Assembly (NCBI GenBank): GCA_017848755.1
Contig: JAFIHI010000253.1
Coordinates: 1-43,044 of the forward strand
Length of the DNA stretch: 43,044 nt
Direction of reading: 5' to 3'
Origin: Nakamurella sp.
Lineage (GTDB): Bacteria > Actinomycetota > Actinomycetes > Mycobacteriales > Nakamurellaceae
Shown: positions 1-43,044 of the stretch, one piece after another
Position numbering within the stretch: the stretch's first letter is position 1
Layout: each line of letters starts with the position of its first letter
Made by a program: the position numbers and the translations under genes
The notes under the pieces: model-generated
Seen by the model: only the letters and a program-made list of their open reading frames with translations
Databases searched by the model: none
Told to the model about the DNA's origin: nothing

Positions 1-210
1 ACTTCGAGCGTGCGTAAAACTGAGACATTCCGGACGGAATGCTGCAGCATTCACACCGTCCGTTGTAGGGGTGTGAGTCCTGCAGGAAGGTGTGAGTAAA
101 ACCGGGATATTTCGGACAGAATGCTGCAGGACTCACACCCTTCAATTCCGGTCAATTCCGGAGTGTGTATCCTGCAACAGAATGCCCGAAAAGTCCCGGT
201 TACCCGCACA
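1..210. repeat. Cluster of three ~48-bp repeat copies with perfect 17-bp inverted repeat
   Basis: Positions 10-56 and 91-137 are diverged direct copies of one unit: both begin GTGNGTAAAAC and end in GAATGCTGCAG followed by a CACAC block. A third, more diverged copy lies inverted at about 162-211. In addition GGGTGTGAGTCCTGCAG (69-85) is the exact reverse complement of 124-140, so this strand could form a stem with a 38-nt loop. The block lies downstream of the leftward tetR gene and may act as a terminator or be a small palindromic repeat family. No coding sequence is supported here. Confidence 0.7.
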
Positions 211-234
211 CTCTCTTCGCAGTCGGGGTGGGGC

Positions 235-1074
235 CTACCGGGCGCCGGCGAGGCCGTGCGCGATCACGTCGAGCACCGTGTCGAGCATCTGCTCCTGCAT
301 CTCGCGGCCGGCCTGCGCCAGCGGCCCGTCCAGGCACAACACCGCCAGGCCGTGCACCGAGGACCACAACGCGATGTCGACCTGGAGGGCCCGTCGCTCG
401 GAGGTGATCACCCCGGCGTCGACGAGCTCGTCGAGCACCTCGGTCAGCACACCGAATGCGGCCGGATTGGGCAGCCGGTCGCCGGCCGATTCCAACGGCG
501 CCGGGCGCAGGTGCGGCACGTCCGCCGTCTCCGGTAACGGCAGCCCGATGCAGAAGCAGCGGAACAGGCCGGGCTCGGACAATGCGAAGGTGAAGTACGC
601 CCGGCCGATCGCCTCCAATCGGCGCCACGCTCGTTCCTGCGGCGACCCCGGCTCGACGCCCGGAAGGGCGACGCGATCGGCGCCGCTTCGGGTCTCGGCC
701 CTGCCCGACACACCATTGCCCCCGTGACCTCCGCCGCCACGACGACCGCTGCCCCGGCCACCTCCACCATGACCACCGTCGCCGCCGCGGCCGCCGCCTC
801 GATCGCCACCGCCGTCATCACCGTCGTACGCGGCCAGCGCCGAGCGCATGTACTCGGCGAGCCGCCCGAGGGAGGCCTTTTTCACCTCCTCGATCAGGCC
901 CGCCTGCCCGTTGAAGTGCCGGTAGGCGGCCGTCGGCGAGACGCCGACCCGGCGCGCCACCTCACGCAGGACGACGGCATCGGGACCGCCTTCGGCCGCC
1001 ATCTCAAGCCCCGCATCGATCAACGCGGCGGCAAGGTTTCCGTGGTGGTACGGCCGATGCACGCGGTTCGCCAC
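235..1074 (-). CDS. TetR-family transcriptional repressor with Gly-rich insertion
   Basis: This 279-residue protein has an N-terminal TetR helix-turn-helix domain (about residues 14-60; VARRVGVSPTAAYRHF is the recognition region) and a C-terminal ligand-binding domain resembling the TetR_C/WHG type. A GTG start at 1074 is chosen over upstream in-frame starts because GGAGGTGA lies just before it and HRPYHHGNL follows, as is typical of this subfamily. Residues about 83-142 are an unusual Gly/Arg/Asp-rich low-complexity stretch between the DNA-binding and effector domains; without it the protein would have the usual ~219 residues. The gene is divergent from the MmpL transporter and probably represses it through the sites at 1205-1246. 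The effector is unknown. Confidence 0.9.
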   Translation of the reverse strand: MANRVHRPYHHGNLAAALIDAGLEMAAEGGPDAVVLREVARRVGVSPTAAYRHFNGQAGLIEEVKKASLGRLAEYMRSALAAYDGDDGGGDRGGGRGGDGGHGGGGRGSGRRGGGGHGGNGVSGRAETRSGADRVALPGVEPGSPQERAWRRLEAIGRAYFTFALSEPGLFRCFCIGLPLPETADVPHLRPAPLESAGDRLPNPAAFGVLTEVLDELVDAGVITSERRALQVDIALWSSVHGLAVLCLDGPLAQAGREMQEQMLDTVLDVIAHGLAGAR

Positions 1075-1204
1075 GGGTTCACCTCCACCCTCCGCCGCTC
1101 TTCGACAAACGCCGACGCGCGCCGACACACCCCGACGGCCTGGGCCGCCCTCGGCCACAGTTCGGCTCGTCTCGACATGCCCGCGCCCGCCGGCCACACC
1201 GAAT

Positions 1205-1246
1205 GTTGACAGTGTTACCATCAAGGCCTAAGTTGACGCTGTTCAC
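1205..1246. promoter_or_regulatory. Tandem TetR-type operators over the mmpL promoter
   Basis: Two similar 15-bp sites, GTTGACAGTGTTACC (1205-1219) and GTTGACGCTGTTCAC (1232-1246), are spaced 27 bp apart. Each resembles an imperfect GTTGAC-N3-GTCAAC dyad. The first contains a perfect -35 TTGACA (1206-1211), followed after 17 bp by TAAGTT (1229-1234) as -10 for the rightward gene. Placement between divergent tetR and mmpL makes repression by the adjacent TetR protein the simplest reading; binding itself is inferred. Confidence 0.6.
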
Positions 1247-1276
1247 ATCATAGCTTCGACCCCCGTGGGAGTCCCT

Positions 1277-3499
1277 ATGCCAACGCCAGGTCGCCACCGG
1301 CGAACCGTCGGTGCTTCGATCCCCACGGGCGTCCCCGCGCTGTACCGGCTCGGCCTGGCCGTCGCCCACCATGCCAAGCTGGTGCTCGTCCTCGGCGCGG
1401 TGTTCCTTATCGCGGCCGTCGCCGTCGGCTCCCGAGCCTTCGGCGAGCTCTCCTCCGGTGGATTCGACGATCCGGCATCGCAATCCAGCCGCGCGAACGC
1501 GCTGTCCGTCGAACACTTCGGCGCGGAGCCGAACCTCGTCATGGTCGTCACGGCGAAAGACGGGACGATCGATGCACCGGCCACCGCCGCGGCCGGCCAG
1601 GCGTTGACGGCGCAGCTTGCCGCGGAGAGCGGCGTCACCATTGCCTCGTCCTACTTCGCGACGCCCGCACCCTCACTCGTGTCCACGGACCATCGCTCGG
1701 CGATGGTGCTCGCCGTGATCGCCGGCAATCAGGGGGAAATGGTCGACCGCGGCGGGCAACTCATCGACAAGTACGCCGGCACCCACGACGGACTCACGGT
1801 CCGGTTCGGCGGGCCGGCCGGCCTGTACGGGGACATCAACGCCCAGGTCGGCAAGTCGTTGGTCATCGCCGAATCCGTCGCCGTACCACTGACTCTCATC
1901 CTGCTGCTGCTCGTGTTCGGCTCGATCGTCGCCGCACTGCTGCCGCTGCTGATCGGCGGCGTGGCGATCGCGGGCACGTTCGCGGAGCTTGCGATCCTCG
2001 GAAACCTCACGAACGTATCGGTTTTCGCGATCAACCTGACCACCGCGCTGGGCCTCGGGCTCGGCATCGACTACGCGCTACTGATCGTCGCGCGCTTCCG
2101 GGAACAGCTCCTCGCCGGTGACGACGTCCCCGCCGCGGTCGCCCGTACTGTCGCGACAGCCGGTCGCACCATTGCCTTCTCGGCCGCGGCGGTCGGCTGC
2201 GCGCTGGCCACCCTGATGGTGTTCCCGATGTTCTTCTTGTCCTCCTTCGGCTATGCGGGGATCGGCGTAGTGGTGGTCGCCGCGCTGGGCGCGCTGTTCC
2301 TCACACCGGCAATGCTCGCCCTGCTCGGCCCGCGCGTAAACGCGGGCCGGATGCCCTGGAAGGGCACCGCCCAAGGGTCCGCGTCGCAGTTCTGGAAGCG
2401 CGTGGCGCACACCGTTTTTCACAAGCCGTGGCGCACCGCGGCACCGGTCCTCGCCGTGCTGCTGGTGATCGCCTCGCCAATCCTGGGTATCTCGTTCTCG
2501 CTGCCCGACCAGACAGTGCTCCCACCATCCGCGCAGAGCCGACAGGTGGCAGACCTTGTGCAGCAACAGTTTCCGGCACAGGCACATGCCACGATCCCCG
2601 TCATACTCGCCGGGCCGGCCACCTCGCGAACCGCAGCCGAGTATGCTCTCGCCCTGTCGAAAGTGCCGCACGTTTCGGCGGTTGCAGCACCGGGTATGAC
2701 GGCGATCGCTGGCTCCGCCGGGCCGGCCGATCCTGCAGCGGGGAAGCTCACCGCGGACGGCTGGCAGCGGCTGATGGTGCTCACCGATGTGGACGGCGGC
2801 ACCGATGGGGCGCGGAAGGTGATCGAGGGGCTGCGAGCGGTCCACATCGATTCCGGCCCAGGGATTCTCGTCGGCGGCGCGGATGCGACGTTGGCCGATG
2901 CACTCAGCTCCATCGGCCGCCCGCTGCCGCTGGCGCTCGGCATCATCGTGCTCACGACCTTCGTGCTGCTGTTCCTGTTCACCGGCAGCGTGCTGCAACC
3001 GCTGCGCGCGCTCGTGGTGAACGGGCTGTCGCTGACCGCTGCCGTCGGCATCGTGACGTGGATATTCCAGGACGGGCACCTGATCTCGCTGTTCGGGGCG
3101 ACCGCGCGGCCCATGGACGCCTCCATGACGGTCCTCCTGCTGTGCATCACGTTCGGCCTGTCGATGGACTACGAGGTGTTCCTGTCCAGCCGCATCACGG
3201 AGATGTTCCACGGTGGCAAGCCCCTTCCCGACGCGGTGATCGACGGGACGGCGCACACCGGCCGCATCGTGACCTCCGCGGCGGCGTTGCTGGCGGTGTC
3301 GTTCTTCGCGTTCGCCACGTCGTCCGTGTCAATGCTGCAGCTGTTCGGTTTCGGGGCGGGCATGGCCGTGCTGATTGACGCGACGCTGATCCGCGGCGTG
3401 CTGGTGCCCGCCGCGATGCGACTGCTGGGCAGCGCGAACTTCTGGGCGCCGCGGCCGCTGCGCGCGGTGTATCAGAAGATCGGACTGTCTGAGAGTTAA
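1277..3499 (+). CDS. MmpL/RND-family membrane transporter
   Basis: This 740-residue inner-membrane protein has the MMPL layout: one N-terminal membrane helix, a periplasm-facing domain, a helix bundle, then the same arrangement repeated. The two family signatures are present: GLGIDYALLIVARF (Asp265) and GLSMDYEVFLSSR (Asp631), the acidic residues used for proton coupling. The ATG at 1277 is preceded by GGGAG at suitable spacing; an in-frame GTG at 1265 has no ribosome site. Relatives export lipids or hydrophobic drugs. The short length fits the general actinobacterial MmpL/YdfJ group rather than the long mycobacterial lipid exporters, so the substrate is not predictable. Control by the divergent TetR repressor is likely. 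Confidence 0.9.
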   Translation: MPTPGRHRRTVGASIPTGVPALYRLGLAVAHHAKLVLVLGAVFLIAAVAVGSRAFGELSSGGFDDPASQSSRANALSVEHFGAEPNLVMVVTAKDGTIDAPATAAAGQALTAQLAAESGVTIASSYFATPAPSLVSTDHRSAMVLAVIAGNQGEMVDRGGQLIDKYAGTHDGLTVRFGGPAGLYGDINAQVGKSLVIAESVAVPLTLILLLLVFGSIVAALLPLLIGGVAIAGTFAELAILGNLTNVSVFAINLTTALGLGLGIDYALLIVARFREQLLAGDDVPAAVARTVATAGRTIAFSAAAVGCALATLMVFPMFFLSSFGYAGIGVVVVAALGALFLTPAMLALLGPRVNAGRMPWKGTAQGSASQFWKRVAHTVFHKPWRTAAPVLAVLLVIASPILGISFSLPDQTVLPPSAQSRQVADLVQQQFPAQAHATIPVILAGPATSRTAAEYALALSKVPHVSAVAAPGMTAIAGSAGPADPAAGKLTADGWQRLMVLTDVDGGTDGARKVIEGLRAVHIDSGPGILVGGADATLADALSSIGRPLPLALGIIVLTTFVLLFLFTGSVLQPLRALVVNGLSLTAAVGIVTWIFQDGHLISLFGATARPMDASMTVLLLCITFGLSMDYEVFLSSRITEMFHGGKPLPDAVIDGTAHTGRIVTSAAALLAVSFFAFATSSVSMLQLFGFGAGMAVLIDATLIRGVLVPAAMRLLGSANFWAPRPLRAVYQKIGLSES

Positions 3500-3595
3500 C
3501 CGCCGAGTGAGCCGCGTCGGCGGGCCCCGCTCGCGCGGGCCGTATCCTGATGACGGAATCTTTCCTCATTTTTCTGCGCTGGTAGGGGCTCGAAC

Positions 3596-4606
3596 ATGGT
3601 GGCGCGCGGCGGATCCGGCGCGGGGTGGGCGTTGGCGCTGGGGTCGTCGGCCTGTTTCGGCATTGCGGGCAGCTTCGCCACCCCGCTGATCCACGCTGGC
3701 TGGTCCCCGGGGGCGGCGGTGACGGCCAGGGTCACGCTCGCGGCGCTGGTGCTGCTTGGGCCCGCGATACGCGTGCTGCGCGGGCGGTGGCACCTGCTGC
3801 GGCCCAATATTGGTCTGATCGCCTCCTACGGGCTGATCGCGGTGGCCGGCTGCCAACTGTTCTACTTCAATTCGCTCGCCACCCTCGACGTGGGCGTGGC
3901 GCTGCTGCTCGAATACCTCGGCATCATCATGGTCGTCGGGTGGCTGTGGCTGCGGCACGGGCAACGCCCGCGCGCACTCACGCTGGCCGGCGCGGCGCTG
4001 GCCATGGCCGGGCTGGTGTTTGTGCTCAACCTGCTCGGCGGCGGGGTTCGCGTCGATGTGGTCGGCATCCTGTGGGGCCTCGCCGCGGCGGTGGGCCTGG
4101 CCGTGCACTACATACTCTCGGCGCGGCCGGCGCACGGGCTGCCCCCGCTCGCGCTGGCGGCGGGCGGCCTGGCGATCGCCGCGGTCGCACTGTGGGTGGC
4201 CGGATCGGTCGGCATCGTTCCGCTGCACGCGACCTGGGGGGGCGTGACCTTGGCCCGCCACGCCGTGCCGTGGTGGGTGCCGATCCTCGGCCTGTCGGTG
4301 ATCGCGGCTGCGATCGCATATGTGGCGGCGATCGGCGCGGTGCGGATCCTCGGCTCGAAGCTGAGCTCGTTCGTTGGGCTCGCGGAGGTACTGTTCGCGA
4401 TCCTGTTCGCCTGGATCCTGCTGGGCCAACTGCCGGGGCTCGCGCAGCTGTTCGGCGGGGTGCTCATCGTGCTCGGCGTGATTTTGGTGCGCACCGACGA
4501 GATGCGTTGGGGACGACCGGGAACCGACCGCACCATCGCCCGCTCCGACGGCGTTGCGGACACCGCGGCAGGCCCGATCGAACAGGCGAACCCCGCCGGT
4601 GCGTAG
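3596..4606 (+). CDS. EamA/DMT-family permease
   Basis: The 336-residue protein is hydrophobic throughout, with about ten membrane helices arranged as two EamA repeats. Typical features are the N-terminal GSSACFGIAGSF stretch, the LEYLGIIMVV segment ending the first half, and LGSKLSSFVGLAEVLFAILFAW in the second repeat. The C-terminal ~35 residues are a hydrophilic tail. The ATG at 3596 follows GGTAGGGG at about 9 nt. EamA proteins export amino acids or other small metabolites; the substrate cannot be told. The gene stands alone, 96 bp after mmpL and convergent with accD3 across an inverted repeat. Confidence 0.88.
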   Translation: MVARGGSGAGWALALGSSACFGIAGSFATPLIHAGWSPGAAVTARVTLAALVLLGPAIRVLRGRWHLLRPNIGLIASYGLIAVAGCQLFYFNSLATLDVGVALLLEYLGIIMVVGWLWLRHGQRPRALTLAGAALAMAGLVFVLNLLGGGVRVDVVGILWGLAAAVGLAVHYILSARPAHGLPPLALAAGGLAIAAVALWVAGSVGIVPLHATWGGVTLARHAVPWWVPILGLSVIAAAIAYVAAIGAVRILGSKLSSFVGLAEVLFAILFAWILLGQLPGLAQLFGGVLIVLGVILVRTDEMRWGRPGTDRTIARSDGVADTAAGPIEQANPAGA

Positions 4607-4631
4607 ACGCACGCGGCTCGTGTGCATCGGG

Positions 4632-4677
4632 CTCGTGTGTCCGGGGTGGCGGGATAGCGCCACCTGGCACACACGAG
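4632..4677. terminator. Inverted repeat at convergent junction (bidirectional terminator candidate)
   Basis: Arms of 19 nt (4632-4650 and 4659-4677) pair at 16 of 19 positions around an 8-nt loop; the outer nine bases CTCGTGTGT/ACACACGAG are perfect. It lies between the stop of the EamA permease and the stop of the leftward carboxyltransferase gene, which fits a shared terminator. There is no U-run on the + side. The remainder of 4607-4742 holds nothing convincing. Confidence 0.55.
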
Positions 4678-4742
4678 GCGAGAAAAAAGCGATGAATGAG
4701 GGAAGCGGTCCGGCGGCGTGTGGTTCGGGCTCGACCGCGACC

Positions 4743-6257
4743 CTAGAAGGCGTATCGCCCGGCGCGGCGGGCCAGCCGTTGGCTTTCGGGGCGGGTCGAC
4801 AGGACGGCGATCTCCTGGGCCAGCACGGCGCCCATGCGCCGGGCAAACGCCGCCGGCTCGTCGGCGGCGTCGTCATATTCGGGCACCAGCCGATCCACGA
4901 TCCCGCGCCGGCGCATGTCCACCGCCCGGATCTGCTGCGCCGCAGCCATCTCCGCCGCGAATGACGGGTCGCCGCGGTGCACGATCGCCGACGCGCCCTC
5001 CGGCGGAAGCGGCGAGAGCCACGCATGCCGGGCCGCTATCACCCGGTCGGCCGGCAGCAGTGCCATGGCGCCGCCACCCGAGCCTTCGCCGAGCAGCACG
5101 CACACCGTCGGAGCCGGCAGCGCGACGAGATCCGCCAGGCAGCGCGCGATCTCGCCGGCCAGGCCACCCTCCTCGGCCTCCTGGGACAGCGCCGCGCCGG
5201 GGGTGTCGATCACCGAGACCAGCGGCAGATCCAGTTCGTCGGCCAGGCGCATGCCCCGCCGCGCGACCCGCAGCGCCTCCGGCCCGAGCGGACCGTTCTT
5301 GCCCTGCCAGGCGCGATCCTGGCCGAGCAGCACGCACGGCATCCCGGAGAACCGCGCGAGCACCAACATCAGCCCGGGTTGCGCCTCGCCCTGGCCGGTG
5401 CCGTTCAGCGGCACCACGTCGGTTGCAGCGAAGCGCAGCAGCTCGCGCACGCCGGGGCGTTCCGGCCGTCGTGTCCGCTGGATCGACTCCCACGCGGTCT
5501 CCTCGGGTTGTTCCTCCTCCGCGGCGGCGTCGACGGGCGGCATGCCGCGGCGGCGGGCACTGAGCACCGTGAGCGCCCGGGACGCGATCTCCGGCAAGCG
5601 GTGCGCCGGCAGCACCGCGTCGAGAAGGCCGTGCCGCAAAAGGTTCTCGGCCTGCTGCACACCGGGCGGGAAGGGCTTGTCGTACAGCGCCTGGAAGACC
5701 TTGGGTCCCAGGAAGCCGATCAGCGCACCCGGCTCGCCGACCGTCACATGGCCGAGCGATCCCCACGAGGCGAACACCCCGCCGGTGGTGGGATGTCGCA
5801 GATACACCAGATACGGCAGGCCGGCGGCGCGGTGTGCGGCGATCGCGTCGGTGATGCGCACCATCTGCACGAACGCGGCGGTGCCCTCCTGCATTCGCGT
5901 GCCGCCGGAGGCGGTGGCGGCCAGCAGCGGCAGGCCCTCGGCCGTCGCGCGCCGGATGGCGGTATCCAGCCGGTCCGCCGCGGCGATGCCGATGGACCCC
6001 GCCAGGAAGCGAAACTCGTTGGCCACGACGGCAACCCGAAATCCCCGGATCGTGCCGGAGCCGGTGAGGATCGCCTCGTCGACGCCGGACTTCTCCTCCG
6101 CCGCGCGGATGTCCGCCAGGTACTCCGGGTCCAGATCGTCCGGACGCACGATCGGCGAATCCCAGCTGACGAACGACCCCGTGTCCAGCACGGTGTCGAT
6201 CAGCTCGGGCGCGGACAGACGAGGAGGCTTTCCGGCCGCGGTCGCGGACGTCGTCAT
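4743..6257 (-). CDS. accD3: Acyl-CoA carboxylase carboxyltransferase, AccD3-like (fused beta/alpha)
   Basis: This 504-residue protein joins both carboxyltransferase halves. The N-terminal half carries the beta-type core (GSGTIRGFRVAVVANEF, then ATASGGTRMQEGT, near residues 66-130). The C-terminal half carries the alpha-type core (VSVIDTPGAALSQEAEEGGLA and GEGSGGGAMALL). There is no N-terminal zinc ribbon. Size and layout match mycobacterial AccD3, a divergent carboxyltransferase whose acyl-CoA substrate is not firmly established. The ATG at 6257 overlaps the upstream caiB stop by 4 bp and is preceded by AAGGTGA, implying translational coupling. The last ~50 residues include PEYDDAADEP, which carries a weak match to the dispersed 13-bp motif. 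Confidence 0.82.
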   Translation of the reverse strand: MTTSATAAGKPPRLSAPELIDTVLDTGSFVSWDSPIVRPDDLDPEYLADIRAAEEKSGVDEAILTGSGTIRGFRVAVVANEFRFLAGSIGIAAADRLDTAIRRATAEGLPLLAATASGGTRMQEGTAAFVQMVRITDAIAAHRAAGLPYLVYLRHPTTGGVFASWGSLGHVTVGEPGALIGFLGPKVFQALYDKPFPPGVQQAENLLRHGLLDAVLPAHRLPEIASRALTVLSARRRGMPPVDAAAEEEQPEETAWESIQRTRRPERPGVRELLRFAATDVVPLNGTGQGEAQPGLMLVLARFSGMPCVLLGQDRAWQGKNGPLGPEALRVARRGMRLADELDLPLVSVIDTPGAALSQEAEEGGLAGEIARCLADLVALPAPTVCVLLGEGSGGGAMALLPADRVIAARHAWLSPLPPEGASAIVHRGDPSFAAEMAAAQQIRAVDMRRRGIVDRLVPEYDDAADEPAAFARRMGAVLAQEIAVLSTRPESQRLARRAGRYAF

Positions 6258-7627
6258 ACCCGGTCACCTTCGTTCGCGGCGACGCCCAACCAATCGAGCA
6301 CAGCCTCGGTGTGCTGGCCGAGCAGCGGCGGGGCGAGGTGATCACGGTGCCATTCGGAGCCGTCGCCGTCGAAGAACCGCAGCGGCGGACCGGGCAGTTC
6401 GACCGTGCCGAGCACCGGATGGTCGACGTCGATCAGTAGGCCCTGCGACCTCGTCTGTTCCCACTCGTAGACCTGCTGCAGGTTCTTGACCTGCCCCGAC
6501 GGCACGCCGATCTCGTCGAGCTTGGCGAGCAGATCGCGGCAGGTGTACCCGGCGAATGCGTCGTCGACGGCGGCCCGCACGGCGGTGGCGTTCCGCACCC
6601 GGTCGGCGTTGGTGGCGAATCCGTCCGCGTCCGTCGGCAGCCCGAAAGCCGGGGCGAACTTCTGCCACAGCCCCTCGGAGCCGATGGAGATCTGCACGGC
6701 GCCGTCGGACGCGTGGAACAGGCCGTAGGGACAGATCGAGGGATGGTGCGGCCCTTGGGCTTTCGGGATTTCGCCGGCCACGGTCCACCTCGTGCCCTGG
6801 TAGGCGTGCACCCCGACGACGGCGGCGAGCAGCGAGGTACGCACCAGGCCGCCCCTGCCGGTGATCGACCGCTCGTGCAGTTTGCCGAGCACGCCGAAGG
6901 CGCCGTACATGCCGGCGAGCAGGTCGGAGATCGGCACGCCCATCTTGGTCGGGGTGTCCGGGTCGGGGCCCGTCATCGACATGAGACCGCCTTCGCCCTG
7001 GGCGATCTGGTCGTAGCCGGCGCGACCGCCTTCGGGTCCGTCGTGGCCGAAGCCGGAGATGGACAGCACCACCAGGCCGGGGTTCAGCTCCATGAGCCGC
7101 GCGAGCGGGAAGCCGAGCCGGTCGAGCACTCCGGGCCGGAAGTTCTCCAGCAGCACGTCGGACCGCCGCACCAGTTCGGTGAGGGCGCGGGCCCCCAGAT
7201 CGCTCTTCAGGTCGAGCGTCACGGATTCCTTGTTCCTATTGCAGGACAGGAAATATGTGGAGATCGGGTCCGCGCTGGGGTCGCTGTGCGTGTCTCCGCC
7301 CGGCGAGTGATCGGCAGCTGCGGCCCCCGTATCGCCGGAAGAACCGCCTATGACGATGTTCCGGGCCGCACCCTCGTCGGTCCCGGTGACCCCGACTGCG
7401 GCGGCGCGGCGTGCGGGCACATCCGCGGCGGTATCACGGCGCCGCTCCGCAAGCTCCGCGGCGGTGACGAACGGCGGCCCCCAGCCGCGTGTGTCGTCCC
7501 CGCGCCCGGGCGTCTCGATCTTGATCACGCGAGCGCCGAGGTCGCCGAGCATCATGGCGGCGTGCGGCCCCGCCAGCGCCCGGGTCAGATCCAGCACGGT
7601 GATATCGGACAGCGGACCTGCACTCAC
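6254..7627 (-). CDS. CaiB/BaiF family (family III) CoA-transferase with in-frame insertion
   Basis: This 457-residue protein begins LSDITVLDLTRALAGPHAAMML, the family III start, with DLGARVIKIETPGRGDD and later YFLSCNRNKESVTLDL. A conserved Asp that carries the acyl intermediate is expected in the QIAQGEGGLMSMTG-DPDTPTKMG region. Relatives have about 390-400 residues; the excess is a low-complexity Ala/Asp/Gly stretch at residues ~55-122 (DNA ~7260-7465) splitting two normally adjacent conserved segments. That insert contains an exact copy of the 13-bp motif, read as RNIVIGG. The GTG start follows GGGAG. It probably forms an operon with accD3. Family members move CoA between carboxylic acids; the substrate is unknown. 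Confidence 0.88.
   Translation of the reverse strand: MSAGPLSDITVLDLTRALAGPHAAMMLGDLGARVIKIETPGRGDDTRGWGPPFVTAAELAERRRDTAADVPARRAAAVGVTGTDEGAARNIVIGGSSGDTGAAAADHSPGGDTHSDPSADPISTYFLSCNRNKESVTLDLKSDLGARALTELVRRSDVLLENFRPGVLDRLGFPLARLMELNPGLVVLSISGFGHDGPEGGRAGYDQIAQGEGGLMSMTGPDPDTPTKMGVPISDLLAGMYGAFGVLGKLHERSITGRGGLVRTSLLAAVVGVHAYQGTRWTVAGEIPKAQGPHHPSICPYGLFHASDGAVQISIGSEGLWQKFAPAFGLPTDADGFATNADRVRNATAVRAAVDDAFAGYTCRDLLAKLDEIGVPSGQVKNLQQVYEWEQTRSQGLLIDVDHPVLGTVELPGPPLRFFDGDGSEWHRDHLAPPLLGQHTEAVLDWLGVAANEGDRV
7349..7361 (+). repeat. Dispersed 13-bp motif, exact copy (inside caiB insertion)
   Basis: TATGACGATGTTC on the + strand, inside the low-complexity insertion of the leftward CoA-transferase gene, where it is read as N-I-V-I. 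Confidence 0.75.
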
Positions 7628-7895
7628 GGAGACTCCCGTCGGTTGCGAACGCGTGCCGGCCTGCCACCGGGGCGCTGTGTGGAATGGCTCTGTGGACTAG
7701 CTGTGTCAACTAGCTCGGCCCGAGCCTAAACACCGTTCGCGTCCGCGTCGCCGTCGCTGGTGCACCATGTTGCCCCGGCCGCATTGGCACTTGTCGGCGC
7801 CGCCCGAAATACGACTCCCCAGCCGCCACCGTGCTGGCGAAGGTGGCGCCTCCCGGTGATGCAGCCGGCACCGCCCGGCACACGACTCGCCGCAG
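7628..7895. other. Intergenic region upstream of caiB
   Basis: This 268-bp gap lies between the DUF2339 gene and caiB, both leftward. On the minus strand TTGACA (7709-7704) could be a -35 for caiB, but the matching -10 is poor. No convincing gene, RNA or strong hairpin is seen in the remainder. Confidence 0.35.
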
Positions 7896-10301
7896 TCAGT
7901 CTCGTCCGTCGGACGCCGGGCGCGGGCCTCCGACGCCGCGGCCACTCGCGCCGCCGACGCGCGACAGCGCCGCGAGGTAGGCGACGGCGCCAGTCAGCAG
8001 CAGCACCCCGACCCCGATGACGGTGATTGCCCGCGGCAGCGCCTCGAGGGTGCTGGTGTCGAAGAGCAGCAACTTCGCGACTGCCACGGCAGCGAGCCCG
8101 AGGCCTCCGAGCCGAACGATCAGCCGCCGGAAACCCTGCCACAGCAGGGCCAGCGCGACGAGCGTCACGAAGATCGTCACCACGATCTGCCCGGCCTGGT
8201 GGCCGGCATGGGTCGGTGAGGCGGCGTACGCGAGCACCATCGTGACGGCCAGCAGACCGTAACAGGCCACCGCGCTGCAGCCCACCAGGGTCCAGCCCAT
8301 GACGGTGATGCGGTGCTGTTCCGGGGTCGCGGTTCCGGCGGGCGCAGCAGCCGGCCCGCGGTGGGGGCCGCTGACGCCCGTCCCTCCGTCCGGACTGCCG
8401 GTCGCGGCGGCGGCCCGGGCCGCGGTCACCCGTGCTGCTGTCACTCGTGCGACGGCCCACCAGGCGGCAAAGCACATGGCGATGACGCAGATGCCGCCCG
8501 GCAGCACCACGGTCCAGCCACGCGTCATCAGTCCGCCGCCGTCCACGAGGCCGTTCGGCGGCCAGCTCAGCAGGTCGGACGGGTGCAGGGCGGGCCCCGC
8601 AGCGAGCAGGGCGACGCCGGCTGCGGCGAGAGCCGGTGCGAGCAACCACGTGAGCCGCTCGACAGCCACGATCACCAGGATCACCGTCGCCAGTACCGCC
8701 CACGACACGCTGCGGGCATCCCCACCCAGCAGCCGCAGCAGCGAGACGCCCGCCAGCGCGATCGTCCCGCACCATGCAACGACGCGCGCCGAGGTATGCC
8801 CGAGCGGCGCGTGCCTCCCGCTCGCCCAGGCCACGACCGCGAAGAGCACGGTCAGCACCGCCGAGATGACGCCCGCAGTCAGATTCTGAACCCCCGCCGG
8901 TTCGACCACGACGAGCGCGACGGCGAGCAGCCCGGCACCGATCGACAACGAGACCGTAGCCACCGCGCTGTGCAGCCGGGCCTCGTCGCGGAGCCGGTTG
9001 TGCTCATGGAAATCGGCGTAGTCGCGCGCTATCTGTTCCGGATCGTGCGAGCGGGGGCGCACGGGGAACGGGCCGGGATCGATCGGCGCCCGGCCGGTGG
9101 CCCAGCGGCCGATAAACGTGGCCCACGCGATGGCCACGACCACGATCGCCAGCACGAGCCCGACCGGTGTGAACACATCGATGGCCATCGCCATGAGGAA
9201 GGCGAAGACGGCCGCGATCCCAGCGCCCGCCCACGCGAAAATCCCGAGCCCGAGGAGCAGGCACGCCGCGCCGCCGGCGACCATGACCGCCTCGAAACCG
9301 AGGACGCTCGCGGAGAACCCTCCCCCCACCACCGGAGCAAGCAGGCCGCTCACCGCGAAGGATGCGCCCGCCAGCCACGGTTCGCGCCACGCGACCGCCA
9401 TGCTCACCGCAACGACGACGATCAGCGCGGACGCGCCGTGCCCGACGAGCGGCGGAAAGAGGTCGGCGAGCCGCACGGCGCCCGCCACGGCCAGGTATTC
9501 CACAGCGAGCCCCGTGCTCCCGATCGTCACAGCGAGCGTGCCGTGCGCGGGTCGGCGGTGCAGCAGGGCGGCACCGCCCACCAGAACGGCGCCGAGGACG
9601 AAGCCGATGATCACGCGCGCGAGCGGGCCGAGGATTCCCTGTTGAGCGGCGATCACGAGTAGGAGCACGATGCCGAGCACTGTGACACCGCCGCCCACCC
9701 AGCCCAGCACCTTGAGTCCGGCGGTGTCGGCCCAGGAGGCGCCTGCCTTTGGCACAGGTATCGACGCGGCCGTCGGCACTCCGGGCGGCGCCGCCATCGG
9801 CATCTCGTTGGGGCGCGGGCGGGCAGTCGCACCGGCCCAGGACGGAAGCGGACCGGGCACGGCACCGACCGGCCCCCCGGCGGACACGAAGTGCCCGGGC
9901 ACGCCGACCGCGCCCTGCGGCACCGGCCACGGTGGAACCGGCTCGGGCGGCATCGGCTGGGGAGGAATTGGCTGGGACGACGCCGGCTGGGGCGGAACCG
10001 ACTGCGGCGCAAAGGATACCGGCCCCGTCGTCACAGAGCTGGCGGGCGGCTCAGCGGCGGGCGGCGTCGCCGAGCCCGTCGATCGGCCGAGGTCCGTGGT
10101 GGGTTCGGCCGCCGGGACATCGCCCAACCCCGGAACAACGTCATATTCGGGGACTACAGGCCCGGATGCCTGTCGCCGCGCGACCTCGTCCACGCGCGCG
10201 GTGATCTCGTTCAGTTGCGCGGCGAGGGCGGCCAGCGACCGCTGCAGCTCCGCTAGCTCCGCCGGGTCGACGTGCGCCGCCGGGTCGGTGCCATCGCTCA
10301 C
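7896..10301 (-). CDS. DUF2339-type polytopic membrane protein
   Basis: The 801-residue protein has three parts. Residues 1-50 form a short coiled coil (ELAELQRSLAALAAQLNEITARVDEVA). A disordered Pro/Gln-rich linker to about residue 180 contains short repeats such as PQPIPPQPMPPEPVPP. The rest is a long run of 15 or more membrane helices, with AARVI-GFVLGAVLVGGAALLHRRP and similar stretches. This matches the DUF2339 family of unknown function. The GTG at 10301 is preceded by GAGGGGGC and starts just before the coiled coil; earlier in-frame starts lack a ribosome site. The linker contains an exact dispersed motif (10133-10145), read PEYDVVPG. No function is assigned. Confidence 0.8.
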   Translation of the reverse strand: MSDGTDPAAHVDPAELAELQRSLAALAAQLNEITARVDEVARRQASGPVVPEYDVVPGLGDVPAAEPTTDLGRSTGSATPPAAEPPASSVTTGPVSFAPQSVPPQPASSQPIPPQPMPPEPVPPWPVPQGAVGVPGHFVSAGGPVGAVPGPLPSWAGATARPRPNEMPMAAPPGVPTAASIPVPKAGASWADTAGLKVLGWVGGGVTVLGIVLLLVIAAQQGILGPLARVIIGFVLGAVLVGGAALLHRRPAHGTLAVTIGSTGLAVEYLAVAGAVRLADLFPPLVGHGASALIVVVAVSMAVAWREPWLAGASFAVSGLLAPVVGGGFSASVLGFEAVMVAGGAACLLLGLGIFAWAGAGIAAVFAFLMAMAIDVFTPVGLVLAIVVVAIAWATFIGRWATGRAPIDPGPFPVRPRSHDPEQIARDYADFHEHNRLRDEARLHSAVATVSLSIGAGLLAVALVVVEPAGVQNLTAGVISAVLTVLFAVVAWASGRHAPLGHTSARVVAWCGTIALAGVSLLRLLGGDARSVSWAVLATVILVIVAVERLTWLLAPALAAAGVALLAAGPALHPSDLLSWPPNGLVDGGGLMTRGWTVVLPGGICVIAMCFAAWWAVARVTAARVTAARAAAATGSPDGGTGVSGPHRGPAAAPAGTATPEQHRITVMGWTLVGCSAVACYGLLAVTMVLAYAASPTHAGHQAGQIVVTIFVTLVALALLWQGFRRLIVRLGGLGLAAVAVAKLLLFDTSTLEALPRAITVIGVGVLLLTGAVAYLAALSRVGGASGRGVGGPRPASDGRD
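10133..10145 (-). repeat. Dispersed 13-bp motif, exact copy (in DUF2339 linker)
   Basis: Reverse-strand TATGACGTTGTTC, flanked by short complementary arms (CCCCGAA before it and CCGGGG after it). It lies in the disordered linker of the membrane protein, read E-Y-D-V-V. Confidence 0.75.
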
Positions 10302-10416
10302 GACGCCCCCTCGGGCTCGAATGCCGCGCCTGTCGCGGGTCGCATCAGGATAAGCGACCACCCGGATGCCGGACCCGAATTGCGCACAAAGCGCAGGTGG
10401 GCGCGATCAACCGTGA

Positions 10417-11235
10417 TCAGCGGTGCGTTTCGACCCAGGCGCGCCAGGTGGTCGGCGGCCGGTGCAGCAGGGCGGCGAGAACGGTGCCGTTGCCGCAGAT
10501 GCCGTGCAGGTCGTAGTAGTCGAACATGGCCTGCAGGAGGGGCGGGCGGGCGGCCGCGACGATCGGGTCCCAGTGGTTTTCGACCGTGACGCCGCGGCCG
10601 AGCACCTCCGCGGCGATCTCGGCCATCTCCGCCGTGGTCAGCACCTCGGGCCCGGCCAGCTCGTAGGTGGCGAACCGGTGTCGCGGGTCGGTGAGCGCGC
10701 AGGCGGCGACCTCGGCGACGTCGTCCAGCGCCACCGGGGTGAAGCGCGCCTGCGCGGTGTACGGCAGCGGCCAGATCCCGTTGTCCCGCACGGAATCCCA
10801 GACGCCCAGGGCATTCTCGAAATACGAGGCCGGTTGCAGAATGGTCCAGTCGAGATCGGACGTCTGCAGCGCCGCCTCGACCTCGGCCTTGGCGAGGTGG
10901 TGCGGCATGTCGGGCGCGTACGGGTGGATCACCGAGTGGTAGACCAGGCGCGTCGGTCCGGACTGCTCGCAGGCGCCCATGACGCTGTTCGCGAGCGCCA
11001 CTTCGTCCGGAAACATGTTGGGCGCGATGAGGTATACCGCGTCGGAGCCGTGTAACGCGTCGCCCACGGCCTCCGTGTCGGTGAGGTCGACGGCGACCGC
11101 CTCGGCCGCGCCCGGCACGCCGGCCGCGGCCTGCTCCGGGCGGTGCACCAGGGCGCGCACCGGCACGCCGCGACGCGAGAGTGCCGCTGTCACCGCGCGT
11201 CCCGTCTTCCCGGCCGCACCGGTCACCGCGATCAC
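10417..11235 (-). CDS. NmrA-like NAD(P)-binding oxidoreductase
   Basis: The 272-residue protein opens with a Rossmann nucleotide-binding motif (VTGAAGKTGRAV), followed by HRPEQAA and DLTDTEAVGDALHGSDAVYLIAP as in NmrA/atypical SDR proteins. It lacks the classical YxxxK catalytic pair, typical of this group, which often bind NAD(P) as redox sensors or quinone reductases. The GTG start overlaps the hyuB stop by 4 bp, so it is the third cistron of the hyuA-hyuB operon. LANSVMG at 10978-10990 coincides with a one-mismatch copy of the dispersed motif. The substrate is unknown. Confidence 0.85.
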   Translation of the reverse strand: MIAVTGAAGKTGRAVTAALSRRGVPVRALVHRPEQAAAGVPGAAEAVAVDLTDTEAVGDALHGSDAVYLIAPNMFPDEVALANSVMGACEQSGPTRLVYHSVIHPYAPDMPHHLAKAEVEAALQTSDLDWTILQPASYFENALGVWDSVRDNGIWPLPYTAQARFTPVALDDVAEVAACALTDPRHRFATYELAGPEVLTTAEMAEIAAEVLGRGVTVENHWDPIVAAARPPLLQAMFDYYDLHGICGNGTVLAALLHRPPTTWRAWVETHR

Positions 11236-13157
11236 AGCAGGTCCACCTCCGCGAAGTGCTTGCCGCCCGCCAACGTTGCGTAGCCGGGACCGCGGTCAAA
11301 GAACGCCGCCTCTGTCCCGGCTGCGATCGCGGCCTCCCGTTCGGCGCGTTTGGCAGCCCGCAGCGCCTCGGTCGCCGCCTCGTCGACGATCACGATGCCG
11401 CCCGGCGCGCCCGTTAGAACGACGCCGTAATCGTCCCGCGCACCGGCGACAGACACCTTGCCCCAGCGCACATCTCGCGCGCCCTCGACGGTCGGCCGGT
11501 CGAACGGGTCGCCCCATCCGCCGCCGCCGGTGGTGCGTACCCGGATCACCTCACCCGCGCGAACCGGCGCGGCATCCTCCAGGCCCTCGACCTCCCGTTC
11601 GTTCGGCCCGCCCGGGTCGATGGTCACCTGGAAGGGCTTCCCGGCCCGGCCGCCCTTCACGCCCCAGCAGGACAGGATGGACCGGTCGGCGACGCACATG
11701 AAATCGGTGTCGATCTCCATCCGGTAGTGCTTCTCGTAACCCAGGCCGCCGCGGTACCGTCCCGCGCCGCCGGAATCGACTGCGAGGCCTAGCCTTTCGA
11801 TGCGGAACGGGAACCGGGACTCCGTCACCTCCGTCGGCACGTTGGAGGAGTCCGGCACCACGTGCACCGTGTCCTCCCCGTCGGCGTAATAGCGCCCCCC
11901 GGAGCCGCCGCCGAGGATTTCCCGCATGAGATAAGGGTTTCCGTCGCGATCCATCCCGTGAAAGCCGACGTAGCGGATGGTCTCCTGATCGGCGGGCATC
12001 TTGCCGTCCACGGCCTTGGCGATCACCCCGGCCAGCACGCCGAGAAGCCGCAATATGACGAACGTTCGGGCATTGGTCGGTGCCGGGAAGACCGGGGTCA
12101 GCAGTGTTCCCGGACCGGGGAAGCGCATCTCGATGAGCGGGACTACTCCCTCGTTGACGTCGAGTTCGGCCATCCGCTCGGGGGTGTCGGCCAGATTGCG
12201 CAGGATCGGCGCCAGCCACTTGGCGAGGAACACCCCGTCGGAGTAGTTGGCGCAGTGGTTGATCGGCCCCTTGGCCTGCGGGCCGGTGCCGGTGAAGTCC
12301 AGGATGATGCGCCCGTTCGTGACGCCGTCCCCGTCAGAGAGCTTGGTGAGGGTGATGCGCTGCCGGTGCAGCTTCGGTTCCTCGACCCCGTCGTGCTCCG
12401 CGTAATCCTCCCAGACATAGCTGCCGTCGGGGATCTTGGACAGGATCTCGGTGCGATAGATCTCGGTGGTGTTCTCGATGATCGCGTCGAAGCATGCCTG
12501 CACGGTATCCACGCCGTAGCGGGTGAAAAGTTCACCGAGCCGTCGGGCACCCATCAGGCAGGCGGAACACTCCGCGTCCAGGTCCGCGGCCAGCGATTCC
12601 GGCATGCGGGAGTTGCGCGTCATGATGGTGAGCGCGGCCTGGTTCGGCACACCCTGGTCCCACAGCTTGATGGGCGGGACCATCAGGCCCTCTTCGTAGA
12701 CGCTGCGGGCATGCGACGGCATGGAACCCGGTACGGCACCGCCGATGTCGTCGTGGTGGCCGAAGGCCTGCACGAAGGCGACGACCTTCGGCTCGCCGCC
12801 GTCCTCGGAATGGAAGACCGGCACTGTAACGCACATGTCGGGCAGGTGCCCGATGCCGCCCTCGGAGGAGTAGACGTCGTTGTGGAAGAAGACGTCGCCC
12901 GGCTTCATGGTGTCGATCGGGAAGTCCCGGACGATCGGCTGCACCAGCGCAGAGTAGGAGCGGCCGGTGAGCTTACGCAGGTGGATGTCGTGGATACCGG
13001 CGCGGAAGTCGTGCGCGTCGCGGATCATCGGCGAGCGGGAGGTGCGGCCGATCGCCGTCTCGACCTCCTTCTCGACGGAAGCCAGTGTGCCGGCAACGAT
13101 CTCGACCAGCACCGCGTCGGCGGCCGGCTTCTGCGCAGGGGCGGTGGCGGCGGTCAT
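11232..13157 (-). CDS. hyuB: Hydantoinase B / 5-oxoprolinase-type subunit
   Basis: This 641-residue protein matches the HyuB family: RDAHDFRAGIHDIHLRKLTGRSYS near the N-terminus, PGDVFFHNDVYSSEGGIGHLPDM, a VPGSMPSHARS region, and a C-terminal VRTTGGGGWGDPFDR signature. HyuB pairs with the ATP-binding HyuA subunit to open cyclic amides (N-methylhydantoin, 5-oxoproline) or, in acetone-carboxylase relatives, to carboxylate ketones. The ATG overlaps the end of hyuA by 4 bp, so the two subunits are translationally coupled. The exact substrate cannot be read from sequence. At about 12053 a TATGACGAACGTTC string resembles the dispersed motif with one extra base. Confidence 0.9.
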   Translation of the reverse strand: MTAATAPAQKPAADAVLVEIVAGTLASVEKEVETAIGRTSRSPMIRDAHDFRAGIHDIHLRKLTGRSYSALVQPIVRDFPIDTMKPGDVFFHNDVYSSEGGIGHLPDMCVTVPVFHSEDGGEPKVVAFVQAFGHHDDIGGAVPGSMPSHARSVYEEGLMVPPIKLWDQGVPNQAALTIMTRNSRMPESLAADLDAECSACLMGARRLGELFTRYGVDTVQACFDAIIENTTEIYRTEILSKIPDGSYVWEDYAEHDGVEEPKLHRQRITLTKLSDGDGVTNGRIILDFTGTGPQAKGPINHCANYSDGVFLAKWLAPILRNLADTPERMAELDVNEGVVPLIEMRFPGPGTLLTPVFPAPTNARTFVILRLLGVLAGVIAKAVDGKMPADQETIRYVGFHGMDRDGNPYLMREILGGGSGGRYYADGEDTVHVVPDSSNVPTEVTESRFPFRIERLGLAVDSGGAGRYRGGLGYEKHYRMEIDTDFMCVADRSILSCWGVKGGRAGKPFQVTIDPGGPNEREVEGLEDAAPVRAGEVIRVRTTGGGGWGDPFDRPTVEGARDVRWGKVSVAGARDDYGVVLTGAPGGIVIVDEAATEALRAAKRAEREAAIAAGTEAAFFDRGPGYATLAGGKHFAEVDLL

Positions 13158-15265
13158 GCGGACGCTCCTTCGCGCGTGATGATGAGGTTGCCGAATCGGT
13201 CGATCTCCGCGGCGAATCCGGGGTGCACCGGCACGGTGGAGCCGAACTCCTGCACCACCGCCGGCCCCGATACCCGATGCCCCGCACCGAGTTTCGCGCG
13301 ATCATAGATCGTGGCTGGCATCCACGAGTCGTAGAACACGCGGCGCGTCTCGATCACCGCCGAGGCGACATCGCCTGCTGCGACAGGAATCTCGCGAATC
13401 TCCGGCCGCGGGATCGGTCCGATCCCGGTCGCCCGCAGGTTCACCCACTCGACCGGCTGGTCGGTGCGGCCGGCGAAGTCGTATCCGTACAGCGCGTGGT
13501 GCGCGGCATGGAACGCCGCCTCCACGGAATCGGCCCACTTGGCGGTGATCTCACCGTCCGGGCAGGTGACCCGCACCTCGTAGGCCTGGCCGAAGTAGCG
13601 CAGGTCGGCGGTGCGCTCGAAAACGTGATCGGAGTCGGCGAATCCCTCCAAGCGCAGCGCCTCCGCGGCTTTGCCGGTGAGTTCGGCATAGATGGCGTCG
13701 ACCGCGCCCAGATCGAGCGAATCATGGCGCGCGACATACGTTTGTACGTAATCGTTCCGGACGTCTACCGTCAGCAGCCCGTAGGCCGACACGTTCCCCG
13801 GGTTCGGCGGCACCAACACCGCGGGCAGGTTCAGAATGTCCATCAGCCGGCACGCGAGCAGCGACCCGGAACCGCCGAACGTCACCATCGGGAAGTCCCG
13901 CACGTCCAGGCCGCGCTTCACGGTCACCTGGCGCAGTGCGTTCGCCTGGTTCCACGCGGAGATCTCGAGAATGCCTGCCGCGCAGGCTTCCAGCTCCAGA
14001 TCGAGTTTCGCGGCGAGCTCCGTCATACCCGATGTCGCGGCCTCGATGTCGAGGGGGATCTCCCCACCCAACAGGTGCGGAGGAATGCGGCCGAGCACCA
14101 GATGCGCGTCGGTGATCGTGGGCTCGGTGCCGCCCTTGCGGTAGCACAGCGGTCCCGGGTCCGCGCCGGCGGACTGCGGTCCGACCTTGAGTGTGCCCTC
14201 GGGCGAAATCCAGCCGATGGAGCCGCCGCCTGCGCCGACGGTGACCACGTCGATCATCGGGATGCGCGACGGGTACGGGCCGACCCGGCCCTCGGTGGTG
14301 AGCGACGGCTGGCTGTCCTGAATCACGGTGACGTCGGTCGAGGTGCCGCCGCCGTCACAGGTCACCACGGACGGGTACCCGGCCTTCGCCGCGATCACCG
14401 CGGCGCCCAGCGCGCCGGCCGCGGGGCCGGACAGCACCGTCGTGATCGGTTGGTGCACCACCTCTTCCGCCGACAGGACCCCGCCGTTGGAGCGCATGAT
14501 GCTAAACGGGATGTGCCGGCCCGGGTCGAGTTCGGCGAGCCGCGCGGAGATGTTTGCGACGTAGGCGCCGACCTTCGGCTTGACCGACGCGTCGACCAAC
14601 GTGGTCATCGACCGCTCGTATTCGCGGTATTCGCGCAGCACCTGGCTGGAGAGCGACACGACTGCCTCCGGCATGATCTCCCAGATCACGTCCCGCATCG
14701 CGCGCTCGTGCGCGTCGTTCGCGTAGGAGTGCAGCAGGCACACGCCCAACGTTGTGATCCCCTCGGCCTGGAACGCCTCGACGGCGGCGCGCGCGGACTC
14801 ATCATCGAACGGCCGGATCTCGTTGCCGCGGAAGTCGAGTCGCCCGCCGACGGTGCGCACCCGGTCGGCCGGCACGATGCGCGGCGGCTTCACCCAGAAA
14901 TACGAGTTGCCGTATCCGTCGGGCACCGATTGGCGCGCGATCTCCAGCACGAACTCGAACCCCTCGGTGGTGATGAACCCGAGATCGCCGACCTTGCCCT
15001 CCAGGAGCTGGTTCGTGGCGACCGTGGTGCCGTGCGAGATGGACTCGATATCGGCCGGGGTCGCCCCGATCTGGCCGAGGATCTTGTCGACGCCGGTCAG
15101 GAAGCCCTCGGCCGGGTTGGCCGGGGTGGACGGCGTCTTGGTGGTGGCGAGCGCGCCGGTGATCGTGTCCACCGCGACGATGTCGGTGAACGTGCCGCCG
15201 GTGTCCACGCCGATCCGAACGTGCCCGGTGGCCCGCCCGGTGTGGATCTGCTGCTCAGGGTTCAC
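13154..15265 (-). CDS. hyuA: Hydantoinase A / 5-oxoprolinase-type ATP-dependent subunit
   Basis: The 703-residue protein carries the ATP-binding signature GVDTGGTFTDIV at residues 19-30, a second phosphate motif in GGGTSTDVTVI, and the LDIEAATSGMTELAA segment of the HyuA family, with a C-terminal hydantoinase A domain. It would energise ring opening together with HyuB. The GTG at 15265 is chosen because AGAAGGAC precedes it; an in-frame start at 15304 would run through the inverted 13-bp repeat and has no ribosome site. It is the first gene of the hyuA-hyuB-NmrA operon, and the inverted motif pair at 15288-15360 sits directly upstream, overlapping the likely promoter region. Confidence 0.9.
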   Translation of the reverse strand: MNPEQQIHTGRATGHVRIGVDTGGTFTDIVAVDTITGALATTKTPSTPANPAEGFLTGVDKILGQIGATPADIESISHGTTVATNQLLEGKVGDLGFITTEGFEFVLEIARQSVPDGYGNSYFWVKPPRIVPADRVRTVGGRLDFRGNEIRPFDDESARAAVEAFQAEGITTLGVCLLHSYANDAHERAMRDVIWEIMPEAVVSLSSQVLREYREYERSMTTLVDASVKPKVGAYVANISARLAELDPGRHIPFSIMRSNGGVLSAEEVVHQPITTVLSGPAAGALGAAVIAAKAGYPSVVTCDGGGTSTDVTVIQDSQPSLTTEGRVGPYPSRIPMIDVVTVGAGGGSIGWISPEGTLKVGPQSAGADPGPLCYRKGGTEPTITDAHLVLGRIPPHLLGGEIPLDIEAATSGMTELAAKLDLELEACAAGILEISAWNQANALRQVTVKRGLDVRDFPMVTFGGSGSLLACRLMDILNLPAVLVPPNPGNVSAYGLLTVDVRNDYVQTYVARHDSLDLGAVDAIYAELTGKAAEALRLEGFADSDHVFERTADLRYFGQAYEVRVTCPDGEITAKWADSVEAAFHAAHHALYGYDFAGRTDQPVEWVNLRATGIGPIPRPEIREIPVAAGDVASAVIETRRVFYDSWMPATIYDRAKLGAGHRVSGPAVVQEFGSTVPVHPGFAAEIDRFGNLIITREGASA

Positions 15266-15287
15266 GCCGGTGTCCTTCTCGTCCGTG

Positions 15288-15360
15288 TATGACGCTGTTC
15301 GCACGCTTCGCGTGGCGGGCCGGTTCGGGGCGATCCGGTTGTGCCGCGAACAGCGTCATA
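15288..15360. repeat. Two exact 13-bp motifs forming a 15-bp perfect inverted repeat
   Basis: TATGACGCTGTTCGC (15288-15302) is repeated exactly as its reverse complement at 15346-15360, with a 43-bp spacer. Both arms contain an exact copy of the dispersed motif (15288-15300 on +, 15348-15360 on -). The pair lies in the 228-bp divergent gap between hyuA and the AbrB antitoxin, 23-95 bp upstream of the hyuA start, a natural place for a regulator to bind. The rest of the gap (15361-15480) shows nothing further. Confidence 0.75.
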
Positions 15361-15480
15361 TCCGATCAACCATGCCCACTCAATCGTGCGGATTCGGCGG
15401 CTATGACGGCAAAACGTGCCAACGCCCCCGGCGATGATCGGTGCGCGGGTTCGGGTCCAACGCAACTGGGATTCGGCTGG

Positions 15481-15486
15481 TAATGT
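15481..15486 (+). promoter_or_regulatory. -10 element of leaderless antitoxin transcript (candidate)
   Basis: TAATGT ends 7 nt before the antitoxin ATG at 15494, and no ribosome-binding site is present. This spacing fits transcription beginning at or next to the start codon, i.e. a leaderless mRNA. Confidence 0.4.
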
Positions 15487-15493
15487 ATTCCCT

Positions 15494-15730
15494 ATGAAGG
15501 CGACGATTGATTCCGTGGGCCGGATCCTGATCCCGAAGCAGCTGCGCGAGGCTCTCGGCCTCACTCCGGGGTCCGAGGTGGACATCTCGCCCTACGGCGG
15601 TGGGCTTGCGGTGCTGCCCGGGGGGCGGACGGCGCGGATCGTGGAGGAGGACGGGAAGCTCGTCGGCGACAGTTCGACGGTTATCACCGACGAGATCATG
15701 TACGCACTCATCGATTCAGGGCGCAAGTGA
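15494..15730 (+). CDS. AbrB/SpoVT-type antitoxin (VapB-like)
   Basis: This 78-residue protein opens MKATIDSVGRILIPKQLREALGLTPGSEVDI, a complete AbrB/SpoVT swapped-hairpin DNA-binding domain. The C-terminal half is acidic and would wrap the toxin. It overlaps the downstream PIN toxin by 4 bp (GTGA), the usual arrangement for coupled antitoxin and toxin synthesis. The start is the ATG directly before MKAT. The antitoxin normally binds its own promoter with the toxin as co-repressor. Recognition as a toxin-antitoxin pair rests on domain type and linkage. Confidence 0.88.
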   Translation: MKATIDSVGRILIPKQLREALGLTPGSEVDISPYGGGLAVLPGGRTARIVEEDGKLVGDSSTVITDEIMYALIDSGRK

Positions 15731-16173
15731 CCTCAGTCCCGCGGATATCCGCGCCGCGGCCCGCGTTTGCCGTGGACACTAGCGTCGTCCTGCCGCTGGT
15801 GCTGCGATCACATCGGGACCGTGAGGTGGTGCGCGGGTGGGCCAGTGGTAAGAATCTGGCACTTGCCGGACATGCCGCAGCGGAGGCGTACTCGGTAATG
15901 ACCCGATATCCGGGCGACGCAAAGTTCGCTCCACTCGACGCGGTCAAGGTCCTGCAGAGCCGGTTTCCCGAGACGCTGTCGCTGCCCGACCACGTCGCGC
16001 GGCGCGTCCCCGAGATCCTCGCCGACGCAGGCGTTTTCGGCGGAGCCGTCTATGACGGGCTCGTCGCACTTGCGGCCCGACAGCACGACCTGCCGGTCGC
16101 GACACGAGACACTCGCGCCCGTCCCACCTACGCCGCGCTCGGAGTGCGCGTCATCGTCGTGCCGACGGGATGA
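15727..16173 (+). CDS. vapC: PIN-domain ribonuclease toxin (VapC family)
   Basis: The 148-residue PIN protein has the four acidic active-site positions: Asp in AVDTSVV, Glu in HAAAEAYSV, Asp in AVYDGLVA and Asp in ATRDTRA. These bind the Mg2+/Mn2+ used to cut RNA. It starts with GTG at 15727, overlapping the AbrB-type antitoxin. An N-terminal extension of ~14 residues precedes the first beta strand. Its stop codon lies inside the left arm of the long inverted repeat at 16169-16235. VapC toxins usually cut tRNA or rRNA; this target is unknown. Confidence 0.9.
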   Translation: MTSVPRISAPRPAFAVDTSVVLPLVLRSHRDREVVRGWASGKNLALAGHAAAEAYSVMTRYPGDAKFAPLDAVKVLQSRFPETLSLPDHVARRVPEILADAGVFGGAVYDGLVALAARQHDLPVATRDTRARPTYAALGVRVIVVPTG

Positions 16174-16235
16174 TCACGGGTTGTGGGGGATTTGTTCCGG
16201 AATCCGCACCAAATCCCACACAACTGGTGATCATC
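16169..16235. terminator. 26-bp inverted repeat spanning both stop codons
   Basis: Arms 16169-16194 and 16210-16235 pair at 23 of 26 positions around a 15-nt loop. The left arm contains the vapC stop (16171-16173) and the right arm contains the copA stop (16231-16233), so the convergent genes end inside one hairpin. A bidirectional terminator is the likely role. Confidence 0.65.
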
Positions 16236-18597
16236 CGAACCGGCGGAGGCGCAGAGAGTTGCTCACCACGAACACCGAGCTGAAGGCCATGGCCGCGCCG
16301 GCGAGGAGCGGGTTCGCCAGGCCGAGCGCGGCGAGCGGGAGCGCGGCGACGTTGTAGGCGAACGCCCAGAACAGGTTTCCCTTGATGGTGCGCAGCGTGC
16401 GGCGGGAGAGCCGGATCGCGTCGCCCGCGGCGCCGAGGTCGCCGCGGACCAGGGTGAGGTCGCTGGCGGCCATCGCCACGTCCGTCCCGGTACCCATCGC
16501 CAGGCCCAGGTCGGCGGCGGCCAGCGCGGGGGCGTCGTTGACGCCGTCGCCGACCATGGCCACCACGGCGCCGCGGTCTTGCAGCCTCTTCACCGCCCGC
16601 ACCTTGTCCTCGGGGAGCACTTCGGCGATGACGTCGTCCGCCCCGATGCCCACCTGCGAAGCGACAGCCGTTGCGACGGTGCGGTTGTCGCCGGTCAGCA
16701 GCAAGGGCCTCAGGCCAAGGCGGCGCAGTTCGGCGATCGCTGAGGCCGAGGTCGGCTTGACGGTGTCGGCGACGGCGAACAGCGCCCGGATTGTCCCGTC
16801 CCATCCGGCGGCCACCACGGTTGCCCCGCCCTTCTCGGCGGCCCGGCCGGCCGTCGCGAGCGCCGGATCGAGCGCCAGGCCGCGCTCAGCCAGCATGGAT
16901 AGCCGACCGACGATGACGGCCCTCCCATCCACAACACCTTGGACACCGTGACCGGCCGTGGCCGAGAACTTCGTCATGGGCGGAAGTTCGGCGACAGACG
17001 CACCCAGCTCCTCGACGGCGCCGCGCACGATCGCCTGCGCGATGGGATGTTCGCTGCCGTTCTCCACGGCCGCGGCCGATCGCAGGAGGTCGGCACGGTC
17101 CACTCCGGGAGCGAGCAGCACATCGGTGAGCGTCATGCGCCCGGTGGTGACGGTGCCCGTCTTGTCCAGCAGAATCGTATCGACTTTCCTAGTGGATTCG
17201 AGGATCTCGGGCCCGCGGATCAGGATGCCGAGCTGCGCGCCGCGGCCGGTGCCGACCAGCAGCGCGGTCGGCGTGGCGAGCCCGAGCGCGCACGGGCAGG
17301 CGATGATGAGCACCGCGACGGCGGCGGTGAACGACGGCTGCACGCCCGAGCCGATGAGCAGGTGCACGGCCAGCGTCCCCAGCGACAGCAGGATGACGAT
17401 CGGCACGAAGACGGCCGAGATGCGGTCGGCCAGCCGCTGTACCGGCGCCTTGCCGGACTGGGCGTCCCGCACCAGCCGGGCCATGTGCGCGAGTTGGGTG
17501 TCCGCGCCGACCCGGGTGGCGCGGACGGTGAGCAGCCCGCCGGCGTTCACCGTGCCGCCGACCACGCGGTCGCCGCGGCCCACCTCCACCGGCACCGACT
17601 CGCCGGTGATCATGGACGTGTCGACGGCCGAGGCGCCGTCTTCGATCTCGCCGTCGGTCGCGATCTTCTCGCCGGGGCGCACCAGGAAGACCTCCCCGAC
17701 GGCGAGCGCGCCGATGGGCACGGTCTGCTCCACACCGTCGCGTAGCACCGTCACTTCCTTCGCGCCGATCTCGGCGAGCGCCCGAAGTGCTTCTCCGGAG
17801 CGACGTTTCGCGCGCGCCTCGAAGTAGCGGCCGGCGAGCAGGAACAGCGTCACCCCCGCGGCGACTTCCAGATAGACCTCCGGCGTGCCGCCCGGGGCCG
17901 GCAGCCATTCGAAGGCCATGCGCATGCCCGGCTCGCCGGCGCCGCCGAGGAAGAGCGCATACAGCGACCAGAGGAAGGCGGCGGACACGCCGACCGAGAT
18001 GAGCGTGTCCATGGTCGCCGCGCCGTGCTTCAGGTTGACGAGCGTCGCCCGGTGGAACGGCCACGCGGCCCATGTCACCACCGGGGCGGCGAGGGTGAGT
18101 GCCAACCACTGCCAGTAGGTGAACTGGATCGCCGGGATCATCGACAGCACGATCACCGGAATGCCCAGCGTCGCGGCGCCGATCAGCCGGGTGCGGAGGG
18201 CGGCGAGTTCGCGGGATTCGCCCGCGGGTGCCTGCGGCGCGGCCTGATCGGCCTCCAGACCGGCTCCGCCCCGCGCCCCGCTGCGTGCGACACTTGTTGT
18301 CGCGGAACGGGTATCGATCTGAACTTCGTCATCGGCGGCACCCTCGACGCCACGGGCCGCCGCGCTCGGGAACAGCGGGGCGGACGGCGCGGCGGTGTAG
18401 CCGGTGGCCTTGACGACCCCGATCAGATCGTCCACCGTGAGCGACTCGGGCAGCGACACCCGGGCCTGCTCCGTCGCGTAGTTCACGGTGGCCTGCACCC
18501 CGTCCAGCCGATTGAGCTTCCGCTCAACTCGCGCGGCACACGAGGCGCACGTCATCCCGCCGATGTCGAGTTCGACGGTGTGGGTGGCGGTGCTCAC
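16231..18597 (-). CDS. copA: Copper-exporting P1B-type ATPase
   Basis: This 788-residue protein has an N-terminal metal-binding domain (GMTCASC, residues 14-20) and the P-type core: TGES at 331-334, the copper-pore motif CPC at 434-436, DKTGT at 478-482 (phosphorylated Asp478), HP at 517-518 and GDGVND at 683-688. YN (748-749) and MxxSS (770-774) in the last helices mark the Cu(I) subgroup. It pumps Cu(I) out of the cytoplasm. The GTG at 18597 follows AGGAAAGG; longer in-frame starts would read through the upstream gap. The linker at residues ~75-130 is long and low in complexity and contains a weak motif copy (18321-18333). It is the last gene of csoR-copZ-copA. Confidence 0.95.
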
Positions 18598-18658
18598 GAT
18601 GGGCCTTTCCTTTGGTGGTGCTCTCGGTGCTTCCGGCGGTGCGCGGCGCGGGCGCGGC

Positions 18659-18871
18659 TTACACCAGCTCGTAGCCGGCTTCCTCGACGGCCGCCTGCAC
18701 CGCCGACCGCTCCAGTTCGGCGTCGCTGGTGACCTGCACGGTCGACTCCCCGCCGGATACCAGGAAGACGTCGACCTTGCTGACCCCATCCAACGCGCTG
18801 AGCTCCTCGGTGACCGAGTTGACGCAGTGCTGGCACGTCATTCCGGTGACGCGGTACGTGTTCTGGGCCAC
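18659..18871 (-). CDS. copZ: Copper chaperone, HMA domain (CopZ-like)
   Basis: The 70-residue protein is a single heavy-metal-associated domain (ferredoxin-like beta-alpha-beta-beta-alpha-beta) with the Cu(I) site GMTCQHC at residues ~10-16. It would carry copper to the N-terminal domain of the neighbouring ATPase. The GTG start at 18871 has AAAGGA about 9 nt upstream. It sits 61 bp before copA and 81 bp after csoR, all leftward, giving a copper-detoxification operon. Confidence 0.93.
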
Positions 18872-18920
18872 GGTGGCCGTCCTTTCGGTCGAAAGTTGTT
18901 CACTGCTCGTGCTTGTCGTT

Positions 18921-18933
18921 TATGACGATGTTC
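18921..18933 (+). repeat. Dispersed 13-bp motif, exact copy (csoR-copZ gap)
   Basis: TATGACGATGTTC on the + strand in the 81-bp gap between csoR and copZ, 20 bp past the csoR stop and 50 bp before the copZ start. Confidence 0.75.
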
Positions 18934-18952
18934 GTGTCCGCGCGGCGTCGGC

Positions 18953-19306
18953 CTAGCTGCGCACTAGCCGGGCCACGGCCGCCGAGGCCTCCTGCACCTT
19001 GAGCACGGCCTCCTGCCCGCCGTGTTCGGCGGCGTGCAGCACGCAGTGGTTCAGGTGCTCGTCGAGGAGTTCCAGCGAGAACGATTTGAGCGCGCTGGTT
19101 GCCGCGGAGACCTGCGTGAGAATGTCGATGCAGTACTGGTCTTCGTCGATCATCCGCTGCAGCCCGCGGATCTGGCCCTCGATGCGCCGCAGGCGTTTGA
19201 GGTGCGCGTCCTTGCGAGCGGTGTAGCCGTGCGGCGGAGTCGGCTTCGGCAGTTCCTGCGACAGCTGTTCCTGTGCCGGCAGCGCCTCCGTCGAATGGAC
19301 CGTCAT
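18953..19306 (-). CDS. csoR: Copper-sensing repressor CsoR
   Basis: This 117-residue all-helical protein belongs to the CsoR/RcnR family (DUF156): HLKRLRRIEGQIRGLQRMI followed by the Cu(I)-binding Cys in EDQYCIDIL and the His-x3-Cys pair in DEHLNHC. These three ligands mark the copper branch of the family. The ATG at 19306 follows GGGAGGTGA. The N-terminal ~30 residues are a hydrophilic extension. The repressor would bind the palindrome at 19341-19362 over its own promoter and release it when Cu(I) rises, inducing copZ and copA downstream. Confidence 0.95.
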   Translation of the reverse strand: MTVHSTEALPAQEQLSQELPKPTPPHGYTARKDAHLKRLRRIEGQIRGLQRMIDEDQYCIDILTQVSAATSALKSFSLELLDEHLNHCVLHAAEHGGQEAVLKVQEASAAVARLVRS

Positions 19307-19340
19307 CGCTGTCACCTCCCGTCCTCGATGATCAGGCTCA

Positions 19341-19362
19341 ATACTATACCCCCCTACAGTAT
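19341..19362. promoter_or_regulatory. CsoR operator/promoter (candidate)
   Basis: ATACTATA and TACAGTAT flank a run of six C, giving an imperfect dyad with the G/C centre typical of CsoR boxes. On the minus strand it contains TATAGT, a plausible -10 for csoR, so bound repressor would block polymerase. It lies 35 bp upstream of the csoR start. Confidence 0.65.
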
Positions 19363-19399
19363 CCGGAAAGGTGACACGCGTTACCCGACGTGTCAGCAG

Positions 19400-19463
19400 G
19401 TGTCGAGTGGGAGGCCTGCAGAGAAAAGGGCGCCCGAAACTCTGCAGGACTCCCACTCGACGC
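19400..19463. terminator. 24-bp inverted repeat downstream of the DeoR gene
   Basis: Arms 19400-19423 and 19440-19463 match at 22 of 24 positions; the 16-nt loop itself contains GGGCGCCC. The arms share the CTGCAGGACTC core with the repeats at 1-210, so they may belong to one family. The position is after the leftward deoR-type stop (19557) and before csoR, consistent with a terminator. Confidence 0.6.
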
Positions 19464-19556
19464 GAAATCTGGGCATCGGGACGCGAGGCAGGACGGGTAG
19501 GTGACGCCGGCCCGGGTGTGACGCTGGTCGCTGAACGGTCAGCCGGCCGACCGCGG

Positions 19557-20321
19557 TCAGGTCGCCACCAGCACATCGATGCCTGCCGCGCGCAGCGCCG
19601 CGAGCTGCCGGGCGTCCGTGCCCGCGTCGGTGACGAGCGTCGAGATGTGGTCCGGCGCAACGGTTTGCACCAAGGCGTCGACGCCGATCTTGGTATGGTC
19701 GGCGAGCACCACCACCTCGGGCGCGGCGGCGGCGAGGGCGCGATCCATGCTCGCCACCCCCGGGTGCGGCGTGGAGAGCCCGCGCTCGGCGGTGAGCCCG
19801 TTGCCCGAGAGGAACGCGCGGTCCGCGCGGATCGCCGCCAGGGAGCTCTCGGCGGCCGCGCCGATCAGCGAGAACGTCGCCCCGCGCAGGTGCCCGCCCG
19901 TCATGGTCACCTCGACGCGCGGCGCCGCGGCCAGCACCTCGGCCACCAGGACCGAGTTCGTTACCACGGTCAGGTCGCGCCGGGTCGCGATCGCGCGGGC
20001 CAGCAGCTGCGTCGTGCTGCCGGCCCCGATCACCACGCTGTCGCCATCCCGGATGAGGCCAGCCGCCCGCTGCGCGATGGCGGCCTTCTCGGCCGTCGCG
20101 ACCGAGGTCTTGGCGGAGTAGCTCGGCTCCGGCACCTCGGACGCGGGCGCCAGTGCACCACCCCTGCTGCGCACGATCAGCCCGTCCCGCTCCAGGCCTT
20201 GCAGATCGCGCCGCACGGTGACCTCGGACGCGTCGGTCAGTCGGCACAGGTCGCGCAGCGACACGGCGCCGGCCCGCAGTACGGCATCGAGCAGCACGCG
20301 GCGGCGCTCGGCGGGGAACAT
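19557..20321 (-). CDS. DeoR-family sugar-phosphate-responsive repressor
   Basis: The 254-residue protein has the DeoR helix-turn-helix (ERRRVLLDAVLRAGAVSLRDL...SEVTVRRDLQGLERDGL, residues ~4-55) followed by the DeoRC sensor domain with GAGSTTQLLARAI, TNSVLVAEVL and a conserved GxxxxxRG-like turn. The ATG at 20321 gives the family's standard N-terminus; earlier in-frame codons lie within the operator region. It is divergent from galT-galE-galK, so repression of the Leloir genes, relieved by a sugar phosphate, is the best inference. Confidence 0.88.
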   Translation of the reverse strand: MFPAERRRVLLDAVLRAGAVSLRDLCRLTDASEVTVRRDLQGLERDGLIVRSRGGALAPASEVPEPSYSAKTSVATAEKAAIAQRAAGLIRDGDSVVIGAGSTTQLLARAIATRRDLTVVTNSVLVAEVLAAAPRVEVTMTGGHLRGATFSLIGAAAESSLAAIRADRAFLSGNGLTAERGLSTPHPGVASMDRALAAAAPEVVVLADHTKIGVDALVQTVAPDHISTLVTDAGTDARQLAALRAAGIDVLVAT

Positions 20322-20337
20322 GGCAGTATCGTAGCTG

Positions 20338-20374
20338 ATCGAATATGATCGATACATATCGAATTCGATCGAAC
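20338..20374. promoter_or_regulatory. DeoR-type operator in the deoR-galT divergent region (candidate)
   Basis: The AT-rich stretch contains repeated ATCGAA/ATCGAT words and an imperfect dyad CGAATATG-ATCGATA-CATATCG (20340-20361), followed by CGAATTCGATCG. DeoR proteins bind such repeated TCGA-containing boxes. It lies 17 bp before the repressor start and about 46 bp before galT. Confidence 0.55.
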
Positions 20375-20419
20375 GACGACGCCTCGCCGGACACACGAGG
20401 GCACGCGAGAGGAGCGCCG

Positions 20420-21517
20420 ATGGCCTCGCACCAGGTCTATCCGACGTCGACGACCCTGGCCGACGGGCGGGAGCTCATCTACTTCGACGAATCGCCGGGC
20501 GTCGACCGGTCCGCCCCCGACTCGCGTGACCTTCCGACGGTCGAGCACCATTCGCAGGTCCGCTACGACGCGCTGGCCGGGGAGTGGGTGGCGATCGCCG
20601 GCCACCGGCAGACCCGCACCTACCTGCCGCCCGCGAACCTGTGCCCGCTGTGCCCGTCGACGCCCGAGAACGCTTCGGAGATACCGGCTTCCGGCTACGA
20701 CGTGGTGGTGTTCGAGAACCGATTCCCGTCCTTCGCGGGCTCCGGTCCGGCTGCCGGGACCGCGGGGGAACCGGCCGATCTCACCGCGACACGGCCCGGC
20801 AACGGCCGCTGCGAGGTCGTCTGCTTCACCTCCGACCACCACGCCACCATGTCGCAGCTCCCGGCATCGAGAGTGCGCACGGTGCTGGACGTCTGGACCG
20901 ATCGCACGCGAGCGCTCGGGCAGCACGAAGGCGTGGAGCAGGTGTTCTGCTTCGAGAATCGCGGCATCGAGATAGGCGTCACGCTCGACCACCCGCACGG
21001 GCAGATCTACGGCTATCCGTTCGTCACGCCGGTCACCGCGCGCATGCTGGAACAAGTCGCCGCGCACCGAGAAGCCCACGGCGGCAACCTGTTCGCGGAA
21101 CTCCTGGCGCGCGAGATCGACGGGCCGCGGCAGATCGCGGCGAACGAGCACTGGGTGGCCTTCGTCCCGTTCGCCGCCCGGTGGCCGATTGAGGTCCACC
21201 TCTACCCGCGTCGGCGAGTGCCGGACCTGCCCGCGCTCACCGACGGCGAGCGCGACGCCTTCGTCCCGATCTACCGCGAGGCGCTTCTGCGGATGGAGGG
21301 CCTGATCCCCGAGCCGCTCCCGTTGATCACCGCGTGGCACCAGGCGCCGGTGCGCACCGGGCGCGAGGATTGGTGGATGCACCTGCGTCTCACCTCGATC
21401 CGCCGCGCCCCCGGGAAGATCAAATATCTGGCCGGTTCGGAGTCCGCGATGGGCGCCTTCATCAACGACACCACCCCGGAATCCGTCGCCGTCAGCTTGC
21501 GGGAGGTGGCACTGTGA
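20420..21517 (+). CDS. galT: Galactose-1-phosphate uridylyltransferase
   Basis: This 365-residue enzyme exchanges UMP between UDP-glucose and galactose-1-phosphate. The catalytic HxH is in LDHPHGQIYGYP, and the zinc-binding CPLC pair is near residue 75 (NLCPLCPST). The ATG at 20420 follows AGAGGAG at 7 nt; an in-frame ATG at 20345 lies inside the operator. It is the first gene of galTEK and overlaps galE by 4 bp. It uses the GalK product and yields UDP-galactose for GalE. Confidence 0.95.
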   Translation: MASHQVYPTSTTLADGRELIYFDESPGVDRSAPDSRDLPTVEHHSQVRYDALAGEWVAIAGHRQTRTYLPPANLCPLCPSTPENASEIPASGYDVVVFENRFPSFAGSGPAAGTAGEPADLTATRPGNGRCEVVCFTSDHHATMSQLPASRVRTVLDVWTDRTRALGQHEGVEQVFCFENRGIEIGVTLDHPHGQIYGYPFVTPVTARMLEQVAAHREAHGGNLFAELLAREIDGPRQIAANEHWVAFVPFAARWPIEVHLYPRRRVPDLPALTDGERDAFVPIYREALLRMEGLIPEPLPLITAWHQAPVRTGREDWWMHLRLTSIRRAPGKIKYLAGSESAMGAFINDTTPESVAVSLREVAL

Positions 21518-22542
21518 TCAGCGAGATCGCCGAGTATGACGACGTTCTCGCCGAACCCGCCGGCGAAGCACCATCGGCACCGATGCGCGTGCTGGTCGCC
21601 GGCGGTGCCGGATACATCGGCTCCGTGGTGACCCGGCTGCTGCTGGCCGAGGGGCATCGGGTGACCGTTCTAGACGACCTGTCCACTGGGCATGCCGACG
21701 CGGTGCCCGACGGTGTCGAGCTGGTGCAGTCGGACATCGCCGACGCCGGAACGGTTCTCGGCCGCGGTGGCTTCGACGGGGTGTTGCACTTCGCTGCGAA
21801 GTCCCTGGTCGGCGAGTCGGTATCGAACCCCGCGAAGTACTGGCGGACGAACGTTTGCGGCACTCGTGCCCTGCTGGACGCGGTCGCCGAGCACCATGTG
21901 CCACGCTTCGTGTTCTCCTCGACCGCCGCGGTCTACGGGGAGCAGGACGCGATCCCGATCACCGAGGACGCGCCCACCAGGCCCACGAATCCCTATGGGG
22001 CGTCGAAACTGTCGGTCGACATGATGCTCACCGGCGAGTGCGCCGCGACCGGGCTCGGCGCGGTGAGCCTGCGTTACTTCAACGTCGCCGGGGCGGCCTG
22101 GGGCGCGGGCGAGCGGCACGGCACCGAGACACATCTGATCCCGCTGGCCCTGGACGCGGCCGCCGGGCGCCGCGGCCCGTTGACGATCTTCGGCGAGGAT
22201 TGGCCCACCCCGGACGGCACCCCGATCCGCGACTACATCCACGTTGCCGACCTCGCCCGGGCGCACGTGTCCGCACTCGGCGCCGCGCGGCCCGGCCGTC
22301 ACCTGATCTGCAATCTCGGTTCGGGGCAGGGCTTCTCGGTGCGCCAGGTGCTCGACACCATCACGGACGTGACCGGCCGCGACGTGCCGCAGCAGGTGGG
22401 TCCGCGGCGCGCCGGGGACCCGGCCCGGCTGATCGCCTCCCACGACAGGGCGCGCGCGGAACTGGGCTGGCAGCCGCAACACGATCTGGCGGACATGGTC
22501 CGCGACGCCTGGGATTTCGCGCGGGGCCTGGCGAATCGATGA
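21514..22542 (+). CDS. galE: UDP-glucose 4-epimerase with N-terminal extension
   Basis: This extended SDR has the NAD motif GGAGYIGS and the catalytic YxxxK in NPYGASK, and ends normally. The GTG at 21514 overlaps the galT stop by 4 bp and has GGGAGGTGG upstream. It adds 23 residues (VISEIAEYDDVLAEPAGEAP and three more) before MRVLVAGGAG, where most epimerases begin; the ATG at 21583 is the alternative but has no good ribosome site. The extra DNA holds a one-mismatch copy of the dispersed motif (21535-21547). The enzyme interconverts UDP-galactose and UDP-glucose. Confidence 0.93.
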   Translation: MISEIAEYDDVLAEPAGEAPSAPMRVLVAGGAGYIGSVVTRLLLAEGHRVTVLDDLSTGHADAVPDGVELVQSDIADAGTVLGRGGFDGVLHFAAKSLVGESVSNPAKYWRTNVCGTRALLDAVAEHHVPRFVFSSTAAVYGEQDAIPITEDAPTRPTNPYGASKLSVDMMLTGECAATGLGAVSLRYFNVAGAAWGAGERHGTETHLIPLALDAAAGRRGPLTIFGEDWPTPDGTPIRDYIHVADLARAHVSALGAARPGRHLICNLGSGQGFSVRQVLDTITDVTGRDVPQQVGPRRAGDPARLIASHDRARAELGWQPQHDLADMVRDAWDFARGLANR

Positions 22543-22588
22543 GAACAGCCGCCGCTTCCCCGGCGGACCCGAAGATGACGAGGTTCCG

Positions 22589-23746
22589 ATGAGCGCTACC
22601 GAGACCTTCCGCGCGCGTTTCGGGGCGGATCCCGCCGGGGTGTGGTCCGCGCCCGGGCGGGTGAACCTGATCGGCGAGCACACCGACTACACCGGCGGTC
22701 TGGTGCTGCCGTTCGCGATCGACGCCCGCGCGCAGGCGGCGATCGGTCCGAACGGCGCCGGTGTCTTCCGGGTGACCTCGGCGCAACGCGACAACGACGT
22801 CATATCCGTTGCGGCGCAGGACCTCCGGCCGAGCTCACCGGCGGTGAAGGGGTGGCCGGCGTATCCGCTGGGCGTCGTCTGGGCCCTTTACGAACGCGGC
22901 ATCGACGTACCACCGCTCGACATCGCGCTCGACTCCGCCGTGCCCGCGGGCGCCGGGCTCTCCTCGTCGGCGGCGGTGGAATGCGCGGTCGCACTGGCGA
23001 TCTCGGACCATCTCGAGTGCGGACTCGATCGGCCCACGCTGGCGCGGATCGCACAGCGAGCGGAGAACGAGTTCGTCGGCGTCCCATGCGGTCTGATGGA
23101 CCAGATGGCCTCAGCGGCGAGCACCGAGGGGCATGCGCTCTTCTTCGACATCGGCGCGGACACGACCTGGCACATCCCGTTCGACACGGCAGCGGCGAGC
23201 CTAGCCATGCTCGTCATCGACACCAGGGCGCACCATTCGCTGGCCGACGGTGAATACGCGAAGCGGCGCGCGGATTGCGAGACAGCCGCCGGGCAACTCG
23301 GTGTCGAGCTGTTGTCGCAAGTTCCGTTCGAGAGGCTCGATCACGCGCTCGCAGGGCTCACCGGTCCCCGTGCCACCGTGCTGCAGCGCCGCGTGCGGCA
23401 CGTGATCACCGAGAATCAGCGGGTGCGCGAGACCGTGGCGCTGCTCCGCGAGGAGCACATCGCTGCGATAGGCCCGCTGCTCTCGGCATCGCACGCCTCG
23501 CTCCGGGACGACTACGAGGTTTCCTGCGCGGAACTGGATCTCGCAGCGGACACCGCGGAGACGGCCGGCGCTCTCGGCGCCCGGATGGTCGGCGGCGGCT
23601 TCGGCGGGTCGGTGATCGCGCTCACCGCGGCGGACCGGGCGGGCGTGGTCGCGAACAGCGTCATCGACGCTTTTTCGCGCGCCGGATACACGCGGCCGGT
23701 CGTCCGCAGCGTCACTCCCGCCGCCGGCGCCCGCCGCGACCTCTGA
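22589..23746 (+). CDS. galK: Galactokinase
   Basis: This 385-residue GHMP kinase carries the galactose signature GRVNLIGEHTDYTGG (residues ~24-38), the ATP loop PAGAGLSSSAAVE, and the C-terminal GARMVGGGFGGSVIAL. It phosphorylates galactose at C1. The ATG at 22589 lies 46 bp after galE with a GAGG-type site just upstream. Two sequences resembling the dispersed motif fall in it: NDVIS (22792-22804, two mismatches) and ANSVID (23653-23665, one mismatch). A TTCG-loop hairpin follows the stop. Confidence 0.95.
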   Translation: MSATETFRARFGADPAGVWSAPGRVNLIGEHTDYTGGLVLPFAIDARAQAAIGPNGAGVFRVTSAQRDNDVISVAAQDLRPSSPAVKGWPAYPLGVVWALYERGIDVPPLDIALDSAVPAGAGLSSSAAVECAVALAISDHLECGLDRPTLARIAQRAENEFVGVPCGLMDQMASAASTEGHALFFDIGADTTWHIPFDTAAASLAMLVIDTRAHHSLADGEYAKRRADCETAAGQLGVELLSQVPFERLDHALAGLTGPRATVLQRRVRHVITENQRVRETVALLREEHIAAIGPLLSASHASLRDDYEVSCAELDLAADTAETAGALGARMVGGGFGGSVIALTAADRAGVVANSVIDAFSRAGYTRPVVRSVTPAAGARRDL

Positions 23747-23751
23747 CCCGA

Positions 23752-23765
23752 CCCCGTTCGCGGGG
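23752..23765 (+). terminator. Short GC hairpin after galK
   Basis: CCCCG-TTCG-CGGGG lies 6 bp after the galK stop and 51 bp before the end of the convergent permease gene. It is a stable tetraloop stem without a U-run, as is common for actinobacterial terminators. Confidence 0.5.
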
Positions 23766-23816
23766 CGCGGTCACGTTACCTGCGGCCATGCGGCGAGCAG
23801 CTGGGTCCACCCGCGG

Positions 23817-24725
23817 TTACTTGACAGACCCGGACATCAGCCCGCCGATGAAGTACTTGCCCAGGATGATGTACACCGCCAGCGTGGGTAGCGACGCGAG
23901 CAGCGCGCCGGCCATGTTCGAGGCGTAGTCGGGGTTCTGGCCGGACGCCAACGAGTTCAGCACGAACGTCACCGGCCCGTTGTTCGCGTTCGTGAGGAAC
24001 AGTGCGAACAGGAAGTCGTTCCACGCCGAGGTGAACTGCCAGATCAGCGTCACCACGAAGCCGGGGATCGAGACGGGCAGCACGATGGACAAGTAGCTGC
24101 GCCACATCCCGGCGCCGTCGACCTTGCCGGCCTCCAGAATCTCAGTGGGAACCGTTGTTGCGTAATAGTTCCGGAAAATCAGAGTGCAGATCGGGATGCC
24201 GTAGATCACGTGCACCACTATCAGGGTGCCGATGCCCTTCGGCAGGCCGAGATCGTTGGCCTTCAGCATGATCTCCTGCAGCGGGATGATCACCGCCTGA
24301 TACGGGATAAACATGCCGAACAGGAACAACGTGAAGACGACGTTCGCGCCGGGGAAGCGCCACTTCGCGAAGACGAATCCGTTGAGAGACCCCAGCATCG
24401 AGGACACGGTCGCGGCCACCACCGCCATCACGACGGTCCGCAGTAGCGGCCCCGACAGCTGATCCCAGGCCTTGGCCCAGCCGTCCAGCGACCAGCGTTC
24501 GGGCAGGTTCCACGCCGTGGTGGGCCGGATGTCGCCGGCCGTCTTGAAACTGGTCACCACCATCACGTAGAGCGGGATCAGGATCAGGATCAGGAAGGCC
24601 AGCAGCAGGAGGTACCGCACTGTTCGGGCGCTAACGGCGCGGCCCGTCAGCCGCTTCCGGACCGCCGTCGAACGCTCGACCGGTGGCGGGACCGGTGCGG
24701 TGAACGGGCTCGCGGTCGCCGTCAT
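23817..24725 (-). CDS. Sugar ABC transporter permease, MalG/CUT1 type
   Basis: The 302-residue protein has six membrane helices and the EAA loop EAGKVDGAGMWRSYLSIVLP that contacts the ATPase. The N-terminal ~30 residues are cytoplasmic and Pro/Ala-rich. The ATG at 24725 overlaps the end of the MalF-type gene by 4 bp. It forms the translocation pore with that permease. Nothing in the window encodes the partner ATPase, so a shared MsiK/UgpC-type ATPase elsewhere is expected. Confidence 0.92.
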   Translation of the reverse strand: MTATASPFTAPVPPPVERSTAVRKRLTGRAVSARTVRYLLLLAFLILILIPLYVMVVTSFKTAGDIRPTTAWNLPERWSLDGWAKAWDQLSGPLLRTVVMAVVAATVSSMLGSLNGFVFAKWRFPGANVVFTLFLFGMFIPYQAVIIPLQEIMLKANDLGLPKGIGTLIVVHVIYGIPICTLIFRNYYATTVPTEILEAGKVDGAGMWRSYLSIVLPVSIPGFVVTLIWQFTSAWNDFLFALFLTNANNGPVTFVLNSLASGQNPDYASNMAGALLASLPTLAVYIILGKYFIGGLMSGSVK

Positions 24726-25696
24726 GATCCCTGGCCCTTTTCGACGTGGTTCGTGTAGATGAGGTACGGCACCACGACCACCGCCACGATCAGCAGCAGG
24801 ATCGTCGCGTTCGCCGAGGCGTTCGCCGGATCGGACTTCGAGAACAGTTGCGTCCACATGTATGTCGCCGGCACGGCGGCAGCGTAGCTGTTCGCCCCGG
24901 CGATCGAGTAGATGAGGTCGAACATCTTCATCGACATGTGTCCGATGATGATCAGCGCCGACAACGCGATCGGTGAGAGCTGCGGGAAGAGCACGTGCCG
25001 GTACACCTGGAACTCACTGGCCCCGTCCATCCGGGCAGCCTCGCGCTGGTCCGACGGGATACCACGGAAACCGGCGAGGAAGAGGGCCATCACATAGCCG
25101 GACAGCTGCCAGACCGCCGGAATCGCCATCGCCGCCATGTTGAACGCCGCCGTCGACGACCACCAGGAGTTCTGCAGGAATCCGAGGCCGAGTTCCTGGA
25201 AGAGCTGGTTCAGACCGATCGCCTGGTCCCCGGTCCGGTTGGACAGCAGCCACTTCCACACCACACCGGCCGCGACGAACGAGACCGCCATGGGGAAGAG
25301 GTACACCGAGCGGAAGATGCCCTCACCCTTGACGCCCTTCTCCAGCAGCAGGGCCCAGAGCAGGCCGAAGAACATGGTGCCACTGAGGAACACCACCGTG
25401 AGCACCAAAAGGTTCCACAGCGTGTGCTGGTAGTACGGCTCCCCGAACAGCGACGCATAGTTGTCCAGCCCGATGAAGTGGACGTCCGCGTTCGGGTTGA
25501 AGCTGTGCTTGTCCGTCATCGAGGTGGCCGCGGTCTTGTACAGCAGCCAGTAGACGAAGATCCCGATCAGCACGATCGAGGGTGCGACCATGGCGAGGCC
25601 GGGGCCCCAGGAACGCCAGCGGATGCGCGAGTGCCGCCGCGCGGGAGTGTCGCCGCGCGAAGGCGCCGCGGCACGGGACTTCGTGGTCGCCGTCAT
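24722..25696 (-). CDS. Sugar ABC transporter permease, MalF/CUT1 type
   Basis: This 324-residue permease has about six helices and the EAA loop in QREAARMDGASEFQVYRHVLFPQL. Two starts are possible: ATG 25696 (MTATTKSR, with AAGGAG 12 nt upstream) and ATG 25717, which lacks a ribosome site. I prefer 25696; MTAT also begins the partner permease. It lies 153 bp after the binding-protein gene in the same direction, with an exact dispersed motif in that gap. Confidence 0.9.
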   Translation of the reverse strand: MTATTKSRAAAPSRGDTPARRHSRIRWRSWGPGLAMVAPSIVLIGIFVYWLLYKTAATSMTDKHSFNPNADVHFIGLDNYASLFGEPYYQHTLWNLLVLTVVFLSGTMFFGLLWALLLEKGVKGEGIFRSVYLFPMAVSFVAAGVVWKWLLSNRTGDQAIGLNQLFQELGLGFLQNSWWSSTAAFNMAAMAIPAVWQLSGYVMALFLAGFRGIPSDQREAARMDGASEFQVYRHVLFPQLSPIALSALIIIGHMSMKMFDLIYSIAGANSYAAAVPATYMWTQLFSKSDPANASANATILLLIVAVVVVPYLIYTNHVEKGQGS

Positions 25697-25815
25697 ACCC
25701 GTTTCTTGCTCCTTCATGGCTGCTTCACAACGATGGGGCCGATTCCATCACGGAACCGGCCCCGTCGCCGAGCGACACGTTCGACGGCCGGCCGATGCGA
25801 CACGGGCCGGCCACC

Positions 25816-25828
25816 GAACAGCGTCATA
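25816..25828 (-). repeat. Dispersed 13-bp motif, exact copy (binding protein-malF gap)
   Basis: Reverse-strand TATGACGCTGTTC, 21 bp past the stop of the leftward binding-protein gene and 119 bp before the malF-type start. The remainder of the gap shows no clear terminator. Confidence 0.75.
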
Positions 25829-25849
25829 TCAGGTGCTTTGTCATACCTA

Positions 25850-27181
25850 CTACTTGATGTTGCTCTTGGCCGCTGTCACCAGCGCCGCCTGCAGCGCGGC
25901 CACATCCTTGGAGCCGTAGAACTGCGAGACTGCCTGCGAGATCTCCGTGCCCCAGCCCAGATTCACCGCGGCACCGTGCGCGATCGAGGAAACGATCTTG
26001 TCCTTCTGGAACTCGCCCATGGCCCACTTCTGGTACGGCGGGAAATCGTCCGGCTTGATGTCGGTGCGCGCCGGGATGGAACCCTTGGCCAGGTTGAAGT
26101 CGTGCTGGCCGTCGGCGGAACCGATCAGCCGCAGCCAGTCCTTGGCGCCTTCGGCGTTCGGGGCGCCCTTGGGCAGGGTGAAGGAGTCCGCGAGGAAGTC
26201 GTAGACGCCGTCCTGGCCGGGGACCGCCCAGTAGCTGTAGTCGGTGCCGTCCTTCTGGCCCTTGGCGGTGAACTCGGCCACGGCCCAGTCGCCCATCACG
26301 TTGTAGGCGGCCTTGCCGTCGATGACGGCGTCGGTCGCGCCCGGCCAATCGTCGCCGTCGGCGGCGGTATTGGCGTAGGTGAGCAGCGTCTTGTAGTCGT
26401 TCAGACCCTTGGTGACATCGGCGGAGGCCCAGTCAGTCTTGCCGTCGAACAGGCCGTTGTAGCCGTCGACGCCGAGATCGGAGATCAGCACGGTCTCCAG
26501 CAGCTCGACCTGGGTCCAGGTACCGGCGATGGACAGCGGCGTGGCGACGCCGGCGGCCTTGAGCTTGTCCATGTCGGCGATCCAGGCGGCGATGTCCTTC
26601 GGCGCGGTCTTCGGATCGAGGCCCGCCTTGGTGAGCACCTTGTTGTTCACCCAGACCACGTTCGCGCGATGGATGTTCGACGGCACCGAGTAGATGTGGC
26701 CGCCGACGGTAAGGCGCGCAAGCAGGTCGGCCGGGAAGACGTTGTTCCAGTTCTCGGCCTTGTACAGGTCGTCCACCGGCAGGATCTGGCCGTTGTTGAT
26801 GTAGTCGGTGAGTTCGGCGCCCGCGTGACCCTGGAAGGAGTCCGGTGGGTTGCCGGCCTGCAGGTCGGCGGCGAGCTTCGCCTTGGCGTTGGAGCCGGCG
26901 CCACCGGCGACGGCCAGGTTCACGAACTTGTCGTTGGGGTACTTCTCGCCGAAGAGCTTGACGAGCGCGTCCAGGCCCTTCTTCTCGGAGCCGTCCGCCC
27001 ACCAGGTGAAGACACCGACGTTTCCGCCGGCGCCGCCGGCCTTGGCGGTCTCGCTGGAGCCGCCCGAACTCGACGAGCTCTGGCCGGCGCTCGACTGGTT
27101 CCCACCTCCCGTCGATGAGCCGCACGCGGCGGCCACCATGCCGACCACCGCCAAGGAGGCGATGAGGATTGTTCTGCGCAT
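25850..27181 (-). CDS. Extracellular solute-binding lipoprotein for sugar ABC importer
   Basis: The 443-residue protein begins MRRTILIASLAVVGMVAAAC, a lipoprotein signal peptide with Cys20 as the lipidated residue, then a Ser/Gly-rich spacer to about residue 50. The body is a family 1 sugar-binding protein (NVGVFTWWADGSEKKGLDALVKLF, AGNPPDSFQGHAGAEL, PSNIHRANVVWVNN). The ATG at 27181 follows AAAGGAC. It delivers sugar to the two permeases downstream; proximity to galTEK suggests a galactose-containing sugar, which is only an inference. The divergent ROK regulator probably controls it. Confidence 0.93.
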   Translation of the reverse strand: MRRTILIASLAVVGMVAAACGSSTGGGNQSSAGQSSSSSGGSSETAKAGGAGGNVGVFTWWADGSEKKGLDALVKLFGEKYPNDKFVNLAVAGGAGSNAKAKLAADLQAGNPPDSFQGHAGAELTDYINNGQILPVDDLYKAENWNNVFPADLLARLTVGGHIYSVPSNIHRANVVWVNNKVLTKAGLDPKTAPKDIAAWIADMDKLKAAGVATPLSIAGTWTQVELLETVLISDLGVDGYNGLFDGKTDWASADVTKGLNDYKTLLTYANTAADGDDWPGATDAVIDGKAAYNVMGDWAVAEFTAKGQKDGTDYSYWAVPGQDGVYDFLADSFTLPKGAPNAEGAKDWLRLIGSADGQHDFNLAKGSIPARTDIKPDDFPPYQKWAMGEFQKDKIVSSIAHGAAVNLGWGTEISQAVSQFYGSKDVAALQAALVTAAKSNIK

Positions 27182-27510
27182 GAACGCGTCCTTTCCGTGG
27201 GCAAACCACGAGTCATTGATCCGCGGCATCTCACGGCGGGCAACCGATGCCCGCCGCATGCTGATGCTATCCCCCTAGGATGCTCATTCATAGACAGAAC
27301 TCAGGTCATTACTGCATTGTTATAATCTATGATTAGACAAAATGTCGCCTCATAGTCACGGAGACCCGAGAGCGGGACGCGAGCCGACGATCGAGTAGGG
27401 TCAAGACACCGACTGCATATGTCAAGAATATGGTCAAGACACGGCCGAATATGACGATGTTCGCGACCGCACCGCTCACGATCCGCCACGCCCCATCGGG
27501 AGGTGACCTG
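27182..27510. promoter_or_regulatory. AT-rich divergent control region between binding-protein gene and ROK gene
   Basis: This 329-bp gap is much richer in A/T than its surroundings at 27260-27360. It contains TATAAT (27321-27326), overlapping a perfect small dyad TAATC-TAT-GATTA (27323-27335), a plausible ROK operator covering the importer promoter. I could not fix a convincing -35. Near the ROK gene an exact dispersed motif (27450-27462) and a GGGAGGTGA ribosome site occur. No gene is supported here. Confidence 0.5.
27450..27462 (+). repeat. Dispersed 13-bp motif, exact copy (upstream of ROK gene)
   Basis: TATGACGATGTTC preceded by CGAA and followed by GCG, 49 bp upstream of the ROK GTG start. 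Confidence 0.75.
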
Positions 27511-28674
27511 GTGACCGATGCCGATCGGGGCACCCGGCCGTCACGCCTTCGTGAGCTCAGTCGGTCTCTCGTGCTCACGGAGCTCGCGCGGTCCGGTGCG
27601 CTGAGCCAGGCGAGCCTGGTCCGCTCGACCGGTCTGTCGCGGGCCACGGTCGCGTCTATCGCGGCCGACCTGCGGGCCGAAGGACGGCTGGCCGTCATCC
27701 AGGGGACCGAGCCCGGCGGACGGGGCCGCCCACCGGCGCTGCTGCAACTGTGCTCGGGGACGGACGCCGTGGTCGGCGTCGACTTCGGCCATTCGCACCT
27801 GACCGTCGCCGTCGCGGACCTGGCCGGCACGATCCTGGACGAGGAACGGGTCCCGATCGACGTGCACGGCTCCCCCGACGACGCGCTCGACGCGGCCGCG
27901 TCGATGGTCGCCACACTGCTGGACCGCGCGCGGGTCGGCCAGGCGCCGGCGCATGTCGTGATGGGGGTGCCGGGGCCGGTGGATCTGCGCACCGGACGGC
28001 TGCGTTCCGGCACAGTGCTGCCGACGTGGGAGGGGCTGGATGCCGGCTCGGAACTCTCGCGCCGGATCGGCTGCGCCGTCACCGTCGAGAACGACGCGAA
28101 CCTCGGGGCGGTCGGCGAGCACCGGTTCGGTGCGGGTCGCGGCGTCGATCACCTGATCTTCGTGAAGGTGTCCACCGGAATCGGCGCCGGAATGTTGTTG
28201 GGTGGCAAGCTGTATCGAGGGTCGCGCGGCACCGCCGGGGAGATCGGGCACGTGCAGGTGCGGGACGACGGGGCACTCTGCCGGTGTGGATCGCGCGGCT
28301 GTTTGGAAACGGTCTCGTCGGCAGGTGCCGCGCTGGCGCTGCTCTCGCCCGCGCACGGCCGAACGATGACGGTCGACGACCTGGTCGCGCTCGCGGCGGG
28401 CGGCGATCCCGGGACCCTGCGCCTGCTCACCGACATGGGCACGGCGATCGGGCGGGTGATCGCCGCGGTCGCCGCGAACCTCGACCCCGAGTTGGTGATC
28501 ATCGGCGGTACGGTGGCGACCGACGCGCTCGTGGCAGGCATCCGCGCCGCGGTGCATCGGTACACCCAGCCCTATGTATCCGCCGAGATGACAGTCGTCC
28601 GTGGGGCTCTCGGTGAACGGGCGAGCCTGCTCGGCGCAATCGCGCTGGCCATCGCGGCCGTGGCCACGGCGTAG
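27511..28674 (+). CDS. ROK-family transcriptional regulator
   Basis: The 387-residue protein has an N-terminal winged helix (LARSGALSQASLVRSTGLSRATVASIAADL, ~residues 25-60) and a ROK sugar-kinase-like domain with GVDFGHSHLTVAVAD, ENDANLGAVGE, the GTAGEIGH loop and the zinc motif CRCGSRGCLE. Regulators of this type (NagC, Mlc, XylR) sense sugars and repress uptake genes. The GTG at 27511 follows GGGAGGTGA; an earlier ATG at 27451 would lie within the dispersed motif and lacks a ribosome site. It is divergent from the sugar importer, its probable target. Confidence 0.92.
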   Translation: MTDADRGTRPSRLRELSRSLVLTELARSGALSQASLVRSTGLSRATVASIAADLRAEGRLAVIQGTEPGGRGRPPALLQLCSGTDAVVGVDFGHSHLTVAVADLAGTILDEERVPIDVHGSPDDALDAAASMVATLLDRARVGQAPAHVVMGVPGPVDLRTGRLRSGTVLPTWEGLDAGSELSRRIGCAVTVENDANLGAVGEHRFGAGRGVDHLIFVKVSTGIGAGMLLGGKLYRGSRGTAGEIGHVQVRDDGALCRCGSRGCLETVSSAGAALALLSPAHGRTMTVDDLVALAAGGDPGTLRLLTDMGTAIGRVIAAVAANLDPELVIIGGTVATDALVAGIRAAVHRYTQPYVSAEMTVVRGALGERASLLGAIALAIAAVATA

Positions 28675-28758
28675 CCCGCCTTCCGCTCCCGCTGGCTTCG
28701 GCTTCCGCCCGCCGCAACCCCGCTCCCTTCAGCGAGAGGCGCGTGGCGCACCGGACGG

Positions 28759-29472
28759 TCAGTACGCGTCCAGGGTGTCGCCCGCCGTTCGGGTCCCGGT
28801 CACGATGGCCACACCCGCCGACGTGCCGATGAGATCGGCGCCGGCTTCCAGGAGTTCGCACACCTGCCGAAGGGTGCGGATTCCGCCGGACGCCTTCACG
28901 CCGACCGAATCTGGGACGCGATGACGCAGGTACGAGATCTGTGCCGCGTCGGCGATTCCGACGGCACCGCGCGAGGCGTTCTTGACGAACGCGGCGCCCG
29001 CCGCCACGGCGGCGTCCACCACAAAATCCCGTTGCTGGGCGGTGAGCAGCGGCAGCTCCAGCATGAACTTCACCGGCACCGGCCGCGCGGCGGTCACTAC
29101 CTCAACGAGATCCGCGGAGAACTCCGCGCGGCGGCTGGACAGCGCCAGGCCGATGTTCACGGTGGCGTCGATCTCCGTGGCCCCGGCGGCCACCAGCGCA
29201 GCGGCACCCGCGACGCGTTCGGCCGTGGTCGCCGACCCGTACGGGAAGTCCAGGATCGCGCCGAGAGCGACGTGCGCAGGACCGTTGCGGCGTAGCAGTT
29301 CTCGCGCGAAGCCCACCCAGCATCCTGGGACGGTGACCGCATTGAACCCGATCCGCTGCGCGTCGGCGACGTGTTCCTCGACCTGCGCGGCGGTGATCGC
29401 CTGGCCGATGAGCGTGTTCTGGATTCGGTCGGCCACCTTGAAGCCGGCGCCCGACGCTGCATCGTCCACCAT
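28759..29472 (-). CDS. deoC: Deoxyribose-phosphate aldolase
   Basis: This TIM-barrel class I aldolase splits 2-deoxyribose-5-phosphate into glyceraldehyde-3-phosphate and acetaldehyde. The Schiff-base Lys is in AFVKNAS, the second catalytic Lys in VGVKASGGIRT, and VNIGLALS and LDFPYGSATT occupy the usual barrel strands. The ATG at 29472 gives 237 residues; a GTG at 29538 would add 22 basic residues and has a weak purine-rich site. It is convergent with the ROK gene and divergent from the pyridoxal kinase gene. The 84-bp gap to the ROK stop shows no strong hairpin. Confidence 0.9.
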   Translation of the reverse strand: MVDDAASGAGFKVADRIQNTLIGQAITAAQVEEHVADAQRIGFNAVTVPGCWVGFARELLRRNGPAHVALGAILDFPYGSATTAERVAGAAALVAAGATEIDATVNIGLALSSRRAEFSADLVEVVTAARPVPVKFMLELPLLTAQQRDFVVDAAVAAGAAFVKNASRGAVGIADAAQISYLRHRVPDSVGVKASGGIRTLRQVCELLEAGADLIGTSAGVAIVTGTRTAGDTLDAY

Positions 29473-29605
29473 GGTGGCAGTCTCGGGCTTGCGGCGGCAG
29501 GCCGCCACTCGACGACCCGGTTTCGCAGCGTCCGCCACCCCGCCGCGCGCTCTACACGGTCCGTGCGAGGTTCGGTTCGAGCACCGCGGCGCGCACGCCG
29601 GGGCC

Positions 29606-29611
29606 TACTGT
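29606..29611 (+). promoter_or_regulatory. -10 element of leaderless pdxY transcript (candidate)
   Basis: TACTGT ends 8 nt before the ATG at 29620, and no ribosome-binding site is visible. This fits a leaderless transcript. Confidence 0.35.
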
Positions 29612-29619
29612 GTCGGGTC

Positions 29620-30726
29620 ATGCGCATCTTGTCGATCCAGTCGTCGGTGGCCTACGGCTACGCGGGAAACAGCGCCGCGACGTTTCCGCTCCAGCGGCTC
29701 GGACACGAGGTGTGGGCCGTGAACACGGTGCATTTCTCCAACCACACCGGATACGGCTCGTTCCGCGGCATCGTGTTCGAGCCAGCCGTCGTGGCGGACG
29801 TCATCCGCGGGATCGCGGACCGGGGCGTGCTCGGGTCGGCCGATGCGGTGCTCACGGGATACCAGGGCTCGCCCGGCGTCGCCGACGTGGTGCTCGACGC
29901 GGTCGCGCGGGTGAAGGCGGCGAACCCGCGGGCCGTGTACTGCTGCGATCCGGTGATGGGCGACCTCGGGAAGGGCATGTTCGTGCTGCCGGAGCTGCCC
30001 GAGCTGATCCGTACCCGGGTGGTCCCGGCGGCAGATGTGTTGACCCCCAACGCTTTCGAGCTCGCCTACCTGGCCGGCACGGGCGGAGATCCGGCTGTCG
30101 CGGTGCCGGCGGACGTGCGGACCGTCGAGGGGGTGCTGACGGCGGTCGACCGGGTGCGCGCCATGGGGCCGCGGACCGTACTCGTGACCTCCCTCGACGA
30201 CGCGTGGGCTATCGAGCCGGTGCCCGGCGGCAGCCACGGTGCGGGCGACACCGGCGAGTTCTTCGGACTGACCGCCGGCGGACGATCCGCGCACGCTGCG
30301 GATCCCGATTCGACCGAGAATGACGGAGATGACGATGTTCTCGGCAGCGCCCGCACCCGAGCCCCCACCGAAACCCTCACCCCAGCCACCACCCGCACCT
30401 CCGGCGCACACGACACGATCGGCATGATCGCCGTCGACGACTCCGGCGCGTACCAGGTCCGCACCCCACGCCTGCCTCTGCTGGCCAACGGGGCCGGGGA
30501 CGTCACCGCGGCGCTGTTCGTCGCACACCTGCTCACCGACGGGATCGAGCGGGCCCTGGCGGCCACGGCCTCCTCTGTGTACGGGATCCTGGCCGAAACC
30601 ATCCGGCGGACCACATCCGAAGAGCAGACCCGAGTAGCGAGCACCGACGTGGAGATCGCGCTGGTCGAAGCGCAGGAGGCCATCGCCCACCCGCAGTCCG
30701 AATTCCAGGTCACCCGACTGCGGTAG
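29620..30726 (+). CDS. pdxY: Pyridoxal kinase (PdxY/PdxK) with ~70-residue insertion
   Basis: The 368-residue protein starts MRILSIQSSVAYGYAGNSAA and contains VNTVHFSNHTGYG, YCCDPVMGD and the catalytic ANGAGDVTAALF (Asp near 294). It phosphorylates pyridoxal to pyridoxal 5'-phosphate. Relatives have ~285-295 residues. The excess is a hydrophilic, low-complexity block at residues ~193-264, between TVLVTSLDD and HDTIGMIAVDD, where other kinases have a short beta turn. Its DNA (about 30200-30410) carries a one-mismatch dispersed motif at 30328-30340, read D-D-D-V-L. All catalytic segments are intact on both sides, so the enzyme is probably active. Confidence 0.9.
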   Translation: MRILSIQSSVAYGYAGNSAATFPLQRLGHEVWAVNTVHFSNHTGYGSFRGIVFEPAVVADVIRGIADRGVLGSADAVLTGYQGSPGVADVVLDAVARVKAANPRAVYCCDPVMGDLGKGMFVLPELPELIRTRVVPAADVLTPNAFELAYLAGTGGDPAVAVPADVRTVEGVLTAVDRVRAMGPRTVLVTSLDDAWAIEPVPGGSHGAGDTGEFFGLTAGGRSAHAADPDSTENDGDDDVLGSARTRAPTETLTPATTRTSGAHDTIGMIAVDDSGAYQVRTPRLPLLANGAGDVTAALFVAHLLTDGIERALAATASSVYGILAETIRRTTSEEQTRVASTDVEIALVEAQEAIAHPQSEFQVTRLR

Positions 30727-30958
30727 TCCCGGGTGAGGTCAGTTACTGAAATCCGACATCCAGTTTCGCGCGTACGCATATCCGCAGGTCGAGTTGATCT
30801 TGGTCGCGTCTGGGCGCCAATTTTCGGTTGGGGCGCTCGTCCGCCATACTGGCTCGGTGGGTACGGCCGCCACCCTGGCCGTCCGGTGACATCACGACGA
30901 TGTGCCGCCCCCGGGACGGACGTCCCGCGCGGGGCATGAACCACAGAAGGCCCTTCCT

Positions 30959-32275
30959 ATGCACGACCGCAGTTCCGCGCCTGCGCCCGATACGAAGACC
31001 CGCCATTCCGACCGACGGCCGCTATCCTTCGCGCGGCCGGCGGAGCCGGCGAACGACGTCATATCCGGGTCGTTGTGGCGGCTGCCCGCTATGCGCCTGC
31101 TGGCCCTGTACACGCTCGCCGGATTCACCGGATTCTTCGCCACCATCTCCGCGCTGCCGGCGTGGGTCGCGACCACCGGCGTCTCCGACACGTTGGCCGG
31201 CTTCGTGACGACAACGCTTCTGGTGGCGACCGTTTCGACGCAAAGTATCGTTCCGCGCCTGGTCGCCCGAGCGGGTATGACGGCGACTCTCGCGATCGGC
31301 CTGGTGGCCCTGGGCGCACCGTCACTTCTGCTGCTGATCGACGGCGGCTACTGGTGGGTGCTGGCGATCTGCGCCCTGCGCGGGATCGGCTTCGGGGCGA
31401 TGACCGTGCTCGGCGCGATGCTCACCGCTCGGGTCGTGCCGGCCGCGCGACGCGGCGAGGCGATCGGCATCTACGGGCTGGCGATCGCGGTGCCGAACCT
31501 GCTGGCGGTGCCGGGCGGGGTGGCGCTGGTCTCCGCGGGGCACTTCTGGGCGGTGGCGCTGCTGGGTGCCGCGCCGCTGCTCGGCCTGCCGACCGTACCT
31601 GCATTGGCCCGCGCGGCGCGGGCCCGGGCCGACCAGCCCGCGCCGTCGCGCAGCCCGTCGCCCGATACGGCCGCCGCCGGACGTGCCTCGCGTCGCGCTG
31701 CGCGTCGGGCCGCGCTCGGCCCGGCGGTCGTGCTGATGGTGGTCACCCTGACCAGCGGCGGCTTCCTGACGTACCTGCCGATCGTTCGTCCGGACGGCGC
31801 GCTCGCCACTCTGGCATTGCTGATCTGGGGAGGGACCGGCGCGCTCACCCGCTGGCGCGTCGGCGTGATCGCCGACAGGTCGGGGTTGAGAATATTGCTG
31901 CCTTCCGCGTCGGTCCTGAGCATCGTCGGCATCTGCGTGGTTGCCGGTGGATTGCTGTGGGGCGGCCCCGCCGACGCTGCCGCGACCTGGCTGACCATCC
32001 TGGTGGGCTCGGCGATCCTGGGCATGGGATTCGGCGGAACGCAGAACCTGACCCTGCTCGCCGCATTCATGCGGGCCCGGCAGCGCGAGACAGCGACCGT
32101 GAGTTCGGTATGGAACATCGGCTTCGACACCGGCACCGCCATCGGCTCCGGGCTGGTGGGCGTCCTGGTCCTGGTCCTGACGATTCCGGCCGCGCTCGCG
32201 CTCACCTCGGTGCTCATCGCGGCGAGCCTGCCGCTCACGGTGCGCAGCGCCCGCCCGCCACTACCGAAGCCATAG
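30959..32275 (+). CDS. MFS transporter
   Basis: This 438-residue protein has about twelve membrane helices in two halves separated by a hydrophilic central loop (Arg/Ala/Pro/Ser-rich, residues ~215-260). The first-half loop MTATLAIGLVALG and the RGEAIGIYGLAIAVPNL segment are typical of drug/metabolite exporters. The ATG at 30959 is preceded by AGAAGG. The ~40-residue cytoplasmic N-terminal tail contains a one-mismatch dispersed motif (31051-31063, read ANDVISG). The 232-bp gap before the gene contains a GGGAC-GGA-CGTCCC-type hairpin (about 30913-30926) close to the ribosome site. The substrate is unknown. Confidence 0.88.
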   Translation: MHDRSSAPAPDTKTRHSDRRPLSFARPAEPANDVISGSLWRLPAMRLLALYTLAGFTGFFATISALPAWVATTGVSDTLAGFVTTTLLVATVSTQSIVPRLVARAGMTATLAIGLVALGAPSLLLLIDGGYWWVLAICALRGIGFGAMTVLGAMLTARVVPAARRGEAIGIYGLAIAVPNLLAVPGGVALVSAGHFWAVALLGAAPLLGLPTVPALARAARARADQPAPSRSPSPDTAAAGRASRRAARRAALGPAVVLMVVTLTSGGFLTYLPIVRPDGALATLALLIWGGTGALTRWRVGVIADRSGLRILLPSASVLSIVGICVVAGGLLWGGPADAAATWLTILVGSAILGMGFGGTQNLTLLAAFMRARQRETATVSSVWNIGFDTGTAIGSGLVGVLVLVLTIPAALALTSVLIAASLPLTVRSARPPLPKP

Positions 32276-32309
32276 GCGGACTAGCGCCTAGGCACGTGGC
32301 GAGCACGCG

Positions 32310-34490
32310 TCAGCCGAGGGCGCGGCGCAGGAAGTCGACCTGAGCGAGCAGCAGGTTCTCGGCGACCACCTCATCCGACGCCATGTGCGTCATGCCGGTG
32401 AGCGGCAGCACCTGGTGCGGCTTGCCCGCGGCGAGCAGGGCGGCGGACAGTCGCAGCGTATGCGCGACGACGACGTTGTCGTCGGCCAGGCCATGGATCA
32501 GCATCAGCGGCCGGGTGAGCGCCGGCGCCCGGTCGATGAGCGAGTTGCGCCGGTAGACCTCCGGCTGATCGCCCGGGTCACCGAGATACCGCTCCGTGTA
32601 ACAGGTGTCGTAGAGCGTCCAGTCGGTGACCGGCGCGCCGGCGACCGCGGCGTGGAACACGTCCGGCCGGTCCAACACGGCGAGCGCGGCGAGGTAGCCG
32701 CCGTAGGACCAGCCCATGATGCCGACCCGGGCCGTGTCGATCTCGTCCGGATACCGCTCCGCGACCCCGGCGAGCGCGTCCACCTGATCCGCCAGTGTGA
32801 CGGAGGCGAAGTCGTTCCGGATCTCCCGTTCCCAAGCCGGGCCGCGCGCCGGGGTGCCGCGCCCGTCCGCCACGATCACCGCAAAGCCCTGGTCCGCCAA
32901 CCACTGCGCTTGCAGGAACAGGCGACCGCTGGCCCGCACGAGCTGGGCGTGCGGACCGCCGTACGGCGCCATGATCACCGGCAGCCGCACCGAACCGGAC
33001 TGGTGCCCGCGCGGCAGGACGAGCGCCACCCGGAGATCCCGTTCGCCCACCGTAAGCATGGTGACGCGCGGCGTGAAGGGGGCGGGTTCGGCCAGGCTGC
33101 GCAGCTCGCCGACCGGCGTCCCGCGCGAGGAGACGGTGATCGTCGTGGCGGCGTCATCCAGCCGCGAACCGGCGATGACGACCGTCTCACCACCGATCGC
33201 GCCGCTGTGCACCCCGGGGCCCGAGGACAGTTCCCGCACCGTGCCGTCATACCCGATCAGGACGAGCTGTTGTTCCACGGGGTCGGCGGAAACCGTTGCC
33301 AGCACGCCAGAATCGACGACGTCCAGCACCGCGAGCAGTTGTAGGCCGGGCGGGCTCACCGCGACACCATCGACAGCGAGGCGACGCGTCGACACGCCCG
33401 GCTCGCCGTCGGCCATGTCGGTGAGGTCGCTCAACAGCCGGCCGTCGAGCGCGAGCGCCGGAAGCCCGGGCACCAGGTCGATCCAGGCGGCATCGGTCCG
33501 CTGGCCGACGATCTCGCACACCTGACCCGGCTCGCCCTGTGCTGCACCGTCGTTTTCCGCTGGCACGTCGGCAGCGTCCAGAAGGTGCGGCCGCAGGATC
33601 TGGGCGCGTCGCTGGTCGCGGCTGAGCACCTGCAGCACCGAGCCGGCGGTCGACCAGGAGACCCGCGCCAGGTAGGGGAAACCGTCTACATCCCACGGGA
33701 TCTCGCGCCGCTCGCCGTCCAACGCCACGTGCCAGAGGGTGACATCGGCGTTCGCCGTGCCAGCGGCTGGATAGCGGTGCGGCGCGGGCTCCCGATCGGG
33801 GTGCGCGGGATCGGCGATGTACCAGACCCGGACGGGGGCCTCGTCGTAGCGCTCGACCACGAGCGAGGCGCCGTCCGGCGCCCACCAGAATCCGCGGGCG
33901 CGGTCCATCTCCTCCGCCGCGGCGAACTCGGCCTGGCCCCACACCACCGTGTCGGACTCCGGTTCGACCAGGGCGCGGTCGCCGGCGCCGTCGACGCCGA
34001 CCACTCGCAGCGCCCCGTCCGACGCGTAGGCGACCCGCCGCCCGGTCGGGTCGACGCGCGGGTCGATCACGGAGCCTTGCGTTGACAGGCAATGGGTTTC
34101 GCCGGTCGCGACCCGGCACGCCCACAGCGATCCGGACAGCGCGAACACGGCGACCGTCCCGGCCGGGTCTGCCGAGTAGGCCACGATCCCGGCCGCCGAC
34201 TCCCGGGCCCGCTCGCGCCTCGCCCGCTCGGCCGCTGAAAGTTCTTCCGCAGAACCGCCTGTCAACTCGCGTGGGTCGACGAGCAGGCGTTCCGTGCCCG
34301 CCTCGACGTCGAACGCCCACAGGCAGCCGGTGCGGTCGATGCCCGAGGCGGCTCGGACGAACAGCACTGTCGACCCGTCGGACGTCACCGTGATGTTCCT
34401 GGGCACCCCCAGCGTGAAGCGTTGCGTCCGCGCGAACAGCCTCGGAAACGTGTCGCGTGCCGCGCCGTCATCGACGGAAGTGGAGTTCAC
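32310..34490 (-). CDS. Prolyl oligopeptidase family S9 peptidase (dipeptidyl-peptidase IV type)
   Basis: The 726-residue protein has an N-terminal beta-propeller (DPP-IV N domain, residues ~25-470) and a C-terminal alpha/beta-hydrolase domain. The nucleophile Ser595 lies in GWSYGGY, and the Asp (about 670, in HGLADDNV) and His (about 702, in GMTHMA) complete the triad at the DPP-IV spacing. A DW/E pair such as AEEMDRARGFWWAPDG fits the substrate N-terminus-binding Glu motif. No signal peptide is visible, so it may be cytoplasmic. The GTG at 34490 has GAGGA upstream. It would remove N-terminal X-Pro or X-Ala dipeptides. Confidence 0.9.
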   Translation of the reverse strand: MNSTSVDDGAARDTFPRLFARTQRFTLGVPRNITVTSDGSTVLFVRAASGIDRTGCLWAFDVEAGTERLLVDPRELTGGSAEELSAAERARRERARESAAGIVAYSADPAGTVAVFALSGSLWACRVATGETHCLSTQGSVIDPRVDPTGRRVAYASDGALRVVGVDGAGDRALVEPESDTVVWGQAEFAAAEEMDRARGFWWAPDGASLVVERYDEAPVRVWYIADPAHPDREPAPHRYPAAGTANADVTLWHVALDGERREIPWDVDGFPYLARVSWSTAGSVLQVLSRDQRRAQILRPHLLDAADVPAENDGAAQGEPGQVCEIVGQRTDAAWIDLVPGLPALALDGRLLSDLTDMADGEPGVSTRRLAVDGVAVSPPGLQLLAVLDVVDSGVLATVSADPVEQQLVLIGYDGTVRELSSGPGVHSGAIGGETVVIAGSRLDDAATTITVSSRGTPVGELRSLAEPAPFTPRVTMLTVGERDLRVALVLPRGHQSGSVRLPVIMAPYGGPHAQLVRASGRLFLQAQWLADQGFAVIVADGRGTPARGPAWEREIRNDFASVTLADQVDALAGVAERYPDEIDTARVGIMGWSYGGYLAALAVLDRPDVFHAAVAGAPVTDWTLYDTCYTERYLGDPGDQPEVYRRNSLIDRAPALTRPLMLIHGLADDNVVVAHTLRLSAALLAAGKPHQVLPLTGMTHMASDEVVAENLLLAQVDFLRRALG

Positions 34491-34566
34491 CGGCCCATCC
34501 TCGCATGCCGACCCGCAGCGCCCAGTGCCGCGCCCGAGCCCGACGATCGCGACGGCGCGCGGACGC

Positions 34567-34579
34567 GAACAGCGTCATA
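34567..34579 (-). repeat. Dispersed 13-bp motif, exact copy (overlaps thioesterase stop)
   Basis: Reverse-strand TATGACGCTGTTC. It supplies the TGA stop (34577-34575) of the thioesterase gene and lies 77 bp upstream of the peptidase start. Confidence 0.75.
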
Positions 34580-35000
34580 CGGTCGGCCTGATGTACGACA
34601 GCGTGGAGTGTGCCACCAGGTCGCCGTCTGCGTCGAACACCTCGGCCTGGCCGAACGCGATGCGTCGCCCGAGTTTCAGAAGCCTTGCGGTGCCGGTGAT
34701 GTCGCCGCTCGTGCCGCGGAGGAAGGAGGTCTTCATCTCGACGGTCACGGCCATCGGCTCGGAGCCTACCCGCGTCATGATCGCGAGCCACATCGCCAAG
34801 TCCGCCACCACCTCGTAACTGGCGCCGTGCAGCACGCCGCCGGGCCGCAGCAGGTGCGGGGCCGCCGCGAGCCCCACGGTCGCCGTGCCGTCACCGATCT
34901 CGACGACGGTCAGGCCCCACCATCGGCAGAATGGTTGGCTCGCCACCAGGCCCCGCGCCTCGTCCAGGGTGAAGATCGAGCCAACGGTGTCGTCGTCCAT
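34575..35000 (-). CDS. Hotdog-fold thioesterase (PaaI-like)
   Basis: The 141-residue single-domain protein shows the PaaI/YbgC hotdog pattern: HLLRPGGVLHGASYEVVADLAMWLAI is the central helix with the G-x-x-HG turn, followed by VTVEMKTSFLRGTSGDITGTARLL. It probably hydrolyses an acyl-CoA thioester. The ATG at 35000 has GGAGG nearly adjacent. Longer upstream reading would add a non-conserved 150-residue tail and is rejected. It precedes the peptidase in the same direction. Confidence 0.85.
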   Translation of the reverse strand: MDDDTVGSIFTLDEARGLVASQPFCRWWGLTVVEIGDGTATVGLAAAPHLLRPGGVLHGASYEVVADLAMWLAIMTRVGSEPMAVTVEMKTSFLRGTSGDITGTARLLKLGRRIAFGQAEVFDADGDLVAHSTLSYIRPTV

Positions 35001-35212
35001 CCCTCCACCCTGCCCCACACCCCGCTGCGCCGCCGAGTCAGCGCGCCCGATCCCACCAATCCAGCACGCGGGTGCCCGTGTGACCTGTGCCGTCGACACA
35101 GCCCGAGATCGCTGTCGCCCCTCGTGGTACGACAGGACATCTTCGTGGTGACTGGGGCAGTATGTAGGCAGGGCTTTGACAAATTCGCGGATGACCGAGC
35201 GGAGGATGCGCA

Positions 35213-35446
35213 ATGAAGACTGACACGCCCAGCGCCGGTACGGCGACCGTGACGGATCTTGACGCGACGGTCCTGGCCGACGCGCAGCGCATGCTCGAGT
35301 CCTCGTCGCCAACCGAAACGGTGAATCAGGCGCTACGCGAAGCGGTCCGGCGTCGTCTCGCCACCGAGTACATCGACTACCTCCGCGGTCGCAGCGACGT
35401 TGATCTCGATGTGCGGGAGCGTGCGTGGCAGCGGTCAAATACCTGA
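35213..35446 (+). CDS. vapB: VapB-type antitoxin
   Basis: This 77-residue protein resembles the DUF2191/VapB group: a short strand (TVTDLDATVLADAQRML) followed by TETVNQALREAVRRR, a ribbon-helix-helix-like pair, and a tail SDVDLDVRERAWQR that would bind the toxin. The ATG at 35213 follows GGAGGATGC. It overlaps the PIN toxin gene by 22 bp. The organisation and C-terminal tail resemble those of the antitoxin at 38228. The 212-bp gap upstream contains TTGACA at 35177 but no clear -10. Confidence 0.85.
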   Translation: MKTDTPSAGTATVTDLDATVLADAQRMLESSSPTETVNQALREAVRRRLATEYIDYLRGRSDVDLDVRERAWQRSNT

Positions 35447-35889
35447 TCGACACCAGCGCGATGACGCGCGTGGCAACGTCCGACGCCGTTGCGATCAGGA
35501 TTGAGCCGCTTCTCGAGGGCGGTCATGCCTGGACGTGCGCGATCTTGAACCTCGAAGCGCTGTTTTCGGCGACATCGCCGCAGGATTATGTGGAAATTTC
35601 CCGGTTTCGCAACGGCACGATGCTCCCGGCTGACACCGACGAGTGGTGTATGGATCGCGCGCAAGAAGTGCAGGCGCTCCTGGCGGAGCGCGCAGAGTGG
35701 CGGTCTGTTTCGGTCCCGGATTTGATCGTCGCGGCAGTGGCCGAGCGGCACGGATTGACGGTGCTGCATTACGACCATGACTATGACTTCGTTGCGGCCG
35801 TGACCGGTCAACCCGTCGAGTGGGTCGTCCCGAAGGGCACCGCCGACAGAACGCTGCCGACCGGCGGCACGACGGGTCCGCACCCTTGA
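35425..35889 (+). CDS. vapC: PIN-domain ribonuclease toxin (VapC family)
   Basis: This 154-residue PIN toxin has KYLIDTSAMTRV (first Asp), LNLEALF (Glu), VPDLIVAAVAERHGL (third acidic) and HYDHDYDFVA (fourth). The GTG at 35425 follows GGGAG and reads into the antitoxin gene in another frame. The C-terminal half is closely similar to the toxin at 38425 (PDLxxAAVAExxxLTxLHYDxDxD), so they are paralogues. An extra Thr/Gly/Pro tail of ~15 residues is unusual. Confidence 0.9.
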   Translation: MAAVKYLIDTSAMTRVATSDAVAIRIEPLLEGGHAWTCAILNLEALFSATSPQDYVEISRFRNGTMLPADTDEWCMDRAQEVQALLAERAEWRSVSVPDLIVAAVAERHGLTVLHYDHDYDFVAAVTGQPVEWVVPKGTADRTLPTGGTTGPHP

Positions 35890-36051
35890 TGAATCTGCCG
35901 GCTCGGCGGGCAGCGCCGTTCGGCGAAACGATCAGCGTTTGCCCACTCCCTGTCTAGGGAATAGACCTCCCGCGCTGAACCCGCACAGAAGACGGCGCCG
36001 GTCGGAGCCCCCCGGCCCCGCCCGACGCCGACTTCTTGAACTACTGCGATG

Positions 36052-36516
36052 TCAGTGCCGTGACATCCCACTGCGCGACATCCCCATGCGGGGCATCGCC
36101 AGTGCGATGACACCGAGCACCACGATCACGCCGCCCGCGATGATGTTGCTGACCATGATGCTCACATCGAGCGTCGTGCTGGCCATCACCCACTGTGCGA
36201 CGATGATCCACACACCGAGGATCGGCAGCACCCAACTCAACCCGTGCGCCCGCGAGTACGCGGACCCGAGGTCCAGCGCCAGCAGCGTCGCCGTCAGGCC
36301 CACAACCAGGTTCGAGACGGTGAGCGACGAATTGCCGGTGTTGAATCCGATGATCCACGGGGAGATCGCGGCGTAGAGGCCGGCCAACACGGCGAGACCT
36401 TCCACGGTGCGAGCCTGGGCGGTTTCGGAAACCCGATCGAGCCGATCCCGGAGTTCGGCCATGTCCGGGTGTTCGGACATCGGGAGCCGACTCTGGACTG
36501 TCCCCTCAGTAGTCAT
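36052..36516 (-). CDS. SPW-repeat membrane protein
   Basis: This 154-residue protein has a hydrophilic N-terminus (residues 1-45) and four membrane helices. The first pair carries the signature AISPWIIGF; the second carries the degenerate version LGVWIIVAQWVM. This matches the SPW repeat family, whose role is unknown. The ATG at 36516 follows AGGAGGTGG at good spacing. A perfect 14-bp palindrome CGCCGAATTCGGCG (36557-36570) lies upstream. It sits between two toxin-antitoxin modules with no visible functional link. Confidence 0.85.
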   Translation of the reverse strand: MTTEGTVQSRLPMSEHPDMAELRDRLDRVSETAQARTVEGLAVLAGLYAAISPWIIGFNTGNSSLTVSNLVVGLTATLLALDLGSAYSRAHGLSWVLPILGVWIIVAQWVMASTTLDVSIMVSNIIAGGVIVVLGVIALAMPRMGMSRSGMSRH

Positions 36517-36556
36517 TGCGACCACCTCCTGGTAGAGAGAAGACACCCTCAAGTTA

Positions 36557-36570
36557 CGCCGAATTCGGCG
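36557..36570. repeat. Perfect 14-bp palindrome upstream of SPW gene
   Basis: CGCCGAATTCGGCG is fully self-complementary and lies 41 bp upstream of the SPW-protein start, a possible regulator site. Confidence 0.4.
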
Positions 36571-36709
36571 ATGACGATCGGGCATGACGCTGCTACCGTG
36601 CCGGGCCGCACCCGACCCGTCGCACGATGCGGCGATGGGTGTTCCCGGGCGCCCGAAGACTTCCGTAGCTGGGCCATCCGGGCGGTGGATGGAGGTGCTG
36701 TTCGCACGA

Positions 36710-36724
36710 TCTAGACCGTCTAGA
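36710..36724. promoter_or_regulatory. Perfect 15-bp dyad over the phd-type antitoxin promoter
   Basis: TCTAGAC-C-GTCTAGA is a perfect 7-bp inverted repeat. The right arm overlaps TAGACT (36721-36726), a plausible -10, 26 bp upstream of the antitoxin ATG. Autoregulation by the antitoxin-toxin complex is the likely role. Confidence 0.6.
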
Positions 36725-36752
36725 CTGTGCCTGAGAAGGGAGGCCCGGACCC

Positions 36753-37013
36753 ATGACCAGATGGCAGGTGCAGACCGCGAAGCAGCGGCTCAGTGAACTA
36801 TTGCGGGCGGCGCACGACGCCGGCCCGCAGGTCGTCACCCGGCACGGCGAAGATGTCGCAGTGGTCATGGACATCGCGGACTTCCGAGCGCTCACCGTCG
36901 AGATTCCCGACTTCAAGGACTTCCTCCGCTCGGCCCCGATCGAAGGCCTGGACATTCGCCGCGACCGCACGCCGGCACCCGTCATGGAGTTCGCCGCGGG
37001 GCTCGCGGACTGA
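36753..37013 (+). CDS. Phd/YefM-type antitoxin
   Basis: The 86-residue protein begins MTRWQVQTAKQRLSELLRAA, the Phd/YefM fold, followed by GPQVVTRHGEDVAVVMDIADFRAL, the strand-turn-helix used for DNA binding. The tail DRTPAPVMEFAAGLAD is the toxin-binding part. The ATG at 36753 has GGGAGG about 11 nt upstream. Its stop overlaps the toxin ATG by 1 nt (TGATG). Confidence 0.9.
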   Translation: MTRWQVQTAKQRLSELLRAAHDAGPQVVTRHGEDVAVVMDIADFRALTVEIPDFKDFLRSAPIEGLDIRRDRTPAPVMEFAAGLAD

Positions 37014-37423
37014 TGGGCTACCTCATCGACACCAACGTGGTGTCCGAGCTGCGTCGCCCACGCCCCCACCCCGGCGTCGCCGGGTGGTTCGCGGCAGCCC
37101 CCTCCGATGAGTTGCACTTAAGCGTGCCCACCGTCGGCGAGATCCGTCAGGGCGTCGAGCGGCTGCGGCCGCGCGACGCGACCCGTGCCGACGACATCGA
37201 ACGGTGGCTCGGCGACTTGCATCGGCAATTCGCCGATCGCGTGATCGCCATCGACCGGGCGATCGCGGAGAAGTGGGGCACGTTCACTGCGCAGCGCCCG
37301 CTGCCGGTGGTGGACGGGCTGTTGGCGGCCACCGCCGCGATCCGCGGGTGGACGCTGGTCACGCGCAACACGATCGATGTCGATGGCCTCGGCATCGACC
37401 TGCTCAATCCGTTCGAAGGCTGA
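37013..37423 (+). CDS. vapC: PIN-domain toxin, FitB-like VapC
   Basis: The 136-residue PIN protein has MGYLIDTNVVSELRRP (Asp6), the Glu in PTVGEIRQGVERL, VVDGLLAATA (third acidic) and VTRNTIDVDGLGI. The LHLSVPTVGEIRQGV and LNPFEG segments are typical of the FitB/StbB subgroup. It is translated by reinitiation at TGATG after the Phd-type antitoxin. It belongs to a different subgroup from the flanking VapC toxins, so this cluster did not arise solely by duplication. Confidence 0.9.
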   Translation: MGYLIDTNVVSELRRPRPHPGVAGWFAAAPSDELHLSVPTVGEIRQGVERLRPRDATRADDIERWLGDLHRQFADRVIAIDRAIAEKWGTFTAQRPLPVVDGLLAATAAIRGWTLVTRNTIDVDGLGIDLLNPFEG

Positions 37424-37453
37424 TTCCGCCGGGCTGCGTGCGGCATATCGACG

Positions 37454-37465
37454 CACCGAGCGGTG
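37454..37465. terminator. Short inverted repeat between convergent fitB and CMD genes
   Basis: CACCG-AG-CGGTG lies in the 74-bp gap between the two convergent stops. It is too short to be certain. Confidence 0.3.
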
Positions 37466-37497
37466 TTCAAAACGATGCTCCGTGGCCAGAAACCCGC

Positions 37498-38082
37498 TCA
37501 ATCGGGCAGCGGCACGCGGAACGTCCGGAGGGTGAGGGCGAGTAGGTCGTAGTAGCCGACGAGGATGACGAGGTCCACGACCGCGCGCGTTCCGAGGAGG
37601 TCCTCGAGTCGCTCGAAGGTGTTCTGGGTGAGGTCGCGATCCTGCAGGAGTTCCCGGACGGCCCCATGCACGAGAGCATCGTCATACTCGAAAAAACCGG
37701 CGTCCTGGCGGGCGATGGCTTCGAGCATGTCGTCGGTGAGCCCGGCCGCAGCGGCGGGCCCCGCATGCGCCCACCACTCGAACTCGCTGCGCCGTTCGGC
37801 GGCGACGGTAAGGATGGTGAGCTCACGGGTGCGGTCGGAAAGCGCGCTGCCGTAACGGATCTCGGCGCCGAGCCGTTGCAGCGCGTCGCCGACGGCCGGG
37901 CTCGCCTGCACCATGGCGTTGAACGGGCCGAGCAGCCGACCGTCGCTGTCGAGGAGCGTCGTGGGGCCGTCATGGGCGGTTCGCGGGCCGGCGACGATCG
38001 CGTCGTACACTCGGCGCGCCTCGGGGCCGAGGTCGTCGGGTCCCGGCCAGGGCAGCCGTCCGGTGCGCTCGCCATCGCTCAT
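37498..38082 (-). CDS. Carboxymuconolactone decarboxylase (CMD/AhpD-like) family protein
   Basis: The 194-residue protein has the CMD fold pattern RTRELTILTVAAERRSEFEWWAHAGPAAAAGL, with the Glu and His of the active pocket but no CxxC, so it is not a peroxidase of the AhpD type. Relatives include decarboxylases and lactone-linked enzymes of aromatic catabolism; the substrate is unknown. The ATG at 38082 lacks a clear ribosome site. EYDDALVHGAV coincides with a one-mismatch dispersed motif (37674-37686). Confidence 0.82.
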   Translation of the reverse strand: MSDGERTGRLPWPGPDDLGPEARRVYDAIVAGPRTAHDGPTTLLDSDGRLLGPFNAMVQASPAVGDALQRLGAEIRYGSALSDRTRELTILTVAAERRSEFEWWAHAGPAAAAGLTDDMLEAIARQDAGFFEYDDALVHGAVRELLQDRDLTQNTFERLEDLLGTRAVVDLVILVGYYDLLALTLRTFRVPLPD

Positions 38083-38177
38083 GGCACCGAGTCTGCCGCA
38101 CGGGATGCGCAGGCCTCCACGCCGTCCCGCCGGCATCGGCGAGCTCTCCGCTGAGCGGACGCGAACACGCCGACCAC

Positions 38178-38205
38178 GCGCCTCATCCATATATTCGATG
38201 AGCGC
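38178..38205. promoter_or_regulatory. Dyad and -10 upstream of vapB (leaderless candidate)
   Basis: CTCATC (38182-38187) and GATGAG (38197-38202) form a perfect dyad, extended by GCG/CGC. TATACT (38215-38220) follows and ends 7 nt before the ATG at 38228, which suggests a leaderless transcript under a possible antitoxin operator. Confidence 0.45.
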
Positions 38206-38227
38206 GAGTCCGGATATACTTGGGCTC

Positions 38228-38434
38228 ATGTCAAAGACGCTGATAGATGTCGACGACCGCGCCCTCGCCGCGGCGGCCGAAGCACTCCACACCACGACCA
38301 AGAAGGACACGGTCAACGCGGCATTGCGCGAGGCAGCCGCCCTCGCCGCCCGCCGCCGCGACCTTCACCGGCTGATCTCGGCTGGGTTGCCCGACCTGAC
38401 CGACCAGGACGTCATGCGGCAAGCATGGCAGTAG
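38228..38434 (+). CDS. vapB: VapB-type antitoxin (DUF2191-like)
   Basis: This 68-residue protein reads MSKTLIDVDDRALAAAAEALHTTTKKDTVNAALREAA, the common ribbon-helix-helix VapB pattern of actinobacteria, with the C-terminal toxin-binding tail LPDLTDQDVMRQAWQ. It overlaps the toxin by 10 bp. The ATG is only 7 nt from the -10 element TATACT, and there is no ribosome site. Confidence 0.9.
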   Translation: MSKTLIDVDDRALAAAAEALHTTTKKDTVNAALREAAALAARRRDLHRLISAGLPDLTDQDVMRQAWQ

Positions 38435-38850
38435 TAGCGACGCACCTGGCCGATACCAGCGCACTGGCACGGCTCCGCCACCCGACGGTTGCCGCCGCGC
38501 TGACCCCGCTCATCGAGGCCGGCCTCGTCGCAACCTGCGCGGTCATCGATCTCGAACTGGCCTGGGCAACCCGGACCGGCGCCGAATTCGACCAGCTTCG
38601 CGCAGACCGTGACACCGGCTACGAATGGCTCCCCACCAACGACGGCGACTGGCGCCGCGCACTCGATGTGCAATCGACGCTGTGGCACACCGGCCGCGTT
38701 CGCGCGGTCGGTTTCCCCGACCTGTTGATCGCCGCAGTAGCCGAGCGCGAACAACTGACGCTCCTGCACTACGACAGCGATTTCGACATGATCACTCACG
38801 TCACCGGGCAAGCGGCGCGTTGGATCGTCCCGCGCGGCTCCGTTCCTTAA
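38425..38850 (+). CDS. vapC: PIN-domain ribonuclease toxin (VapC family)
   Basis: This 141-residue PIN toxin has HLADTSALARL (first Asp), VIDLELAWAT (Glu), FPDLLIAAVAEREQL (third acidic) and HYDSDFDMITHVTG (fourth). It is paralogous to the toxin at 35425. The ATG at 38425 lies within the end of the antitoxin gene. A GAGCGGG/CCCGCTC hairpin (38902-38923) follows it. Confidence 0.92.
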   Translation: MAVVATHLADTSALARLRHPTVAAALTPLIEAGLVATCAVIDLELAWATRTGAEFDQLRADRDTGYEWLPTNDGDWRRALDVQSTLWHTGRVRAVGFPDLLIAAVAEREQLTLLHYDSDFDMITHVTGQAARWIVPRGSVP

Positions 38851-38901
38851 CAGTCCGTAACAGAATGGGGCGTGGCGACGGCGTAGCCGGCACATCGCAC
38901 T

Positions 38902-38923
38902 GAGCGGGCCGTCTACCCCGCTC
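38902..38923 (+). terminator. GC hairpin after vapC
   Basis: GAGCGGG and CCCGCTC pair perfectly around an 8-nt loop, 51 bp after the toxin stop and 25 bp before the small gene that follows. It could end the toxin-antitoxin transcript. Confidence 0.45.
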
Positions 38924-38948
38924 GGCGAGATGACGAGGAGGAACACCG

Positions 38949-39113
38949 ATGACGAGCGAACCCACCCAGGGTCTGCTCGACAAGCTCGCCGCGGAAGCAG
39001 AGCATGCCGAACAGACCCGCGACGCCGCGCTCGACTACCAGCAGCGTCCCCGCGACAACTCCGGCGTCGTGACGGGCCATGCCGGCAGCGAAGCCGGTCC
39101 CGCGGGCCGGTAG
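38949..39113 (+). CDS. Small hydrophilic protein, unknown function
   Basis: A 54-codon frame beginning MTSEPTQGLLDKLAAEAEHA is preceded by a near-ideal ribosome site (GAGGAGG, 7 nt before ATG). It ends GHAGSEAGPAGR at a TAG. The N-terminal half could form an amphipathic helix; the C-terminal half is Gly/Ala/Asn-rich and probably disordered. Codon third positions are mostly G or C, as in neighbouring genes. No family is recognised. It lies between the vapC hairpin and the transhydrogenase operon. Confidence 0.6.
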   Translation: MTSEPTQGLLDKLAAEAEHAEQTRDAALDYQQRPRDNSGVVTGHAGSEAGPAGR

Positions 39114-39267
39114 GGCCGAAGGTCCGCGTCCTGGTGTGATGAGAAGCATCGGCATGCCATCGTTACGGAAAGGGACGTTTCGCCTAGCGTAGAGGGCAAC
39201 TGTGCTGCCCAGGCGGACGGAAGGGTGATCGGCGCTGACGACGAGTGATCAGGCCCCAGATCGACCG

Positions 39268-40470
39268 GTGGGGGCACGTGCCGGACAAGTCCGGGTGGGG
39301 GTGCTTCGAGAATCGGCGGACGGCGAACGCCGTGTTGCGCTCGTCCCGGAAGTGGTCGGAAAGCTTGCGGCGTCGGGAATGTCGGTGCTCGTCGAGCATG
39401 ACGCCGGGATCGGCGCGGCCATCTCCGACGACGCGTTCGCGGCCGCCGGCGCCGAGATCAGGGCGGCGGCGGACATCTACGCCGAGACCGACATCGTGCT
39501 CCGCGTCGGGCCGCCGACCACCGCCGAGTCCGCGAGCCTGCGCCGCGGGCAGGTGCTCGTGGGCCTGCTGCGGCCGTGGGAGCGATTGGATGCGGTCCGC
39601 GCCTGGGCCGCGAGCGGCGCCACGTCCGTCGCGTTGGATTACTTGCCGCGCACGCTGTCTCGCGCGCAGACGATCGACGCGCTGACCTCGCAGGCGTCGG
39701 TCGCCGGCTACCGCGCCGCGATCCGCGCGGCCGATGTCTACGGCGGCTACTTCCCGATGCTGATGACCGCCGCGGGCACCGTGCGGCCGGCCGAGGTGCT
39801 GGTACTGGGCGCCGGCGTCGCCGGGCTACAGGCGATCGCCACCGCTCGACGGCTCGGCGCATCCGTCTCCGGGTATGACGTCCGCCCGGCGGCCCGCGCC
39901 GAAGTCGCCTCCCTGGGCGCGAAGTTCGTCGACCTGCCGGGTGTCGTCTCGACGTCCGGCTCCGACGGGTACGCGCGGGAGCTGACCGCCGAGGAGCGCG
40001 CGGCGCAACTCGCCGCGCTCGACAAGCACATCGCCCGTTCAAATGTCGTCATCACGACCGCGCAGGTGCCCGGCCGCAAGCCGCCGCTGCTGGTGACCGC
40101 ACAGGCCGTGAGCGAGATGAAGCCGGGCTCGGTGGTGCTGGACATGGCGGCGAGCTCCTACGGCGGCAATGTCGAGGTGTCGAAGCCCGACCAGACGGTG
40201 GTCGTGGATCCGGGTGTGACGGTGATCGGGGCCGGGACGCTGGCGTCGGACATGGCCCCGGCCGCCTCCCAGGCGTATGCACGCAATCTCGCCGCGCTGC
40301 TGGCGCTGATCGTGAAGGACGGTGCGGTGGTGATAGATCCGGCCGACGAGGTGGTCGGCGCCATGCTCGCCACGTACGACGGGGCGGTGGTCCATCCGGG
40401 CCTGTCCGAGGCGGTCTCGGCCACACCGGCCGCGCCCTCTGTACCGTCGCCGGAACGGAGCGCGCCATGA
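39268..40470 (+). CDS. pntAA: NAD(P) transhydrogenase subunit alpha, part 1
   Basis: The 400-residue soluble subunit has the AlaDH/PNT N-terminal domain (VGVLRESADGERRVALVPEV) and an NAD-binding Rossmann domain with VLGAGVAGLQAIATARRLGA. It binds NAD(H) on the cytoplasmic side. The GTG at 39268 is the first start after an in-frame stop; GTG 39295, directly before VLRES, is an alternative. Neither has a good ribosome site. It overlaps pntAB by 4 bp. The C-terminal ~20 residues are a Pro/Ser/Ala linker. The 154-bp gap upstream shows no clear promoter. Confidence 0.93.
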   Translation: MGARAGQVRVGVLRESADGERRVALVPEVVGKLAASGMSVLVEHDAGIGAAISDDAFAAAGAEIRAAADIYAETDIVLRVGPPTTAESASLRRGQVLVGLLRPWERLDAVRAWAASGATSVALDYLPRTLSRAQTIDALTSQASVAGYRAAIRAADVYGGYFPMLMTAAGTVRPAEVLVLGAGVAGLQAIATARRLGASVSGYDVRPAARAEVASLGAKFVDLPGVVSTSGSDGYARELTAEERAAQLAALDKHIARSNVVITTAQVPGRKPPLLVTAQAVSEMKPGSVVLDMAASSYGGNVEVSKPDQTVVVDPGVTVIGAGTLASDMAPAASQAYARNLAALLALIVKDGAVVIDPADEVVGAMLATYDGAVVHPGLSEAVSATPAAPSVPSPERSAP

Positions 40471-40880
40471 GTATGGAACTGTTCTTCGACATCACCACGT
40501 TCGTGCTGGCGCTGCTGGTCGGGTTCGAGGTAATCTCGAAGGTCCCGGCGACGCTGCACACACCGCTGATGTCCGCGGCGAACGCGATCCACGGCGTGGT
40601 GTTCATCGGGGCACTGATCATCACGGCCGCGGCGCGCGGGCCGTTTGGGTACACCATCGCCTTCATCGCGATGGTGCTGGCCGGGATGAACGTGGTCGGC
40701 GGATATGCGGTCACCGACCGGATGCTCGAGATGTTCAAGGTGAAGCCCGCGCCCCGACCGGCGGCGGAGGCTGTGCCGAATTCTGAAGCGGGGAACATCG
40801 TTCCCCCGCAAGCGGGAGGTACCCCCAGCGATCGTGCGACCGACGGAACCGGAAGCCGGACGAACGGGGGTGCGGCATGA
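40467..40880 (+). CDS. pntAB: NAD(P) transhydrogenase subunit alpha, part 2, with repeat-encoded tail
   Basis: The 137-residue membrane subunit has three helices (LFFDITTFVLALLVGFEVIS, HGVVFIGALIITAAA, IAFIAMVLAGMNVVGGYAV) and ends its conserved part at TDRMLEMFK, near residue 91. The last ~45 residues are a disordered tail not expected in the family. DNA for the tail contains a perfect palindrome GGGGAAC-ATC-GTTCCCC (40790-40806) followed by CCCGC-AA-GCGGG, suggesting a small repeat that was inserted in frame. It overlaps both neighbours by 4 bp. Confidence 0.92.
   Translation: MSMELFFDITTFVLALLVGFEVISKVPATLHTPLMSAANAIHGVVFIGALIITAAARGPFGYTIAFIAMVLAGMNVVGGYAVTDRMLEMFKVKPAPRPAAEAVPNSEAGNIVPPQAGGTPSDRATDGTGSRTNGGAA
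40790..40806. repeat. Perfect palindrome inside the pntAB tail
   Basis: GGGGAAC-ATC-GTTCCCC is followed at once by CCCGC-AA-GCGGG and GGTACC. Its core GAACATCGT is the first nine bases of the reversed dispersed motif, read in the same codon phase (N-I-V). Confidence 0.6.
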
Positions 40881-42283
40881 GCGCGACCGAAACCGTCGTG
40901 CGGCTCGTCTTCCTCGGCGCCGCAGCGTGTTTCGTGATCGGCCTGCACCTGATGAACTCGCCGCGATCGGCCCGGCACGGCAGCGTCGTGTCGATGGTCG
41001 GCATGATCTGCGCGGGCGTCGCGGCCCTGGTGCTGATCGCCGTGCAGGGCGCTATCACGCCGGTCGGCTGGATCGTCGCGATCGCCGGGCTGGCGATCGG
41101 CGGCGGGTTCGGCCTGTACATCGCGCGGACCGTGAAGATGACGGCAATCCCGCAGCTCGTGTCGCTGTTCAATGCGGTAGGCGGCGGCGCGGCGGCGCTG
41201 CTCGCGGTGCACGACCTGACCCTCGGCGTGCAGGTCGGCGGCACGGTCGCGATCACCGCGGGCCTGGACATCATCATCGGCGGGGTCACGTTCTCGGGCT
41301 CGTTGATCGCCGCCGGCAAGCTGCAGGGCATCGTGACCGGGTCGCCCGTGAAGATCCCGGCGGGGAAGCTGGTGAACGGCGTGCTCGCCGTCGCGTTCGT
41401 GGCGGGCGTGGTGTGGCTGGTCGCGGACTCCACCAGTCCGGGCGCGCTGATCCTGACCTGCGCGGCGGCGCTGCTGTTCGGCGTGACGATGGTCCTGCCG
41501 ATCGGCGGCGCGGACATGCCGGTGGTGATCTCGCTGCTCAACGCGTTCACCGGGTTGGCGGTCGGCATGGCCGGCTTCGTGCTGGACGCGACGGTGCTGA
41601 TCATCGCGGGGGCGCTGGTCGGTGCGGCCGGGACGATCCTCACCGTGCTGATGGCCGAGGCGATGAACCGGTCGATCCTGTCGATCATCGTCGGCGGGTT
41701 CGGCACCGGCGACTCGGTATCGACGGTGGGCGGCCCGGGCGGCGACGTCTCCGTGCGGCAGGTGTCCGCGGACGACGTGGCGATCCAACTCGCCTATGCG
41801 CAACGGGTTCTGGTGGTTCCGGGGTACGGGTTGGCGGCGGCGCAGGCGCAGCACGAGCTGGCGGAATTGGGCAAGGTGCTGGGCGAGCACGGGGTGGACG
41901 TGGGCTACGCGATCCACCCGGTGGCCGGCCGGATGCCCGGGCACATGAACGTACTGCTCGCCGAGGCGAACGTACCGTACCCGCAGCTCAAGGAGATGGA
42001 CGAGGCGAATCCGCTCTTCCCGCAGACCGACGTGGCGCTGGTGGTCGGCGCGAACGACGTGACCAACCCGGCGGCTCGGCGGCCGGGCAACCCGGTCTCC
42101 GGCATGCCGATCCTGGACGTCGACAAGGCCAAGTCGGTGGTGGTGATCAAGCGGTCCATGGGCAAGGGCTACGCCGGGCTGGATAACGAGCTGTACACCG
42201 ACCCCAAGACGGGCATGTTCTTCTCGGACGCGAAGGCGGGCCTCGCGGAGATCACCGCCGCGATCAAGACGCTGGTGGCGTAG
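40877..42283 (+). CDS. pntB: NAD(P) transhydrogenase subunit beta
   Basis: The 468-residue protein has about eight or nine membrane helices (residues 1-265) forming the proton channel, then the NADP-binding domain: VLVVPGYGLAAAQAQHELAEL, HPVAGRMPGHMNVLLAEANV, VGANDVTNPAAR and IKRSMGKGYAGLDN. With PntAA and PntAB it uses the proton gradient to drive hydride transfer from NADH to NADP+, supplying NADPH. The ATG overlaps pntAB by 4 bp. Confidence 0.95.
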   Translation: MSATETVVRLVFLGAAACFVIGLHLMNSPRSARHGSVVSMVGMICAGVAALVLIAVQGAITPVGWIVAIAGLAIGGGFGLYIARTVKMTAIPQLVSLFNAVGGGAAALLAVHDLTLGVQVGGTVAITAGLDIIIGGVTFSGSLIAAGKLQGIVTGSPVKIPAGKLVNGVLAVAFVAGVVWLVADSTSPGALILTCAAALLFGVTMVLPIGGADMPVVISLLNAFTGLAVGMAGFVLDATVLIIAGALVGAAGTILTVLMAEAMNRSILSIIVGGFGTGDSVSTVGGPGGDVSVRQVSADDVAIQLAYAQRVLVVPGYGLAAAQAQHELAELGKVLGEHGVDVGYAIHPVAGRMPGHMNVLLAEANVPYPQLKEMDEANPLFPQTDVALVVGANDVTNPAARRPGNPVSGMPILDVDKAKSVVVIKRSMGKGYAGLDNELYTDPKTGMFFSDAKAGLAEITAAIKTLVA

Positions 42284-42304
42284 CGGGCGGCCGCGCGGGT
42301 TCTC

Positions 42305-42367
42305 GCTGACGGTGCTGACGGTGCTGACGGTGCTGACGGTGCTGACGGTGCTGACGGTGCTGACCGT
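42305..42367. repeat. 9-bp tandem repeat, seven units
   Basis: GCTGACGGT is repeated seven times head to tail; only the last unit differs (GCTGACCGT). It lies 22 bp after pntB and about 125 bp before the thioredoxin start. Period 9 would keep frame if translated, but no frame here belongs to a real gene. Copy number is likely variable between strains. Confidence 0.9.
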
Positions 42368-42492
42368 GCGCCGGACCGGCGGGCGCGATGTCGGCGTCTC
42401 GGATACCCTGGGGGGTGTCCGTCCAGCGGAATACCGCACCGTCGGTGAACGTTGAGCCGGGTACGAGCATCAACGAGCGCAAGGAGACCCCC

Positions 42493-42861
42493 GTGGCCAC
42501 CGTCGAACTGACCAACACCAACTTCCAGGACACCGTGCAGAACAATGGCACCGTGCTGGTGGACTTCTGGGCGTCCTGGTGCCCGCCGTGCCGCATGTTC
42601 GCACCGATCTACGAGGCCGCCTCGGAGAAGCATGACGACCTGGTGTTCGGGTCCGTCAACACCGAGGAGCAGCAGGAGCTCGCCGCCGGGTTCGGCATCA
42701 GTTCCATCCCGACGCTGATGGTCTTCCGCGACAACATCCTGATCTACCAGCAGGCCGGGGCGCTCCCGGAGAAGTCGCTCGAGACGCTGATCGGCAAGGT
42801 CCGGGCGCTCGACATGGACAAGGTCCGGGCCGAGGTCGCCAAGCAGGAGGCGAACGCCTGA
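42493..42861 (+). CDS. Thioredoxin with CPPC active site
   Basis: The 122-residue protein has the thioredoxin fold: VLVDFWASWCPPCRMFAPIYEAAS and the cis-Pro segment GISSIPTLMVFRDN. The redox pair is Cys-Pro-Pro-Cys instead of the usual Cys-Gly-Pro-Cys. The GTG at 42493 follows AAGGAG; a longer frame from 42388 adds 35 unconserved residues. GATACCCT near 42410 could be the -10 of its promoter. A C-terminal extension DMDKVRAEVAKQEANA is charged and probably helical. Confidence 0.92.
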   Translation: MATVELTNTNFQDTVQNNGTVLVDFWASWCPPCRMFAPIYEAASEKHDDLVFGSVNTEEQQELAAGFGISSIPTLMVFRDNILIYQQAGALPEKSLETLIGKVRALDMDKVRAEVAKQEANA

Positions 42862-42878
42862 CGGCGACCGCGAACACG

Positions 42879-42946
42879 CCCGCCGAGCGGTGAGAAATGC
42901 ATCGACCCCTGGGCGTTCTGTCCGCAATTTCGCACCGCTCGGCGGG
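42879..42946. terminator. 20-bp inverted repeat at convergent junction
   Basis: Arms 42879-42898 and 42927-42946 match at 19 of 20 positions around a 28-nt loop. It sits between the thioredoxin stop and the end of the leftward gene at the window edge. A bidirectional terminator is likely. Confidence 0.6.
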
Positions 42947-42974
42947 AAAGGGCAGCGCAGGGCGCGTGCCGCGG

Positions 42975-43044
42975 CTACCGGCGCCGGGCGATCTTCGCGC
43001 CGAGGAGCACACCGATGGCGACCGCGGCGGCGCCGACGAGCACG
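42975..43044 (-). CDS. C-terminal end of a membrane protein, partial
   Basis: Reading leftward from the edge gives VLVGAAAVAIGVLLGAKIAR followed by RR and TAG, a membrane helix with a positively charged cytoplasmic end. The start lies beyond the window. The family cannot be named from 22 residues. Confidence 0.6.
   Translation of the reverse strand, partial: VLVGAAAVAIGVLLGAKIARRR

Follow-up and report, generated by a model that had tools for sequence, protein, structure and literature searches.

The 43,044-nucleotide stretch of Nakamurella sp. DNA analysed here (the window) carries hyuA, which encodes hydantoinase/oxoprolinase A, on the minus strand at 13154–15265, and, on the plus strand, a MazE/AbrB-type antitoxin gene (15494–15730) with a PIN-domain toxin gene downstream of it (15727–16173). 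Between the divergent genes two copies of a short motif face each other: copy 1, TATGACGCTGTTCGC, at 15288–15302 (+; matrix score 29.3), and its exact reverse complement, copy 2, at 15346–15360 (−; score 34.9, extended match TCGGATATGACGCTGTTCGCGGC). The arms match over exactly 15 bp, ending on both sides, and enclose a 43-bp spacer (15303–15345), giving 73 bp overall. The likely hyuA start is the GTG at 15265, with AGAAGGA before it, and the pair begins 23 nt upstream. The original prediction of a perfect 15-bp inverted repeat with a 43-bp spacer upstream of hyuA is borne out by the sequence, as is its statement that no two copies lie closer anywhere in the window, the runner-up (2591/2695) being weaker and 104 bp apart. 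With ~25 motif sites in 43 kb, our own arithmetic gives ~0.8 neighbouring pairs at ≤58 bp by random placement, so that one pair at 58 bp is roughly the chance expectation; elsewhere in the genome tighter pairs are known (18–26 bp start to start). The 91-nt pair region is predicted to fold into a strong hairpin (−49 kcal/mol), and no known RNA family reached its Rfam gathering score within the window.

In the nearest motif-bearing relative, Actinobacteria bacterium 69-20 (G115), the focal segment aligns colinearly and without gaps, and the two copies start 58 bp apart as they do in the window. Copy 1 is unchanged there and copy 2 reads TAGGGCGTTGTTCGC, i.e., carries three substitutions. The spacer is likewise colinear and an empty site is absent, which argues that there is no 73-bp unit: the proposed comparison of syntenic loci, run against G115, returned no indel, and what had been suggested to be a MITE-like 73-bp element with terminal inverted repeats differs between the genomes by substitutions only. 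For congeners further removed, the region upstream of hyuA did not align to the window. With hyuA 96% identical between the two genomes, the decay of copy 2 in G115 speaks against the pair being required locally.

The same motif recurs along the window on both strands. Minus-strand sites lie at 2591–2605 (score 17.9), 6244–6258 (27.0), 10131–10145 (23.7; the G115 allele has a tandem 9-bp half-site duplication), 16964–16978 (22.7), 22790–22804 (20.1; intragenic, with a gap-free orthologue that lacks the motif), 23651–23665 (27.8; substitutions weaken the G115 allele), 25814–25828 (24.0), 31049–31063 (27.4), 34565–34579 (20.8), and 37672–37686 (28.6). Plus-strand sites lie at 2695–2709 (22.4; pointing away from the site at 2591), 7349–7363 (27.1), 10978–10992 (22.8; intragenic), 18921–18935 (29.4), 21535–21549 (31.2), 27450–27464 (33.1), and 30328–30342 (26.3; with a tandem half-site). 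A further copy lies within hyuA itself (14013–14027, minus strand), where it encodes G-M-T-E-L-A and where gap-free orthologues in motif-free congeners differ.

A dispersed motif restricted to two genomes

The family consensus is aTCGrrTATGACG(c/a)TGTTCGCggc (~22 bp). Across 175 strict intergenic sites it comprises A at −6, C and G at −4/−3 (95%), purines at −2/−1, TATGACG (90–100%), then C/A, T (75%), and GTTC (97–99%), after which G C G G C follows with declining conservation, a weak tail past the core. Constraint is loose at the two positions that separate ATGACG from GTTC, and single copies are non-palindromic.

Allowing ≤2 mismatches, TATGACGNNGTTCG has 30 matches in the window vs. 3.35 in dinucleotide shuffles, and in the window's genome (G000, 3.85 Mb) the 15-mer occurs at 272 places per strand, where the reversed control has 2 per strand. 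At ≤1 mismatch, CGNNTATGACGNNGTTCG is found 703 times in G000 (345 + 358) and 778 times in G115 (376 + 402), vs. 1–6 times in each of the 15 other congeners (controls, 0–3). Of the 395 genomes searched in the class, four contain exact CGNNTATGACGNTGTTCG, G000 185 times and the other three once each; among 250 genomes of the order, G000 and G115 alone stand out. A GTDB genome scan with a 19-base form gave, among the matches listed, Actinobacteria bacterium 69-20 and isolated single matches. The motif was present in 113 viral stretches with one match each among the matches listed, which suggests that there is no motif-enriched phage. In an unsupervised count, the most over-represented 10-mers in both G000 and G115 were those of the motif, and no comparable 10-mer class was found in the congeners G108 or G101.

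Densities were taken from a weight matrix built from 233 sites, with sites counted at score ≥14; our own scripts supplied the matrix as well as the gene calls and site classes. An unselected stretch of G115 contig, 537 kb long and unbiased, has 36 sites per 100 kb (our first set of regions had been picked around exact matches and is biased upward in density), vs. 0 sites in 352 kb of G108 and G101. Extrapolated from this density, each carrier genome would hold about 1,600 sites. The motif evidence comes from these two carriers, both draft assemblies of uncultured organisms. Dispersal of the same sequence across the whole genome also speaks against a role of the pair that is specific to hyuA.

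Genomic context of the sites

At score ≥16 we counted 387 sites, of which 191 are intergenic vs. ~61 expected (~3x), and 184 of the 375 that could be classified (about half) lie within called genes, a share that is approximate, as are start sites, given the simple gene caller. The strongest sites (score ≥30) are mostly intergenic (92 between genes, 27 inside). Tandem, divergent, and convergent gaps all contain sites; in tandem gaps their orientation relative to the genes is 60 same vs. 52 opposite, and they are commoner near the upstream stop than near the downstream start. Intragenic sites use preferred frames, giving GMTxFA, YDxVR, or ANSVI peptides. A promoter or terminator element was rejected on the lack of any orientation preference or preference for convergent gaps, and a replication-oriented signal of the Chi/KOPS type on the absence of strand bias along 537 kb, where sites occur on both strands.

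Neighbours <200 bp apart are about as frequent as under random placement, and 30 of 32 such neighbours in the sampled DNA, a few of them the same pair in both genomes, are in opposite orientation. Neighbour orientation also alternates along the unselected 537-kb contig (104 of 171 vs. 86 expected, p = 0.004). Even spacing, a possible mark of an uptake function, was not found there, the gap CV of 1.54 reflecting long site-free islands; the longest such islands in the G115 contig are for the most part of lower G+C, and those examined carry accessory metabolic genes.

Constraint and origin of the sites

The G000/G115 alignment covers 170 kb at 90.9% identity and allows 76 sites to be compared, 63 of them gap-free. 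Over these 63, the 13 core columns mismatch at 3.5% vs. 13.8% in the flanks (p = 4e-21), the free NN columns mismatch at 16.7%, and 44 cores are identical vs. 9 expected. A constrained core with drifting NN columns is as would be expected of a sequence recognised by a protein. The original prediction of a bound protein keeps its general part, in that core columns are constrained and NN columns drift at the flank rate, and loses its local one, in that the recogniser is likely to act genome-wide, as an uptake or chromosome protein, and not as a hyuA regulator. Not one of the 76 compared sites shows a clean insertion of the whole motif; the 13 gapped cases are 9-bp tandem half-site duplications, two 24-bp hairpin insertions beside the motif, or poor alignments.

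Intragenic sites offer a view of how copies arise. Fifteen in-gene sites align to motif-free congeners without a gap; a few of these alignments may overrun the gene end, and some of the sites are counted once in each genome. Their cores are less similar (identity 0.42) than their flanks (0.62), which indicates that substitutions created the motif in place. The clearest such case is the hyuA site at 14013, which reads GGTATGACGGAGCTCGC vs. GGGGTGGCCGAATTGGC, GGGATCGGTTCCCTCGC, and others in congeners (alignment drawn from L031–L034). Lineage-specific DNA, present in one of the two genomes only, is poor in sites: 42 kb of it contain 3, whereas the 337 kb common to both contain 149 (p = 2e-5). 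The 19.4-kb segment found only in G115 beside the focal locus has 0.

Two kinds of length variation accompany the motif. Tandem duplications of a 9-bp half-site, TATGACGNN, occur within it (window 10131 and 30319; L024, L084, L071, and L283) and are length-polymorphic between G000 and G115. In G000 a 24-bp hairpin, GGGGGTACCTCCCGCTTGCGGGGGA, is present in a few copies (L076 near 2402 and 6888; L074 near 17150 on the plus strand and again on the minus strand; the window's minus strand near 40800), most of which directly adjoin ATGACG. For two of them G115 has an empty site, and the hairpin thus appears either to insert at the motif or to be carried along with it.

Type IV pilus and competence genes

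Both carriers possess a type IV pilus locus with two PilM proteins, PilB with MshEN, PilT, PilC, and a short N-methyl pilin, along with PilN/PilO-like and minor pilin-like proteins. PilM is present in 4 of 17 genus members, both carriers included, and ComEC in all 17; in G000, the genome in which ComEA was checked, a ComEA-type protein adjoins ComEC. A pilus locus of this kind is also found in G019 and G032, two congeners with no comparable motif, and no other motif dialect appeared in 140–160 kb from each of the pilus-bearing congeners G019, G032, and G003. The resulting pilus–motif link (2 of 2 carriers vs. 2 of 15 others, kinship ignored) is weak. We rejected the match of the short pilin to Pfam ComP_DUS (22.2 bits, below the cut-off of 27.3) as receptor evidence: the pilins of motif-free congeners match likewise, so that it carries no weight. 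Two PilM genes per pilus locus (L316, 3389–4609 and 9935–11026) are seen in both carriers and one in pilus-bearing congeners.

A candidate DNA uptake sequence

On sequence evidence, the best reading, and one towards which we lean, is that the dispersed motif is a DUS-like DNA uptake tag. One short motif is extremely over-represented; it lies on both strands with no chromosome-orientation bias, partly within genes and enriched outside them; it is conserved in place and under-represented in recently acquired DNA; and type IV pilus, ComEA, and ComEC genes are all present, although two pilus-bearing congeners still lack the motif. Taken together, the abundance, the placement on both strands and partly within genes, the in-place origin, the constraint, the restriction to one lineage, and the absence from acquired DNA make up the known DUS signature. 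Published features of DNA uptake enhancing sequences (35–65% in ORFs with non-coding DNA above expectation; not palindromic, ~10% as inverted repeats, and no orientation bias; PMC1939737) match the distribution of the motif and so support the uptake reading. The Neisseriaceae dialects were likewise first spotted as over-represented 10-mers (PMC3630211).

In the proposed mechanism, the tag would be bound by a surface or pilus-associated receptor, leading to preferential uptake of own-lineage DNA, and transformation with recombination would then favour tagged alleles, so that copies would arise, and be kept in place, by substitution. We infer both the recognition of the tag in uptake and the protein that would perform it. 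As for origin, we put at about even the chance that a self-recognition uptake sequence evolved independently in an actinomycete lineage, served by a Gram-positive type IV pilus and a receptor unlike ComP. Pili-dependent transformability is possible in Actinobacteria, as in Micrococcus luteus (PMC6370729). The literature searched describes uptake sequences for two proteobacterial families only (Neisseriaceae and Pasteurellaceae) and yielded no report of one in actinobacteria.

Like the motif, the Neisseriaceae DUS, which is read by the minor pilin ComP, is lineage-specific and non-palindromic, with copies that number in the hundreds to thousands. These occupy both strands, fall partly within genes and are enriched between them, and include some inverted pairs; relatives lack it, and its carriers have a type IV pilus and ComEC. 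Unlike the DUS, the motif is unrelated in sequence to GCCGTCTGAA, longer (~22 bp), and less dense, and is a candidate tag of an actinomycete host. The Pasteurellaceae USS resembles it in being long, with a strong core and weaker flanking positions, and in a copy number of the same order, and differs in sequence and in phylum; the motif has GC-rich flanks and a putative function. Should the uptake reading prove true, Actinomycetota would offer an independent case, found in two species and missing from their congeners, in which the beginnings of such a signature could be followed and which could help to tell whether it is driven by uptake bias or by selection. Sequence-specific natural transformation would then also be implied for a lineage in which the literature searched records none.

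Alternative explanations

The alternation of neighbour orientation is not required by uptake and counts against that reading, and absence from recent acquisitions would also be expected of any anciently established, selected motif. One alternative, which we consider less likely than uptake, is that the sites bind an intracellular, lineage-specific protein that organises the chromosome or regulates globally, with close inverted pairs acting cooperatively or in looping. The bipartite core with its free NN between constrained halves, the opposed close pairs and overall alternation, and the intergenic enrichment would all suit such a protein. Yet ~1,600 sites of such length and conservation would be a large number for a regulator, about half of them are intragenic and alter residues, their orientation relative to genes in tandem gaps is neutral, they lie more often near an upstream stop than near a start, and they lack the strand bias expected of replication-oriented signals. 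Should the motif nonetheless be a chromosome-protein site, it would still be an unusually dense, lineage-restricted, and conserved signature.

More improbable is a REP-like or MITE-like family of short repeats whose transposase is now lost and whose close inverted pairs would be REPIN-like units. REP/REPIN elements with RAYT transposases share with the motif short dispersed repeats, intergenic enrichment, and close inverted pairs, and the mainly intergenic position of high-scoring copies, the weak tail past the core, the hairpin GGGGGTACCTCCCGCTTGCGGGGGA with its two empty G115 sites, and an inverted dispersed repeat of G108's own fit this account. Against it, no Y1 (RAYT-type, Y1_Tnp) transposase is present in G000 or G115, insertion polymorphism of the whole motif is absent from the compared sites, in-gene sites arose without length change, constraint falls on the core and not on the flanks, and the copies are singly non-palindromic and far from essentially extragenic.

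Least credible is a function confined to this intergenic region, as an operator of hyuA or of the toxin–antitoxin genes or as a terminator: the proximity to the hyuA start and the strong predicted hairpin are in its favour, against which stand the decay of copy 2 beside a conserved hyuA, the missing toxin–antitoxin genes at the G115 locus, the motif's other copies genome-wide, and, for a terminator, the divergent context and the want of a T-run. Under the uptake reading, the pair upstream of hyuA would be two genome-wide tags that chanced to be neighbours; they would form a hairpin in RNA, and a hyuA-specific role is not indicated.

Three further features were noted in passing. Window positions 15444–16237, which hold the toxin–antitoxin genes, correspond in G115 to the 19.4-kb segment (C33, 352459–371875), a replacement beside hyuA that encodes an oligopeptide ABC transporter and four beta-lactamase-family proteins. 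A 9-bp tandem repeat, GCTGACGGT, is reiterated several-fold within a coding region at 42305–42369 of the window. The dispersed inverted repeat of the congener G108 (L298–L305), a different sequence, GGGACAACCCCGCTACGC, occurs ~9 times in 152 kb.
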